A stretch of 64,000 nt of DNA from NCBI GenBank assembly GCA_015295985.1, contig DVDX01000022.1, positions 1 through 64,000 on the forward strand. Reading direction: 5' to 3'. The stretch comes from Synechococcus sp. M44_DOE_062 (GTDB taxonomy: Bacteria; Cyanobacteriota; Cyanobacteriia; Thermostichales; Thermostichaceae). Under the pieces are notes generated by a model. It had not been told where the DNA came from. It did not search any database and saw only the letters and a program-made list of their open reading frames with translations. A program made the translations under genes and the position numbers. Position 1 is the stretch's first letter; every line of letters starts with the position of its first letter. Positions 1 to 64,000 of the stretch are shown here, one piece after another.

Positions 1-122
1 ATTCTCTGCAAGCCACGTCCACAACTCAGGTCAGTCTCTCCTCACCCCCTGCTCTCTCGCTCCCAGCTTCTCTCCCAAAACAGGAGACAGGAAGGCCAGT
101 TCCTGAGGGGAAAAATTCCTGT

Positions 123-1394
123 TCAACGCAGGGGAGAGTCCAACAACACCACCAGCCGCTCTTCCAGAAACTTCAGGTTGGCCACCACTTGGTTAAAGGC
201 TTCTTCTGGGGTCCAATCCATGAAATCCAGGGCCTTGGCCACCAGAGCCTGCACAGGCACAGGTTTCTCCCCAAACACATCAACCAGCCAGCGCACCGAG
301 AAGGGATCGATGGCGATATTGCCCTCGGAGCCGGGCCACCCGTTGATGTTGACCGGGCCATTGTCGCGGATGGCATTCTCAAAGGCAGCCTTGGCATTGA
401 GCCTCAGCAGCAGGGGATGGGCGTGTACCGAGCCATCTCTCCATTCCTCGTTGCTGAAGGGTTGAGGAGAAGTGGCCCCGGCGGGGTGGCCACACCAGAA
501 GTCGATCAGGCGGGTCAGGTTGGGAAAGATCAACTCGATGAAGTGCAGCAGCTCCTCCTGGCTGAGCTTTTTGATTTGCCGCATGGCGTAGGGAACGGGT
601 TTGTTGAGAACTCGCTCCAGCTTCCACTGCTGCCAATTGACCATGCTGATGAACTCCAGCCCAGCTTGGCGGAGCATCTCGAAAACCTGAGGTACGGTAA
701 AGCCTTTGTCGCTGCGCAGCAGAAAGTTGGCCAGGATCCCATTGGTGGTTTTGATGGCATCCCCCTGCCAGTGGCTTTTGACGAAGCTGCCCTCATGAAG
801 GGCGTCCATCACTTCCCTCAAGATGGGAACGGCTTTGGCAGCCGGCTCATCCATCACCCCCAGCAACTCCATGGCATCCTGCATGTTGAAAATAAACTGG
901 CGCTGGTAAAGGCTGTGGACATTGGTGCGGATGATGCCGTCCGGTTTGAGCACTTGGCGCATGCCTTTCAGCCCTGCCACCGGATCGTCCAGCAGGTAGA
1001 GCACATCATTGCAGGCGATGAAATCGAATTGCTCCCCCAAGGGCCTCAGGTCGGTGATGTCCATCACCTCGAAGCGGGCGTCTGGAATCTGGTGAAATTC
1101 AAAGCGCTGCCGGGCCATTTTTAGGGATTCTGCCGAGATGTCCACCCCGACGAAGGTGGCCCCCGGATTGGCCGTGGCCAGCACAAGGGTCTCCCAGCCG
1201 GAGCCACAGCCGGCATTGAGCATCACTTTGCCCTCTGGTTTTATCACCTTGCGGTTGCGGCGATAGTAAGCGGTGGTGAGGCTATTGGCAAACAGCGCGA
1301 AGTTATCCGTAACCGTTTGCTCAATCGGCACATTGGGGTACGGAAACTCGTCAAACTGTGCCTGAACCAAGCGGGATGTAGATTGCTCCGGCAT
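123..1394 (-). CDS. Class I SAM-dependent methyltransferase
   Basis: Cytosolic 423-aa protein with a Rossmann methyltransferase domain at about residues 45-160. Motif I is seen as AGCGSG (61-66) and the acidic SAM-binding loop as GVD (83-85). The remaining ~250 residues form a C-terminal extension that I cannot assign; it is rich in Trp and Phe and keeps no second known motif. The substrate is unknown. Unlinked small-molecule methyltransferases of this size are common in cyanobacteria. The gene lies about 50 bp downstream of the ABC ATPase gene, on the same strand, so co-transcription is possible. The ATG at 1394 is the natural start because the N-terminal segment before motif I has a normal length. 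Family is firm, substrate is not. Confidence 0.85.
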   Translation of the reverse strand: MPEQSTSRLVQAQFDEFPYPNVPIEQTVTDNFALFANSLTTAYYRRNRKVIKPEGKVMLNAGCGSGWETLVLATANPGATFVGVDISAESLKMARQRFEFHQIPDARFEVMDITDLRPLGEQFDFIACNDVLYLLDDPVAGLKGMRQVLKPDGIIRTNVHSLYQRQFIFNMQDAMELLGVMDEPAAKAVPILREVMDALHEGSFVKSHWQGDAIKTTNGILANFLLRSDKGFTVPQVFEMLRQAGLEFISMVNWQQWKLERVLNKPVPYAMRQIKKLSQEELLHFIELIFPNLTRLIDFWCGHPAGATSPQPFSNEEWRDGSVHAHPLLLRLNAKAAFENAIRDNGPVNINGWPGSEGNIAIDPFSVRWLVDVFGEKPVPVQALVAKALDFMDWTPEEAFNQVVANLKFLEERLVVLLDSPLR

Positions 1395-1446
1395 AGGGAT
1401 CCCTGCCTTTCTCAGCTTATCTAGGATTCTAAGGCGATCCCAGGGT

Positions 1447-2568
<1,122 letters not shown>

Positions 2569-2751
2569 GCTCTCAGCCTTTGCTCCGTTGCGCACTCAAA
2601 CCCTATCCAAACCGGCAGGCAAAAGTCAAATGGGTTCGGGTTGAGCTTGCTAGGGAAGGCTTGGGATCACTGCAGCGAACCCGATTTATTGCTGCTTGAA
2701 ATGAGCACAAGCTGAAAAACCAAAACGCAAAAAAAGACTGCAAAAAAGACT

Positions 2752-2777
2752 AAAAAAAGGTAGGCTCACTGCCTACC
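2752..2777 (-). terminator. Rho-independent terminator of the Hsp20 gene
   Basis: On the minus strand a perfect 7-bp stem (GGTAGGC / GCCTACC, 5-nt loop, 2759-2777) is followed directly by seven T residues (2752-2758). It sits about 60 bp beyond the Hsp20 stop codon, in the right orientation to end that transcript and keep it apart from the ABC ATPase gene. Confidence 0.8.
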
Positions 2778-2839
2778 CTATGGGATCCTTTTTCCCATTG
2801 GGAAATTGCCCCACCTCAGAGCAGCTTCAGCTCTGCCCA

Positions 2840-3280
2840 TCAGGAGACAACGCTCACTTTCACCACTTGGGCTTTTTCAGAATCTGCCTTCGGCAAGGTG
2901 AGGGTGAGGATCCCATCTTTGTATTCGGCTTTCACCTCAGCGTGTTTGATCCGGCTCGGCAGCGGGATCACCCGTTGGAAGCGCCCATAACGGAATTCAG
3001 TCCGGGTTACCCCTTTGTCTTCAGAGCGCTTCTCAAATCGCCGTTCCCCAGTGATGGAGACCGCTTCGGCTGTAGCTTGGATGTCCAAGTCGTTGGGGTT
3101 CAAGCCGGGCAGCTCCAGCTTCAGGGTAATGGTTTCGGGATCATCGTGCATCTCCACTGCCGGCATGAAGGCAAAGCCGTCGGCCTCGGTGGTGCGAGGG
3201 ATCAACCGGTCGAACATCCGGTTCATTTCCCGTTGAATTTCGTCAATTTCGCGAAATGGATCCCAGCGGACAAGAGCCAT
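2840..3280 (-). CDS. hspA: Small heat-shock protein, Hsp20/alpha-crystallin family
   Basis: ATP-independent holdase chaperone of 146 aa, the usual length of cyanobacterial HspA/Hsp16.6. The N-terminus MALVRWDPFREIDEIQREMN is diagnostic for class A bacterial Hsp20. The alpha-crystallin domain covers about residues 40-140 and ends with the GILTLTLPK stretch that carries the conserved G-x-L motif. Family members form large oligomers that bind unfolding proteins and thylakoid membranes in heat. It is monocistronic, with a good terminator 60 bp downstream. A CIRCE inverted repeat was looked for in the 190 bp upstream and was not evident, so regulation is unresolved. Confidence 0.95.
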   Translation of the reverse strand: MALVRWDPFREIDEIQREMNRMFDRLIPRTTEADGFAFMPAVEMHDDPETITLKLELPGLNPNDLDIQATAEAVSITGERRFEKRSEDKGVTRTEFRYGRFQRVIPLPSRIKHAEVKAEYKDGILTLTLPKADSEKAQVVKVSVVS

Positions 3281-3474
3281 AGAGCATCCTCCTCCTCTCT
3301 TTTGCTTTTTTTGACTTCTATTTCGAGTTTTGAGCTTAGCTTTTGGGGCTCAACTTTAGAGGTGTCAGCCAAACCTCTATGCTTCTAGTGTAGTCAAAGC
3401 CATTCCCAGAAATGTAGGGTTTTCTGGAATGTTTCTTAGGTATTTACCCTACAGGTTTATCCATCCAAAACCTT

Positions 3475-3768
3475 CTAGGACTCCGTATGTTTAGGGCGGC
3501 GATGGGGTTTTGTTGGCAACCACATACTGAGGCCGGTTGCCACCATCACCAACAGCCCCAGTCCGTTTAAGAACGGGTAAACCGCCTGCAGATCGAGGGG
3601 GCCCCACTGCCCTTTGTGGATTTGGATCAGCCAGTAGTAGTCGAAGTTTTCGTTAAGGCGGGCAATTTGATAAAGGGATCCCGTCAGCACCGTCACCACC
3701 AACGGCAAGGCCAGAATGGGGGCAAGGGTGCGGTGGATGCGGCGGATCATCTTTGGATTGAGGGCCAT
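3475..3768 (-). CDS. Small PepSY-like/TM protein
   Basis: 97-aa membrane protein with two hydrophobic segments, at about residues 14-32 and 66-84, and a basic C-terminus. The opening MIRRIHRTLAPILALPLVVT resembles the PepSY-associated TM helix family: an R-x-x-H-R-x-L segment entering a helix, and a second helix followed by a basic W-x-P tail. It is far shorter than true PepSY reductases, so it may be a stand-alone relic of that fold. It lies 84 bp upstream of acnB's stop, on the same strand. The role is unknown. Confidence 0.65.
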   Translation of the reverse strand: MALNPKMIRRIHRTLAPILALPLVVTVLTGSLYQIARLNENFDYYWLIQIHKGQWGPLDLQAVYPFLNGLGLLVMVATGLSMWLPTKPHRRPKHTES

Positions 3769-3852
3769 CGGGCTTTCTCCAGAGCGATGGGGCGATCCCT
3801 GCCATGGTATCAGGGCGACCCAGGCCAGATTTGGAATCCTACTCCACCCTGC

Positions 3853-6486
3853 TCAAGAACGGATCCCGAGCAAATCTTCGATCTTGGGCATTTGCTCAGG
3901 GGGGATAACCCGCCCTTCATCCTCAAAGCCGGGGATCTCGTGGAAGTTGAGGTAGCGATACAGCTCGCCGGCAAAGGGTTGGATTTTGGTGGAGACAATC
4001 TCTTGGTATTCCTCAGGGGTCGGGATCCGTCCCAAAAGGGCGCAGGCGGCAGCTAGCTCAGCGGATCCCAGGTAAACCCGCGCGTCTTTGCCCATGCGGT
4101 TGTTGAAGTTGCGGGTGGAGGTGGACATAACGGTGGCCCCATCTTCTACGCGGGCTTGGTTGCCCATGCACAGGCTGCATCCCGGCATTTCCGTCCTGGC
4201 CCCTGCGGCAGCAAAGGTGCCATATACCCCTTCCGAGCGCAGTTGCGCTTCGTCCATGCGGGTGGGCGGACAGATCCAAAATTGACGCACCTTGGCCCGC
4301 CCTTGGCCTTCTAGGACTTTGGCAGCGGCACGGTAGTGGCCGATGTTGGTCATGCAGGAGCCGATAAACACCTCGTCGATTTTGATGGGGGTGTCTGGAT
4401 TGCCTGCTTCGTGTTGAGCGTGGACTTCGCTCAGGGTCATCACCTTGTCGGGATCGTTGGGGGCACAGACAATCGGCTCGGTGATGGTGCTGAGGTCGAT
4501 TTCGATGACTTCGGCGTATTCGGCGTCGGGATCGGCTTCCATCAGGCTGGGGTTGGCCAGCCACGCTTCCATTTTGGCGATGCGCCGCAGCAAGGTTCTC
4601 GCATCCTGATAGCCACGGGCAATCATGTTTTTCAGCAGCACCACGTTGGAGCGCAGGTATTCTGAGACCGTCTCAATGCTTAGCTTGATGGTACAGCCAG
4701 CACAGTTGCGCTCTGCCGAGGCATCGGTAAACTCGAAGGCTTGCTCCACCTTCAGATCCGGCAGGCCCTCGATCTCCATGATGCGCCCGGCAAAGACGTT
4801 TTTCTTGCCTTTTTTCTCAACGGTCAACAGGCCCCTCTGAATGGCCACGTAGGGGATGGCGTGGACAATATCCCGCAGGGTGATCCCCGGCTGCAGTTGC
4901 CCCTTGAAGCGCACCAGCACAGACTCCGGCATGTCCAAGGGCATCACCCCCATGGCAGCGGCAAAGGCCACCAGACCGGATCCCGCCGGGAAGGAGATCC
5001 CCAAGGGGAAGCGGGTGTGGGAGTCGCCCCCTGTGCCGACAGTATCGGGCAGTAACATGCGATTGAGCCAGGAGTGGATGATGCCATCGCCGGGACGCAG
5101 GACAACACCCCCGCGGGAGGCGAAAAAGTCAGGCAGCTCTTTGTGGGTTTTGATGTCCACCGGCTTGGGATAGGCAGCGGTGTGGCAAAAGCTCTGCAGC
5201 ACCAGGTCGGCGTTGAAGCCCAGACAGGCCAACTCCTTCAGCTCATCGCGGGTCATGGGGCCGGTGGTGTCCTGGGATCCCACGGTGGTTATCAGGGGTT
5301 CGCAGCTTGTGCCCGGACGCACGCCCGGCAGCCCACAGGCTTTGCCCACGATTTTTTGCGCCAGGGTATAGCCCTTGCCGGTGTCTGCCGGTGGAGTGGG
5401 GCGAATAAACAAGGTGGAGGGAGGCAACCCCAAGACTTGGCGGGTTCTGTCGGTGAGGGCACGGCCAATCAACAGGGGAATGCGTCCCCCCGCCCGCACC
5501 TCGTCGGGGAGGGTTACAGGCCGAAGGGAAAAGGTGGAGAGAACTTGGCCCGTCTCAGAGCGGATCACGCCTTCGTAGGGGTATATCGTGACTACCATGC
5601 CCGTTTCCAAGCGGGAGACATCGCACTGGATGGGCAAGGCCCCGGCATCTTCGGCGGTGTTGAAGAAGATGGGCGCAATGGTGCCCCCCAGGATAACCCC
5701 GCCGGCCCGCTTGTTGGGCACATGGGGAATGTCGTGGCCGATATGCCAGAGGAGGGAGTTGAGGGCGGATTTGCGGGAGGATCCCGTGCCTACCACATCT
5801 CCCACAAAGGCAACCGGATGGCCACGGCGCTTCAGCTCGGCAAGGGTGGCCAGGGATCCGGGAGCGCGGGACTCCAGCATGGCCTGGGCGTGGAGGGGGA
5901 TATCTGGGCGGGTGGTGGCGTGGGCGGCAGGGGAAAGGTCATCGGTGTTGATCTCGCCGGCCACCTTGAACACTGTCACGGTGATGGCTGCCGCCAGGGG
6001 GTCTTTGGCAGCAAACCATTCGCCATTGGCCCAAGACTGGATCACCTGGCGGGCATAGGCGTTGCCGGATTGGCTCAGCTCCAGCACATCGTGAAAGGCA
6101 TCGAAGATCAGCAGCGTGTGGCTGAGGGCGCGGGCTGCTGCCGCTGCGATCTCCTGCCGCGCATCCTGCAACAGCTCCAGCAAAACCTGGACGTTGTAGC
6201 CCCCCAGCATCGTGCCCAGCAACTCCACCGCCCGCACGGGAGTGAGCAACGGGGAGGCAACCTCCTCCTTGGCTACTGCCGCCAAAAAGCCCGCTTTCAC
6301 ATAGGCTGCTTCATCGACTCCCGGTGGGACGCGCTCCGTGAGCAGGTGCAACAAAAAGGTTTCTTCGCCGGCAGGCGGAGTCTTCAGCAGCTCGCACAAC
6401 TGACTGGTCTGGGCTGCATTCAGAGGCAGCGGCGGGATCCCTTGCGCCTTGCGGGCAGCGGCGTGTTGGCGGTATTCAGCCAGCAT
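3853..6486 (-). CDS. acnB: Aconitate hydratase B (bifunctional aconitase/2-methylisocitrate dehydratase)
   Basis: 877-aa [4Fe-4S] enzyme that interconverts citrate and isocitrate; AcnB is the aconitase of most cyanobacteria and feeds 2-oxoglutarate to nitrogen assimilation. Length agrees with the AcnB family (~865 aa). Domain order is HEAT-like N-terminal domain (~1-160), swivel domain (~165-380) and the catalytic core. Cluster-ligand regions are visible as [14 protein letters not shown] and GCSLCMGNQ near the C-terminus. The start [10 protein letters not shown] is the canonical AcnB opening. It appears monocistronic, with prfA 95 bp upstream on the same strand. Long open frames on the opposite strand here are shadows of its GC-rich codons. 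Confidence 0.97.
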
Positions 6487-6580
6487 AGGGAGTCTGGGTA
6501 CTCAACATGAGTATCCATTCTATCGCCAGCTCGGTAGAAGAAAGGTGCTCAACAAGGGATCCCCTCCGGCCAAAGCCAGC

Positions 6581-7663
6581 CTAGGACAACTCCGCCAGCA
6601 GCTCTTTCTGGTAAAGGCCAATACAGGCTTGGATCAAGTCGTCCAGCTCCCCATCCAAGATGGGCTGCAGCGGGAAATTCTGGTTGAGGCGGTGGTCGGT
6701 GACTCGGTTTTCTTTGTAGTTGTAGGTGCGGATTTTTTCCGAGCGGGATCCCGTTCCCACCTGCATGCGCCGGGCAGAGCTGATGGAGGCCTGCTGCTCC
6801 TGCAACTTCATCTCGTAGAGTTTGGCCCGCAAAATCTGCATTGCCCGCTGGCGGTTTTGGAGCTGGGAACGCTCTTCGGTACAAAACACCCGGATCCCCG
6901 TCGGCTTGTGGATGAGATCCACCGCCGTCTCCACCTTGTTGACGTTTTGGCCGCCTGCCCCTCCGGAGCGTGCCGTTTTGATTTCGATGTCTTTTGGGTC
7001 GATCACCACCTCCACTTCATCCACTTCCGGCATCACCGCCACCGTTGCCGTCGAGGTGTGGACACGCCCTTGCGCTTCCGTAACAGGCACCCGCTGCACC
7101 CGATGCACGCCAGCTTCAAACTTGAGCTTGCTGTACACCTGATCCCCTTGAATCTCCAGGATCGCCTCTTTGTAGCCCCCCAGCTCTCCTTCGGAGAGGC
7201 TGGCCAGACGCACCGACCAGCCCAGCTTCTCGGCGTAGCGGGTGTACATGCGAGCCAGATCTGCCGCCCACAAAGCGGCCTCCTCTCCCCCCGTGCCGGC
7301 GCGAATCTCCAACATGATGTTCTTGTCGTCGTTGGGATCCCGAGGCAGCAGCAGCAGGGTGAGTTTTTCCTCCAGTTGCTCTTGGCGGGCACGCAGTTGC
7401 TCCAGTTCTGCTCTTGCCATCGCCTCCAGCTCCGGGTCAGAGGCCGATTCCCGCAAGAGCTCTTCTGTCTGCTGCAGATCGCGGTTCAGCTTTTGCCAGT
7501 CGTGAAAAGCCTCGACGGTGGCCTCCAGGGAGGAGCGGGCCTTGGCGATCCGCTGCAGCTCAGCGGGATCCGTGGCCACGTCCGGATCTGCCAGACGCAC
7601 CGTCAGCTCCTGAAAGGTGGCTTCGACATGCTTAAGCTGGTCGATCAGTTGAGCAGAAGCCAT
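6581..7663 (-). CDS. prfA: Peptide chain release factor 1
   Basis: 360-aa class I release factor that reads UAA and UAG and triggers peptidyl-tRNA hydrolysis. The GGQ catalytic loop is present as [14 protein letters not shown], and the N-terminal helical domain and coiled region are intact. The start is placed at [11 protein letters not shown] (7663); an in-frame ATG 12 codons upstream would add a non-conserved tail. It is the last gene of the ribosomal cluster, about 54 bp after rpmE, an arrangement conserved in many cyanobacteria. RF1 decodes UAG, which matters for the amber-interrupted gene at 16-18 kb. Confidence 0.97.
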
Positions 7664-7717
7664 AGACTTGCAATACCCAGGAATCCAAGCGTTGCCCACA
7701 CTCAGACGGGGGAACCT

Positions 7718-7942
7718 CTACTTGGCCTTTTTGCCACCTCCCATGCCGTATTTGCGCATGAACTTCTCCACCCGGCCTTCGCTGTCGATGATCTTCTGGC
7801 TGCCGGTGAAAAAGGGATGGTTGCCCGACCAAACATCCACCTTCAGCTCCGGCTTGGTGGATCCCACTGTCATCACCACTTCGCCGTTGCAGATGACTTT
7901 GGCTTCTGGATACCACTGCGGGTGCAATCCTTTCTTGGGCAT
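7718..7942 (-). CDS. rpmE: 50S ribosomal protein L31 (zinc-less type)
   Basis: 74-aa ribosomal protein. MPKKGLHPQWYPEAKVICNG matches bacterial L31. The CxxC zinc motif is absent: SGNHPF replaces the C-x-x-C-H-P-F of zinc-binding forms, so this is a C-minus L31, typical of cyanobacteria. Start at 7942 is favoured over the in-frame ATG at 7990 by conservation and by a strong Shine-Dalgarno (AAAGGAGGAAAG) just upstream. The C-terminus is basic (GGGKKAK). It sits between rpsI and prfA. Confidence 0.95.
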   Translation of the reverse strand: MPKKGLHPQWYPEAKVICNGEVVMTVGSTKPELKVDVWSGNHPFFTGSQKIIDSEGRVEKFMRKYGMGGGKKAK

Positions 7943-8019
7943 AGCCCTTTCCTCCTTTGGGTCTGTTTCTATACCCTTGTCTATCAACATCTTCCTCGGA
8001 AAAGCAATGGCAGGGATCC

Positions 8020-8430
8020 CTAGCGTTTGGAGTACTGGGGAGCCTTGCGGGCCTTGCGCAGGCCGTATTTCTTCCGCTCCACGGCGCGCGGATCCCGTTT
8101 CAGATAACCCTCTACTTTCAAGGGGCCGCGATTGGCTGGATCCACCTCACAGAGGGCGCGCGCCACCCCCAGCTTGATCGCATCCGCCTGGCCATGAACG
8201 CCGCCGCCATGGGCCCGCACTAGGATATCGTAGGAGTTTTCCAGACCAAGGATCTCCAACGGCCCCTTCACACTGGCCACCAGGGCTTCTTGATACTGCA
8301 GATACTGGTCTCCCGGCCTGTCGTTGATGATGATTTTGCCAGTGCCGGGCACCAAACGCACACGGGCAACAGCGGTTTTGCGACGTCCGGTTCCCCAATA
8401 AACGGCTCGTTGGCTGCTCGCTTGAGTCAT
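8020..8430 (-). CDS. rpsI: 30S ribosomal protein S9
   Basis: 136-aa small-subunit protein whose basic C-terminal tail reaches the P-site tRNA anticodon. The family start [16 protein letters not shown] and the terminal [17 protein letters not shown] are both present, so the gene is complete. Its ATG overlaps the rplM stop by 4 bp (ATGA), implying translational coupling; L13-S9 coupling is nearly universal in bacteria. Confidence 0.98.
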
Positions 8431-8882
8431 GCTTTGGCTCCTGGGATCGTGTTGAGGGGATAAACCTGAGGTTGCTGGGCCTCATGAGGGTGGTGTGGCC
8501 CGGCATAAACTTTCAGCTTGGTGAATTGCCGCCGGCCCAAACGGGTGTGGGGCAACATCCCTTTGACCGCTTTTTCCACCACCCGCTCCGGCAGCCGCGC
8601 CTGCAGTTGGGCAAAGGTTTCCACTTTCATACCGCCAGGGCGACCAGAGTGGCGACGGTAGAGCTTTTGGGTGCGCTTTTTGCCGGTAACTACCACTTTT
8701 TCAGCATTGATCACAACCACGTAGTCTCCCATATCCAGGTGAGGGGTGAAGTCGGGTTTGTGCTTACCCCGCAATAGGGTGGCTACAGCGGCGGCCAGGC
8801 GGCCCAGGCGCTGATTGGCAGCATCCACCAGATACCAGCGGGGTGCTAGAGTCTCGGGGTTAGGAAGGGGAGTTTTGTTCAT
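8427..8882 (-). CDS. rplM: 50S ribosomal protein L13
   Basis: 151-aa early-assembly protein of the large subunit. The body [16 protein letters not shown] and [13 protein letters not shown] is typical. The open frame extends 85 codons upstream without conserved sequence; the ATG at 8882 ([16 protein letters not shown]) is chosen because it gives the family length and avoids overlapping truA. It overlaps rpsI by 4 bp at its 3' end. Confidence 0.97.
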
Positions 8883-8941
8883 GGCAACCAAGGAAGCATA
8901 ATCATCAGGACAAGTCAGGACAAGCTTGGGGATTGTCTGGG

Positions 8942-9799
8942 TCAACCGCAGGAGTGAACCAACGCAGCCGTTGACCGGAGAGCAGAGGGGGCTTCTGTGG
9001 GCAAGGCCCAAAAGGGCGGCGAGTGGGCGAACTGCTGACCGAAGGGATCCGCAGCATAGCCCACATCCGTCAGGCACAGCCCTTGCGGGGGAGCGCTGTA
9101 GCGGGTGCGCATCTGGCTCCAGTCGTTGTGTTGCCACAGGTGGACAAATTGGGCTGGGCTGAGCTCGCCTCGGCCCACCACCTCTAGGGATCCCACCAAA
9201 AGCCGCATCATCCGGTAGAGAAAGCCGCTGGCCTGCACCTCAATGCTGACCAAGTCCCCCAGCCGTTGGCAGAGCACTTCCTGCACCTGCACCCGTGAGT
9301 GGGGGCGATCGGATCCGCGCCGCCGAAAGGCTTCCAAGCTGTGCTCTCCCAGCAGGGAGTTCAGGGCTTCCGCCATCGGCTCCACCTGCAAAGGCCACCG
9401 CACCTGCCAACTAAAGAGGCGCCAGAACACATCCGGTCGCTCCCGGTTCAGGATCAAGTAGCGGTAACGGCGCCAGCGAGCCGAAAAGCGGGCATGCCAG
9501 GAGTCGGGCACCTGAGCGGAAGCCAGTACTACCACATCTTCCGGCAGACAGTCGTTCAGCACCCTCGACCACTCCGCTGCAGGAATGCCGGAGGTGGTGT
9601 CGAAGTGGGCCACCTGGCCTGCAGCATGAACCCCCGTATCGGTGCGGCCTGCCCCGTAGAGAGTTACCGGATGCCCCGCCCGCGACGCAATTGCCTTCTC
9701 CAGTACCCCCTGCACGGTACGGCGGGACGCCTGGCGCTGCCAGCCACAGAACCCGCTGCCGAGGTACTGAATTCTCAGGGCAATGCGACGGTACGGCAT
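8942..9799 (-). CDS. truA: tRNA pseudouridine(38-40) synthase
   Basis: 285-aa enzyme isomerising U38, U39 and U40 in the tRNA anticodon stem. The catalytic Asp lies in [14 protein letters not shown]. The start [20 protein letters not shown] (9799) is the family start; the longer open frame would run into rplQ. It sits 13 bp after rplQ and 59 bp before rplM, the standard cyanobacterial order. The last ~20 residues are not conserved in the family. Confidence 0.96.
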
Positions 9800-9812
9800 G
9801 GATCCCTTCCTG

Positions 9813-10163
9813 CTACACCAGCTCGATGACCGCCATTTCTGCTCCGTCGCCCCGCCGCCGCACGGTGCGCAGGATGCGGGTGTAGCCACCGGCCCGATCC
9901 CGGTAGCGCTCAGGAGCCTGCTCAAACAGGGAGCGCACCAGCTCCTTGTCGTAGATGTAGGCCAGCGCCTGTCGCCGCGCCGCCAGGGATCCCTCCTTGG
10001 CCAGGGTAATCATCTTCTCAGTGGTGGCCCGAATGGCTTTGGCGCGGGCTTTGGTGGTGGTGATCCGCCCTTCCCGCAGCAGAGCCGTGGTCAATGCCCG
10101 CATCAGGGCTTTGCGCTGGTCGGCGGGCTTGTTGAGGTGGGGGGTACGACGGCGGTGACGCAT
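9813..10163 (-). CDS. rplQ: 50S ribosomal protein L17
   Basis: 116-aa protein near the peptide exit tunnel. [20 protein letters not shown] is the diagnostic N-terminus, and the C-terminal [20 protein letters not shown] is complete. It follows rpoA by about 100 bp, as in nearly all bacterial alpha operons. Confidence 0.98.
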
Positions 10164-10261
10164 GGTAACCTCTACCTTTTGTCCTCCATTCTTCAGGGAT
10201 CCTGACTGAGTTTTGACGCGGTCGCCCTAGCGGTGTCGATACTTTGAACAGAACCTAAACT

Positions 10262-11263
10262 CTACGCCTTGCCCTTTTCGCGGGTGCGGGGCAGCGTCAG
10301 ACCAAAGCGGTTTTTCAAAGCCTGCACCACCTCTTCGGCAGATTTCTGACCAAAGTTTTTGATCTCCAGCAAATCTTCCTCGGTATAGAGGAGCAGATCG
10401 GCCACCGTGTTGATCTGAGCCCGTTTCAGGCAGTTGTAAGCCCGTACCGATAGCTGCAGTTCCTCGATGGGGATTTGGTTTTTCTGGTTGTCCTCGTCTA
10501 GCTTGGGCGGCACAGGGGTATCGAAACTAACGTCCTGCAGCGGCGAGAACAAGCCCACCAAAATGCGGGCGGCTTGGCTGAGAGCCTCTTGCGGCGTAAG
10601 GCTGCCATTGGTCCAGACCTCCAGTATTAGCCGATCTTTTTCCAGAGATTGGCCAACCCGAGCCGCTTCCACAGCGTAGTTCACCTTGCGCACCGGCATG
10701 AAGACAGAGTCGATCTGCAGAAAATCAATCGACATTGCCTTGCTGTCGGAGTAATCGACGGCGCGGTAGCCATGTCCCCGGCCAATCATGAACTCCATTT
10801 CCAAAATGGCCCCTTCTGCCAGGGTGGCAATGTGATGACGGGGGTTGATCACCTCCACGTCGCTGGGCAATTGCAGCTTCTCAGCGGTAACTTCCCCTGG
10901 CCCCTGAGCCACCAAACGGCCCACTTGAGTATCCGGGGAACTGGAGCGCAGCACCAGCTCCTTCATGTTCAGAAGGATCTCCATCACGTCTTCCCGCACC
11001 CCTGGCACTGTGGAAAACTCGTGGTTCACCCCAGCGATGCGTACAGCAGTCACTGCCGTCCCTTCCAAGTTAGAGAGCAACACCCGCCGCAAAGCGTTGC
11101 CCACCGTGATCCCTTGACCGCGCTCCAGCGGCCCCAGAGCAAATTTGCCGTAGTGAACGCCGTTATCATCCCGATGAGATTCAACACACTCGGTCTGGTA
11201 AGCAACAGCGCTTGAACTCGCTTTGCTGCTCAGAGGGTGGAGGGTTCGGCTGGTTTGAATCAT
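10262..11263 (-). CDS. rpoA: RNA polymerase alpha subunit
   Basis: Dimerising alpha subunit of RNA polymerase, ~333 aa from the ATG at 11263. The alpha N-terminal domain carries GITVGNALRRVLLSNLEGTA; the C-terminal domain carries ELQLSVRAYNCLKRAQINTV and binds UP elements and activators. The frame is open to 11326 (354 aa), and two adjacent ATGs occur at 11266 and 11263. Conserved sequence begins only at YQTECVES, so even the short form has ~20 non-conserved residues, and the exact start is uncertain. It is followed by rplQ and preceded by rpsK. Confidence 0.96.
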   Translation of the reverse strand: MIQTSRTLHPLSSKASSSAVAYQTECVESHRDDNGVHYGKFALGPLERGQGITVGNALRRVLLSNLEGTAVTAVRIAGVNHEFSTVPGVREDVMEILLNMKELVLRSSSPDTQVGRLVAQGPGEVTAEKLQLPSDVEVINPRHHIATLAEGAILEMEFMIGRGHGYRAVDYSDSKAMSIDFLQIDSVFMPVRKVNYAVEAARVGQSLEKDRLILEVWTNGSLTPQEALSQAARILVGLFSPLQDVSFDTPVPPKLDEDNQKNQIPIEELQLSVRAYNCLKRAQINTVADLLLYTEEDLLEIKNFGQKSAEEVVQALKNRFGLTLPRTREKGKA

Positions 11264-11416
11264 CATAGTGGCCCCGTCCGTCTGGCTCGATATCCATTTG
11301 GAGAACTGATAAAACTTCGAGGTCATCTCACGCTTGGGCAGACCGGTGGCTAAAGCATCGCGTGGCTCTGGAGAAAACGCCTGCAGACGCTCGACCAGCC
11401 TTCAACACAGAATCTT

Positions 11417-11803
11417 TCAGACACGCCGCCGCTTGGGAGGACGGCAACCGTTGTGGGGAATAGGGGTAATATCTCGAATGAGAGTAATCTCCAAGCCTGT
11501 TGCCTGCAGGGCGCGAATGGCGGTTTCCCGACCGGCTCCCGGCCCGCTCACCATCACTTCGATCTGGCGCATGCCGTTCTCCATGGCCTGACGCGCTGCA
11601 CTTTCTGCTGCCATTTGGGCGGCGAAGGGAGTGCCCTTTTTGGCCCCCTTAAAGCCCGTAGAACCGGCTGAGGCCCAAGACACCACATCGCCGTTGGGAT
11701 CCGTGATGGTGACAATGGTGTTGTTGAAGGTGGACTGTATGTAGGCCACCCCATTGGGGATGTTCTTTTTGACTTTACGTCCGCGCCGTTGCTGCCGAGC
11801 CAT
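11417..11803 (-). CDS. rpsK: 30S ribosomal protein S11
   Basis: 128-aa platform protein of the small subunit, contacting the Shine-Dalgarno helix. [20 protein letters not shown] (ATG at 11803) is the standard start; an in-frame ATG 24 codons upstream gives no conserved sequence. The C-terminus [13 protein letters not shown] is complete. It lies between rpsM and rpoA. Confidence 0.98.
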
Positions 11804-11887
11804 GATCCATGTGTCCTTGCAATCGACTGTCTGGGGTTGGGATTCGGGATGGTGGGCGATTTGTGCCTTCCGCACAAAGCCCAGCGA

Positions 11888-12271
11888 CTATTTCTTGGCA
11901 GGAGCTTTTTTCTTGCCGGCCACCGTTTTCCTGACCCCCTTGCGGGTGCGGGCGTTGGTGCGGGTGCGCTGACCGCGCACGGGCAGATTCAGGCGATGGC
12001 GACGACCTCGATAGGTGCCGATGTCAATCAGCCGCTTGATGTTCATCGCCTCCTGGCGGCGCAGATCCCCTTCCACCTGGTATTCGCCCTCCACCACCGT
12101 CCGTAGGGCGGCTACCTCAGCGTCGGTGAGGTCGCGGGTACGAGTATCGGGATTGATACCAGTCTTCGCCAAGATTTGGCGGGAGCGGGTTAGCCCAATG
12201 CCATAGATGTAGGTGAGGGCAATTTCCACTCGCTTTTCTCGGGGGATGTCAACTCCCGCAATCCGTGCCAT
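11888..12271 (-). CDS. rpsM: 30S ribosomal protein S13
   Basis: 127-aa head protein of the small subunit that contacts P-site tRNA and the inter-subunit bridge. [20 protein letters not shown] and the basic tail [20 protein letters not shown] identify it. It carries a Lys/Ala-rich end (KKKAPAKK) slightly longer than usual. It starts about 240 bp after rpmJ; that gap shows no gene. Confidence 0.98.
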
Positions 12272-12510
12272 AGTCAGGGGTACCTTACCAAAGCAAAATC
12301 AAATCAAACCAACTCGAACAAACTTGTCCAGAAGGATAGGATTGAGTTGCCTACCTGAGATGGGATCCTCATTCCGGGGGATGTGGCCGTGGCGATGCTG
12401 GTCTTGGGATCTATGCCCACCGAGAGGTCTAGCCAACGTTTTGCTCAGTTGTGTTGGGATCCCTTGCCTTTGTCTCCCGCTGCAGGCTGAACCCACCTGC
12501 CATCGAACCT

Positions 12511-12627
12511 CTAGCCCTGCCGCTGCTTGTGCTTCGGGTTGGAAGAACAAATCACCATCACCCGACCGTGACGGCGGATAACTCGGCATTTTTCACAGAT
12601 CCGACGGACGGAAGGCCGCACCTTCAT
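12511..12627 (-). CDS. rpmJ: 50S ribosomal protein L36
   Basis: 38-residue protein. It begins [20 protein letters not shown] and ends with the C-terminal [11 protein letters not shown]. The zinc ligands are the Cys pair CEKC, a later Cys and the His near the end. One extra Ser (CSSNP) relative to the usual 37-aa form is present. It is the first gene of the minus-strand ribosomal cluster. In most cyanobacteria infA, adk and secY precede it, but here a divergent gene starts only 165 bp away. Confidence 0.93.
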
Positions 12628-12791
12628 GGTTGATCCTGACAAAACCAGCGAATATCCATTCTATGTTGGTCTGGGCAGCCTGTCAAAATGTGTTTGGGTT
12701 TGCTGACACTCAGCGGACAGTTGGGTTGGCTATGCTGGTTGAGCAAGGCTCTCTTGAGTCAAAGCAGGCGCAGCAGTGGAGGGAGAAGGCC

Positions 12792-14810
12792 ATGCGGTGG
12801 CAATGGCTGGTTGTGCTGGGCGGTGTGCTGGGGCTGGGATCCCCTGTGTTGGGGCAAGGGATCCCTTTGCCGGCAGCGGGCTCTTCCTCTACAGTGGGGA
12901 ACTTGGCTACGAACGGGAACGGCCCGAGAACAGAGGGGGACTGGCTTCTGCCCTTGCGCAGCTCCGCCGATCGCATCGATGGGGTACCCAGTCGGGGCTG
13001 GGTTGCGGTTGGGCTGTTGGAGGAGCAGGCGGTGACTCTGCTGGATGGGGCCAGCGGGGATCCCTTGTGGCAGGTGGCAGTGGGGTTTGCCCCCAGCGTG
13101 GTGCGGGTGGATGAGGCGCGGCAGGTGGTGTATGCCTCTGGCCCCAATGCTCCTGGGTTGGTGGCCCTCGATCTGCTGACGGGGGAGCTGATTCAGGCCT
13201 ATGGGCTGCCGGCAGGGGTTTTGGATATTGCCGTGGATGCGGCCACAGGGCGGGTTTTCGCTTCCATGCCTTCTGCCCAAAGTCTGGCGGTGATGGCTGC
13301 TCCCCTGCGCGTCAGTGGTGCGCAAAGTGACCCCTCAGAGCAGCCGCAAGCTCGCAATTTGCCGATGCCCGGCCCCCCCTTGGCGCTGGCCTATGATGCG
13401 CAGCGGGGATCCCTGTTTGTGGGCCTAGCCGGGGAGGATCCCCTCAGTTTGCTGGTGGTCAACCCAGACAATGGGGAGCTGTTGGCCCGTTGGCGGGGCG
13501 GTCATACTCCAGAAGCCATGGCCCTGGATGCGGAACGGCAACGCCTGGTGGTGCTCAACTCCGGCAGCCAAGATCTAACGGTTCTGGATCTGAGCCGCAG
13601 CGGCGAGGCCCTGCAGCGGGTTGGCCTGGATTGGCGACCGACGCGGCTGGCCCTTTCCCCGGATGGACGTTGGGCTTACGTGACCTCCCGCGATAGCGAC
13701 CGCCTGCAACTGGTGGATTTGCAGACGGGGCGATTGGCAGCCTCACTGCGGCTGCAGGGACAACCCACAGGTCTGGTGATGTTGAACGGTCGGGATCTGT
13801 GGGTGGTGGCAGCAGGGATCCCGGCTTTGCGCCGTTTGCCGAATGTGGAAGCCCAAGCTGTCGCTATGCAGCGCTCTCGCGAACAGGCGACCCTTGCCGT
13901 CCGCAATGGCGGGACGGAGTCCTCGAATGGGGGAGCAAGCCAGCAGGAAGGAGTGGGTGTGGTAACCGGGCGGGTGCTGGATATCGCCGGCCAACCGGTT
14001 CAGACGGGGGTTTTGCACTTGGCCGCCACGACAACCCAACCCAGGCAAACCGTTCGCATTGCTGCCGACGGCACTTACGTGTTGCCGGAACTGCCGGCTG
14101 GCCTGTATTTGGTGGATGTGGAGGTACCGGGTTTTCCATTGACCAGCACCCAGGTGGAAGTCCGGGCCGGCTTTGTCTCCACTCAGGATATTCGTCTGCC
14201 GCCGGGGGAACCGACCCGCCAGCCGGAGGGCATTGGCCTTTTGCCGGATGAACCCGTTTACTCGGATGAGCTGGCCCGCCACCTGAGCATGGCCCTGAAG
14301 GAGTTGCAGCCCCAGCGACCGGTGCTGCTCTTGAAGGGGCCTTTGGGGCCGGATCCTCGGTTTGAGCCGCTTCTGCCCCTCACCCAGGGCCTGACTTTGT
14401 TGGATCGGGATGAGCGCTACACCTCCGACTTGGCGAAGCTGAAGGTGATTGGGGATGCCCTGGGATTGCGCTACATCCTTTTGACCCAGATGCAGATCTC
14501 GCGGGACTACAACCGCCAGGGCAACTCTCTGCTGAATACAGCCTTACGCTTTTTGGCCCCGACGGTGCCGGTGGAAATCCCCAATTTCACCCCCAACCAG
14601 TTGCGCAGCCGTGGGGTGGTGGTGGTGGTGGACTTGCAGAGGGATCGACCGGGGGATCGGGCTCGCTACTACGAAGCCTATGGGCGGGATGATGTGGGCG
14701 GGGATCCGATGTTTGAAGATGCGGCAGCGGGCCTGTTTCGGCTGCAGGTGCGCAACATGGTGCCGATGTTTGTCCAACAATGGCAAGCCAACAACCCCTT
14801 TTCGGGGTGA
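12792..14810 (+). CDS. Exported beta-propeller protein with carboxypeptidase-regulatory-like domain
   Basis: 672-aa predicted secreted or periplasmic protein. The ATG at 12792 has a good ribosome site (GGGAGAAGG) and opens a signal peptide (MRWQWLVVLGGVLGLG, likely cut after VLG). Residues ~40-350 contain repeated blades of the YVTN/NHL kind, such as LALSPDGRWAYVTSRDSD and LVVLNSGSQDLTVLDL. Then comes a Ser/Asn-rich linker and a carboxypeptidase-regulatory-like/CNA-B type domain (GRVLDIAGQPVQ to LPELPAGLYLVDVEVPGF). The last ~200 residues form an unnamed domain. No catalytic residue is recognised; a scaffold or ligand-binding role is inferred. The next gene shares the regulatory-like domain and probably the operon. 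A short dispersed repeat encodes part of the linker (RNGGTESSN). Confidence 0.75.
   Translation: MRWQWLVVLGGVLGLGSPVLGQGIPLPAAGSSSTVGNLATNGNGPRTEGDWLLPLRSSADRIDGVPSRGWVAVGLLEEQAVTLLDGASGDPLWQVAVGFAPSVVRVDEARQVVYASGPNAPGLVALDLLTGELIQAYGLPAGVLDIAVDAATGRVFASMPSAQSLAVMAAPLRVSGAQSDPSEQPQARNLPMPGPPLALAYDAQRGSLFVGLAGEDPLSLLVVNPDNGELLARWRGGHTPEAMALDAERQRLVVLNSGSQDLTVLDLSRSGEALQRVGLDWRPTRLALSPDGRWAYVTSRDSDRLQLVDLQTGRLAASLRLQGQPTGLVMLNGRDLWVVAAGIPALRRLPNVEAQAVAMQRSREQATLAVRNGGTESSNGGASQQEGVGVVTGRVLDIAGQPVQTGVLHLAATTTQPRQTVRIAADGTYVLPELPAGLYLVDVEVPGFPLTSTQVEVRAGFVSTQDIRLPPGEPTRQPEGIGLLPDEPVYSDELARHLSMALKELQPQRPVLLLKGPLGPDPRFEPLLPLTQGLTLLDRDERYTSDLAKLKVIGDALGLRYILLTQMQISRDYNRQGNSLLNTALRFLAPTVPVEIPNFTPNQLRSRGVVVVVDLQRDRPGDRARYYEAYGRDDVGGDPMFEDAAAGLFRLQVRNMVPMFVQQWQANNPFSG
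13861..13924 (+). repeat. Two copies of a ~25-bp dispersed repeat inside a coding region
   Basis: One copy at 13861-13888 contains CTCTCGCGAACAGGC, shared with the copy at 14941-14970. The second, at 13897-13924, contains GGCGGGACGGAGTCC, shared with copies at 24908 and 53375. Both are read through in frame within the linker of the 672-aa exported protein. Confidence 0.6.
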
Positions 14811-14898
14811 GGATCCCTGCAGCAGGATTCTGTCCTGTTCACCTCAGGGGTGGGGAGCAGAATAGAACCGACTGCTATTGTCGGATGCAGCCTTCGCC

Positions 14899-15960
14899 AT
14901 GCCTCTTTTCTTCTTCCATCCTCTCCGGCGCAGGATCAGCTATCGCTACGCGACGCTCTCGCGAACAGGCAGTCTGGCCCTCTGCGGCTGGTTGGCACTG
15001 GCTTCAGGAGCGCTGGCTCAGGCTCCGGCCACCCCCATTCCCCGGTTGACGCCGTTGTTTCCCCTCCAAGACAAAGGGCAGCCCCAAGGAACAGCACGGC
15101 TGGTGGGGCAGGTGAGCAACAGCGTGGGACAACCTGTGGCGGGGGCCCAGGTGCAGTTGGAGGGCATGGAGAACCCCAATCAGCCGATTCAAACCGATGA
15201 GCGGGGCGCTTTTGAGCTCAACCACGCCCCAGCCGGGCGCCGGATGTTGACGGTGTGGCACCCCGACTATGAAAAGGCAGAGCAGGAGATCCTGCTGCAA
15301 GCGGGCCTGACCACCCCTGTGGATGTGGTTTTGCAGGTGCCCATTCGGCCTCAACCCCGTCGTCGCCTTGGCATTTTGGGGGTGGGAGGGCTAGAGCATA
15401 CCCAACTGTTGGGCCAGCGTCTGGCCATAGAGGCAGTGCGTCTGGGCTTGATCCCCAACGGCGAGAAGGTGGTGCCTCTGGACAATCGTCGCATTCAGCC
15501 CATTTTGCAGAAGGTGGGCTGGCCCATCTACGAGCTGTTTGAGTGGGATCGCCGCAAGCCCGAAGCGGTGGGCCAATTTTTCGATTACCTGGGCCTGGAA
15601 GCCATCGTCATTGCCCGTGTCGATGTCCTCACCCGACCGGCTTCACCAACAGAGCTGAGCCTGCGTTCCCGCAGCCGCCTGGAACTGTGGCGGTTTGATG
15701 AGCAAGGCAACCTGGTGGTGGATATCCTGGCCGAGGCCGGTCGCGATCAGGTGGAGCGGGGTAACCTCAATGCTGCCGAGTTGGCCCAGCTTTATCAAAT
15801 CCAAGTGACCCAAATGGCTGCTGAGGTGGGATCCCGCTGGAAGGAGAATCACCCGCTGGCCCAATACCTAGAACTGGCTCAGGGAGAAGCCCCACCCCCA
15901 CGCTCTCGCCTGGATACGGCTGTGGAGCTGCGCATTCCCCCTGCCACGCCTGCTCCCTAA
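14899..15960 (+). CDS. Exported protein with carboxypeptidase-regulatory-like domain
   Basis: 353-aa predicted secreted protein, 88 bp after the beta-propeller gene and probably co-transcribed. The signal peptide is unusual: after MPLFFFHPLRRRIS comes a segment encoded by a dispersed repeat (YRYATLSRTG), then the hydrophobic core LALCGWLALASGALAQA with a likely AQA cleavage. Residues ~70-150 form a carboxypeptidase-regulatory-like beta-sandwich (GQVSNSVGQPVAGAQVQLEG). The remainder resembles, in layout, the C-terminal domain of the upstream protein. A TTG seven codons upstream (14878) is an alternative start. Enzyme motifs were not seen; partner of the upstream product by inference. Confidence 0.7.
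   Translation: MPLFFFHPLRRRISYRYATLSRTGSLALCGWLALASGALAQAPATPIPRLTPLFPLQDKGQPQGTARLVGQVSNSVGQPVAGAQVQLEGMENPNQPIQTDERGAFELNHAPAGRRMLTVWHPDYEKAEQEILLQAGLTTPVDVVLQVPIRPQPRRRLGILGVGGLEHTQLLGQRLAIEAVRLGLIPNGEKVVPLDNRRIQPILQKVGWPIYELFEWDRRKPEAVGQFFDYLGLEAIVIARVDVLTRPASPTELSLRSRSRLELWRFDEQGNLVVDILAEAGRDQVERGNLNAAELAQLYQIQVTQMAAEVGSRWKENHPLAQYLELAQGEAPPPRSRLDTAVELRIPPATPAP
14941..14970 (+). repeat. Dispersed repeat inside a signal-peptide region
   Basis: TATCGCTACGCGACGCTCTC followed by GCGAACAGGC. It is closely related to the copy at 13861 and encodes YRYATLSRTG between the basic n-region and the hydrophobic core of the signal peptide. Confidence 0.6.
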
Positions 15961-16058
15961 GTCTCAATCGGCCAGAAAGGGGTGCAGAACAGCTCCGGGG
16001 TCTCTTCTGTTGTCGTGAAAGTGATTTTTCTCTGATTGTCGTAAGCCGTTGAGTTCAT

Positions 16059-18110
16059 CTAGCGACGGCGGGAGGAGCCGCCCGAAGAGTGACGCGAAGA
16101 GCTGCCCCCCGAGGAATGGCGAGAGGAGGAGCCGAAAGAGCCAGAAGAGCGCGAGGAACTGCCCAAGGATCCCGACGATCCCATTCCTGAAGAACGGCCA
16201 AAGCCTTTGCCCCAAGAGGAGTCAGAGTCAAAGACCACAACTGTGCTGCGGCTCCGCCGGTAATGTTCTTGCTCGGCCTGCCACAGGGATTGCTCCAGGC
16301 GATTCAAGGTTTCCTGGCAGCGCCGCAAAGCGGTTTGAGCTCGCTCTATCTCTTGCTCCGCCTGCTCGAAGTTTTGCTCGGAGAGGCTGTTCCAGCGCTG
16401 GATGGCCGGGATCCCTTCTTGGCTCACGTAGAGGAGTAGCCGCCTCGCTTCTTCAAGGGCTTTTCGATCCTCATCTGACGGGTGGCGGTAGAAGCCGGCA
16501 GGGCCGTACACATGGGTCATGCGGCGATCCAGGTCGGGTAGGCGTTGCCTAAGGGTTTGGAGCTGAGTCTGAATTCGACCGAGTTCGGTCTGGTTTTTCT
16601 GGTGTTGCTGGATGTAGGCGCGGCTGTGGCTCTCTAGGCTGTCGATGGCTCTGCGCAGGTCAGGGAGGGCGTCGGGAAGGGATCCCAGGGCAGCCTCCAG
16701 TTGGGCCAGGTTGCCGGCTTGCTGGGGGAAGCGGTAGCCCTGGTGTTGCCAGGTTTGCAGTTGAGCCAAAAGATCCAGCAAGCGGCTCCCGGCTTCGGCA
16801 AGCTCTAACCCATCCAGATCCAGGCCATTTTGCTGCAGAGATCGAACTTGGCCGAGTAGCCCGGCCAGACCAGAGAGAAGAGGGGTCGGGATCCCGGTAG
16901 GGGCTTGGCGCAGCTGGTCTTCCAAGGTGGCCAGCTTGGCGGAGAGCAGGGCGGAGGCCTTTTGTAGGCGATCCAGCTCCCGTTGCACTTGGTCGATCAG
17001 TCCAAGAATGCCATCGGCATCCAATTGGTCTGGATCCACCCGCAGCAGATTGACCTTCAGGGGACGACCTTCCAACTGTTGGTGTAGGTCTTGCAGTTGG
17101 CGCAGCAGGGATCCGCCTTCCTCAGTTGGGTCGGAGGGCAGAAACTGAACCGGGTTGAGCAGGGTTTGCAGTTGCTCCTCAGTGAGGTTGAGCAGATGCT
17201 TGCGGCTGCCCACCAGGCTGACGTAGAGGCGTTCCCAGGCTTCCACCAGTTGCTCCAGCTCTGCGAGGGTGGTGGGAGTTTGGTCAGCGAGCTGTCCCTG
17301 CGCCAAAAAAGCTTGCCTGAGAGCACGCCGACAGGCTTGCAGGGTGTCGAGGATGCGGGATCCCAAATGGGGATAGCGCTCCCCTCCCAGGATTAGATAG
17401 AGCCGGTAAAAGATCGTCTCCTCCGGCTTGTCGCTGGGCAACAGGCCTTCTAGGGCCAAGAGCAGGGTGGCCACAGGAGCTCGCAAGGCTTGGATCTGGT
17501 TTTGCAGTTGTCTGCGGCGACGCTGCCTGCGCCAGTACATCGTGCCGCCGATCACCCCTGCGGCACCTGCCCCCACCCCTGCCAACGGCCAGGGCGAAGG
17601 CGGAGGCGGGTAGGTCAGAAGATAGCTCTCCCGCAGGCCGGCAACCAGCGCTTGCGAGGGATCCCCGCGGCGGAGCAGGTCGCGCACCGCGGCCCTAATG
17701 CGTTCGTACTCGCGGTCGGCAGTGTCGAGACGGGTGCCGTAGAGGGCTTCGCCGTAGGTGATGTTGAACCCCCAAGGCAGGGAAGTATCGGTGCTGGCGG
17801 CCACGGTCAAACCACTGCGATCGTAAAAGTCTGCCTGCGACAGATCCCGCAGCCCGGCCTCCGCCTCCACGCGATCCAAACGTTCAAACCAAGCCTGTTC
17901 TGAGGGATCTCGCGCATCGGTGAGGTAAACTAGCACTCGAAAGCCTTTTGTTGCCTAGGGAGCAGCCGCCTCGCAAACTTGGTCAGCATCCACTGCCAAC
18001 CTGGACTCAAGGCGCAGGGCGGCGTAGGGGCAGGTGGCCCCTTGAGCTTGAGCAGGGTCGGGAGTGAGTAGCCACGCCAGCATCAACAGAAGAGCGACAA
18101 GAAACTGCAT
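16059..18110 (-). pseudogene. Secreted TPM-like coiled-coil membrane protein, interrupted by an in-frame amber codon
   Basis: Read as one frame, 18110 to 16059 encodes ~683 residues. It opens with a signal peptide (MQFLVALLLMLAWLLTP, AQA cleavage), then CPYAALRLESR and VCEAAAP, a TAG codon at 17957-17955, and continues without frame change (ATKGFRVLVYLTD). This N-terminal domain resembles the TPM_phosphatase fold of exported cyanobacterial proteins. The ORF downstream of the stop can start only at GTG 17936 (625 aa) and would lack the signal peptide. Further on come a TM helix (LAGVGAGAAGVIGGTMYW), a long Leu/Gln-rich coiled coil (~150-560) and a Ser/Gly/Arg tail. A single C-to-T change in a CAG codon would explain the stop. 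Nonsense mutation, sequencing error or readthrough remain open. Confidence 0.7.
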
Positions 18111-18661
18111 ACCCTTGACCCAGCCGACAGTCCACTCTACTCTAGCGCTATGCCCTGGAAAGCTAGGGTAGGGTTGCTGTTCTCAATGTTCTCAGGATCC
18201 AGCCCTTCTGCAGCAGTCCAAAGGAGGAGGAGCAGGATCTAAAGTAGCCGTCTCGTTTGCCGCTGCCCATGACCTCAGAGCCAACCTCTTCTCGGTGAAG
18301 AGCAAGATCCTCTAAAGATCCAGCATCTAGCAAGGCCAGAAGACCTGCTGCTGGGATCCCCTGATGGAGTTCCACAGTCATCACCCTCTGGATCCCTTGT
18401 CCCTCATCCACTCATGCCCAATAGGGATCCCGCTGGAGAGGAAAACACTCGTTGGGCCGACATATAGAACCGGCTTAAAGTTTTGCTCGTCGAGGCTGTT
18501 CCGGTGCTGGTTGCCTTGGCGGTGGGGAGCTTATCGTCCGGGATCCCTTCCGGGCTTATCCAGTAGGGTTGCACACCATTTCCTCGCCTCTGACCGACTT
18601 AGATAGGGCAGGGGGTTTTTGGCCTGTTTCCCCAAGGGTTTTGTCGAGAGAGGACTGGACG
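18111..18661. other. Intergenic region with a degenerate copy of part of the TPM-like gene
   Basis: About 550 bp between divergent genes. An 82-codon open frame (18163-18411, minus) has no recognisable features and was not called. At 18480-18510 a 31-bp segment matches 16371-16401 inside the TPM-like gene at 27 of 31 positions and would encode NSLDEQNF against NSLSEQNF, suggesting a remnant of a duplicated fragment. The last ~100 bp should hold the promoter of the RutA-like gene, but no convincing -35/-10 pair was found. Confidence 0.4.
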
Positions 18662-19717
18662 ATGAGGCATCTGCAGTTTGGGGTGTTTATCCCCATCACC
18701 AACAACGGCTGGATCATCTCGGTGAATTCGCCGCAGTACATGCCAACTTTTGAGCTGAACAAGCAGATCACCCTCTTGGCGGAACGGTATAGTTTTGAAT
18801 TTGTCCTGTCTATGGTGAAGTGGCGGGGGTTTAAGGGGAAAACCCAGTTTTGGGATCACGCCTTGGAGTCTTTTACCCTGATGGCGGGCTTGGCAGCGGT
18901 GACGGAAAGGATCCATCTCTACGCTTCGGTGGCTCTGCCTACGCTCCACCCTGCTGTGGCCGCTCGCATGTGTGTCACTCTGGACAGCATCAGCAAAGGA
19001 CGGTTTGGCCTCAACATCGTGACTGGCTGGAACAAGCTGGAATATTCGCAAATGGGCCTGTGGCCGGGGGATGAATACTACAGCTATCGCTACGACTATG
19101 CCACCGAGTATGTGCAGGTGATGAAGCTGCTTTGGGAGCAGGGGCGTGTTTCTTATCAGGGCAAGTATTTTCAGTTGGAAGACTGCGTTTGCCAGCCTCG
19201 CCCTTCGCGGGAGATCCCGATTGTTTGCGCGGGGCACTCGGAGCGGGGCATGCGCTTTACGGCGGAAATGGGCAACCACAACTTCATCTTGGCTCCCGTT
19301 GAAGAGGCTGGTCGCATGAGCGATCGGCTGAAGGAGCTGGGCCAACGGGTGGGACGCACTGTGGGTACCTACGCTTTGTTTACAGTGGTGATGGGAGAAA
19401 CCGACGCAGAAGCCCAAGCTGTTGCAGAGCACTACATGGAAGGGGGAGATATCGAGGCCCTGCTGGGTTGGAAAGGGGCGGCCAACACAGATCCGGTGGG
19501 GGTGAACGTGAAAAGCTACCAGGCAGAGGCATTTATGGGGATCCCAACCCTCATTGGTTCCTATGAAACTGTGGCAAAAGAACTGGATCGCATTGCCAGC
19601 CAAACCAGCATCGATGGGATTCTGTTCACGTTCCCGGATTTTGTGACCGATGTGCAGCAATTTGGGGAGCAGGTCATGCCTCTGTTGAACTGCCGCCCGG
19701 TGCTACAGCCAGTCTGA
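18662..19717 (+). CDS. LLM-class flavin monooxygenase, RutA-like
   Basis: 351-aa FMN-dependent luciferase-like monooxygenase. The closest remembered family is RutA (pyrimidine oxygenase), seen in FGVFIPITNNGWIIS, GRFGLNIVTGWNKLEY and PIVCAGHSERGMRF. Known RutA opens the uracil ring using O2 and reduced FMN supplied by RutF. No rutB-F genes flank it, so the substrate may be another nitrogen heterocycle or a sulfonate. The start at ATG 18662 is supported by MRHLQFGVF and by the site GAGAGGA; the frame is open 31 codons further upstream. Confidence 0.85.
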   Translation: MRHLQFGVFIPITNNGWIISVNSPQYMPTFELNKQITLLAERYSFEFVLSMVKWRGFKGKTQFWDHALESFTLMAGLAAVTERIHLYASVALPTLHPAVAARMCVTLDSISKGRFGLNIVTGWNKLEYSQMGLWPGDEYYSYRYDYATEYVQVMKLLWEQGRVSYQGKYFQLEDCVCQPRPSREIPIVCAGHSERGMRFTAEMGNHNFILAPVEEAGRMSDRLKELGQRVGRTVGTYALFTVVMGETDAEAQAVAEHYMEGGDIEALLGWKGAANTDPVGVNVKSYQAEAFMGIPTLIGSYETVAKELDRIASQTSIDGILFTFPDFVTDVQQFGEQVMPLLNCRPVLQPV

Positions 19718-19777
19718 CCAGGTCAGCGGCGCGGTTCCCCCATAGCACTTTGCTTCTGAGGCTAGCTTTCCCATTGG

Positions 19778-20365
19778 CTATTTCTGCCGGGGATCCCCCC
19801 TGGTTGCCCGCAGGACTCTGTCCCACCGGCGCGAAAGGGCGAGCCATCCCAGTTTTAAGGCCGGCCCCAGCACCTGCCAGCCGCGAAACCGAACCACCAG
19901 GGATCCCTGCCCGTGCCAACCGATGCGGGTGAAGGTCAAGCGCAGGTGTTGAGCCAGCGGAAGAGGTAGAGCGGCGATCAGCCCCAAGCATTGCCCCGTC
20001 AACGCCGGATCGGCAAAGCCAATTTCTACGCCGCCTTGCCAGGATTGGATGCGAAGTTGCTTGCCCAGCTTCCACAGGTAGGGCCAATAACACTGCCAAT
20101 CTCCGGGGGAGCAATGTTCTCCCCGCTGTACCGGCCAACGCCCGCGAAGGCGCAGGGATCCCCAACGCCATTCCCAGCCACGGCGGCTGCCCCGCACGGC
20201 CCAGCCCCCCCACCCGTGCCATTTCCAGATCCAGGCAAGGGGGCCCTGCCAGGGTTTGCGGTAGCGCACAATGAGCTGTTGAGGCCAGAAGAAGAGAGTT
20301 CCCAGGAAGCCGGCTAGCAGCAATCCCAAAGGACTCCATCCCGCTAACGCGAACAGCTTGAGCAC
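19778..20365 (-). CDS. DUF2953-like membrane-anchored protein
   Basis: 195 aa with an N-terminal hydrophobic helix (SPLGLLLAGFLGTLFFW) and a Trp-rich body. The motif GFADPALTGQCLGL resembles the G-x-x-DPA-x-TG hallmark of DUF2953 proteins, otherwise best known from spore-formers. Its start overlaps the 3' end of the thioesterase gene by 22 bp, so the two are likely co-translated. A competing frame (19674-20339) is open on the same strand but lacks any recognisable motif. Function unknown. Confidence 0.65.
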   Translation of the reverse strand: MLKLFALAGWSPLGLLLAGFLGTLFFWPQQLIVRYRKPWQGPLAWIWKWHGWGGWAVRGSRRGWEWRWGSLRLRGRWPVQRGEHCSPGDWQCYWPYLWKLGKQLRIQSWQGGVEIGFADPALTGQCLGLIAALPLPLAQHLRLTFTRIGWHGQGSLVVRFRGWQVLGPALKLGWLALSRRWDRVLRATRGDPRQK

Positions 20366-20766
20366 CGACTGGGATCCTCCGCCATCAATCCGTAGCGGGC
20401 CAGAAAACGGGGCAAATCGACCACCAGGCAGGTGTAGGATCCCTGCATCACCAGCCGCTCCTGCTGAGTGATCTCGACCTGAAACCGAATGCGTCTTCCC
20501 TCCACGGCCATGACTTCCACCCGAACCTGCAAGGGATCCCCCGCCACCGCTGCCGACCGATGTTCCAAAGCAAAGCGGATCCCGACCGCCGCTTCCTCCG
20601 GCTCATAGAAGGGCTGCAAGGTGTTGTGGCCGCACCGCTCGATCAGCGTCAACAAAGCCGGGGATCCGATCACCTTCACACCGGGGTTGCCCAGGGCCTC
20701 AGCGGTTTGTTCTGGGCCGAGGATCCCTTGCCAGGTGCCAAGGGTGCCTAGGGGAACGGGTTTCAT
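20344..20766 (-). CDS. Hot-dog fold thioesterase (fluoroacetyl-CoA thioesterase-like)
   Basis: 140-aa cytosolic protein. VIGSPALLTLIERCGHNTLQ and the following VGIRFALEHRSAA match the FlK-like/4HBT-like thioesterase group, where Thr, Glu and His in this segment act in acyl-CoA hydrolysis; here the nearby E and H are present. Substrate unknown; such proteins often act as housekeeping thioesterases. Its 3' end overlaps the DUF2953-like gene. A dispersed-repeat copy lies at 20341-20357, spanning its stop and the start of the next gene. Upstream, 28 bp away, is the 550-aa membrane protein on the same strand. Confidence 0.75.
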   Translation of the reverse strand: MKPVPLGTLGTWQGILGPEQTAEALGNPGVKVIGSPALLTLIERCGHNTLQPFYEPEEAAVGIRFALEHRSAAVAGDPLQVRVEVMAVEGRRIRFQVEITQQERLVMQGSYTCLVVDLPRFLARYGLMAEDPSRCSSCSR

Positions 20767-20794
20767 CTCCGCACAACCAGAGTGCTCCGCACCG

Positions 20795-22447
20795 CTAACG
20801 CGAATAGCGGGTGGGGGCGTGCATTCTCCCAGATTGCCATAGGCTCCAGCCTTGCCAGAGCAGGAGAGCCAACGCCAGGATCCCGACCACCCCGGCTAGC
20901 ACCAGCGCCCGTTCCAGGCGGGTGGCATGGAAGCCGGTTACCGTCCAATCGCGGCTGAGGTTGGATCCCAGAATGGCAAGCACAGCCAGGCCCAAACCAA
21001 GGACTCCGTCCGAGTAGCGCGAATGGATCCCTGGAGACTCCACCCTTCTTCCCTCCTGGGGCAGGGCGTTCCCGTCAGCAGTGCGGAGCACGTTGGGTTG
21101 CAGCGCCGCCAGGATCAAAGCAGTCATCAAAGCTCCCAATAGGAAGGCCGCTTGCGGCTGGGCGTGAATGAAGTAGCCTACCCCCACTGGCAGAGCCAGG
21201 CTGGCCAGCGTCAGGGCGATCCCCGTCTGCAGGGGTTTGTCCGGCCCATACAGCCAGTGAATGAGCGCCGCCAGCGCCATGGCCGCCATTCCCAGGTACA
21301 GCGCCGCCGACACATAGGGCTGGGTGAGGTCGATCCCGGCAACCTGCAGGTTGAACTGGTGCAACAGGTTTTGCAGCAGAGGGCGGGCCGACAAAAAGAG
21401 AGCTGCCATTGCCCCCCAGCGGCTGGGAAAAGCCAGACATCCCAGCCCCAAGAGCGCCGCCCCGTAGGATCCCCCCAGTCGCAGCGCCAGCAGCGCTCCT
21501 CCCCCTACCAGCGTTAGCCCCACACAGGCCCGCCAGAGCAGCCGTCCTTGTTGCTCCGCACCGCTGACGCGAGCAGGTTCCTCCGCCGGCGCAGGGATCC
21601 CCTGTCCCGTCTGGTTCTCCAAGGCAAGCAAGGCCCATGAGAGCAGTACCCCCACCCCGTAGAGCAAGGCCCAGAAGGGATCCTGGTATAGGCTGTTGCG
21701 GGTCAAGGCCAAGGCCAGCGCCAGCGCCACCAGCCACCCCACCCCATGCCCCACTGCCGACAGGAACCGGGGGGAGTCTTCTGAGGCGGTCAAGAGGGGC
21801 ACAGTGCCTGCCACCAAGCTGAGGGCAGCCAGCCCCACCGGCAACACCACCTGCCAAGGGAGATCCGGCTGGGATCCCACTTCCAAAGGGCTCTGCCCTG
21901 CCAGTGCGAGCAGGCGGGATCCCCAGGTTAAGGCGGCAATGCCGCTCCACCCCTGGCCCAGCGCCATCAGCAAGGATAGGGCTTCTGTTGTTGCTCCGCA
22001 ACGCTGACGCGAGAAGGACTCCGCCCCGCTGCCGCGAACGGCCAAGACCCCCAGCAAAGGGATCCCCACCAAGCCCATCCCCAGGCCACAGCCCCACAGA
22101 AACAGCATTCCCTGTGGCTCCGCAACGTTTATGCGACCGGGGGAGACGACAGCCAGGCTTTGCCAGGCCGCCAAACTGAGCAACAGCACCACCAGCCCTT
22201 GCCCGGCCCGACCGCAGCCACTCAACCCCAGCAACCCCACCCCCACCAGGCCCCCCAACAGTAGGGCCAGGGGGATCGGATCCGGCAACTGACCCAGCCA
22301 GCACCCCAGCGCCACCAAGGCCACCAAGCCCAGCCCCACCGCCGGTTGCCAACGGCGAACGGATCCCCAGCGGCGATAGCGAATTGCTTCCAACAGCAGA
22401 ACCACCAAGCCAATCGCAGCCGCAATCCCCAAAACTCCGCCCAGCAT
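20795..22447 (-). CDS. Large multi-pass membrane protein, unknown function
   Basis: 550 aa with roughly 14 hydrophobic segments and very high Leu/Ala/Gly. The long helices and scattered small polar loops faintly recall proton-pumping NADH dehydrogenase/Mrp antiporter subunits, but I see neither their conserved Lys/Glu nor a named motif, so no function is assigned. Hydrophilic loops are partly encoded by dispersed repeats: ESFSRQRCGATTE (~145-157), RVSGAEQQGR, RINVAEPQG and SPGIHSRYSD. This would explain why the loops look unlike the helices. It starts at ATG 22447 and heads a possible operon with the thioesterase and DUF2953-like genes. Confidence 0.7.
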   Translation of the reverse strand: MLGGVLGIAAAIGLVVLLLEAIRYRRWGSVRRWQPAVGLGLVALVALGCWLGQLPDPIPLALLLGGLVGVGLLGLSGCGRAGQGLVVLLLSLAAWQSLAVVSPGRINVAEPQGMLFLWGCGLGMGLVGIPLLGVLAVRGSGAESFSRQRCGATTEALSLLMALGQGWSGIAALTWGSRLLALAGQSPLEVGSQPDLPWQVVLPVGLAALSLVAGTVPLLTASEDSPRFLSAVGHGVGWLVALALALALTRNSLYQDPFWALLYGVGVLLSWALLALENQTGQGIPAPAEEPARVSGAEQQGRLLWRACVGLTLVGGGALLALRLGGSYGAALLGLGCLAFPSRWGAMAALFLSARPLLQNLLHQFNLQVAGIDLTQPYVSAALYLGMAAMALAALIHWLYGPDKPLQTGIALTLASLALPVGVGYFIHAQPQAAFLLGALMTALILAALQPNVLRTADGNALPQEGRRVESPGIHSRYSDGVLGLGLAVLAILGSNLSRDWTVTGFHATRLERALVLAGVVGILALALLLWQGWSLWQSGRMHAPTRYSR

Positions 22448-22661
22448 GTGCTCCCTCCTTTCAAGCCCTGCACCAACTATCGCCTATCGCTGTCCGGTCA
22501 TCATCGCCATTTGCAGAAGCGTTGCGTAGCGATAAGGTTTGTTCCTTGCCCCAGGCCTGCTAGAGAGCAGTGCTCCGCACCGCTAATGGGTTTGCCTTTG
22601 TGAAAGCGTCGCGTAGCCATAACGCAAAGATAAGCTGGAGAAGAGCAGCGAGCGGGCGTTC

Positions 22662-24764
22662 ATGTCTTCAGAGCACTACAAGTTCGACCTTTTCTTGCGC
22701 TACCACCGAGAGCAAGCCCGGTGGGCGCGTCAACTGGCAGAGCGGCTGGATCGCGAGGGTTTCAAAGTCTGGTTTGACCGCTGGATGCTACAGCCGGGGG
22801 ATAACCGCAAGCTGGAGCTACAACTGGCCATCGAACAATGCCGCTGGTTGGGAGTGGTGGCCTCTCCAGAGTTTGTTGCCGATCCCTGGCCCAGGGATGA
22901 GCTGTACAGTGGGTTTCCCCATGCCCCGGCGCGACAAAACCAGCGCCTGCTGACACTGCTGCACACCCCCACCGAGCTACCCCGCCCCCTGGAAGAGGCG
23001 CCCCTGCTGGATTTTACCGGCTCAGAAGAAGATCCGGTGCTGTTCGAGTACCGCGCCCTAGAGCTGATGCACTTTTTGGATCCCAGCTTCCCTGCCCCCG
23101 GGGATCTGCAGCGGTTCCGGCTGCAATACCGCCGCCGCGAGGGGAAGGAGTCCCCAGAAGAAGAAGAGGTGCGGGGATTTCAGGCTTTTTTGCGGGCCAT
23201 CCAGATGGCCATCCTGCGCATTGCCACGGGTGAAACTCCCTCCGCCACGCCAGAAGAAGGGGCACGTCAGATCGCCATTCTGCAGTTTATTCAGCGGCTG
23301 TTTCAGTGGAACAGTGCCGACATCCAATTTGAGCGGGGGGAAGACTGGCGTCGCCGCGGCAACCTGACAGAAGCCCTGGCCGCCTACGACCGGGCTCTGA
23401 ACATGGATCCCAACTTTGCCCTGGCTTGGAGCCGCCGCGGGGATGTACTGGTGCAGTTGGCCCGCTACCGCGAGGCGGTGGACAGCTACAACGGATCCCT
23501 GAGCATCAACCCCTACGACGAAGAAACCCGGCTGCGCCTAGCCCTGATTCTGGGGCGCTTGGGGCAATACAAGTCAGCGGTGGTCAACTACGACAAGGTG
23601 CTGGAGAGCAACCCGGAAGATGCTCTGGCCTGGCACAATCGCGGCATCCGCCTGCTGCAACTGAAGCGGTCGAAGCTGGCCCTGAACAGCCTGAACAAGG
23701 CGCTGCGCTACAACCCCAAACAGTCCCGCACTTGGCTGGCCCGTGGGATCGTGCTGCGGCGGCTGCGGCGGCCCAGCTCGGCAGCGGCCAGTTTTGCCCG
23801 GGTTTTGAAGCTCAACCCCAAAAGTGGGCGGGTTTGGCGTTACCAAGGCAATGCCCTCTTCCACTGTCACCGGCTGCGCTCGGCTGTTGAGTGTTACAAG
23901 CGCTCGTTGCGGCTGCGCCGCCGGGATCCCATCACCCTGCACAACTTGGGGGTGGCCCTGCTGCGCTTGGGGCAGTATCGGCTGGCCAGCAAGGCTCTAG
24001 AACGCGCTCTGCGCTACGATGCCGATAACTTCAAAAGCTGGTACGCCCGCGGCGTGGCCTTCCAGAAATTGGGCTACCTGAAAGAAGCCTGCATCCACTT
24101 CGAGGAAGCCCTCAAGATCCAGCCGGAGCACTTTCCGGCCCGCTATGCCCTGGCAATGGCGCAGCAGGAGTTGGGGCAACATGAGGCCAGCCTGCAGCAT
24201 TTCCAGCGCTTGGTGCAGCAGCGTCCCGGCAGTTCTGCCTGCTGGTTTGGCCAGATCACCAGCCTGCGGCGTCTGGGCCGGCTGGAAGAAGCCCGTGCTG
24301 CCTGCCAGCAGATGCTCCGCCTCAACGAACGGGATCCCTGGGGCTGGTTTGCCCTGGGCTTGCTCTACGGCGAGCTAAAGGATCCCGAACAAGCTGTGCA
24401 AGCCTACTCGCGGGTCTTGCAGCTCACCCCAGAAGATGCCGTGGCCCTCAACAACCGCGCCTGGGAAGCCTTGAAACTGGGAAAGCTGGAACCCGCCCTG
24501 GCAGATGCCCAACAGGCCACGCACCTGGATCCGCAGCGGCCCGCCTTTTGGCACACCCTGGGGCTGATTCAACTGCGAGCCGGCCAGCGAGAAGCCGCCC
24601 AGGCCAGCTTGCAGCGCTGTCTGGAGCTGGATCCCCAATTTCAGCCGGCCCAAGCTGCCCTGCAGGACTTGGCCCAAGAAGACTCGGCCTTGCCGGCGGA
24701 AGTGGCTCTGCCGGAATTGGAAACCCTCACTCCCCAACCGCAGCCGGTTGACCCCAACCCCTAG
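22662..24764 (+). CDS. TIR domain - tetratricopeptide repeat protein
   Basis: 700 aa. Residues 1-140 form a TIR domain: FDLFLRYHREQARWARQLAE, FKVWFDRWMLQPGD, LGVVASPEFV and WPRDEL. The Glu of this last motif (E80, after W76) is where TIR NADases such as SARM1 place their catalytic Glu. Residues ~215-690 hold about thirteen TPR units (for example AWHNRGIRLLQLKRSKLALN). No signal peptide or TM helix is seen, so it should be cytosolic. Bacterial TIR proteins either cleave NAD+ or make cADPR-like signals in anti-phage systems; TPRs would mediate recognition. In cyanobacteria TIR-TPR proteins are also frequent with no proven defence role. No linked effector or cyclase gene is present. Confidence 0.85.
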   Translation: MSSEHYKFDLFLRYHREQARWARQLAERLDREGFKVWFDRWMLQPGDNRKLELQLAIEQCRWLGVVASPEFVADPWPRDELYSGFPHAPARQNQRLLTLLHTPTELPRPLEEAPLLDFTGSEEDPVLFEYRALELMHFLDPSFPAPGDLQRFRLQYRRREGKESPEEEEVRGFQAFLRAIQMAILRIATGETPSATPEEGARQIAILQFIQRLFQWNSADIQFERGEDWRRRGNLTEALAAYDRALNMDPNFALAWSRRGDVLVQLARYREAVDSYNGSLSINPYDEETRLRLALILGRLGQYKSAVVNYDKVLESNPEDALAWHNRGIRLLQLKRSKLALNSLNKALRYNPKQSRTWLARGIVLRRLRRPSSAAASFARVLKLNPKSGRVWRYQGNALFHCHRLRSAVECYKRSLRLRRRDPITLHNLGVALLRLGQYRLASKALERALRYDADNFKSWYARGVAFQKLGYLKEACIHFEEALKIQPEHFPARYALAMAQQELGQHEASLQHFQRLVQQRPGSSACWFGQITSLRRLGRLEEARAACQQMLRLNERDPWGWFALGLLYGELKDPEQAVQAYSRVLQLTPEDAVALNNRAWEALKLGKLEPALADAQQATHLDPQRPAFWHTLGLIQLRAGQREAAQASLQRCLELDPQFQPAQAALQDLAQEDSALPAEVALPELETLTPQPQPVDPNP

Positions 24765-24865
24765 CAGGATCCCCTGGGCCTTCAGACCCCCAAGGACAAT
24801 ACCCGCAGTGCGCCGACGGGAGCAGAACATGCCACACTGGATCCCACCCCCCAGCACCGACACCC

Positions 24866-26020
24866 ATGGATCCCTGTCTGATTCCCGTTAAGCTCTCCAG
24901 CAGCTCCTTTCGCGACAGTGGGACGGAGTCCTACGACATCCTCATCCAGTCTGCGGAAGGCCCTAGCGGCCACAGCCTGATCCAGTTGGGATCCCAGATG
25001 CGGGCTAGAGGGCTTTCCGGCAAGGCTCTGGTGGTGAGCCATCCGGGCATTGCCAAACACTTTGCCGAGCGGCTGCTGCAGGGGCTGCATCAGGCAGGCT
25101 TCGCTGCCCACCTGTACCTATTGCCTGCTGGCGAACGCTACAAGACCCTCCGCTCGATTGCCAAGATCTACGACGCGGCCTTGGCCTTTGGCCTGGAGCG
25201 CTCCTCCACCCTCGTCGCCCTGGGGGGCGGAGTCATCGGCGATATGGTCGGGTTTGCAGCCGCCACCTGGCTGCGCGGGATTCCTTTTGTGCAGGTGCCC
25301 ACCTCCCTCCTGGCGATGGTGGATGCGGCTATCGGCGGCAAGACCGGCGTCAACCATCCCCAGGGGAAAAACTTGATCGGGGCGTTTTATCAGCCGCGCC
25401 TGGTGTGGATTGACCCGACGGTGCTGAAAACTCTGCCCCCACGGGAGTTTACTTCGGCTTTGGCAGAGGTGATCAAATACGGCGTGATTCAGGCTGCCGA
25501 TGTGTTTGAGTTTTTGGAAGATCGACCTCAACTGAGCCGCTACGCCGACTTTGCCCCTGACGATCTGCACTATCTGTTGCGGCGCTCTGCCGAGTGCAAA
25601 GCCTGGGTGGTGCAGCAGGACGAAAAAGAAGCGGGCCTGCGGGCCATCTTGAACTACGGCCACACCCTCGGCCATGCCTTGGAAACGGCCACCCACTACC
25701 GCCGCTACCTGCACGGAGAAGCCGTAGCCATCGGCATGGTGGCTGCCGGGGAGATCGCCCGCCGCCTGGGCTGGTGGAGCGCCGCTGAAGCCGAACGGCA
25801 ACGACACCTGATCGAAAAAGCGGGATTGCCCAGTCAGTGGCCTGCCGGGATCCCTTGGGAGACGGTGTTGCGGGTGATGCAGGCCGACAAGAAGGTGAAG
25901 CAAGGGCGGATTCGCTTCGTTTTGCCCCGCCGGATTGGCCAAGCGGAGTTAACCGACCAGGTGGAATTGGTAGACATTCAGGCGGCTGTAGAATCCATCG
26001 CCTCTCCCAGAGCTTCGTAA
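24866..26020 (+). CDS. aroB: 3-dehydroquinate synthase
   Basis: 384-aa NAD+- and Zn/Co-dependent enzyme of the shikimate pathway that cyclises DAHP to 3-dehydroquinate. GGGVIGDMVGFAAATWLRG, VPTSLLAMVDAAIGGKTGVN, and the metal-site region NYGHTLGHALE are intact. A dispersed-repeat copy (24908-24931) encodes part of the N-terminus (FRDSGTESYD), so the family-typical body starts a little later; the ATG at 24866 is kept since no better start is near. It begins about 100 bp after the TIR-TPR gene, with asd following. Confidence 0.96.
   Translation: MDPCLIPVKLSSSSFRDSGTESYDILIQSAEGPSGHSLIQLGSQMRARGLSGKALVVSHPGIAKHFAERLLQGLHQAGFAAHLYLLPAGERYKTLRSIAKIYDAALAFGLERSSTLVALGGGVIGDMVGFAAATWLRGIPFVQVPTSLLAMVDAAIGGKTGVNHPQGKNLIGAFYQPRLVWIDPTVLKTLPPREFTSALAEVIKYGVIQAADVFEFLEDRPQLSRYADFAPDDLHYLLRRSAECKAWVVQQDEKEAGLRAILNYGHTLGHALETATHYRRYLHGEAVAIGMVAAGEIARRLGWWSAAEAERQRHLIEKAGLPSQWPAGIPWETVLRVMQADKKVKQGRIRFVLPRRIGQAELTDQVELVDIQAAVESIASPRAS
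24908..24931 (+). repeat. Dispersed repeat in the aroB N-terminus
   Basis: TTCGCGACAGTGGGACGGAG followed by TCC. It matches the GGGACGGAGTCC half of copies at 13909 and 53387 and is read in frame near the beginning of aroB. Confidence 0.55.
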
Positions 26021-26143
26021 CACCCTAAAATAACCTGCAGTCCGATTCCTACAGCACGCTGGTGCAATTGCGCATTCGGCGACGGTGAGGTTTTCCAGCC
26101 CTGCCGCCACACCTAAAAACCGGGAGCAAGTTGAGGACAAAGC

Positions 26144-27151
26144 ATGGGACGGCAACAACGGGTAGCCATTTTGGGAGCAACAGGGGCAGTAGGAGCAGAG
26201 CTGCTGATGCTGCTGGAAGAGCGTAACTTTCCTGTAGCCGACCTCAAGCTTTTGGCCTCTCCTCGCTCGGCAGGCACTTACCTGACCTTCAAGGGGGAAC
26301 GGATCCCGGTTGAGCCAGTTTCAGAAGCGGCCTTTCGAGGCATGGAGCTGGTGCTGGCCTCTGCCGGAGCGGGCGTTTCCAAAACCTGGGCCAAAACCAT
26401 TGTGGATGCGGGGGCAGTGATGGTGGACAACTCCAGCGCCTTTCGCCTGGATCCCGAGGTGCCTTTGGTGGTGCCGGAAGTGAACCCCCAGGAAGCCTTT
26501 CGCCACCAGGGCATCATCGCCAACCCCAACTGCACCACCATCCTGATGTGCGTGGCCATTTACCCGTTGCATCGCCACATCCCCCTCCGCCGTGTGGTGG
26601 CTGCTACCTATCAATCCGCCAGTGGGGCTGGAGCCCGCGCCATGCAGGAACTCCAAGAACAAACCCGCGCCTACCTACAGGGGCAGCCGTTTCCGCCCCA
26701 GGTGTTCCCTTACCCCATTGCCTTCAACCTCTTCCTCCACAACAGTCCCCTGCAAGAGAACGGCTACTGCCAGGAAGAGATGAAGATGGTGAACGAATCC
26801 CGCAAGATTATGGGATCCCCCAACCTGCGGCTCACTGCCACCTGTGTACGGGTGCCGGTATTGCGCACTCACGCTGAGGCCCTGAACCTGGAGTTTGAAC
26901 AGCCTTTTGCGGTGGAAAAAGCCCGGCAAATCCTAGCCCAGGCTCCGGGGGTTGTGCTCATCGAAGATTGGCAGCAGAACCGCTTTCCCATGCCCATCGA
27001 TGTGGCCGGCAAGGACGCAGTGGCCGTGGGCCGCATTCGCCAAGACATCTCCGAACCTAAGGCCCTAGAGCTGTGGCTGTGCGGGGATCAGATCCGCAAA
27101 GGAGCAGCCCTCAACGCCGTTCAAATTGCCGAGCTGCTTTTGCAGGACTAA
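26144..27151 (+). CDS. asd: Aspartate-semialdehyde dehydrogenase
   Basis: 335-aa NADPH-dependent enzyme that reduces aspartyl-4-phosphate to the semialdehyde, the branch point to Lys, Met, Thr and diaminopimelate. The nucleotide-binding GATGAVGAELLMLL and the catalytic Cys in NPNCTT are present, and the length is normal. In many cyanobacteria dapA and an RNase J gene follow asd, but here a convergent lipoprotein gene overlaps its stop by 4 bp. Confidence 0.97.
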   Translation: MGRQQRVAILGATGAVGAELLMLLEERNFPVADLKLLASPRSAGTYLTFKGERIPVEPVSEAAFRGMELVLASAGAGVSKTWAKTIVDAGAVMVDNSSAFRLDPEVPLVVPEVNPQEAFRHQGIIANPNCTTILMCVAIYPLHRHIPLRRVVAATYQSASGAGARAMQELQEQTRAYLQGQPFPPQVFPYPIAFNLFLHNSPLQENGYCQEEMKMVNESRKIMGSPNLRLTATCVRVPVLRTHAEALNLEFEQPFAVEKARQILAQAPGVVLIEDWQQNRFPMPIDVAGKDAVAVGRIRQDISEPKALELWLCGDQIRKGAALNAVQIAELLLQD

Positions 27152-28176
27152 TACACCACAACCGTCCAGGTTACCGGCCCCGCTGTAGCAGGGGCAGCCT
27201 GATCGTTGGTCAATGTTACCGGGGAGTTGGGGTAGGTGTAGGTACCGGCTGGTGTCAAAGCTACCGCCGTTTTCACAGGGATGGTCACTGTGCAGGTTCC
27301 TCCCACAGCCACCGATCCTCCGGTGAATTGAATGATGTTCCCGCCCACTGTCGCCGTGAGAGTGGGGAGGCCGCACGAAGGTGTAAAAGTAGACGCACCG
27401 GCAACTTGCAAGCCAGAGGACGGCGCTCCCGGCAAGGTGTGGTTAAAGGCCAAGCCCGTCAGTGGAATGGCTGCGTTGTTGGTGATGGTAAACGTCAGAG
27501 TTCCAGTGCCGGTAATGGGATTTGGGCCGATTGGGCCAAGCGGGTTGGGAGCAAAGGCCATGGTAAAGGTGGGAGCTGGCACCGTTACCGTTAGGTTGAT
27601 AGCCGCAGCGGTGGCATTGGGCGCTTGGCTGCTGCTGAGGATTACTGCTGGGCTGGTCAGGGATCCGGCTGTGGTGGCCGTAACTTGAAGATCCAGGCTG
27701 ATGGTGCAGCTAGCGCTGGATCCCAGTGAGCCGTTGACCAACGAGATGGAATTGGCCCCTGGTGGAGCTATCACCGTCCCCCCACAGCCGTTGTTCAGGT
27801 TATCGGGGGTGGCAACGACCAGGCCGGCAGGCAAGGTGTCGGAAAAAGCTAGACCAGTCAGGGGCAGGGCAGCGGTGTTGGTAATCGTGTAGGTCAGGGT
27901 TGTTTTGGCAGTGGGGCCAGCAGCCACCGAGGTAGGACTAAATGCCTTGGCAAAAGTTGGGGCACCCGGCGTGGGTGTTGGCGTTGGAGTCGGGGTTGGT
28001 GTGGGTGTTGGAGTCGGCGTAGGTGTTGGAGTCGGCGTAGGTGTCGGAGTCGGGGTCGGTGTAGGTGTAGGCACTGTCGTCCCACCGCTTCCGCCTCCAC
28101 CGCAGCCGGTCAGTCCTAGACAGGCCGCTCCTAGACTCAAGGCCACAAGGGTTGTAACTGCTTTTTTCTTCGTCAC
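27148..28176 (-). CDS. Cell-surface lipoprotein with a (PT)17 linker and two DUF11-like domains
   Basis: ~342-aa exported lipoprotein. The N-terminus is KKK, then a hydrophobic stretch and the lipobox LTGC, so the mature protein starts Cys-Gly4. Then come 17 Pro-Thr dipeptides, a linker likely to be rigid and perhaps glycosylated. Two similar beta-sandwich domains of the DUF11/isopeptide-like kind follow ([20 protein letters not shown] and [20 protein letters not shown]). The GTG at 28176 is preferred because GAGGAG lies 7 nt before it; an ATG at 28197 lacks such a site. Convergent with asd, 4-bp overlap. Function unknown; adhesion or surface display is plausible. Confidence 0.75.
27971..28072 (-). 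repeat. Hexanucleotide tandem repeat encoding (Pro-Thr)17
   Basis: Seventeen consecutive CCN-ACN units with partial 18-nt higher-order periodicity (PT PT PT blocks with recurring codon choice). On the opposite strand the same stretch reads as an artificial Gly-Val repeat. Confidence 0.9.
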
Positions 28177-28288
28177 TCTCTTACTCCTCATCACCATCGG
28201 ACTTGACTTTTTCTATCGACCTGCCTTGCTACAGTTTACTCCAGTCCAGGAGAATTGAGAAGCATTTGGCCTTTGTGGAGATTGGCTT

Positions 28289-29062
28289 GTGCATCCAATT
28301 GGGATGGGATCCCTGGCCAGCTTGATCGCCGGGTTGGCAACCGGCTTAGGGGCCTTGCCCGCTCTGTTTCTCCCCTCGCTCTCGGAAAGGGCGCAAGGGA
28401 TCCTGCTGGGGTTTGGGGGTGGGGTGATGCTGGCAGCCACCTCTTTTTCCCTGCTGGTGCCGGGCACCGAGGCAGCCATAGCGCTGGAGTATGCCCCATT
28501 TGGGGCGGCTGTGGTGATGGTGGCGGGCCTGTTGTTGGGAGCGATCTTCCTGGAGAGTGCCCACCGCCTCTTTCCTCACGAACACTTTTTCAAAGGGGTA
28601 GAAGGAGAGAACCGCGCCCATTTGAAGCGGATTTGGCTGTTCATCATCGCCATCGCCCTGCACAACTTCCCAGAGGGATTGGCAGTAGGGGTGGGTTTTG
28701 CCACCGGCCAAGTCGGCGATGGGCTGGCGTTGGCGTTGGGGATCGGCTTGCAGAACATGCCAGAGGGGCTGGTGGTGGCTTTGTCGCTGGTGGGCCAGGG
28801 GTATTCGCGGCTGTTTGCTTTCGGCATCGCCCTGTTGACCGGACTGGTGGAGCCCATCGGCGGGATCCTGGGAGCAACGGTGGTCTCTCTGGCGCAGCCC
28901 TTGCTGCCCTGGGGGATGGCTTTTGCGGCAGGGGCGATGTTGTTTGTCATTTCCGATGAAATCATCCCTGAATCCCACCGGCAGGGGTTGGAGCGGGAGG
29001 GTACCTTTGGGGTCATCAGTGGGTTTGTGGTGATGATGCTGCTGGATATCACCTTGGGCTAG
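28289..29062 (+). CDS. ZIP-family metal transporter
   Basis: 257-aa integral membrane protein with about eight helices, importing divalent metals (Zn, Fe or Mn). The metal-path motifs HNFPEGLAVGVGFATG (helix 4) and LQNMPEGLVVAL (helix 5) are diagnostic of the ZIP family, GufA/ZupT branch. The usual His-rich loop is short (HRLFPHEHFFK). It starts 112 bp from the divergent lipoprotein gene. The hydrolase follows 34 bp after its stop with a dispersed-repeat relative between the two. Confidence 0.9.
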   Translation: MHPIGMGSLASLIAGLATGLGALPALFLPSLSERAQGILLGFGGGVMLAATSFSLLVPGTEAAIALEYAPFGAAVVMVAGLLLGAIFLESAHRLFPHEHFFKGVEGENRAHLKRIWLFIIAIALHNFPEGLAVGVGFATGQVGDGLALALGIGLQNMPEGLVVALSLVGQGYSRLFAFGIALLTGLVEPIGGILGATVVSLAQPLLPWGMAFAAGAMLFVISDEIIPESHRQGLEREGTFGVISGFVVMMLLDITLG

Positions 29063-29064
29063 CA

Positions 29065-29096
29065 AGGGATCCCATCGCGAAGCGAAACGGAGTTTT
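29065..29096 (+). repeat. Repeat relative that also provides the ribosome-binding site of the hydrolase
   Basis: GATCCCATCGCGAAGCGAAA followed by CGGAGTTTT, just ahead of the ATG at 29097. A similar element lies at 31731-31765 after the CadD-like gene. Here the CGGAG part is at Shine-Dalgarno distance. Confidence 0.45.
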
Positions 29097-29879
29097 ATGT
29101 TAAGCAACGAACCCTTTTTGTGGCGAGGAACAGGGGAACACGCCTGTCTGCTGCTGCATGGGTTGGGGGGCGGTGTTTACGAGTTGCAATGGCTGGCAGA
29201 GCGGCTGTTGGCGGCTGGTTTGACCGTGCAAGGATTTAATTATCCCGGCCACGACCGCCCGGCTGCCCGCATGCCCCCTTCCCGCTGGACGGAGTGGTAC
29301 GGGCGGGCCTTGGAGCATTACTTGGCTTTGCAGCAGGAGTATCCCCGCGTTTCCTTGGTGGGCTTTTCCACCGGCTGTTTGCTGGCTTTGCACCTGGCTT
29401 TTGCCCATCCCATCCATAAATTGGTGCTGCTGGCGCCGTTCTTTGCCATTCGCCACCGCTGGTACTATCTTTTTCGCCCTGAGCAGTACCTGAACAGCCT
29501 GGGTTGGCTATTGAAGGAGGTGCCCCGCCTCAGCTTGCCGATTCGGGACGAGGATGCTTGCGCCTTGGCCGAAAAGACAGCCTATTTCCGCAGCTTTAAT
29601 CTGTCGGCGGTGCGCAGCGCCCTGGAGCTGATCGAGCGAGTCAAGGGAGAGGTGGCCGGCATCCAGGTTCCCACCCTGATCCTGCAATCTCGCCAAGATA
29701 CGGTGGTGGATCCCGAACAGGCGGCGTGGCTCTATCAAGAGCTGGGATCCGAGACAAAGATCTTGTATTGGCTGGAGCGCTCCGACCACATCCTCACTTT
29801 GGACTGCGAGCGGGAAACGGTGTTTGCCCAGGTTTGCGCTTTTCTCAAACGGGATCCTTCTGCGCCCGAATCAGCGTAA
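29097..29879 (+). CDS. Alpha/beta hydrolase, carboxylesterase type
   Basis: 260-aa cytosolic serine hydrolase close to Est30-like carboxylesterases/monoacylglycerol lipases. The oxyanion segment is LLLHGLGGG, the nucleophile elbow GFSTGC, the acid probably in RQDTVVD, and the His in ERSDHILTLD. All triad members are in the expected order, so it should be active, on a medium-chain ester. Its last 35 bp overlap the 3' end of the convergent DUF3598-like gene. Confidence 0.88.
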   Translation: MLSNEPFLWRGTGEHACLLLHGLGGGVYELQWLAERLLAAGLTVQGFNYPGHDRPAARMPPSRWTEWYGRALEHYLALQQEYPRVSLVGFSTGCLLALHLAFAHPIHKLVLLAPFFAIRHRWYYLFRPEQYLNSLGWLLKEVPRLSLPIRDEDACALAEKTAYFRSFNLSAVRSALELIERVKGEVAGIQVPTLILQSRQDTVVDPEQAAWLYQELGSETKILYWLERSDHILTLDCERETVFAQVCAFLKRDPSAPESA

Positions 29880-30654
29880 CCCGTTGCCAAGCACCGCGGG
29901 CATCGTAGTCCCGGATCAAACGCAAGAGATAGTGGCAGTCTTCCGGCTGCGGAAACCAGCTCAGGCTCACTGAAAAGCTGCGATCCCGGTGGACAGTAGG
30001 GATGGGCAAGGGATCCGGCCCGCCAATCCATAGCCCCCCAGGCAAGGGATCCCAGTTACTCAACCACTCTGTCCCCCAGCAGTCCACTTCGGTTTCGGCA
30101 AACTGGCCCTCAGCAATCGTAAAGCTCTGGGCGATCCCCCGCCATCTCCCCTGGAGGCAGGCCCTCAGTTGTTCTTTGCTCAAAGGTGAACAGTCGGCAC
30201 CAGGATCCAAAGCTTGGCCGCGGCGCTCCAAAATCGTGGTCACCCCTGCCAGTTGGCCCTGAGCATCCCATTGCTGCACCACCCGCGCCTTGCGATCTCT
30301 CCAGAGAAAGCCTTGCTCAACGGCAAAATCGCTGAATGGCGCCAGTTGCATCCGCCCGTTGGAGAAGGATCCGTCGGGAAAAAACCGCAATCCAGGGGAA
30401 AAGTCCTGGTAAACCCAAGTGTGGGAGCTTTCTGGGGCAGGGGATCCCTGTAGGGGGTAGTAGGTGTTGGTTTGGCGGATGGCGATCCCTGCCGCCGGAC
30501 TTCCTGAAGAAGAGGGCAGATCCAAGGCTGTAAAGGTGATGAGGCTGCGCTTTTGACCCCCCAGCTCCCAGCCGTCGGCGGTGGGTCGATAGTCGGAAAA
30601 GAGGCCGTGCCACTCTCCCAGGTGGAGAGCCAGACATTGTTTTTGGGTTTTCAT
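29845..30654 (-). CDS. DUF3598-like calycin protein
   Basis: 269-aa soluble protein with many Trp residues and alternating beta-strands, in the style of the cyanobacterial/plastid DUF3598 family (calycin/lipocalin-like barrels related to phycobiliprotein lyases). The opening LHLGEWHGLFSDY and the middle FSPGLRFFPDGSFSNGRMQL are characteristic. The function of the family is not established. The start is ATG 30654 (MKTQKQCLAL); the frame runs 46 codons further upstream into the region needed for the promoter of the divergent gene. Confidence 0.7.
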   Translation of the reverse strand: MKTQKQCLALHLGEWHGLFSDYRPTADGWELGGQKRSLITFTALDLPSSSGSPAAGIAIRQTNTYYPLQGSPAPESSHTWVYQDFSPGLRFFPDGSFSNGRMQLAPFSDFAVEQGFLWRDRKARVVQQWDAQGQLAGVTTILERRGQALDPGADCSPLSKEQLRACLQGRWRGIAQSFTIAEGQFAETEVDCWGTEWLSNWDPLPGGLWIGGPDPLPIPTVHRDRSFSVSLSWFPQPEDCHYLLRLIRDYDARGAWQRVTLIRAQKDPV

Positions 30655-30706
30655 AAAGCAATGTGAAGTTAAAATTGTGAAGACGTAACGCTGGAGAGCA
30701 AGACCC

Positions 30707-31069
30707 ATGGAGAAGAAGCTTCGAGGTGGCATTTTACTGGTTTTGGGGTTTATGCTGTCTCCCCTTTCCTGGTGGAATGACTTGTTTTTCAATCTGCCGA
30801 TTGCCTATGGGTTTGGCTACCTTTGTAGCTTGTGGCAGCCACAGTGGCTTTTGGGCGGAACCCTTGTGGGGTATTGGCTCTCCAACTTGATGGGCATTCT
30901 CATGATGCAATTTGGCGCTACGGATGTCGTCGAGAGAAGCGAAAAACCTCGCAATGTGAAACGCGATCTCTTGATTGGGCTGGCCTCTTCTACTGCCTAT
31001 ACTTTGGTCATTGTTGGGCTGCTTCAGTTTCACCTCGTCGATATCAGCGCCATCTTCCCTATTTCTTAA
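30707..31069 (+). CDS. Small membrane protein, unknown
   Basis: 120 aa with about four hydrophobic segments, the first (GGILLVLGFMLSPLSWW) right after a basic N-terminus. No known motif is seen. It stops 4 bp before the CadD-like gene and is therefore co-transcribed with it; the pairing suggests an accessory role in the same membrane process. The 52-bp divergent region to the DUF3598-like gene must hold both promoters. Confidence 0.7.
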   Translation: MEKKLRGGILLVLGFMLSPLSWWNDLFFNLPIAYGFGYLCSLWQPQWLLGGTLVGYWLSNLMGILMMQFGATDVVERSEKPRNVKRDLLIGLASSTAYTLVIVGLLQFHLVDISAIFPIS

Positions 31070-31073
31070 CCTT

Positions 31074-31724
31074 ATGCCGCTTGCAATTTTCTGGACAACT
31101 TTAGTTGAAGGGATCCTCGCTTTTGTTGCCACCCATATCGATGACTTTTTCTTGCTGGTTCTGTTGTTTGCCCAGGCGCAAATTCAACCTACGTGGAAGG
31201 GCTGGCACATTTGGCTGGGAGGCTACTTGGGCTTGGCAGGGTTGATCCTGATCAGCTCTCTGGGATACTTGGGGGGCCTGTTGTTGCCGCCGCCTGCGAT
31301 TGGGCTGCTGGGGGTGATCCCGATTGCTGTGGGTGGTTGGAAATTATGGCGACCTGAACCTAAAGAAACTTTGGAAAAAGAGTTGGAAGAGTTGCAAGAG
31401 CGCCCAACCCAAAAGGCTTGGCCGATCCTTTTGCCCCCGCCAGTTCTGATGTCCATGCTCCTCACCTTTGCCAACGGCGGAGATAATGTCAGCCTGTACG
31501 TTCCTTTGTTTGCCGGTAGCACCCCTCTCCAGTTGGCCCTCTTTGCCACAATCTTTTTTCTGATGAAGGGATTGTGGTTTGCAATGGCTCAAAAACTGAC
31601 GATGCAGCCTGCAGTGGCGAAGGTTTTAACGGAACGGACAGAACACTGGGTGCCCTGGATTCTGGTGGGTTTGGGGGTGTGGATCCTGTTCAAAAATGAG
31701 ACTTGGAGATGGCTTCTGTCTTAG
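31074..31724 (+). CDS. CadD-family (cadmium resistance/cation) transporter
   Basis: 216-aa membrane protein with about six helices. VATHIDDFFLLVLLFAQ near the N-terminus and FANGGDNVSLYVPLFAG in the middle match CadD family members, related to the LysE superfamily, with paired acidic residues in the helices. Family members confer cadmium resistance, but a role in Mn or other cation export is equally possible. The start ATG 31074 was chosen because it lies 4 bp after the upstream stop; the frame extends further up through that gene. Confidence 0.8.
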   Translation: MPLAIFWTTLVEGILAFVATHIDDFFLLVLLFAQAQIQPTWKGWHIWLGGYLGLAGLILISSLGYLGGLLLPPPAIGLLGVIPIAVGGWKLWRPEPKETLEKELEELQERPTQKAWPILLPPPVLMSMLLTFANGGDNVSLYVPLFAGSTPLQLALFATIFFLMKGLWFAMAQKLTMQPAVAKVLTERTEHWVPWILVGLGVWILFKNETWRWLLS

Positions 31725-31730
31725 ATCCCA

Positions 31731-31765
31731 AGATCCCAATCGCGATAGCGGAATGGAGTTCTTTT
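31731..31765 (+). repeat. Repeat relative downstream of the CadD-like gene
   Basis: GATCCCAATCGCGATAGCGG followed by AATGGAGTTCTTTT, similar to the element at 29065. It lies between two convergent genes. Confidence 0.4.
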
Positions 31766-31770
31766 GAGGT

Positions 31771-32037
31771 CTAGTCGTTGTGTCGGTCTAGAGAGGGATC
31801 CCAGTCCAGGTCTTCATGGCGGTGCTCCCGTTCCCAGCGATGCACCCAGTCCCAGATGCGGTAGTGCTGCTCGGCGGTGAGTTGCTTGGGATCCTGGGCC
31901 AAAGCAGCAGCCTCTTCCGGGGTGAGCAAAGCAGCCAAGCTGCCGATCTCCACCAAATAGCGGCGTTCTTCCGCAGTGGTGTGGGACTGATTGAGCCGTT
32001 GAATTAAACGACGTAAGGTGGCTGCATCTTGACTCAT
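31771..32037 (-). CDS. Small helical protein, unknown
   Basis: 88 residues, highly charged and helical, e.g. EERRYLVEIGSLAALLTPEE and AEQHYRIWDWVHRWERE, with no TM segment. Codon use fits the neighbours, and the size and composition recall hypothetical proteins common in cyanobacteria. Function not recognised. Confidence 0.6.
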   Translation of the reverse strand: MSQDAATLRRLIQRLNQSHTTAEERRYLVEIGSLAALLTPEEAAALAQDPKQLTAEQHYRIWDWVHRWEREHRHEDLDWDPSLDRHND

Positions 32038-32159
32038 AAGCCGATAGGAAAGAATCGACGAGCATCTACAAAAGACGGTAAGAATAGTTTAGGATCAGAA
32101 CCATCAAGAGCACCCAAAAATAGACCAGAACAGGCAAAGTTAGCCCGCCCAACCCTCCT

Positions 32160-33110
32160 CTAATCCTCAAAGGATCCCAGAATGCGCACTTCTGGCTCCA
32201 AAAGCACCGACCATCGCTGATAGACCTTTTCCTGGGCCAAGCGAATCAGGCGGTAGATGTCCTTGGCGCTTGCCTGATTGCAATTGAGGATGAAGTTGGC
32301 ATGGCGCTCTGAGATTTGAGCTCCGCCAATCCGGTAGCCCTTCAAGCCCACCTGCTCGATGAGCCAGCCGGCAGGGTGAGATTCGGGGTTGCGAAAGACG
32401 CTGCCACAACTGGGCAAATGGTAGGGTTGAGAGCTCAGGCGTTGGTTGAGGTGGCGCCGGGTTTGCCACTGCACTTGCGCCGGATCCCTGTCTGGGATCA
32501 ACTGCAGCGTTGCCCCTGTCACCGTCCAGGGTGAGTCTTGCAAGCGAGAGCGGCGATAGCCAAACTGCAGATCGGCAGGTTCTAGGCGGCAGGGCTCCTG
32601 CTCTTCATCCAAAATCTCCACTTCCACCAGCACATCTGCCATGGCCCAAGCGTGGGCACCGGCATTCATCACCACGGCTCCCCCCAGCGTGCCGGGGATC
32701 CCAATCGCCCACTCCAACCCGCTCCAGCCTTGCTTGGCAGCGGCTCGCGACAGATTGACCAAAGGCTCTCCGGCAGCGGCCCAAATTCTCCCCCCTTCCA
32801 ACAGTTGGATCCCCCGCAAACGGCGGGTGCCGATCACCAGCCCCTTTAACCCCGCATCGCTGATGAGCAGATTGCTGCCCGCCCCCAACAGTGTCGTGGG
32901 GATCCCTTCGGCTCGCGCCCAAGCCAAACACTGCTGCAGCTCCAGGTGGTTATGGGGCTCACAATACCACTCGGCTTTGCCGCCCACGCGAAAGGTGGTC
33001 AAAGGAGCCAACGGGATCCCCGACTGAATCCGTCCCGAGAGTCGGGCAAAACTTGGGGTATCGGGGCCACAGGAACCGCCCTGCGGGAGCACCACCGGAG
33101 CTGTAGTCAT
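32160..33110 (-). CDS. murB: UDP-N-acetylenolpyruvoylglucosamine reductase
   Basis: 316-aa FAD enzyme that reduces UDP-GlcNAc-enolpyruvate to UDP-MurNAc. TTFRVGGKAEWY, GAGSNLLISD and the catalytic-Ser region LPSCGSVFRNPE are visible, followed by QVGLKGYRIGGAQISERHAN; this is the type I form. Its ATG overlaps the murC stop by 4 bp, which indicates translational coupling in the order murC-murB. Confidence 0.97.
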   Translation of the reverse strand: MTTAPVVLPQGGSCGPDTPSFARLSGRIQSGIPLAPLTTFRVGGKAEWYCEPHNHLELQQCLAWARAEGIPTTLLGAGSNLLISDAGLKGLVIGTRRLRGIQLLEGGRIWAAAGEPLVNLSRAAAKQGWSGLEWAIGIPGTLGGAVVMNAGAHAWAMADVLVEVEILDEEQEPCRLEPADLQFGYRRSRLQDSPWTVTGATLQLIPDRDPAQVQWQTRRHLNQRLSSQPYHLPSCGSVFRNPESHPAGWLIEQVGLKGYRIGGAQISERHANFILNCNQASAKDIYRLIRLAQEKVYQRWSVLLEPEVRILGSFED

Positions 33111-34609
33111 GATGTCAACACCTCAGAAGCCACCCTCTCCCCCACCCAGTTCTCGGCTTCTCCCGGCAGCTCCCCAGCTTGAGCCGCATATACCCGCATC
33201 GTAGCGGCTATCTGCTGATTCAGATCGCCTGCGCCCAAAAAAACGGCGAGATCTCCAGGCTGCAAAACAGACGCCAGCACCTCCGGTAATTGCGGCAAAG
33301 AGGCCACATGGCGCACATGGGGATGGTGCTCCGCCACCGCCACGGCCAAACGCAAGCTGTCGGAACCCTCGGGCGCCGGCTCTCCCGCTCCATACGTGGG
33401 CACGATCATCACCACGTCCGCATTCCCAAAGCAGCGGGCAAAATCGTGGAATAGGGCAGCCAAACGGCTGTGGCGATGGGGCTGAAACACGGCCACCACC
33501 CGCCGCTGTTGCAGACGGGCTGCCTGCAGAGTGGCCCGAATCTCGCTGGGATGGTGGGCATAGTCGTCGATAAAGGTGACTCCACCCACTTCCCCCTTGT
33601 GCTCAAAGCGGCGATGCGCCCCCCGAAATTGCGCCAAAGCTGAGGCAATCACCGCAAACTCCAAGCCCAACTGTCGCCCAACGGCAACCGCCGCCAGGGC
33701 ATTGCTGAGGTTGTGGGATCCCAACACCTGCAGGCGAAGCTGGCCGAGCAGGGATCCCTTTTCCCAGATCTCAGCGCAGGTGGAATTGGCAGTGTAGAGG
33801 ATCTGACGGGCTTGGTACTGGGCTTGGGGATGACCGGTCAGGCTGTAGCCCACATCCACCGCCAGGTGAGCCGCCACGTTGGGACAGTCCAGACAGGCCA
33901 CTAGCGTTTGGCTCTGCTGCCCATACTGTTGAAAAGCCCGGATCACCTGCCCCAAATCGGCGTAATGATCGGGGTGATCCAGCTCGATATTGGTGATCAC
34001 CCCAATCTTGGGGTAGAGGCGCACCAGGGATCCATCCGACTCATCCACCTCTGCCACCCAATACTCTCCTTGACCCAGACGGGCATTGCCATCCCAGGCA
34101 TCCACTTCCCCGCCGATGATCAAGGTGGGATCCCAGCCCGCCGAGAGCAACACATAGCCGATCATGCTGCTGGTGGTGGTTTTGCCGTGGGTGCCGGCCA
34201 CCCCAATGCCAGAGCGATGGTTAAACAGAGCCGCCAACAAGTCCGCCCGATGCCAAACGGTCAATCCCTTGCCCAGGGCAGCAGCCAATTCTGGATTGGT
34301 GGGGCGAATGGCGCTGGAATAGACCACCTGCGGATCCCCGGCCAGCCCCTCCGAGCTGTGACCCTGAAAGAAGCGCACCCCCAAAGCTTCCAGGCGGCGG
34401 GTACGGCCATTGGCAACAATGTCGGATCCCGAGACGCGAAACCCTTGCTTGGCCAGAATATAGGCCAGGGCCGACATCCCCACTCCACCAATGCCCACAA
34501 AGTGATAGGCAGAAAGCAAGGGATTCAAGGGATCCAAATGCAGGGGCAGAGGCTGAGACGGAACCGGCAACGGCGGGATGGGATCCCTTTCTCCAAGTGT
34601 CTCCACCAT
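33107..34609 (-). CDS. murC: UDP-N-acetylmuramate-L-alanine ligase
   Basis: 500-aa ATP-dependent ligase adding L-Ala to UDP-MurNAc. The Rossmann GIGGVGMSALAYIL, the P-loop GTHGKTTTSSM and the HPSEIRATL region are present. The start MVETLGERD at 34609 is taken because the 35 codons upstream lack family sequence. The N-terminus before FVGIGGVG is about 35 residues longer than in E. coli, as is common in cyanobacteria. It heads a murC-murB operon. Confidence 0.97.
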   Translation of the reverse strand: MVETLGERDPIPPLPVPSQPLPLHLDPLNPLLSAYHFVGIGGVGMSALAYILAKQGFRVSGSDIVANGRTRRLEALGVRFFQGHSSEGLAGDPQVVYSSAIRPTNPELAAALGKGLTVWHRADLLAALFNHRSGIGVAGTHGKTTTSSMIGYVLLSAGWDPTLIIGGEVDAWDGNARLGQGEYWVAEVDESDGSLVRLYPKIGVITNIELDHPDHYADLGQVIRAFQQYGQQSQTLVACLDCPNVAAHLAVDVGYSLTGHPQAQYQARQILYTANSTCAEIWEKGSLLGQLRLQVLGSHNLSNALAAVAVGRQLGLEFAVIASALAQFRGAHRRFEHKGEVGGVTFIDDYAHHPSEIRATLQAARLQQRRVVAVFQPHRHSRLAALFHDFARCFGNADVVMIVPTYGAGEPAPEGSDSLRLAVAVAEHHPHVRHVASLPQLPEVLASVLQPGDLAVFLGAGDLNQQIAATMRVYAAQAGELPGEAENWVGERVASEVLTS

Positions 34610-34931
34610 CGCAACTCCACCCCACTCCTCACTCCTAAAGATCACCACACCCCAGAAAGAGAACTGCGCTCTGCTGACGCGAGCAGCACCTGCATGCAGC
34701 TTCGAACAGGCCACATCATATCAGGAATCCCTAGGGCTAGGTAGGCCGCGCCCCACCGGTTGCCGTGATCTTCTGGCACCTTAGGAAACCCACAGGGGGT
34801 GAAAATACGGTGAAGACAAGCAACATAGAATACGGCTGGACATTTTCATCCCAAAAACTTTACATTTATTTAAGAAGAAACAAAGGCGGGGTTTGCCGTC
34901 TGCAAGGCCACAGCGGGTAAGGTAAAAGGCC
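34610..34931. other. Divergent intergenic region murC / devB
   Basis: 322 bp that must carry both promoters. A dispersed-repeat copy lies at 34666-34687 (CTGCTGACGCGAGCAGC). The devB-side 100 bp is AT-rich (TTTACATTTATTTAAG at about 34860), but no confident -35/-10 pair was fixed. No gene seen. Confidence 0.5.
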
Positions 34932-36083
34932 ATGAACCCACGAGTGCTTTGGTCGCTGGCAGGGGTTGGGCTGCTCAGTTGTGCCGGCCTGGCATGGCTG
35001 GGGTTGAGCCAACAGGGAGCCACACAATCGGTATCGGGAAGTGCAGAGGCAACGGTGGAAACGCGGCTGCCTCCCCAAGTGGGCGCTTTGGGTCGCTTGG
35101 AGCCGGAAGGGGAAGTGTTGCGCATTGCCGGCCCTCCCGGAGAACGGCTGGGAGAGCTGCTGGTGGCCGAGGGGGATCGCGTGGTGGCAGGCCAAGTGCT
35201 GGCCCGTTTGGAAAGCTACGCCGAGCGGTTGGCGGAGCGAGCGTATGCTGCCGCCCAACTTCAAGAGGCCCGCGCTCGGTTGCAGGCCGAGACCCGTTTC
35301 AGTCAGGCCCAAATCCAAGAGGCACGCACCCGCCTCAGCCGTCTGGATGAGCCGCAACAGATGCAAATCCGCTCCCAGGAAGCGGTGGTGGAGCGTCTCC
35401 GGGCAGAACTGGCCGATGCCGAGGCCAATCTGGTTCGCTTTCAGGAGCTCTGGCAGGAAGGAGCAATCTCGCAACAAGAGCTGGATCAACGCCGGCTGCT
35501 GGTGCGGCAACGACAGGAAGACTTGCGGGCTGCCGAGGCCACCCTGAGCCAACTGCGCCTGGCCCGTGAGCGGGATCTGCTCAATGCCCAAGCCCAAGTC
35601 CAAGCTGCCGAGGCGGGGCTGAGTTTGGCCCAAGCCCAAGTCCAACTGGGATCCCTGGCCCGCAATCTGGAACTGGCGGAAGCTCGCCTGGAGCGCACCC
35701 TCATCCGCGCCCCCCGGTCTGGCCAGGTGCTCAAGATCCACACCCGCCCTGGAGAGGTCATCTCCGCCGGCGAGGGCATTCTCGAGCTGGGCAACACCGA
35801 CCAGATGATGGTGGTGGCAGAAGTCTACGAGACGGATATCCTGCGGGTTCGGCCAGGGCAACGGGCCACCATCAGCAACCGCGCGCTGGCGGAAGCATTG
35901 CAGGGGTGGGTGGAACGGGTTGGCTTGCAGATTGGTAAGAAAGATGTGCTCAACACGGATCCTGCCGCCGATGTGGATGCCCGCGTGGTAGAGGTGTATA
36001 TCCGCCTGGATCCGGAGAGCAGCGCCCGCGTGGCTGGCTTGACCAACCTGCAGGTGGATGTGGCGATTGATGTTGAGGGGTAG
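34932..36083 (+). CDS. devB: ABC exporter membrane-fusion subunit, DevB family
   Basis: 383-aa HlyD-type adaptor that would link an inner-membrane ABC exporter to an outer-membrane TolC channel. It has an N-terminal membrane anchor (VGLLSCAGLAWLGL), the biotinyl-lipoyl half-motif VGALGRLEPEGEVLRIAGP, a long coiled coil (~95-245) rich in Gln/Ala/Glu/Arg, then the second lipoyl half APRSGQVLKIHTRPGEVIS. In Anabaena DevBCA exports heterocyst glycolipids; in unicellular strains homologues export other lipids or metabolites. It is the first gene of devB-devC-devA. Confidence 0.88.
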   Translation: MNPRVLWSLAGVGLLSCAGLAWLGLSQQGATQSVSGSAEATVETRLPPQVGALGRLEPEGEVLRIAGPPGERLGELLVAEGDRVVAGQVLARLESYAERLAERAYAAAQLQEARARLQAETRFSQAQIQEARTRLSRLDEPQQMQIRSQEAVVERLRAELADAEANLVRFQELWQEGAISQQELDQRRLLVRQRQEDLRAAEATLSQLRLARERDLLNAQAQVQAAEAGLSLAQAQVQLGSLARNLELAEARLERTLIRAPRSGQVLKIHTRPGEVISAGEGILELGNTDQMMVVAEVYETDILRVRPGQRATISNRALAEALQGWVERVGLQIGKKDVLNTDPAADVDARVVEVYIRLDPESSARVAGLTNLQVDVAIDVEG

Positions 36084-36092
36084 GCTCAGCCC

Positions 36093-37277
36093 ATGTACAG
36101 CCTGTTCAGTGTGGCTTTTATCGCGCGTCGGATCCCGCTGGCCTGGCTGCAACTGACGCGGGAGAAGATCCGCCTGCTGGTGGCCCTGGCGGGCATTGCC
36201 TTTGCCTGCATCTTGATGTTCATACAGTTGGGCTTCCAAGACAGCTTGCTGGAGAGTGCCATCCGCTTCCACGTGGCCCTGAAGGGAGAGATCTTCCTGG
36301 TTAGCCCCCAGTCCAACGCCCTGATTGCCATGAATACCTTCTCCCAGCGGCGGCTGTATCAGACCTTGGGCTTCGAGGGGGTGCGGGCCATCTCGCCGGT
36401 CTATGTGGGCTTTGCCCTCTGGAAAAACCCGGAGACCCGCCGCACCCGCAGCATTTTTGTGGTGGGAGTGGATCCCTCGGCTGATCTGTTGGACTTGCCG
36501 GAGTTAACACCGGACAAGCTGGAAGAGATCAAAAAGGCGGACGTGGTGCTGTTTGACCGCCGCTCCCGCAGCGAGTTTGGCCCCATCCCAGAGTGGTTGG
36601 AGTCCGGGCGAGAGGTGGTTACCGAGGTAGGAAACCGCCGCGTCCAGGTGGGGGGCCTGTTTGAGATGGGGGCCACCTTCGGAGCCGACGGCACCATCCT
36701 CACCAGCGACCTCAATTTCCTGCGCATTTTTCCGCAGCGGGGGCGCGGCCTGGTGGATATCGGCGTGGTGCAGCTTCAGCCGGGGGTGGATCCGGATCCC
36801 TTGGTGCGGCAGATGCGAGCTTTGCTGCCAGAAGATGTGCGGGTGCTCTCGCGGGCAGAGTTTATTGATATGGAGCAAACCTACTGGGAAGAGGGCACGG
36901 CCATTGGCTTTATTTTCGGCCTGGGGGTGGTCATGGGCTTCATCGTTGGCATTGTGATTGTCTATCAAATTCTCTACACTGATGTGTCGGATCACCTAGC
37001 AGAATATGCCACCCTCAAGGCCATGGGCTACACCGATACCTACCTGCTGGGGGTGGTATTTCAAGAGGCAATCCTGCTGGCTGGCTTGGGGTATATTCCC
37101 GCCTTTGCCCTATCGGTTTTGCTCTACGATTTGACGGCCAATGCCACGTTGCTGCCCATTGCCATGACCTTCAACCGGGCGGTGCTGGTGCTGGGGCTAG
37201 CGGTGAGCATGTGCTTCATCTCAGGAGCCATTGCTGTGCGACGACTGCGGGCAGCGGATCCCGCCGACATTTTCTAG
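36093..37277 (+). CDS. devC: ABC exporter permease, DevC family
   Basis: 394-aa permease of the MacB/FtsX class with one N-terminal helix (~26-46), a large extracytoplasmic domain (~50-265) and three C-terminal helices (from FGLGVVMGFIVGIVIVYQIL). The opening RRIPLAWLQLTREKIRLLVA is characteristic of DevC. It begins 9 bp after devB. The substrate cannot be predicted. Confidence 0.9.
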   Translation: MYSLFSVAFIARRIPLAWLQLTREKIRLLVALAGIAFACILMFIQLGFQDSLLESAIRFHVALKGEIFLVSPQSNALIAMNTFSQRRLYQTLGFEGVRAISPVYVGFALWKNPETRRTRSIFVVGVDPSADLLDLPELTPDKLEEIKKADVVLFDRRSRSEFGPIPEWLESGREVVTEVGNRRVQVGGLFEMGATFGADGTILTSDLNFLRIFPQRGRGLVDIGVVQLQPGVDPDPLVRQMRALLPEDVRVLSRAEFIDMEQTYWEEGTAIGFIFGLGVVMGFIVGIVIVYQILYTDVSDHLAEYATLKAMGYTDTYLLGVVFQEAILLAGLGYIPAFALSVLLYDLTANATLLPIAMTFNRAVLVLGLAVSMCFISGAIAVRRLRAADPADIF

Positions 37278-37488
37278 ATTTTGGCCATGGGTAAGTGTTG
37301 GTCAATGGTCTGCCAAGGGGGGTTGGATGGAGGGTGAATGGCTTGAACTCAACTGTCTAAAAACTTCTGGGATCCCCGCCAAGATCTCTGGCCAAAGGTT
37401 TCTCAAGGGTCTCATCTTGACAATCCCAATGACGGCCTAAGTGGTCAATAAGTTGTCAACGCAAAGGGTTTGAGATTTTGAGTTCTCT

Positions 37489-38226
37489 ATGCTGACTCCT
37501 CTCCTTGATCAAGCTGCCCTTACTTCTGCCCAGAATGCCGTTGAACCGGTGGTGAAAGCCGAAGGCGTAAACCACTATTTCGGCGAGGGATCCCTGCGCA
37601 AGCAGATTCTCTTCGACATTAACTTTGTCCTACAGCCGGGGGAGATTGTGCTGTTGACCGGCCCTTCCGGCTCTGGCAAAACCACCTTATTGACGCTGCT
37701 GGGGGCCTTGCGCTCGGTGCAGGAGGGCAGCTTGCAGGTGTTGGGACAGGAGCTGCGGGGAGCTCAGCCCAGTACTCTCATTCAAATCCGTCGCCAGGTC
37801 GGGTACATTTTCCAAGCCCATAACCTGCTGCGCTCGCTGACGGCAGCTCAAAACGTGCGCATGGCTCTGGAGCTGCACAACGGCCTTGCTCCTCAACAGG
37901 TGCAGCAGCGGGCAGAGGAAATGCTGGCGGCAGTGGGCCTAGGGGATCGCGTCCACTCTTACCCTGAGCAGCTTTCGGGAGGACAGAAACAACGGGTGGC
38001 CATCGCGCGGGCCTTGGTCAGCCACCCCAAGCTGGTGCTGGCAGACGAGCCCACAGCAGCCCTAGATAGCAAGTCGGGTCGGGAGGTGGTGACCCTGATG
38101 GAGAAGTTGGCGCGGGAGCAGGGTTGCACCATCCTGATGGTGACTCACGATAACCGCATCCTGGACATCGCGGATCGGGTGCTTCACATGGAAGATGGAC
38201 GGCTGGAGAGTCAAGCCGTTGCCTAA
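37489..38226 (+). CDS. devA: ABC exporter ATPase, DevA family
   Basis: 245-aa ATPase of the LolD/MacB-like class, partner of DevC. Walker A is [19 protein letters not shown], the signature is [16 protein letters not shown] and Walker B is [35 protein letters not shown] is the DevA-type beginning. It is separated from devC by 211 bp with no detectable gene, a longer gap than usual for this operon, so it may have its own promoter. Its 3' end overlaps the convergent fcl by 4 bp. Confidence 0.92.
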
Positions 38227-39194
38227 CTTTGCCCAGCACACGCATGGCGGCGGTACCAGTCGATGGTGCGCTGCAGACCTTCTCGCAGGCCGACTTTGGC
38301 CACAAAACCCATCTTCTCTCGGGCTTTGGAGACATCCAGACAGCGGCGGGGTTGGCCATTGGGCTTGTCCGTTTGCCAGCGGATCTCTCCCCGGAAGTCC
38401 ATCAGCTCGCAGATGAGGGCAATCAGATCCCGGATGGAGATCTCTTCGCCGGTGCCCAGGTTCAAGGGATCCGCCCCGTTGTAGAGCTGGGTGGCCATGA
38501 CGATGCCGCGGGCCGCATCTTCGGCGTAGAAAAACTCGCGGGTGGGGCTGCCATCCCCCCACACTTCGACGTAGTTTTGGCCCTGTTGCTGCGCTTCATG
38601 CACCTTGCGGATCAAAGCCGGGATTACGTGGGAGCTTTCGGGGTCGAAGTTGTCCATCGGGCCATAGAGGTTCACCGGCAGCAGGTAGATGCCGTTGAAG
38701 CCGTACTGCTGTCGGTAGGCTTGCAGTTGCACCAGCAGGGCTTTTTTGGCGATGCCGTAGGGGGCGTTGGTCTCTTCCGGGTAGCCGTTCCAGAGATCCT
38801 CTTCCTTGAAGGGGACGGGGGTGAACTTGGGGTAGGCGCAGATGGTGCCCACGCAGACAAACTTCTCCACCCCGGCCAGGTAGGCGGCGTGGATGAGCTG
38901 GGATCCCATGATGAGGTTGTCGTAGAAGAGTTCTGCCGGCTTGGCTTGGTTGAGGCCGATCCCGCCCACGTGGGCGGCCAAGTGGATCACGATCTCCTGC
39001 CCCTGCACCACCTCTTGGCAGACTTCCCAGCGGCGCAAATCCTGGGTGCGCGAGCGCGGGATCCGCACCTGCTCCGGCTTTACCCCCAGCACCTGCAACT
39101 GTTCCAGCACATGCTTGCCCAAAAAGCCGCTGCCCCCTGTGAGCAAGATGCGCTTTTGGCTGAGATCGATGGAGCTGGGCAAGCTGTTGGGCAT
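38223..39194 (-). CDS. fcl: GDP-L-fucose synthase
   Basis: 323-aa short-chain (extended SDR) enzyme that epimerises and reduces GDP-4-keto-6-deoxymannose to GDP-L-fucose for surface polysaccharide. The NADP site is [15 protein letters not shown] and the catalytic Tyr-Lys pair is in [10 protein letters not shown]. The usual partner gmd is not adjacent. It is followed, convergently, by devA with a 4-bp overlap. Confidence 0.93.
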
Positions 39195-39292
39195 AGATCC
39201 GGCGCAGAGAACCCCCCGCTTTCATTATGCGGCAGACGGGATATCAGCATCTCAGACTGGTTCGGCGGTGGTTATCGAGAACAGGCAAGGCA

Positions 39293-40477
39293 TCAACCTA
39301 AAACCTGGGCAAACCGCTCTGGAGAAAGGCTGGGGATCCATTCATCCGCTTGTCCATAGGCTTGTTGGGCAAAGCGACGGGCCAAAGCGGGCACGATGGG
39401 CAGGGGGTTGCTGAAGCCGGAAAACAGTTGCAAGCCTTCCCAGCCGGGCAGGGATCCCACCAGAGGCTGGTGATCGGCGCTAAAGGCCACTAAGCAGTGA
39501 TACCACCGTCCGGGCAGGTGAGCCAATTTGGGCAGGTAGCGACCGGCCTGTTCCCGGATCTGGGCTTCGCTGGCGGCTGCATCCACCTCGGCATGGGGAT
39601 CCGTCAATACCCGGCTGATCTGGCCCATGCGAATGCTGCCATCCACAAATTGCAGGATCCCAGCATCCAAAATCGGCGGGCCAAGCTCGTGCCCCGGCTC
39701 GTCCCAGAGGGGATCCCGATCGGGATGGGCAGCTTGCCGTTCCAGTTCCAAGCGTTGCACAGGCACACTCATCACCAACGCTCTCAATTGCAAACCCGGG
39801 GGATCCAGCTCCAGAGATTCGGCATGGGTGAAGTAGATGGGCACCCGGATCCCCGCTTGGCGCAACAAGGCTCGTGTCCAGCCGCCGGCGCACACCACCA
39901 CCTGGCCTGCTCCGTAGCAGTCGGCTCCAGTCTCTACGCCTGTGATGCCCGCTCCCTGCCGCCGCAGGGCCGTTGCTGTTGTGATCAAGAGGGATCCCCC
40001 CAATCGTTGAAAAGCGTTTTGAAAGGCCAGCGCTGTCAGCAAGGGGTTGATGTGGCCGTGCTGAGCCCAGAGCACTGCTTCCAGAGCCGTCGGAGCCAGC
40101 AGTGGCTCCAGCTCACAGGCTACCTCCACCGAAATCCGCCGGGGTGGGATGCGACAGTCGGCCAGATCTGCCTCGACAGCCTCTGCGCTGTAGCCGGGGG
40201 CAATGGGCATGAGCAGATCCAGCTCGCGAAATTGGATATCTGCCTCCAGCTCCTCTGACAGGGTGCGGTAGCGTTGGATCCCTTCTTCCCCCAAAGCTTT
40301 GAGCAGTGGCGTTTTGCCCGCCCAATGGGCCAAGCCCCCGTAGCTGTAGCGGGTTGCCCCCTTCAGCGCTGCCTCTTGCTCCACGAGAAGAACGGATCCC
40401 CCTTGGCGGGCCAGCTCATAGCTCAGGGCTGCCCCAGTAATCCCGCCGCCGATCACAATCCAGTCGTAGTTGGCCAT
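39293..40477 (-). CDS. FAD-dependent oxidoreductase (DAO family)
   Basis: 394-aa D-amino-acid-oxidase-like flavoprotein. The dinucleotide motif is at the extreme N-terminus (VIGGGITGAALSYELARQG), supporting the start at 40477 rather than the ATG nine codons upstream. The C-terminal FAD-contact stretch (LPGWEGLQLFSGFSNPLP) is intact. Family members oxidise glycine, sarcosine or other secondary amines. No linked thiO/thiG or soxBDAG genes, so the substrate is open. Confidence 0.85.
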   Translation of the reverse strand: MANYDWIVIGGGITGAALSYELARQGGSVLLVEQEAALKGATRYSYGGLAHWAGKTPLLKALGEEGIQRYRTLSEELEADIQFRELDLLMPIAPGYSAEAVEADLADCRIPPRRISVEVACELEPLLAPTALEAVLWAQHGHINPLLTALAFQNAFQRLGGSLLITTATALRRQGAGITGVETGADCYGAGQVVVCAGGWTRALLRQAGIRVPIYFTHAESLELDPPGLQLRALVMSVPVQRLELERQAAHPDRDPLWDEPGHELGPPILDAGILQFVDGSIRMGQISRVLTDPHAEVDAAASEAQIREQAGRYLPKLAHLPGRWYHCLVAFSADHQPLVGSLPGWEGLQLFSGFSNPLPIVPALARRFAQQAYGQADEWIPSLSPERFAQVLG

Positions 40478-40694
40478 CGCTTCCCTCGTTGCCCTGAACC
40501 TCATCTTGCGGCAAAGTGGCTCCGTTCAGGGTAGCAAGCGCAGCAGAACCCAGGGCTGCAGCAGTGGCGGATACTGGCTGAAGAGGAACTCGCAAAGGGC
40601 TTCTTTGAGTCCAGATTGAGAGTCCCCTCGGCTTCAGAGTCTACCAAAGTCCATTTGTGTTCATCGTAGCCAATTGCATAGCAAGGATGGGGGT

Positions 40695-41574
40695 ATGAAC
40701 GAACTACTTCAAACCATCAACCGCAGTCTCCTGGAGATGGTGGGGCGAGGCATTGAGCTGTTGCCGGGCTTCTTGATTGCCGCGGTTATCCTCTGGGCTA
40801 CCCGCTATGGCGTCCGGGCCGTGCGGCATCTGGTGGGATCCGCAGCCAATCGGTGGATCCCCAGCCCTTCCCTACAGATGCTGCTGGTGCAAATCGGCCA
40901 AGTGGGCGCCTGGGTGGTCGGGATCCTCGCAGCCAGCGTGGTGGCTTTCCCGGATCTGCGCTTGGGTGACCTCATCGGGCTACTGGGGTTAGGGTCGGTA
41001 GCCATTGGTTTTGCTTTTCAAGACATTTTCAAGAACTTCTTGGCGGGCGTGCTGCTGCTTTTGAACGAACCTTTTCAACTCAACGACCAAATTATCGTTG
41101 GAGAATTTGAAGGCACCGTTGAAGAAATCAGCATTCGCTCCACTCAAATTCGTACTTAATCAAGGGGAGCGCGTGGTCATTCCCAATGCCATTGTGTTTA
41201 CTAGCCCGATCACGGTCTTGACCGATCGCCCCTTCCGCCGTACCGATCTGGAGATTGGCCTTGACTACAACACGCCCCTGCCCAAAGCTCTGGAGGTGCT
41301 ACGGGAAGCCATGCAGGGGGTCGAGGGGGTGCTGGCGGATCCCCCCTTTGAGTTGGACATTGTGGGGTTTGCAGACAGTTCCATCGATTTCGTGGTGCGC
41401 TACTGGACTCGGCCCCGCAAGCCGGAGGTGCGGCGCGTCCGCACTCAGGTGATGATGGCTCTCAAACAGGCCTGCGACCGAGCCGGATTGGTTATTCCCT
41501 ACCCGATTCGCACGGTCTACATGTTCGACCAGCATGATTTTCAGGATCACACCCCCAATCCCAAGGTTACTTAG
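40695..41574 (+). pseudogene. MscS-family mechanosensitive channel, frameshifted
   Basis: Small-conductance mechanosensitive channel that would open under hypo-osmotic stress. The first part (MNELLQTINR..., ATG 40695) has TM helices and the pore-lining GLLGLGSVAIGFAFQDIFKN; it ends at TAA 41157-41159 right after STQIRT. The missing beta-domain continues in another frame as QGERVVIPNAIVFTSPIT and runs to 41574. Removing one A at 41158/41159 rejoins them as RTYQGERVVIPN, the normal MscS sequence, giving 292 aa. Disrupted by a one-base insertion, or a sequencing error. Confidence 0.85.
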
Positions 41575-41580
41575 GGATCC

Positions 41581-41778
41581 CTACCAGCGAGCCAGCAGCA
41601 TCTGAAACCGGCTCTCCCCCAGCAGAATCGCGCTGGGATCGGGATAAGTCTCGCCGAACCAGGCTCGCAAGCGGGCAATGGCCGCCTGGAAGATCTCCTC
41701 TACGCCGAGAGGAAAGCTGCGGGTGGCATCGTAAAAATCAGCGGCCCAATCAAAACAGATGCTGTGGGATCCCACCAT
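41581..41778 (-). pseudogene. N-terminal fragment of a SAM-dependent methyltransferase
   Basis: 65 residues beginning with FDWAADFYDATRSFPLGVEE, the characteristic start of a methyltransferase family (AAxxYDxTRxxPP). It stops (TAG at 41581) just at the point where motif I should follow (SAILLGESRFQMLLA). Nothing further is encoded: the MscS gene ends 6 bp away. Probably a gene remnant truncated by rearrangement. The frame extends upstream to 41874 without recognisable sequence. Confidence 0.6.
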
Positions 41779-41906
41779 CGCTGCACGCTTCCCCGACAGG
41801 CAAAAAGGGGTCAACTCGGGCAGGGGGCATAACCCAAGAAACGGGCCGAGATCCCTTGGATCCCCCCTGCCCACTCCAGTCTAAAGAGGGCTGCTCTCAA
41901 GCGCTT

Positions 41907-42698
41907 TCAAGACTCTGCCAGGCGGGCGTAAAACAAGCCTTGAACGCGAACGGTGTGGGGTTCCATCGCTCCTTGCTCGGTGCTGGAAGGCTGAATGCTA
42001 ACAAAGGATCCCGCCATTTCGCCGGTGCTGGGATCCACACGAGCGATCCGCAGCGACATTTTCCCCTGGGAAACCTCGTCCACCTTGCGGTTGGTGGCAA
42101 AATCATCTTTGGCAGCCTGTAGACCTACTGCAGTGTCGTAGCCGGTGTTGGATCCCCGCCCGCGTGGGTCGAGGAAAGAGCTGCTGTGGTAGCCGGGCAC
42201 CAAGAACTCCCCTTCAAAATCCGTCGAAGGGTCAATGGCAGATCCCGGCGCAGTGGCAACCAAGTCCTTCACGCTAAACAGAAACGGCACCAGCTCGCGG
42301 CGGGGCATTTGGCCGGTGGTCGGCTGAAAGGTGATCCCATCCACCACTTTGAGCTCCAGCGCGCCGTCTTTGGGAGTCACCTCGGCTTTAATCGGCCCCA
42401 GAGTGGCCGCCGAGATCATGATGTTTTTGGCTTTGATGAACTCTTTCTCGCCGTTCCGCTTTTCTTCTTCCACCTCAATTTGTACCGGCTGGAAGCAGAC
42501 ATCCGTCAGCTTCAGGGATCCCCCCCTGGGCACCTCGATGCGGCCCCGGGCGTTGTCCGAGACGGAAGGGCAAATGGCGGCCTTACCGGTATTGCGGATC
42601 TGGTCATAGGTCAGCGGGGCCTTGGCAGCCTCAGCCCGAAAGGCAAAGACGCTCAAACAAAGCGCCAACAAGATGGCGAGCAGTGGACGGTACCGCAT
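41907..42698 (-). CDS. psbO: Photosystem II manganese-stabilising protein
   Basis: 263-aa lumenal extrinsic subunit that stabilises the Mn4CaO5 cluster of photosystem II. A signal peptide (LLAILLALCLSVFAFRAEA) precedes KAPLTYDQIRNTGKA, the classical mature N-terminus. The two conserved cysteines that form the disulfide are in AICPSVS and LTDVCFQP. FSVKDLVAT and SSFLDPRGRGSNTGYD are further signatures. The start is ATG 42698 with GAGG 6 nt before; a TTG two codons upstream is not preferred. It stands alone. Confidence 0.98.
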   Translation of the reverse strand: MRYRPLLAILLALCLSVFAFRAEAAKAPLTYDQIRNTGKAAICPSVSDNARGRIEVPRGGSLKLTDVCFQPVQIEVEEEKRNGEKEFIKAKNIMISAATLGPIKAEVTPKDGALELKVVDGITFQPTTGQMPRRELVPFLFSVKDLVATAPGSAIDPSTDFEGEFLVPGYHSSSFLDPRGRGSNTGYDTAVGLQAAKDDFATNRKVDEVSQGKMSLRIARVDPSTGEMAGSFVSIQPSSTEQGAMEPHTVRVQGLFYARLAES

Positions 42699-42805
42699 AA
42701 TCAACCTCGAAAAACCTTTTTTGAATCTGAACGCTGCTGGGGGAAATAAGCCCGAATGCCCCCATTGTACGCAATCGTGATCCCCTCAGAGGAAGTGCCT
42801 CAAAA

Positions 42806-43513
42806 TTAGCCACCCGCCAACAGGGATCCCAGCCAGCGCTCCCGAATCTGGGTGACCAACTCACGGATAGGCTGTTGGTTGACACGGTAGCTGATGGGAT
42901 GGGCAATCAGGCGAGCTGTGCTCTCGAATAGGCAGTCTCGCTCAATCAAGCCATTTTCCCTTAGGGTGCGCCCTGTGGCCACCAAGTCGACGATGGCATC
43001 GGCCATGCCGGTGAGGGGGGCCAGCTCCACCGAGCCGTGGAGAGAGATAAGCTCCACCGGCAAATCCAGACGGTCAAAATACTCGCGGGCGCAGCCGACA
43101 AACTTAGAAGCCACGCGGGCATGAGCAGGCAACTGAGCTGCCGAGCGGTAGGGGCTATCTTGGGGAAGGGCCACCGACATACGACAGTGGCCAAACTGGA
43201 GATCCAGCAGGTGGGCCACCCGTGCTTCGCTGCCGGCATAGCGCTCCCGCAAGATGTCGTAGCCGACAATGCCCAACTGCGCCTGCCCATACTCCACATA
43301 CACCGGCACATCGTGAGTGCGCACCAGCAGCGCTTCGTAGCGTTGCCCGTTCAGCCGGGTGGGGGATTCAATCCGCAGTAGGCGATTGCCGGGATCCAAA
43401 AAACGGCTGAAATCGATCCCCACCTGCTGCAGACATTGAATGGCCTCAGGTAGCAGGGCCCCCTTGGCCAGGGCAATCGTGATGGGTGGGCTGTCGCGAC
43501 GGCCATCCAGCAT
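42806..43513 (-). CDS. hisG: ATP phosphoribosyltransferase, short form
   Basis: 235-aa first enzyme of histidine biosynthesis, joining ATP and [24 protein letters not shown] and [20 protein letters not shown] are conserved. It lacks the C-terminal regulatory domain of the long form, so it needs HisZ, not found here, as the regulatory subunit. Start ATG 43513 preserves a few extra residues ([10 protein letters not shown]). Confidence 0.95.
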
Positions 43514-43826
43514 CTTTGTCAGAATCTACATCTACTACATCTGTCTGAATCTTGGGCCAGGAGCAATCTATATGAGAGTGTTGGGATTTCCGTCTGCGGG
43601 TGGAACTCTCAGGAGAGACGGGTTAAAACGAGGGGCTCAGGGGAAACACTTAGGGAAATGCCCGGCGGCAGGCCGGTTCTCCCAGAAGAGCAAGCCCCCT
43701 TGATTGTAGGGGATCGGAATCCCGGCAGCGATCCCCCAGACTCTTGAAAGCCCCACCGGTTCCCTAGAATGCCGATCCTGGGATGATAAAGTCAGAGCAC
43801 GGTTAGCCCGGAGGAGTGACAACGGC
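43514..43826. other. Intergenic region hisG / nucleotidyltransferase
   Basis: 313 bp between divergent genes. No gene was identified. For the plus-strand gene, TTGAAA (43744-43749) and TAGAAT (43765-43770) form a weak promoter pair (15-bp spacer), and GGAGGAG at about 43810 is a strong ribosome site. The 43600-43680 stretch is GC-rich and may fold, but I recognised no riboswitch class. Confidence 0.4.
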
Positions 43827-44948
43827 ATGAAAGCCATGATCCTGGCAGCAGGCAAAGGCACGCGGGTACGGCCCATCACCTACATGATGCCGAAGCCGAT
43901 GATCCCCATTTTGCACAAGCCTGTCATGGAATTTTTGGTGGAGCTGCTGCGGGAACACGGGTTTAACCAAATCATGATCAACACCAGCCACTTAGCCCAC
44001 CAAATCGAAGACTACTTCCGCGATGGGCAGCAATGGGGGGTTCACATCGGCTTTTCGTTCGAGGGTCACTTCGAGAATGGCCAGCCGGTGGCCCAGGCCC
44101 TGGGATCCGCAGGGGGCATGCGCAAGATCCAGGATTTCTCTGGATTTTTCGACAGCACCTTTGTGGTGCTCTGTGGGGATGCGCTGATCGACCTAAACCT
44201 CACGCAGATCGTCAACTTCCACAAAGCCAAGGGAGCGCTGGCCACCGTGGTGTTGCGGGAGGTGGATCCCAGTCAGGTCTCCAGCTACGGGGTGGTGGTA
44301 ACCGACGAGACAGGTCGCATCACTGCCTTTCAAGAAAAGCCCAGGCGGGAAGAGGCCCTCAGCCACACCATCAACACCGGCATCTACGTTTTCGAGCCGG
44401 AAGTGTTCGACTACATTCCCCCCGGCTGCCCCTACGACATCGGCAGCGATCTCTTCCCGGCCTTGGTAAAAGCGGGCGCTCCCTTTTATGGGATCACGGC
44501 TGACTTCCAGTGGGTGGACATTGGCCGCACCCACGACTACTGGCTGGCGGTGCAAAAAGTGCTGCGCGGCGAGATCAAGGGGGTCAAGGTGCCCGGGATC
44601 CAGATTCAACCCGGCGTATGGACGGGGATCAACATCCGCGCCAACTGGGATCGCATCCACATCGAGCCACCGGTCTACATCGGGGCCAGCAGCCATTTGG
44701 CGGACGGGGTCAAGCTCATCGGCCCCACAGCCATCGGCTACGGATGTGTGTTGAATGAAGGGTGTACCCTGGATGGCAGCCTAATTTTTAACTACACCCA
44801 GATCGCGGCAGGCGTGACCCTGCGCCACCAGATGGTGATGGGTCGCTACTGCATTTCCTCCGATGGCAATGCCATCGATACCGAAGAGTCCAACCTCACG
44901 TGGCTGATTGGAGATGCCCGCAGCAATGCCAACGGCAAATCCCCATAG
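43827..44948 (+). CDS. NDP-sugar pyrophosphorylase (mannose/glucose-1-phosphate type)
   Basis: 373-aa nucleotidyltransferase. The N-terminal GT-A domain has the activation loop ILAAGKGTRVRPITYMMPKP and the base-binding FEGHFENGQPVAQALGSAGG; the C-terminal ~120 residues form left-handed beta-helix turns (IGASSHLADGVKLIGPTAIG). It should make GDP-mannose or a related NDP-sugar for surface polysaccharide. Its 3' end overlaps the GvpL/F gene by several codons, implying co-translation. Confidence 0.88.
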   Translation: MKAMILAAGKGTRVRPITYMMPKPMIPILHKPVMEFLVELLREHGFNQIMINTSHLAHQIEDYFRDGQQWGVHIGFSFEGHFENGQPVAQALGSAGGMRKIQDFSGFFDSTFVVLCGDALIDLNLTQIVNFHKAKGALATVVLREVDPSQVSSYGVVVTDETGRITAFQEKPRREEALSHTINTGIYVFEPEVFDYIPPGCPYDIGSDLFPALVKAGAPFYGITADFQWVDIGRTHDYWLAVQKVLRGEIKGVKVPGIQIQPGVWTGINIRANWDRIHIEPPVYIGASSHLADGVKLIGPTAIGYGCVLNEGCTLDGSLIFNYTQIAAGVTLRHQMVMGRYCISSDGNAIDTEESNLTWLIGDARSNANGKSP

Positions 44949-45672
44949 CGCCCTCTACCTCTACGGGATCGTCGCTGCCCCCGGCCCGCGCCACCTGAGT
45001 GTGGTGGGACTGGACAAGCAGCCGGTGCAGGTTCACGGGCTGGGATCCCTGGCCTTCTTGTATTCCCAGGCCCGACAAGAGCGCTACCTGGCCAGCCGGG
45101 CCAACTTGCTCGCCCATGAAGCCGTGCTGGAAAAAGTGATGAACGAGGGACATCGCGCCCTGCTGCCCCTGCAATTTGGCCTGGTGGTCAGCGGCTGGGA
45201 GCAGGTGGAACGGGACTTGGTGCAGCCCCGTTTGGCGGATCTGCTGGCCCTGCTGGAGCGTCTAGAGGGCAAGCGGGAGGTGGGAGTAAAAGTCTTCTGG
45301 GATCCCGAGCAGGAGCTCAAGCTGGGGCTAGAGGAGAACCCTGCCCTCAAAGCTCGGCGAGACGAAATGGCCGGCGCTCCTTTGGGGTTGGACGCGGTAG
45401 TCGAGATCGGACGGGCTCTAGAGCAACTCTTGGAGCAGCGGCGTCAGCACATCGCCCAAGCCTTCACAGCAGCCCTCAGCCCCTTGGCCAGCGACCACGT
45501 GGAAGGAGATCTGCTCACCGAAAACATGGCCTACAACGGCTCGTTTTTGATCAATTGGGAAGATGAGCCAGTTTTTGCCCAAAAAGTGGAGGAGCTAGAC
45601 CACACCTTTCAAGGGCGGCTGCGCATTCGCTACAACAACTTCACTGCTCCCTACAATTTCGTCAAACTCTAA
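44926..45672 (+). CDS. GvpL/GvpF-family gas-vesicle protein
   Basis: 248-aa protein. ALYLYGIVAA at the start, HRALLPLQFGLVV and the final FTAPYNFVKL are the hallmark segments of GvpF/GvpL. It consists of two ferredoxin-like domains with a helical arm (~120-200). Family members bind the shell protein GvpA and are part of the gas-vesicle assembly machinery. No gvpA, gvpC or gvpN is in this window, so the gene is isolated here. ATG 44926 is taken as the start, with alternatives at 44908 and 44914; it begins inside the preceding nucleotidyltransferase gene. Confidence 0.82.
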   Translation: MPTANPHSALYLYGIVAAPGPRHLSVVGLDKQPVQVHGLGSLAFLYSQARQERYLASRANLLAHEAVLEKVMNEGHRALLPLQFGLVVSGWEQVERDLVQPRLADLLALLERLEGKREVGVKVFWDPEQELKLGLEENPALKARRDEMAGAPLGLDAVVEIGRALEQLLEQRRQHIAQAFTAALSPLASDHVEGDLLTENMAYNGSFLINWEDEPVFAQKVEELDHTFQGRLRIRYNNFTAPYNFVKL

Positions 45673-45766
45673 GCATATGAGTCGAAGGCAGTTGCCCAGG
45701 CAGGGATCCTTTTGGGGATCCGCTCAGGTATTGTGGGGATGCGCACTGTGAGAAGCTCTGGAGCAG

Positions 45767-46330
45767 GTGGCCGCACAGCTAGGAATGCTGTTCTCTGCCC
45801 AATTGCCGGAAGAGATCCGATCCCGACTGGTTCAAGCTGGCTTTGGGCTGTTTGAGCAAGGCTATGGGCAGCGTTTTTATCATTCAATGTCCAAGCGGCT
45901 GATTGACGGCACTGAGATTGTCCTTTTTGATTACCAGTACACTCGGGGCGGTGGCAAGAGTTCCAGCACTTATCGCCAGTCCGTCTTCTACGCCTATCAC
46001 GAGGATCTCCATCTACCCCGTTTTCGGCTGCACCCCGAAAATGCCTTTTTCCACGGCATCGCCAAAGCCTTTGGCATGCAAGATATCAACTTCGAGAGCC
46101 ACCCTAAGTTTTCCCGGAGCTATCTCTTGCGAGGACAGGATGAAGCTCAAGTTCGGCTGCGTTTTCATCCCGGCATCCTCAGCTTTTTAGAGCAACACCC
46201 CAACCATTGTGCCGAAGGGGCCGGCACCCACCTCATTCTCTGGCAAAATAACCGACAGGTGAATCCCGAAGGGATGGCAGAATGGATGCGCTTGGGGGAA
46301 GAGTTGACGCAACGGTTGCGGCGTATGTAG
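45767..46330 (+). CDS. Conserved hypothetical protein, possibly truncated at the N-terminus
   Basis: 187 aa starting GTG 45767 (ATG 45785 also possible). Key segments are GTEIVLFDYQYTRGGGKS, FFHGIAKAFGMQDINFE and FSRSYLLRGQDEAQVRLRF, typical of proteins that normally carry an N-terminal TM helix. The same frame upstream has TGA at 45749 after a 24-codon stretch (45677-45748), without a hydrophobic segment, so either this protein is shorter than usual or its anchor has been lost. Function unknown. Confidence 0.65.
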   Translation: MAAQLGMLFSAQLPEEIRSRLVQAGFGLFEQGYGQRFYHSMSKRLIDGTEIVLFDYQYTRGGGKSSSTYRQSVFYAYHEDLHLPRFRLHPENAFFHGIAKAFGMQDINFESHPKFSRSYLLRGQDEAQVRLRFHPGILSFLEQHPNHCAEGAGTHLILWQNNRQVNPEGMAEWMRLGEELTQRLRRM

Positions 46331-46413
46331 CGGCAGAACTTAGGCGCAAGCAGTCAACCTCGGCCTAAACCTCAACCTGAGAGGAGGGCTCCGCTGCAAC
46401 TCTGAAAATCCCT

Positions 46414-46656
46414 CTACTGGGCACCGAGAGCGGCCAGCAAGTCATCCGCCAGCAACACCGCCGTATAGACCAAAGCCTGTCGTTGCTCAGGAGACAAATC
46501 GCCGACAGGAGTCTGAGGGTTGCTCACGATACCCTGCAGTACTCTGCTGGCTATGTATTCTCGCTTGGAAACCCCCGGGCTGGAGATGGTGGGGTTATCC
46601 AGAGAGAACTTCTGATGGTGCTCGAAGGGGAAGGCGTATTCGGGGGCAACCGGCAT
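46414..46656 (-). CDS. Hypothetical protein
   Basis: 80 aa with a plausible folded half: KREYIASRVLQGIVSNPQTP then QRQALVYTAVLLADDLLAAL. No motif known. The gene lies in a sparse stretch between two plus-strand genes; codon use looks normal. Called with modest confidence. Confidence 0.45.
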   Translation of the reverse strand: MPVAPEYAFPFEHHQKFSLDNPTISSPGVSKREYIASRVLQGIVSNPQTPVGDLSPEQRQALVYTAVLLADDLLAALGAQ

Positions 46657-47062
46657 TGCTCGGCTCCAGATCGGGTTTCTACACTATGCTTTGCCTATTT
46701 TCCCATCCTCTCTCCCCAGGAGTTTCAAAAAAGCAGGGCTCTAAACAAAGACACAACGGGTTATCGAAAACTGGGTCCAAAACCCCAGCCTTCCAGGACG
46801 GCTTTGGACATACTACACTGGGGCTAGGTGAAAAATGAGAACTGAATCTTTCACCTCGTCGTTCCCGTCAGCGGTGCGTAGCACTGAGGATGGAACGTCG
46901 CCCGACGTTAAACCGGACGTGGAGGGAGTGTAAGACCAACCTGGGTTGGCTGCTCTCGACGAATCGTCAAGAACCTTTACCCTTCAAGGCAGGGAGTACG
47001 TCAACAAAGAGATCCCTGTGTGGGGGAATGAACCGGGCTGCTCTCCCTTGGGAACAGTAGAC
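46657..47062. other. Region upstream of pyk with a dispersed repeat and an inverted repeat
   Basis: 406 bp without a convincing gene. A repeat copy lies at 46861-46885 (CCGTCAGCGGTGCGTAGCAC). Next to it is a 7-bp inverted repeat AACGTCG-CC-CGACGTT at 46894-46909, possibly an operator or stem. The pyk frame is open from 46946 but the conserved protein starts at 47063. Confidence 0.4.
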
Positions 47063-48922
47063 ATGCATTTGAGCGATTCTTTTCGACGCACCAAAATTGT
47101 CGCCACCATTGGCCCTGCCAGCTCAAATCCGGCCATTCTCAGGGAGATGATCCTGCAAGGGGCAACCACCCTTCGCCTCAACTTTTCCCATGGGGATCAC
47201 GAGCTACACCGCCGCAGCATTCGCCTGATCCGCCAAACCTCGATGGATCTGGGCATTCAGGTTGCCATTTTGCAAGATCTGCAGGGGCCCAAAATCCGCT
47301 TGGGCAAGTTTGCCGAAGGCTCGATCACCCTCAAAGCCGGGGATCCCTTTGTGCTGACCAGCAAACCTGTCTTGGGATCCCAAGAGCGCAGTTGGGTCAC
47401 CTACGACAAGCTGGCCCAAGAAGTGCCCGAAGGAGCGACGATCCTCATTGACGACGGTCGAGTGGAGATGCGGGTGGAAGCTGTGGATCCCGAAGCGGGC
47501 GAACTCTTCTGCCGCACCATTGTCGGGGGTACGCTCTCCAACAACAAAGGAGTTAACTTCCCCGGTGTGCGCTTGAGCATCCGCGCCGTGACCCCAAAGG
47601 ACAAAGAAGATCTCTACTTCGGCCTCAACCAAGGAGTGGATTGGGTAGCCCTTAGTTTTGTGCGGGATCCCTCTGATGTGCTGGAACTGCGGGAGCTCAT
47701 TGCCTCGGCCAAACGACCTTCTTCAGGCTCAGCCGACAAGCGGGTACCCATCATTGTCAAGATTGAGAAACATGAGGCCATCGAACAACTGCCCCAGATT
47801 TTGGCCCTCAGCGACGGTGTGATGGTGGCGCGGGGGGATCTGGGGGTGGAGCTGCCGGCGGAAGAGGTGCCAATCCTGCAGAAGCGGGTGATTGCCTTGG
47901 CCAACTCCCTGGGGATCCCGGTAATCACCGCCACCCAAATGCTGGACAGCATGGTGCACAGCCCCCGACCCACCCGTGCCGAGATCTCCGATGTGGCCAA
48001 CGCCATTTTGGATGGCACCGATGCTGTCATGCTCTCCAACGAGACGGCTGTGGGCAAGTACCCCGTCGAGGCCGTTGCCACCATGGCCCGCATTGCCGTG
48101 CGCACCGAGCGCGATTACTTTGACCTGACCTACGCCGACCGACGACAACGCCTTCGCACCCTAGCCATGCAGGAGCTGAGCCAAAACAACGGCAACAGTC
48201 CTGCCGGGATGCGGCCCAAAGCCCTGATCACTGACTCGATCAGCCGTGCTGTGGGGGAGATCGCCCAAGAGTTGGATGCCGTAGCCGTGATGACCCTGAC
48301 CAAAACGGGGGCTACCGCTCGCAATGTCTCCAAGTTTCGCCCCCGCACTCCCATCCTGGCTGTAACTCCCCATGTGGAGGTGGCACGGCGGCTGCAGTTG
48401 GTTTGGGGGGTACACCCACTGTTGGTGATGGATTTGGCCACCACCCGCCAGACCTTTCAAGCGGCCATCAGCTTGGCTCGGGAAGATGGCTTGCTCAAAG
48501 ATGGCGACTTGGTGGTGCTCAGTGCAGGAACCCTGCCAGGGGTTGCGGGATCCACCGACCTGATTAAGGTGGATGTGGTGAAAGCAGTGGTGGCTCAAGG
48601 CAAAGGGTTTGGCAAAGGCATCGTCAGCGGCCCGGCCCGCGTCCTGAGATCCAGCCTCGATGCCAGCAAAATCACCGCCGGGGACATCTTGGTTGCGCAA
48701 TCCACCGACGCCAACTATGTGGAGGCGATCAAACAGGCAGCCGGGGTGATTACCGAGGAAGAGGGAGCTTCCTCTCATGCGGCGGTCATTGGCCTGCGGC
48801 TGGGAGTGCCAGTGCTGGTGGGGGTCAAGGACGCTACCCGCTTAATCCGGGATGGATCCATCGTCACTCTAGATGCAGAAAAAGGCATAGTGACTGCGGG
48901 AGCCGATGGCCTGGGCTTTTAA
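47063..48922 (+). CDS. pyk: Pyruvate kinase with C-terminal PEP-utilising mobile domain
   Basis: 619-aa glycolytic enzyme making pyruvate and ATP from PEP and ADP. RRTKIVATIGPASS is the N-terminus, MVARGDLGVELP the active-site signature and KIEKHEAIEQLP contains the catalytic Lys. After the regulatory domain (~350-475) the protein carries an additional swivelling domain ending GVITEEEGASSHAAVIGLRL, homologous to the phosphohistidine domain of PEP synthase/PPDK and present in many cyanobacterial and Bacillus enzymes. The start MHLSDSFRR was preferred over the 39-codon upstream extension. Confidence 0.95.
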   Translation: MHLSDSFRRTKIVATIGPASSNPAILREMILQGATTLRLNFSHGDHELHRRSIRLIRQTSMDLGIQVAILQDLQGPKIRLGKFAEGSITLKAGDPFVLTSKPVLGSQERSWVTYDKLAQEVPEGATILIDDGRVEMRVEAVDPEAGELFCRTIVGGTLSNNKGVNFPGVRLSIRAVTPKDKEDLYFGLNQGVDWVALSFVRDPSDVLELRELIASAKRPSSGSADKRVPIIVKIEKHEAIEQLPQILALSDGVMVARGDLGVELPAEEVPILQKRVIALANSLGIPVITATQMLDSMVHSPRPTRAEISDVANAILDGTDAVMLSNETAVGKYPVEAVATMARIAVRTERDYFDLTYADRRQRLRTLAMQELSQNNGNSPAGMRPKALITDSISRAVGEIAQELDAVAVMTLTKTGATARNVSKFRPRTPILAVTPHVEVARRLQLVWGVHPLLVMDLATTRQTFQAAISLAREDGLLKDGDLVVLSAGTLPGVAGSTDLIKVDVVKAVVAQGKGFGKGIVSGPARVLRSSLDASKITAGDILVAQSTDANYVEAIKQAAGVITEEEGASSHAAVIGLRLGVPVLVGVKDATRLIRDGSIVTLDAEKGIVTAGADGLGF

Positions 48923-49059
48923 CCGGGCTCTGAAGTTATCTGCAATACAAACTTGTATCTCTTGCTACGAAACGAGACCCAGTTCTATGATGGGGGTGGC
49001 AGGGCAAGATTTTCCCGACCCTTCGGTGTGTCCTATTCATTCCACGTGTAGGTTAAGCT

Positions 49060-49290
49060 ATGCCCACTTTACAAGCCACCCACTATGCGGTTGAGGCCAT
49101 CCAGGAGGAAGCTCGTCGCCTTATCCGGCAGGGGGTCTTACGCCGCTCGGAAGCCATTGCCCACCTGCAACCCTTTTTCCCACAGCGGGAGTGGCAGGCA
49201 ATTGCCCAAGAGCTGGAGCTGCAAGACTACTGCCCCTCGGATCCCCTCTGCGATTTAATCGGCGACTGCGAGGAGTGGGGCGAAGACTAA
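49060..49290 (+). CDS. DUF4327 family protein
   Basis: 76-aa cyanobacterial protein. EAIQEEARRLIRQGVLRRSE and FPQREWQAIAQELELQDY match my recollection of the DUF4327 pattern (an EARxL helix, a REW motif, and a D-L-I-G-D end). Function unknown. It is short and acidic at the end (CEEWGED). Confidence 0.75.
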   Translation: MPTLQATHYAVEAIQEEARRLIRQGVLRRSEAIAHLQPFFPQREWQAIAQELELQDYCPSDPLCDLIGDCEEWGED

Positions 49291-49440
49291 GCCTCGATCT
49301 GCCGAAGATGGCAAGCGGTCGGCGTTGGCAGACAGCCAATGCTTCCTTCTATCCCACCCGTTTTTTCCCTCTTGATCTGTCGGCGGTTAAGCTGGATGAA
49401 CTATAGTCAGTAATCAAATATCCCTTTTCGCCGGGTTCGC

Positions 49441-51723
49441 ATGGGTCAGACGGCTGTCATTGCCACCTCAGATGGAGGTCTTGACCTGAATAGCCTCGGT
49501 TTTGAGGTGCCAGGGTGGCTGTGTGCTCTGCTTGCCGGTGCAGAGGATCCTGGCGACGGGCTGCGGCCTTACACGGCTGAAGGAGCCAATCTGCTGCGCC
49601 GTGCCTTTGAGTTTTCTTATTGTTTGCATCAAGGCCAAAAACGCAAATCGGGGGATCCCTACATTGCCCATCCGGTAGCCGTGGCCACTCTCCTACGGGA
49701 GCTGGGGGGAGATGCGGTGACAGTGGCAGCGGGCCTTTTGCACGATGTTGTCGAGGATACAGAAGTTACCCTAGAGGCGCTAGAAGCTGAATTTGGCTCT
49801 GAAGTTCGCCTACTGGTAGAAGGGGTTACCAAACTCTCCCAGTTTAATTTCTCCAGCAAAACCGAGCAGCAAGCGGAAAATTTCCGCCGCATGTTTGTGG
49901 CCATGGCCAAAGATATTCGAGTCATCGTGGTCAAGCTGGCGGATCGCTTACACAACATGCGCACGCTGCAGTATCTCTCCCCCAGTAAGCAACGGCAAAT
50001 TGCAGCCGAAACCATGGAAATTTTTGCCCCGCTGGCCAACCGACTGGGGATCTGGCACTTCAAATGGGAACTGGAGGACTTGGCTTTTAAGTACCTGGAC
50101 TACGAGGCTTACCGGAAGATCCAGGAATTGGTCAATGCCAAGCGCGCCGAGCGAGAGGCAGAGATTCAAGCTTTTATTGAGGAGCTGCGGCAGAACCTTC
50201 TTCAAGCGGGGCTGGAACGCTTTGAGATCAACGGGCGGCCCAAACATTTGTACAGCATCTATCGCAAGATGCAGCAGCAGCGCAAAGAATTTCACGAGAT
50301 CTACGATCTCTCAGCAGTGCGGGTGATCGTACAGACCAACAGCGAGTGCTATCGGGTACTGGCAGTTGTTCACAACTGCTTCCGCCCCATCCCTGGCCGT
50401 TTCAAAGACTACATCGGTCTGCCCAAGGCTAATCGCTACCAATCGTTGCATACGGCAGTAATCGGCCTGCAGGGAAGACCGGTGGAGGTACAGATCCGCA
50501 CCGAAGAGATGCACCGCGTGGCTGAGTACGGGATCGCCGCCCACTGGAAGTACAAGGAGGCCGGCAGCACCACCGTTAAGCCGGATGAGGAGCGCTTCAC
50601 CTGGCTGCGGCAGCTCTTGGAGTGGCAAAACGACCTCAAAGACGACAAAGAGTATCTGGACACCCTTCGCGAGAATCTGTTTGAAAGCGAGGTTTACGTT
50701 TTCACCCCCAAGGGGGACTTGCTGGCCTTGCCCCAGGGATCCTGTCCGGTGGACTTCGCCTATCGCATCCACTCCGAAATTGGGGATCACTGTGCAGGGG
50801 CGCGGGTGAACAACAAGATTGTGCCTCTGGATACCCGCCTGCGCAACGGCGACATTGTGCAGATCATCACCCACAAAAATGCCCACCCCAGCCTAGATTG
50901 GATCAATTTCGTTGCCACCAGCTCTGCCCGCAATCGCATTCGCCAATGGTTCAAGCGCTCGAATCGCGAGCAAAACATCGCGCGGGGCCGGCATTTGCTG
51001 GAGCGGGAACTTGGCAAGACTGGGTTTGATGCCCTACTCAAATCAGAGCGGATGCAGAAGGTAGCCGAAAAGCTCAACTACGCCAGTGTAGAGGATTTGC
51101 TGGCCGCTCTGGGTTATGGCGAGACAACCCCCACGCTGGTGATCCATCGGCTGCAGGAGGTCAGCAGGCCGGCAGTATCTGCTCCCACAGAGGAGGAATC
51201 GCTTGAGGGATCCAAGCTGTTGTTGCCGCGGGCTTCTGCGGCTCCCAGTTCTGCCAAATCCCAATCTCCCATTCTGGGGGTGGAGGGCCTGAAACACCAG
51301 TTGGCCAAGTGTTGTAATCCGCTGCCGGGGGATCCGATCTTGGGCGTGGTCACCCGCTTCAAGGGGATTAGCATCCACCACCAGGATTGCCCACGGGTGG
51401 CCCAGGTTGCGGGGGAACGGCTGGTGCCGGTACGCTGGAACGAAGAGCAACTGCGGCAGAGCGCCCAGATCTACCCGGTAGAACTCCACCTAGAGGTTAT
51501 TGACCGCGTCGGGGTGCTGCGGGATATCCTTTCCCGCCTATCGGATCAAGGTATCAATGTTCGCAATGCCAAGGTACAAACTTTTGCCAACCGCACTGCC
51601 TTGATCGATCTCTGCATTGACGTACGCGACAAAAAACAACTCATGCAGGTTCAGAGTCAACTGCGCCAGCTTTCTGACGTGATTGTGCTACGTTCCCGCC
51701 ATCACCAGAACGGATCCCGTTGA
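49441..51723 (+). CDS. rel: Bifunctional (p)ppGpp synthetase/hydrolase
   Basis: 760-aa stringent-response enzyme. HD hydrolase domain with GDPYIAHP (71-78) and the HD pair at 101-102; synthetase domain with EIYDLSAVRVIV, NRYQSLHTAV and EVQIRTEEMHRVAEYGIAAH; TGS domain (VYVFTPKGDLLALPQGSCPV); C-terminal ACT domain (LEVIDRVGVLRDILSRLSDQ). Both active sites look intact, so it should make and degrade (p)ppGpp, as is usual for the single cyanobacterial Rel. It is followed by the putative replication origin. Confidence 0.96.
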   Translation: MGQTAVIATSDGGLDLNSLGFEVPGWLCALLAGAEDPGDGLRPYTAEGANLLRRAFEFSYCLHQGQKRKSGDPYIAHPVAVATLLRELGGDAVTVAAGLLHDVVEDTEVTLEALEAEFGSEVRLLVEGVTKLSQFNFSSKTEQQAENFRRMFVAMAKDIRVIVVKLADRLHNMRTLQYLSPSKQRQIAAETMEIFAPLANRLGIWHFKWELEDLAFKYLDYEAYRKIQELVNAKRAEREAEIQAFIEELRQNLLQAGLERFEINGRPKHLYSIYRKMQQQRKEFHEIYDLSAVRVIVQTNSECYRVLAVVHNCFRPIPGRFKDYIGLPKANRYQSLHTAVIGLQGRPVEVQIRTEEMHRVAEYGIAAHWKYKEAGSTTVKPDEERFTWLRQLLEWQNDLKDDKEYLDTLRENLFESEVYVFTPKGDLLALPQGSCPVDFAYRIHSEIGDHCAGARVNNKIVPLDTRLRNGDIVQIITHKNAHPSLDWINFVATSSARNRIRQWFKRSNREQNIARGRHLLERELGKTGFDALLKSERMQKVAEKLNYASVEDLLAALGYGETTPTLVIHRLQEVSRPAVSAPTEEESLEGSKLLLPRASAAPSSAKSQSPILGVEGLKHQLAKCCNPLPGDPILGVVTRFKGISIHHQDCPRVAQVAGERLVPVRWNEEQLRQSAQIYPVELHLEVIDRVGVLRDILSRLSDQGINVRNAKVQTFANRTALIDLCIDVRDKKQLMQVQSQLRQLSDVIVLRSRHHQNGSR

Positions 51724-52440
51724 CCTACGCCTGGCCCTTCGCGGGTACGGACTCTAGACCGCATCCCTATTGCGACTCGCTCCTGCAGCAGCCCAATTTT
51801 GGGTCAGGCGCTGTCCCATCCTCATCCTGACCTCCTTTGCCGCTTCTGGTGCGCAGAGCGCTTTCCTGCTCCTCTTGGGTCTTGCCAAAGATCCCGTGTC
51901 ATCTCACAGGTAGCCAGGCAAGACCGACAAGCCCAGAGCAATATCCCAGGCTTTCTTCGACAGCCTGTGGAAAACCTGTGGAAATCCAGCGAAGCCCGCC
52001 CCAGCTCCGATGGAACCCCCAGCCATATCTAGGGGGAAGGATTCTCTACCTTAGGGGATCTCACACTGACTGTGCGTTAATTTTTATGAATTTGTCAGGA
52101 AATCATAACATTAGCCTGTGGAAAACCTGTGGAAAAACCTGGAAAATCTGTGGAAAACCTGTGGAAAAACCCCCCAAGTTATCAACAGGTATAAATACTC
52201 TGTGGAAAAGTGGTCAAGTTATCCACAGTTTTTCCACAGGTGGGGAATAAGCTCAAAAGCTCATGGCACAAGGTGTTGACGATCACTTTCCACAGTTTCC
52301 ACAGCCCCTACTACTACTAGATCAAAAAATTAAATTCGATAGGGATCGCAATTTCAGATCTATCCTACGCGCGAGGCAAATTTTCCAAAACTTGCCCGCA
52401 AGGGGAGGGATCCAACCGGAGCAGTCGGTGTAGGATCTGC
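51724..52440. other. Putative chromosomal replication origin (oriC)
   Basis: 717 bp without genes, between rel and dnaN. It holds at least eleven DnaA-box-like 9-mers. TGTGGAAAA-type boxes are at 51966, 51977, 52117, 52128, 52149, 52160 and 52201; TTATCCACA is at 52219; TTTTCCACA-type boxes are at 52230, 52286 and 52295. Pairs start 11 bp apart (about one helical turn), and two pairs are two turns apart. AT-rich stretches lie at 52072-52113 and 52316-52340, candidates for the unwinding element. Position next to dnaN is where many cyanobacteria have their origin. Confidence 0.8.
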
Positions 52441-52464
52441 GTGTGCAGCCTTCAAGTGCTCCCC

Positions 52465-53880
52465 ATGGTGCAAGCCCAGCGTTCTGTGGATCGAGAACTC
52501 GAAACCGAGTCGTTTACGCCGGTGTTGTCCAGCAGCAAGGCTGCAGCTCTCCATCGTGGGGAGGGGCACCTTGACGGGGCTGTGAACTCGTCTCTGGAGG
52601 GTTTCAGCTTCACCTGCGAGCAAGCCGATCTCAGCCACCACCTCGCTTCCGTTGGACGGGCTGTGGCCAGCCGCCCTGCCCTGCCCGTTTTGGCCAATGT
52701 GTTGGTGGAGGCCGACGCGGAAACTCAACGGGTTGCTCTGACCGCCTTTGACTTGAACTTGTGCATTCGCAGCGAGTTCGAGGCTCAGGTCAAGGGATCT
52801 GGCCGCACCACCCTGCCTGCGAAGCTGCTCAGCGACATCGTCAGCCGCCTGCCCAACGGCCCGATGACTCTGGCGCTCCGTGCCACCAACGCGAACAGCC
52901 GAGCTCAGGATGATGCCCCTGCGCTCCTTACGTCAGCAGCCGGCCAGTACCAAGTGCGCAGCATGTCGGCTGAAGAGTTCCCCACCTTGCCAGAGATATC
53001 GCTCCGCGGCGCCGACACAGATGAGGGTTTTGCAGGGGAAGAAAGCCCAACAGCTCAGGCTCTAGAGCTGCCCATCGAGAGCCTGTTGCAGGGGATCAGC
53101 CAAACCCTTTTTGCCGCCTCTGGAGATGAGACCAAGCAGGTGCTCACAGGAGTGCATGTCAAGCTCTTGCCAGGGGATCCCCCTTGCCTAGAGTTTGCAG
53201 CCACTGATGGGCATCGTCTGGCGATGGTGCAGGTGGAAGCGGACGGGATCCCGGTTGCATCCGCCGATGGGGGGGTTGGGTTAGATTTCACCATTCCTGC
53301 TCGCACTTTGCGGGAGGTGGAGCGCATCCTCGGCGCACAGACCATCGCCTCTACGGTGGAGCTGAGGTTTGACCGTTCGCGTCAGCGGGACGGAGTCCCT
53401 TCCCAAGTGCAGTTTGTGCTGCCCCCTCGCGCCAACAAAACCCAGTGCCAACAGCGAATCACCAGCCGCCTTTTGGAGGGCCAATATCCGGACTACAACC
53501 GCCTGATTCCCAAGCAATTTGAGCGCCAGGTAACCCTGGAGCGTCGCCCTCTGATTGAGTCGCTGGAACGGGTGGGGGTGCTGGCTGCCCAAAGAAACGA
53601 CATCGTCAAGTTCAATCTTTCTGCTGCAGCTCAAACCCTGCGCATCAGCACTGAGGCACCCGATGTGGGCAGTGGCGAGGAATCTTTGCCGGTGCAAATG
53701 TCTGGCCCTGACTTGGAGCTGGCTTTCAATGTGCGTTACCTGCTGGATGCCCTTAAGGTGTTTCACACGCAGCAGGTGAGCCTAGAGCTAAACGGTGCCA
53801 CTCAGCCGGCCATTTGGAGGCCTCTTGGGGCAATGCGGCTCTGTTACTTGGTCATGCCGGTACAGCTACGGGCTACCTAG
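52465..53880 (+). CDS. dnaN: DNA polymerase III beta subunit (sliding clamp)
   Basis: Ring-forming processivity clamp of three repeated domains, e.g. RAVASRPALPVLANVLVEAD, ATDGHRLAMVQVE and LEGQYPDYNRLIPKQF. From ATG 52465 it has 471 aa, much longer than the usual ~375. About 45 residues at the N-terminus are non-conserved; a GTG at 52582 would give 432 aa, with family sequence starting at FSFTCEQADL. Internal excess includes two dispersed-repeat segments, at 52875-52900 (TNANSRAQ) and 53375-53399 (RSRQRDGVPSQ). The gene adjoins oriC. Confidence 0.93.
   Translation: MVQAQRSVDRELETESFTPVLSSSKAAALHRGEGHLDGAVNSSLEGFSFTCEQADLSHHLASVGRAVASRPALPVLANVLVEADAETQRVALTAFDLNLCIRSEFEAQVKGSGRTTLPAKLLSDIVSRLPNGPMTLALRATNANSRAQDDAPALLTSAAGQYQVRSMSAEEFPTLPEISLRGADTDEGFAGEESPTAQALELPIESLLQGISQTLFAASGDETKQVLTGVHVKLLPGDPPCLEFAATDGHRLAMVQVEADGIPVASADGGVGLDFTIPARTLREVERILGAQTIASTVELRFDRSRQRDGVPSQVQFVLPPRANKTQCQQRITSRLLEGQYPDYNRLIPKQFERQVTLERRPLIESLERVGVLAAQRNDIVKFNLSAAAQTLRISTEAPDVGSGEESLPVQMSGPDLELAFNVRYLLDALKVFHTQQVSLELNGATQPAIWRPLGAMRLCYLVMPVQLRAT
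52875..52900 (+). repeat. Dispersed repeat copy in dnaN
   Basis: GCTCCGTGCCACCAACGCGA then ACAGCC; relative of the core at 21550, read in frame in domain 1 of the clamp. Confidence 0.45.
53375..53399 (+). repeat. Dispersed repeat copy in dnaN
   Basis: GTTCGCGTCAGCGGGACGGA then GTCCC; the inverted form of the repeat core (GGACTCCGTCCCGCTGACGC). It encodes a hydrophilic loop in the clamp. Confidence 0.6.
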
Positions 53881-54097
53881 TCCTAGGGGAACTCCACCCA
53901 GCTCTACTCCGAAACCCCAAATCATCATCTCGACCCAATCTGCAGTCGTTTCAGGGTGAGAGGGAGAAGCCTGGGCTACTGAGAAGCGTCTTCTGGCCGG
54001 GTGTGCCCGACTTTTTGGTGTGGGTGCAGTGTCCCAGTTGGATTTGAAGAAGTGGATCTTGTTCCATGCTCGGAGAGTAAGTGGATGCCGATCCAGC

Positions 54098-55297
54098 TTA
54101 AACAAAGCGGTGGGTAAACTCCTGCACCAAGTCCACACGTCCTTTGCGCAAAACTGCCGGATCCAAGCGCTCAGTGGTGTTGCAAGTCATCAGCACCACC
54201 AGCCTTTGTTCACAGTCGGCGTATTCTGCATCAAGCACGCTTTGGTGGAGGGTACCATCCAGCAGACTGAGGATGCGTTCGGTTTTGGTGCTCCGCTGGG
54301 CCACTTCACTGGCCCGGTCTTGGGCGAGGTTGTCTGCCTCATTGACGATCAGGCACACCCGCTCCAGATAGGAAGGCGCAATGAACTCCTGCACGGCTTC
54401 ATGATCCAAGATAAACACCACATAGCCCAGTGGTACCAGCAGCTCGTGGGCCACCGCTTGCGTCCAGGCGGTTTTGCCGGTACCTGGGATCCCGTGTACC
54501 AAGACCGCCAACCGCTCCTGCTGCAGAATTCGCTGTTGAACTTGATCGGTAAAGGCTTGAATCTCGGCGGGAAAAGAACTGATTGGATGTGGGCTTTGGA
54601 TTTGCCCAATCCGGTTTTGGTAGCCGCTCACCATCACCGCCAGGTTGTAGGTAACCTTGCGGATCAAAGGCTTGAGATCGACCCCAATCAGGGTGTAGCG
54701 ACGGCGGGTTTGATAGGTGGTCTGGATTTGCAGCCAAATCTGATGCTCCGGCCAAAAGGCATAGACAGTGCCCGGACTGCTGATCTGATCCCAGCCGTTG
54801 AAATGCTCAACCGGGTAGTAGAAGTAGCGATCCATGTACACTTGCACGATCTGTGCTGGTCGCCCCAGATGGGCCAAGATTTTGAGAACGATAACTTCTT
54901 GCAGACGATTCAAGACGTAATGAATGGGAATCTGGTCACGGCTCACCTGCTGCCGCAGCGGAGTTTCCGTCGAAAGATAGCTGCGAAAGGTGCAGTCGGG
55001 GCCGGGTGGGGGTGGGGTAATGCTGTTCCAGAATTCCTCGATCTCGTAACGGGTGTTCTCTGAAAACAGGTTAAGCAAATTGGCCAGCGGGCTATATTCG
55101 TTGCGTCCCACTGCGTTGGCGATATCGCTGCACACATCCAGAATTTTCTCGGCCAATTCCCAGGGATCGCGCGTAGCCAGTTGCCAGAAATACTCGACAT
55201 CGAAATGGCGGAGCAGAGGTCTCCACCCGGATTGCAGGAGATTGTAGCTGTTGGTCTGCCGATAGCTGGGGTAATAGTCGTCGTAACCGTTATCCAT
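54098..55297 (-). CDS. AAA-family ATPase
   Basis: 399 aa. The C-terminal half is an AAA ATPase: Walker A GIPGTGKT (269-276), Walker B-like RVCLIVNEADNL, sensor 1 LVVLMTCNTTE and an arginine pair near the end (LRKGRVDLV). The N-terminal 240 residues form a domain I cannot place; it contains a Tyr-rich beginning and a Pro run (92-100). The protein is cytosolic, without a protease or nuclease motif. Function unknown. The position beside dnaN and the origin may be chance. Confidence 0.75.
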   Translation of the reverse strand: MDNGYDDYYPSYRQTNSYNLLQSGWRPLLRHFDVEYFWQLATRDPWELAEKILDVCSDIANAVGRNEYSPLANLLNLFSENTRYEIEEFWNSITPPPPGPDCTFRSYLSTETPLRQQVSRDQIPIHYVLNRLQEVIVLKILAHLGRPAQIVQVYMDRYFYYPVEHFNGWDQISSPGTVYAFWPEHQIWLQIQTTYQTRRRYTLIGVDLKPLIRKVTYNLAVMVSGYQNRIGQIQSPHPISSFPAEIQAFTDQVQQRILQQERLAVLVHGIPGTGKTAWTQAVAHELLVPLGYVVFILDHEAVQEFIAPSYLERVCLIVNEADNLAQDRASEVAQRSTKTERILSLLDGTLHQSVLDAEYADCEQRLVVLMTCNTTERLDPAVLRKGRVDLVQEFTHRFV

Positions 55298-55499
55298 GCA
55301 GGGTTAGGGGCTAGGAAAAGGGGGAAGCGGTGGGCTTGCTGGGGCGTGGATGCCTCTCCCACGAGAGCAAGACTAGGGCGGCCCGGCACTGGGGCTCCAA
55401 AAAGGGGGTAGGGCATGTATGTTAGCTTGCGTCCCCGGCTCAGAGGCAACAGCCCCACCGTTTTCCGGTGCCAGATTCCGTTGGGAAAGTGTATCCCAA

Positions 55500-56501
55500 T
55501 TAGGTAGGGAGGGCTTCCAAATCGTTGCTGTGGGCTGCGGAGCTGGAATTGCCTTCTAGGGCTGCTTGGGCGTTGCGTCGTAGTCGGCGGGCCTTGAGAC
55601 GGCGTAGGGCGGAAGCGGGAAACTTTTGGTGGAATTCCCCATCTTCCATCTGGGCCAGCTCCTGCAGATCGGGGGCAACATTCCAAGGGTAAGGCTGAAA
55701 ATCCGGGATCCTGCTGGGTTGGGCAAAGCGCTGGTTCCAAGGGCAGACCTCTTGGCAAATGTCGCAGCCGGCCACCCAGTTGTGCAGGTTTTGGGCGATT
55801 TCTACAGGGATCCGCTCAGCGTGGCTTTCTAGGGTGTAATAGGCGATGCAGCGGCGGGAATCGACCACCCCCGGACTGACGATGGCCTGAGTGGGGCAAG
55901 CCTCTAGGCAGCGGGTGCAGGTGCCGCAGTGGGTGGTATGGGGCCGGTCAGGAACCAGCTTGAGGGTGGTCAGGATGACCCCCAGAAAAATCCAGGAGCC
56001 GTACTCGCGGGTGAGCAACAGGCTGTTTTTGCCGATCCAACCCAAGCCCGCCTGCATGGCCCAGGGCTTTTCCGCAACCGGGCCGGTATCCACGTAGAAT
56101 CGACCCGTATGCTTGGGGAACCGGGCTTGCATCCAGAGGTGGAGTTGTTTGAGCCGTCGTCCCAACACGCGGTGATAATCTCGACCCCAAGCGTAGCGGG
56201 AGATCTTGCCTTTGCCCGGATCCCGACTGTGGTGGATGGGAGTGTAGTAATTCAAGGCCACACAGACCAGAGATTGCACCCCCGGCAGCACCCGCTCTGG
56301 ATCCATTCGCCGGGGATCGGCCATCCAGGTCATGTCGGCGGCCATGCCTGCGGCCAACCAAGCTTGCAGACCCCGCAAGTCGGGGGGATCCTCTATGCTG
56401 GCAATGCCGACTTTGTCAAAGCCCAGCGCCAGCGCCTGTCGTTTCACTTCCTCTGTGATCCCAGCCCAGTCTGCTTCTTCTGGCCACACAGGGACATCCA
56501 A
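55500..56501 (-). CDS. queG: Epoxyqueuosine reductase
   Basis: ~333-aa cobalamin- and [4Fe-4S]-dependent enzyme, last step of queuosine synthesis in tRNA. KRQALALGFDKVGIA begins the conserved part, and two cluster motifs CGTCTRCLEACP and CDICQEVCPWN are present. The frame is open to 56672, overlapping the amidohydrolase; a start at TTG 56501 (3 nt after that stop) or GTG 56489 seems more reasonable. It is probably co-transcribed with the amidohydrolase. Confidence 0.93.
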   Translation of the reverse strand: MDVPVWPEEADWAGITEEVKRQALALGFDKVGIASIEDPPDLRGLQAWLAAGMAADMTWMADPRRMDPERVLPGVQSLVCVALNYYTPIHHSRDPGKGKISRYAWGRDYHRVLGRRLKQLHLWMQARFPKHTGRFYVDTGPVAEKPWAMQAGLGWIGKNSLLLTREYGSWIFLGVILTTLKLVPDRPHTTHCGTCTRCLEACPTQAIVSPGVVDSRRCIAYYTLESHAERIPVEIAQNLHNWVAGCDICQEVCPWNQRFAQPSRIPDFQPYPWNVAPDLQELAQMEDGEFHQKFPASALRRLKARRLRRNAQAALEGNSSSAAHSNDLEALPT

Positions 56502-56503
56502 CG

Positions 56504-57919
56504 CTACTCTGGCAAGCCCATCACCCGACGATAACGAGCTTCTAGATGCTCTGCCTGCTGGGATCGGCGGAAGGGATCCCAGGTGCTGTGAGTAAACAGA
56601 TCTTGCCGCAGCTTGGCCACATCCACCGTCGTCACGGCTCCGCCGGACACCACCTGTTTTCCTCGCACCCAAACGCTATGCACTGCCTGGGTGGGCCGAC
56701 CCAACACCAGCAGCCCAATGGGATCGGTACGGGGCAACAGCGACAGTTGGGTGAGATCGTACAGCACCAGATCCGCTTGCTTACCCACTTCCAGGGATCC
56801 CATCTGATCCCCCAGGCCCAAGCCGATTGCCCCACCTCGGGCTGCCATCTCGATGCTCTCGCGGGGAGAAATCCAGTGGCGGTAGTCGGGATCCGTGATG
56901 TTGTGAAGGATGGTGCCGATTTTGATGGCCTCTAGCAAATCCTGCGAATCGTTGCTGGCGGATCCATCGCAGCCAAAGGCCACGTTCACCCCTGCCCGGC
57001 GATAGTTCAAAATGGGGGCAATGCCGCTGCCCAGGCGCAGGTTGCTCAGGGGGTTGTGAACAACGGTAGAGCCGGTGCGGGCCAAGATCTCGATATCGGC
57101 ATCGCTGAGCCAGACGCAGTGGGCCAAGGAAGTTTTCCGGTCTAGGTAGCCCAAGCGCTCCAGATGCTCCACAGCGCTACAGTCGTACTTTTCCTGGGCC
57201 AACATCTGCTGGGCGCGGGTTTCCAACAAGTGGGCGTGGCGGGGTAGGTCATACTTCTGGCTTAACTCCGCACAGCCCTTGAACAGCTCGTCTGAGCACA
57301 GTTGGATCCCTGTGGGGGCCACCATGAGGGTAATGCCCTCTTCTGGCCGGTGAAAGCGCTGCACCGCCTCTTCCACAATGGCCAGCACCTCTGCTGTGGA
57401 GAGGGGGTAGGTTTCCGGCTCCCGATCCCAAGAGGAGCTGCTGGGCAACCCCCGAGAGAGGGCTTGATCCTGGATCAAGGGGCCCACGAAGGCGCGGATC
57501 CCGACTTCTCGGTAGGCCCGTACCGCCGCCTCAATGGTGGCCAACTCTTGGCCTGGGATCAGCACCAGATGATCCACCACCGAGGTGCCGCCCGTCAGCA
57601 GGGTTTCCACTGCCGTCCCCAGAGCGCTGAGATAGATTTTTTCCGGATCCGGCGGCGCATACTCGTGCAGTTGTGCCAGCCACAGCTCCAGCGGATAGGG
57701 CGGTATGATCCCTCGTTGCCACATTTCGGAAGAATGGGTGTGGGCATTGACAAAGCCCGGCAGCAAGAGTTGGTTACTGGCATCCAGTTCCAGGCTGTCT
57801 GCGCCCGTTGCAGGCAAGCCTTTGCCTATGGCAGCAATCCGTTCCCCCTCGATTCGCACATCTGCGGTTTCGTAGCCGGTGGCGGTGGGAATTAACGCAT
57901 TGCGCAAGATAAAACTCAT
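56504..57919 (-). CDS. Amidohydrolase, MTA/SAH deaminase-like
   Basis: 471-aa zinc-dependent TIM-barrel deaminase of the TrzA/ATZ/MtaD family. Zn ligands are at NAHTHSSE (HxH), the later His residues (RHAHLLET, SLAHCVWL), and an Asp in FGCDGSASNDS. Known relatives deaminate 5'-methylthioadenosine and S-adenosylhomocysteine, or guanine/8-oxoguanine. The preference is not readable; the flanking queG is a tRNA modification enzyme, so a nucleoside-related substrate is likely by context only. Confidence 0.85.
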   Translation of the reverse strand: MSFILRNALIPTATGYETADVRIEGERIAAIGKGLPATGADSLELDASNQLLLPGFVNAHTHSSEMWQRGIIPPYPLELWLAQLHEYAPPDPEKIYLSALGTAVETLLTGGTSVVDHLVLIPGQELATIEAAVRAYREVGIRAFVGPLIQDQALSRGLPSSSSWDREPETYPLSTAEVLAIVEEAVQRFHRPEEGITLMVAPTGIQLCSDELFKGCAELSQKYDLPRHAHLLETRAQQMLAQEKYDCSAVEHLERLGYLDRKTSLAHCVWLSDADIEILARTGSTVVHNPLSNLRLGSGIAPILNYRRAGVNVAFGCDGSASNDSQDLLEAIKIGTILHNITDPDYRHWISPRESIEMAARGGAIGLGLGDQMGSLEVGKQADLVLYDLTQLSLLPRTDPIGLLVLGRPTQAVHSVWVRGKQVVSGGAVTTVDVAKLRQDLFTHSTWDPFRRSQQAEHLEARYRRVMGLPE

Positions 57920-58052
57920 GCCCGGGATCCAAAAAGGCCGTCTGCTACCTTAGCGTGCTGGAGTTAACCCTGCCAAGGCGGGAGGCTCAGAACATTTACA
58001 TGCATAACCTAGCCTTTCCCCCAAGGGATGACCCAAGCGTAGTGGTTATCGG

Positions 58053-58829
58053 CTATTTCTTTTTCTTGGCGGAGCCTTTTTGGGCCGACTTGCTCTCAGC
58101 AGCAGGTGCCGGTTCTGGAGCAGTCTCTCCAGGAGGAGCAGGTGGGATCTCTTCTGCTTTGGGGGCCTCTGCTGGCTTGAGACCGGCTTGAGCGGCAACC
58201 TCAGCGGCAAAATCCACTTCTTCTTTCTCGATCCCCTCTCCCAGGACAAAGCGCACAAACCGCCGCACCCGAATGTTTTCCCCCAGTTTGGCAATATGCT
58301 GCTTCACCAGTTCCTCTACGGTGATCGAGGAATCTTTAATAAAGGGTTGATCCAACAGGGATAACTCTTTCAGCCGCTTTTCAATGCGACCCTGCACGAT
58401 CTTCTCGCGGATGTTCTCCGGCTTATTGGCCAGATCTTCTTTACCCATTTCAATGGCTTTTTCCCGCTCCACCACTTCGGCAGGGATCTGGTCAACGCTG
58501 ACGTATTCTACGTTTTGGCAGGCAGCAATCTGCTTGGCGATGTCTTGCACCAATTTCTTGAAGTCTTCGTTGCGGGCCACGAAGTCCGTCTCGCAGTTCA
58601 CTTCCACCAACACTCCAATTCGATTGCCGAAGTGGATGTAGCTGTCAACTGCCCCCTCTGCCGCGACGCGACTGGCCTTTTTGGCTGCCCCTGCCAACCC
58701 TTTCTGTCGCAGCCAGGTGATGGCTTTCTCCATATCGCCACCGGACTCTTCCAGGGCTTTTTTGCAGTCCATCATGCCTGCGCTCGTCTTTTCGCGCAGC
58801 TCTTTGACCAGTTTGGCATCAATGCTCAT
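58053..58829 (-). CDS. tsf: Translation elongation factor Ts
   Basis: 258-aa nucleotide exchange factor for EF-Tu. The N-terminal [20 protein letters not shown] is diagnostic, and the [11 protein letters not shown] segment marks the core; the shorter dimerisation domain is typical for cyanobacteria and plastids. The last 45 residues form a low-complexity Ala/Pro/Glu/Lys tail. It follows rpsB by 163 bp. Confidence 0.97.
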
Positions 58830-58992
58830 GAGGGCTCCTCGAATGAAAGAACGGGAAGGAAGAATGTGGCGGGATATGAGTGAGAATGAGTGGGCTTCGG
58901 TAGAATTGTAAACCTAGATTTCAAGAATACACGCCTCTGGATAGGGAATAGGCAGGGAAGTGCCCGGATTGCACGGGATCCCTGCCCTCGGT

Positions 58993-59787
58993 CTAGCCTT
59001 CGTCGGCTTCTCCTTCTTCTTCGTCCTCCATATCTTCCAGGATGTCGTCGTCCAGATCCATCGCCCCTTCGTAGTCGTACTCATCCTCTTCAACGGTGTC
59101 GAGCTGCCCATGCCGCCCTTCGTAGATGGCATCCGCCAGCTTGCCTACAATCAGCTTAATCGCTCGAATGGCATCGTCGTTGGAGGGGATAAAGATATCG
59201 CTGAGATCGGGGTCGCAGTTGGTGTCCAGCAGAGAGATGATCGGGATGTTTAACTTGATACATTCCTGAACGGCGTTGGCCTCCCGCCGCTGATCCACAA
59301 TGATCACGGCATCGGGGAGCTTGCGCATGGTTTTAATGCCGCCCAAGTACTTTTCCAGCCTGGCCAACTCTCGCCGCAGACGGCTGGCCTCTTGTTTGGG
59401 CAGGCGATCCAGAAGACCACTGCTCTCCATCTCCTCGATTTCTTTGAGGCGGTCGATGCGGGTTTTGATGGTGGCCCAGTTGGTGAGCATACCTCCCAAC
59501 CAGCGCTGGTTGACGTAGTAGCTGCCACAGCGACGAGCCTCTTGAGCAATGATCCCGGCAGCTTGCCGCTTGGTGCCCACAAACAGGAAACGCCAACCCT
59601 TGTCAGCAGCATCCCGCACATACTCGTAGGCTTCGTTCAGATAGCGGGCCGTCTGCACCAAATCAATGATGTGGATGCCGTTCCGCTCGGTAAAGATGTA
59701 GGGCCGCATTTTCGGGTTCCAGCAGCTGGCCTTGTGGCCGAAGTGAACCCCTGCCTCCAACAGTTGAGGCAAACTGACTACGCTCAT
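58993..59787 (-). CDS. rpsB: 30S ribosomal protein S2
   Basis: 264-aa small-subunit protein. [19 protein letters not shown] and [20 protein letters not shown] are conserved. The C-terminus carries a very acidic tail (about 25 of the last 35 residues are Asp or Glu), beyond the E. coli end. Head of the rpsB-tsf operon. Confidence 0.97.
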
Positions 59788-60014
59788 GAGTTTTTCCTCT
59801 CCTACGGGTTAGCCTCCGCCCGAACGGATCCCAGTTACGGCCTTCCCGCCGGTTACCTGCATTCCCAGAGCGCTCTACCCCCATTGGCAAGGAACTCAGG
59901 TGCTGTTGCAGCAAACCGCGAAAGGGCTGTAAGGACACCCGGTGGTTCAGGCGTGCGATTTCTTAACGGCTTAACTAAGCTAGCATGTTTTCTACGGGAT
60001 CCCGCAGCTTGGGG

Positions 60015-60044
60015 TTAACTCTGGCCGCGATCCAATGCTAGACT
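60015..60044 (+). promoter_or_regulatory. Probable promoter of tRNA-Pro
   Basis: TTAACT (60015-60020), an 18-bp spacer and TAGACT (60039-60044), the latter preceded by TGC as an extended -10. Transcription would begin near 60051, leaving ~30 nt of leader ahead of the mature tRNA. Confidence 0.45.
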
Positions 60045-60081
60045 GGCTAAGCACTTCATGGACTTTTGCCTGGGAGTGCAC

Positions 60082-60155
60082 CGGGGCGTAGCGCAGCTTG
60101 GTAGCGCACCACTTTGGGGTAGTGGGGGTCGTGGGTTCAAATCCCGCCGCTCCGA
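60082..60155 (+). tRNA. tRNA-Pro (anticodon UGG)
   Basis: 74 nt. The acceptor stem CGGGGCG pairs with CGCTCCG (one G-U). The D-arm holds GCGCAGCTTGGTAGCGC, the anticodon stem CCACT/AGTGG encloses the loop with TGG, and the T-arm carries GGTTCAAATCC. The 3' CCA is not encoded. UGG reads CCA and most CCN codons. Confidence 0.95.
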
Positions 60156-60365
60156 TACTGGGTAATCAGGAGAGGGCTTGAGCCGGACAAAGCCCACTAT
60201 GCCGGAACCTTTAGAGGTACCTTGGCTCCGATGTCAATCCCTTGCCATTGGCTCCGTTGATCGACAGCCTTAAGAATCGGATCACAAGCTTGGCCGAACA
60301 ATATGGGATCCCGGTTTTACGGTACTGGATCCCGATGCGGAGCCGACCTTGAACAATATGGGGTT

Positions 60366-62734
60366 TCAACGGATCTGGAGCGCTTGATCACGGCCCAGGA
60401 TCCAGGCAATAAGGGGGGGATCCCTGTGGTCAAGATAATACCCGACGGCTAGGGTCAGGTCGATTTCCAGGTCGCGGTTTTGGATGTCGGTGATCATCCT
60501 GTGCATAAGCTCCAGATGGATGCGGTCGTCTTGGGTGAGCAGAGCATACTTGCCGTTGGGGCTGTTGTTGAGGGCGGCCAAGGCCGCTTGGGTAGCGGTA
60601 GCCGTTTTGGAAGGAGGCTTAAGGCGGGCATCTCGTAGCAAAAGGAATTGAAGCTCAGGGTGAGCAATCACCAATTGGTTGAAGTTATTGAGCTGTCCGT
60701 ACATGCTGCCGGGATCCACTTGGATAAAGGCAATCACCCGCTTTTGGGTGGAGAAATAGAGGTGATCTGGAAGTTTACGTTTGCCCAGCCTCAGGGTGCT
60801 CATGGGGAGGGGATGGATCCCTTGTAGGGCATTGACGATGGTGCGCAGTTTGCCGATATCGGCTGTGCTGTCGATGATGGCCTCTTGGGGATAGCCAGTG
60901 CGGAGCTGAGCCTCAGTGGTGCGGAGATAGGGATCCAGCATCTCAGCAAGATCAGCAGATGGGCTGGGCTCCTGAAGGGGCGAAGATAAAGCGATGGGGG
61001 CGCTGGCAGGCAGAAGGGGGATGAGCAGTTGCTTGAGGGTTTGCAGCTCAGTCTCGAGGCGCTGGACGCGGGCGGGCAGATCGCTGGCGGTGGGTAAAGC
61101 TTGCACCAGTGGGGGAAGAGGAATCCCGTTGATGTAGTGGCAGTAGTAGGCTGCGGCCCGGTTGAGGATGGCGCGGATGGAGGGTTGGCTGAGAATGTCG
61201 CTGAGGTCATCGGCGGTGAAGAGAGCTTGGAGGTGGATCCCTGAGGGCAGGCGGGTTTGCAGAAGAGTTTGTAGCTGGGGAGTGGGTGGGGGATCCAAAG
61301 AGAGGATGGTTTGGGAGAGGCGATCGACGGTGGCCCGGTCAAATTGGGTTTGGAAATGTTGCCAACGGTCGGGGAACAGATTGAGGATAAACAGACTGTT
61401 GGGGATACGGGTAAAAAGCTCTTTCAGGGCATCGCCCAAGTTGAGGAGAATATCTCGATTTTCTTCTCGGCCCAAAGCTTCCAATTGGTCAAAGACAATG
61501 ATGAGAGGTCGGTCGAGCAGCGAGAGCCTACCGATGACTTTCATTCCTTCTAAAGCAAAGGTGTTGCGATCCAGATCTGCACTCCAGGGGGGCAGTCCAA
61601 TCAAGCTGGTATCCTCGGGATCCAGGTCGGTACCGCTGAGCCAGCGAATGATCTGTTGACGGCGGTTGGGATCCGCGTAACTGCAATATTTTTGATGATG
61701 CCCTTGAGGATGCTTTCGGTGGGGCCGGTGAGGAAGTTTTGCTCTGCCCACCAGCGCAGAACTTGTTTTTCAATGGCTTGCCATTGTTGACGACGACGCT
61801 CGCTGCCTTCTGCTCCCAGGCGATGAAAGAGATTGAGGGGATCCGCCGTGAGAAGGGAGAGAAGCTCTTCAGTTTTTGAGGTTTGGGGGAAGGTTTTCAA
61901 GATTTCCACAAAGCTCTTGGCAATCAAGTAGTCGAGCTGGGTGTGGTGATGGACATCTACCCGTTCGCGCAGGGATTCCAGGGTGTGGCTGTAGATGTGG
62001 TGGTAGATGTTGTCGGGGTGGGTGGGCTGAGGGATAAACAGGAGGCGGTTGTGGCGCAGGAGGTTTTGGGCCACCCGCATGATCAGGTGGGTCTTGCCCG
62101 ATCCGGGTTCTCCCAGTAAGACAACCCCTCGGCTCTGGTGGTTGGGATCTCGTTGGATGTCCTGTAGAGTGGCGGTGAGCTGCTGGTACTGAGGCTGATA
62201 GATGGTGGTCTCATCGGGATAATGCTGAAAGGGATTGTCAACTCTGCTGTTGGCAAAAGGGTTGGGGATATTTTGGGCTTTGAGCTGGGCATGGGTGAGG
62301 TGGCGATAAAGGTGATAGGTAAAGAGAGCATCGTAGCTGGCATCGTGGGCCAGTTTGGAGTTGAAGTAGCCGCTCTCCAGTTGGATCCCAAAATGTTTGC
62401 TGAGATACTCCAGGCTGTAGCCGGCCAGGTCGGGAAACCATTGCTTGGCAGTTGACCAAGTGCAGAAAACAGGGTTAGGAAGCCAATCTTGGTTAACTTG
62501 GTCAAAGGCTTGTTTAAGGATTTTTAGGTCGTGATCTGCTTGGTGGAAAACGAGGGTTTTGCCCTGGGCCAAGCGCCGCAAGTCTGCAACAATTTGGGCC
62601 AAAGGTTTGGGCTGGGGGTGGTGGGGTGAGTATTCCTGGGTATAGGCGTGGTAGATAAGCTGGCCGCTGCTGTCGATAAGGGCGATCTCTTCCAGGTTGG
62701 GGTTGCCCTCGGTGTCGATAACCAAGTAGCTCAT
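60366..62734 (-). pseudogene. DnaQ-like exonuclease fused to a P-loop ATPase, split by a frameshift
   Basis: Two overlapping frames, 62734-61601 and 61751-60366, form one ~789-aa protein if one A is restored to the A5 run at 61689-61693. The junction then reads LKGIIKKYCSYADPNRRQ. N-terminus (~1-150): DEDDh exonuclease with DTE (D7, E9), HQADHD (H64, D69) and HDASYDA (H130, D135), all catalytic residues present. Next comes a STAND/AAA-type ATPase with Walker A GEPGSGKT (208-215), a Walker B candidate in PLIIVFDQLEAL after the shift, and a C-terminal ~350-aa domain with no known motif. Possibly a DNA-processing or defence protein; the frameshift may be mutation, error or transcriptional slippage. 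Confidence 0.75.
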
Positions 62735-63139
62735 GGAAAGGCGGGATCCCGTGATGCTAATGTGTTTAATGTCTCAGTGTAATTCTGGATCATTGAAGCG
62801 ATGGGGTTGGGTGGTTGAGGGCACTCTCTCCAAGGGATAAGGGGGTTGATTGAGGTCAGCAGCAAACAGGTTGCCGCCCCTGACCTTAAGATGGATCCTC
62901 AAACCAGGTGGGTTGATCCCAAACGGTTTTGGCAGCGTCCGGATCCAAGAGGGTGCGGCCTATCCGATGAAAGTGACGGCACATCCGTTGGCAATCCGAA
63001 AGGTCGGCGACTGTTATCTCAATCACCTACAACCATGCCAAACAGGCTAGAGTAAAGGGCTAGCCATCGCAATGGTACTCCTCTTGCGTCTACAAATACG
63101 GTGGGGCTAGTGTTGCCAGACTCTCATCTAACTCAGTAA
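62735..63139. other. Intergenic region without a clear gene
   Basis: 405 bp. Two overlapping ~66-69 codon plus-strand frames (62846-63055) lack any recognisable feature and have incompatible hypothetical translations. It probably separates the exonuclease-ATPase gene from the DUF2283/DUF4258 pair. Confidence 0.4.
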
Positions 63140-63376
63140 CTATTCTTGCAACACGGAGTCTCTCAATAAAACGATGTAGTCTTGAATCCCTTGCGGAAGC
63201 ATTTTAATGTCGCTATCCATTTGTCGATGAACAGAGAGAACCTTAACTCCAACCAGTTGATTTTCCTTGTCGAAATCCAAAACAATCCCAGGGGCAATCT
63301 CCTCTGAGCTTTGGACTTGAGCTGTTGTTATATATCCAGCATCCATATCAGGATCAAACTCAATGAAAGGTCTCAT
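63140..63376 (-). CDS. DUF2283 protein
   Basis: 78 aa. MRPFIEFDPDMDAGYITTAQ and IVLDFDKENQLVGVKVLSVH match the DUF2283 pattern (two beta-hairpins with Asp/Gly turns). Its ATG overlaps the stop of the upstream DUF4258 frame (ATGA), so translation is coupled. Proteins of this family often lie next to DUF4258 genes in bacterial genomes, suggesting a toxin-antitoxin-like pair, with DUF2283 as the presumed antitoxin. Confidence 0.8.
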   Translation of the reverse strand: MRPFIEFDPDMDAGYITTAQVQSSEEIAPGIVLDFDKENQLVGVKVLSVHRQMDSDIKMLPQGIQDYIVLLRDSVLQE

Positions 63377-63649
63377 GGCAGCTTTTTCCCCATTGTTAGA
63401 TTTAGATCAAAAAAGACAGTCACTACTGTCCAAGGATCCGTTGATTCATTGTAAACAATCTTCAGGAGGCGATTGCCGTACTCTGGAATCCGACCATAGG
63501 CTTGCTTGAGCTGAGGATCTCTGGGATCCACTTGTACGTAGTTAGGGCAGCTCAGAACTCTCTCGATCCATATGACTTGCGATCTCTTGTTGCTGCTGCA
63601 GCCGTCTCAACGCATGCGCAGATAACCGAAAGTGCTCAGACTCTGACAC
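63373..63649 (-). pseudogene. DUF4258 protein, frameshifted (toxin-like partner)
   Basis: GTG 63649 opens a frame reading MSESEHFRLSAHALRRLQQQ and later EIASHMDRE. It leaves frame at the GAGAGAG run (about 63559) and stops at 63542. After skipping one base it continues as VLSCPNYVQV, then GRIPEYGNRLLKIVYNES and WTVVTVFFDLNLTMGKKLP, ending at TGA 63373. The restored 91-aa protein looks like a DUF4258 member: an SAHALRR helix near the N-terminus, then a beta sheet with a terminal V-V-T-V-F strand. The stop overlaps the DUF2283 ATG. Confidence 0.7.
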
Positions 63650-63780
63650 GAGCTACCCAAATGAGATAAGGAGCCGCTGGCGGGAGCTGACAACTATTTC
63701 TCCTGCGATTAAAGAGTAAACCTTGCCATATCATTTCTCCACCGGATCTCGACCGTCAAACGGGGGGATCCCTGGGCAAG

Positions 63781-64000
63781 CTAGCTCTGAGATAGGCGCT
63801 TCACTTCAGCTCCAGAGAGCAGGCGATGGGCTTCTTGCAACAAGGCCGGGATCCGGTCGCGGTGGGGGCTGTGGATGAGATAGGGTCGCAGGGCTTCGGC
63901 ATCCACCTTGTCTGCCCGCTGGCCGGGGAGCCAACTGCCGGCATTGCCCAACAGGTTGTAACGGCTCTTGGCATAGTCCACCAAGTCATAGGCCAAGACC
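63781..64000 (-). CDS. 3' end of an unidentified gene, cut by the window edge
   Basis: C-terminal ~72 residues of a protein continuing beyond position 64000: AYDLVDYAKSRYNLLG, PGQRADKVDAEALRPYLIH and a final helix (ALLQEAHRLLSGAEVKRL). It is soluble and charged. No family recognised. The apparent first codon is a TTG that is probably internal. Confidence 0.5.
   Translation of the reverse strand, partial: VLAYDLVDYAKSRYNLLGNAGSWLPGQRADKVDAEALRPYLIHSPHRDRIPALLQEAHRLLSGAEVKRLSQS

Follow-up and report, generated by a model that had tools for sequence, protein, structure and literature searches.

A DnaA-box array beside dnaN as the predicted DnaA-dependent origin of a hot-spring-type cyanobacterium

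The origin element termed the basal unwinding system (BUS) was described in Bacillus subtilis and is predicted in 85% of 2070 species (PMC8287927). It pairs a DnaA box, or two of them, with a run of three or more DnaA-trios no more than 16 bp further on; the trios have the form 3'-NAN-5', most commonly 3'-GAT-5', and box-to-trio distances peak at 10-13 bp (PMC8287927). The origin of Synechococcus elongatus PCC 7942 is linked to dnaN and contains both DnaA boxes and DnaA-trios, and the BUS of this species is unwound in vitro by its own DnaA (PMC8287927; PMC7198777). Other cyanobacteria behave differently. Synechocystis 6803 and Nostoc 7120, both with irregular GC skew, replicate without DnaA from several origins, and DnaA is not needed in Synechocystis, Nostoc and PCC 7002 (PMC7198777). 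For Synechococcus sp. JA-3-3Ab, Ori-Finder (2008) predicted an oriC beside dnaN; the accessible part of that report describes a dnaN-adjacent cluster of TTTTCCACA, away from dnaA, on a chromosome without typical GC skew, and in that part neither trios nor a fixed spacing is mentioned (PMC2275245). Near-zero GC skew has been reported for both JA-3-3Ab and JA-2-3B'a (PMC2099444).

The locus described here comes from a 64,000-nucleotide stretch of DNA, hereafter the window, whose organism is a different species from JA-3-3Ab, very probably in the same genus. It shares with the JA-3-3Ab prediction the TTTTCCACA cluster next to dnaN, the distance from dnaA and the lack of typical skew, and it differs in its left neighbour, which is dus in JA-3-3Ab and rel in the window. 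A box scan of the window places 11 DnaA boxes in 338 bp (51966-52303), seven on the minus strand (51966, 51977, 52117, 52128, 52149, 52160 and 52201) and four on the plus strand (52219, 52230, 52286 and 52295). Four pairs lie 11 bp apart (51966/77, 52117/28, 52149/60 and 52219/30) and one pair 9 bp apart (52286/95), and the step from 52128 to 52149 is 21 bp. A sequence-only reading of this DNA had listed the same boxes, the seven-to-four division of orientations and these spacings, all of which the scan reproduces. That reading assigned the putative origin to 51724-52440, which is the entire rel-dnaN intergenic region; the array and its unwinding region are narrower, occupying approximately 51960-52360.

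The array has two arms. At the left edge of the conserved unit is a distal minus-strand pair, TTTTCCACA and ATTTCCACA (51966-51985), whose 51966 box is invariant in nine aligned genomes. An AT-rich block (52075-52114) separates this pair from the main array, where two further minus-strand pairs, each made of two TTTTCCACA, occupy 52117-52136, as located by the scan and by comparison with relatives, and 52149-52168, the latter invariant in nine genomes. The last minus-oriented box, also TTTTCCACA, is at 52201-52209, and the proximal plus-oriented pair, TTATCCACA and TTTTCCACA, is at 52219-52238. The two-armed layout proposed earlier is real, and it is common across the class; overlooked was a twelfth, weak box with one mismatch, TTATCAACA (52179-52187, plus strand), which lies within the minus arm and aligns with TTATTAACA in most relatives. 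The same reading placed a single perfect TTATCCACA (52219) at the centre of the array. Because this site varies among relatives, being TTTTCCACA in G005, G006 and G002, we rejected TTATCCACA as the organising centre. Escherichia coli oriC likewise has two arms of opposed boxes, flanked on one side by an AT-rich unwinding element, and it differs in its box set, its IHF/Fis sites and its gene context.

The concentration of boxes is specific to this locus. TTTTCCACA occurs 47 times in the 2.93-Mb genome; seven copies fall inside 273 bp of the array and the rest are single or paired. The phased pair TGTGGAAAANNTGTGGAAA has three copies genome-wide, all within the array, and an exact-box cluster of the array's size was not found elsewhere in the 2.93-Mb genome. 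The rel-dnaN locus therefore carries a box cluster well over background, as expected of an oriC.

The proximal arm ends in a BUS module that the sequence-only reading, whose proposal of an origin with phased boxes is otherwise supported, had overlooked. Tandem boxes CTTTCCACA and GTTTCCACA with 9-bp spacing (52286-52303, plus strand) are followed by a GC-rich spacer, GCCC (52304-52307, plus strand; compare PMC8287927), and by four perfect DnaA-trios (52308-52319), which read 3'-GAT-5' on the minus strand and CTACTACTACTA on the plus strand and are invariant in nine genomes. The AT-rich DNA unwinding region extends 3' of the trios (52320-52360). Among the 40-mers of the 64-kb window, those starting at 52075 and 52308 rank second and third in instability, respectively; the latter (52308-52347) joins the trios to AT-rich DNA and provides the unwinding element expected beside the boxes of an oriC. 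The segment 52286-52319 contains both the boxes and at least three trios within 16 bp that define BUS. The upstream BUS box is 13 bp from the trios, a distance that counts in favour of an oriC because it falls inside the published 10-13 bp peak. In Bacillus subtilis, the BUS (DnaA-boxes 6/7, GC spacer and DnaA-trios) has the same element order and orientation and also lies beside dnaN, with the remaining boxes arranged otherwise than in the window; dnaA adjoins the Bacillus subtilis origin as well. We predict that the BUS at 52286-52360 is a site of DnaA-dependent strand separation. A mirror-image BUS left of the minus arm was also considered. On the reverse strand, the window's genome (G000) reads CTA ATG TTA after the 52117 pair; in an alignment judged by eye, G005, G006, G007 and G003 have no clean trio run there, and the candidate was rejected.

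The genome encodes one complete DnaA, with AAA+ and domain IV matches, and its dnaA gene is located away from the array. In G003 and G004, two complete congeners that we sampled, numbering begins at dnaA, and the array is some 1.6 Mb away. We found no box cluster in the 20 kb around the window genome's own dnaA or in bases 1-20000 of G003 and G004, and an alternative origin beside dnaA was rejected. It is very likely, judging from these elements, that the rel-dnaN array is the canonical DnaA-dependent chromosomal oriC of this hot-spring-type cyanobacterium; the origin proposed by the sequence-only reading gains support from the BUS and from the nine-genome conservation and class-wide layout described below. 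DnaA, supplied from elsewhere on the chromosome, would bind the distal minus-box arm and the proximal plus-box arm, where the boxes are spaced by close to whole numbers of helical turns, so that adjacent DnaA molecules would sit on the same side of the double helix. An oligomer growing out of the tandem boxes (52286-52303) would pass the GCCC spacer onto the trios at 52308-52319, capture the minus strand there and melt the AT-rich DNA at 52308-52360, which would allow helicase loading beside dnaN. We infer DnaA binding, melting and the start of replication at the array from its sequence organization.

Clusters of DnaA boxes can also serve as regulators, and the array could in principle be a DnaA-controlled dnaN promoter or a DnaA-titration site instead of an origin. 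Consistent with such a role, a -10-like TAGGAT (52430-52435, plus strand), probably part of the dnaN promoter, is found shortly before the gene and does not vary among the nine aligned genomes. However, neither a simple promoter nor a simple titration site would be expected to contain trios and an AT-rich unwinding region, and the genome offers no second such cluster, by dnaA or elsewhere, to act as the origin. We regard a purely regulatory array as very unlikely. The dnaN gene itself (beta clamp, TIGR00663; 52441-53880, plus strand) has a conserved start, probably the ATG at 52468 or a more internal one. An AAA-type ATPase gene (54098-55297, minus strand) faces dnaN in convergent orientation, and the two genes remain neighbours in G003, G004 and G005.

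Conservation within the family follows the predicted origin elements. The alignment comprises nine genomes, eight of the window's family and one of a sister family. Invariant columns make up 81 of 99 in the boxes, 12 of 12 in the trios and 43 of 359 elsewhere. The array stays with dnaN in the window's family, whereas its other neighbour varies. On the left is dnaA in G001, G005, G006 and the sister-family genome G048, and in the window the rel/spoT-type (p)ppGpp synthetase/hydrolase gene (TIGR00691; 49441-51723, plus strand), which holds this place only in the window's own species (G000) and in G004. By eye, the left neighbour is dihydrouridine-synthase-like in G003, RNase-Z-like in G007 and a transporter-like ORF in G002. 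The linkage to dnaA and dnaN expected of an oriC is therefore present, with dnaN directly downstream and dnaA upstream in four of these genomes. Outside the G000/G004 pair, homology with same-genus relatives starts approximately 5-15 bp left of the first box. The simplest history would be an ancestral order dnaA-oriC-dnaN followed by several breaks just outside the array. Within the genus, synteny is lost immediately beyond the first box pair. Separately, a very AT-rich block without boxes (CACACTGACTGTGCGTTAATTTTTATGAATTTGTCAGGAAAT..., 52062-52110) inside the putative origin has 34 of 49 columns invariant in the genus, as compared to 201 of all 359 columns outside the elements; it is possibly the binding site of another origin protein.

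The same organization recurs across the class. A strict BUS pattern requires two CCACA cores at a 9-base spacing and, after a short gap, three trios. It matched 158 of the 390 Cyanobacteriia genomes searched, at essentially one site in each, and the reversed-pattern control matched one genome of 390. A looser pattern matched 211 of the 390, some of the extra matches having the look of chance. Because the strict pattern misses variant origins, its absence does not prove that a genome has no origin. Of 78 loci with available flanks, 75 have a co-directional dnaN immediately downstream and 18 have dnaA upstream. Box positions were compared in 78 loci from 24 families, aligned on the first BUS box; this set overlaps, and is not identical to, the 78 loci used for gene neighbours. 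One locus, L028 (family f31), a chance match to the strict pattern without other boxes, was excluded from the statistics on layout.

In this alignment, minus boxes recur at -178, -157, -146, -135, -114 and -84 and plus boxes at -65, -54, 0 and +9, with positions 0 and +9 set by the search pattern itself and the sample made up of genomes with a strict BUS. Outside the window's order, occupancy weighted by family is 0.64 at -178, 0.74 at -157, 0.44 at -146, 0.69 at -135, 0.52 at -114, 0.81 at -84, 0.85 at -65 and 0.95 at -54, against a background with a mean of 0.009 and a maximum of 0.14. Orientation switches between the arms: 343 of 355 boxes from -250 to -75 point left, and 140 of 142 non-BUS boxes from -72 to +15 point right. 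The strongest periodicity in the minus arm is at 10.5 bp (0.71, versus at most 0.46 at the other periods tried). Helical phasing and the two arms are therefore general features, and the comparison of box spacing with other cyanobacterial origins that the sequence-only reading had called for bears out its claim of phasing. The window's 52201 box corresponds to -84, and its 52219/30 pair to -65 and -54. Its family keeps -157, -135, -84, -65, -54, 0 and +9. It is without -178, -146 and -114, in place of which there are boxes near -169 and -126, and it has an extra distal box or pair approximately 310-330 bp upstream. The minus-arm pairs are near-identical 11-mers, as a chance or functionless tandem duplication of the 11-bp unit CCTGTGGAAAA might produce. 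That explanation is contradicted because the same positions and orientations are shared by 24 families, distant ones included, and because conservation across the nine genomes is position by position; it is extremely improbable. Our literature search, with most subscription journals outside its scope, returned no description of a class-wide spacing rule, or of such a rule holding regardless of skew and gene context.

GC skew, proposed earlier as a check on origin position, was sampled in 20-kb stretches, 40 from G003, 40 from G004 and 20 from G048, which belongs to another family of the same order. The right-left skew contrast at the array is not significant in these three genomes (p 0.61, 0.21 and 0.78, respectively), and neither GC nor gene-strand skew switches at the array locus in the sampled relatives. 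These results accord with the near-zero or atypical skew published for JA-2-3B'a and JA-3-3Ab (PMC2099444, PMC2275245). G003 has a weak skew minimum about 50 kb from the array, which we do not count as evidence. The check is uninformative in an almost skewless lineage, and a skew switch located elsewhere, which was to have refuted the origin, is inapplicable as a test because the lineage has near-zero skew. In this respect the lineage is unlike S. elongatus PCC 7942, which has regular GC skew.

The lack of usable skew (PMC2099444), together with the DnaA independence of other irregular-skew cyanobacteria, could also indicate a relic origin, in a lineage that now initiates without DnaA at several sites and in which the array is kept for another reason or has yet to decay. 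However, the boxes and trios hardly vary, in contrast to the drifting bases around them, and the window's genome keeps both dnaA and the BUS. Genomes without DnaA tell against a relic as well. DnaA domain IV is absent from 13 of 336 high-quality class genomes (G142, G149, G156, G300, G323, G343, G352, G355, G358, G361, G367, G385 and G388), and the strict BUS occurs in 0 of these 13, an association that involves few families and is not phylogenetically independent. Families f31, f32 and f36, which have several dnaA-less members, are without a convincing BUS even where dnaA remains. The absence of BUS from dnaA-less families fits the DnaA independence of Synechocystis, Nostoc and PCC 7002. A relic is accordingly unlikely, and an active DnaA-dependent oriC is the reading we prefer.

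A close relative already has a predicted oriC on the dnaN side; the point worth following is a class-wide layout that is independent of skew and of neighbours. We tentatively suggest, at somewhat short of even odds, a single fixed cyanobacterial ruler, phased at 10.5 bp, conserved whatever the gene context or GC skew, and lost with DnaA dependence. Were this true, the positions of the boxes would suffice to tell which cyanobacteria still start replication via DnaA. The window's lineage is a discriminating case because its skew is irregular and yet its BUS and layout are intact; the ruler would predict that this zero-skew lineage is DnaA-dependent, against the usual reading of irregular skew. 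A class-wide ruler would thus offer a direct test of which cyanobacteria use a DnaA-oriC system and of whether irregular skew signals its loss. In the hot-spring lineage, the array locates a probable origin where GC skew gives no help and dnaA lies elsewhere, and natural variants with shifted boxes or changed neighbours should be useful for finding the essential parts of an origin.

The window also carries an abundant short repeat. GGGATCCC, present in 80 copies in the 64 kb versus 2.6 expected, is a HIP1-like repeat of different sequence, and no copy of GCGATCGC, the HIP1 octamer usual in cyanobacteria, occurs there.
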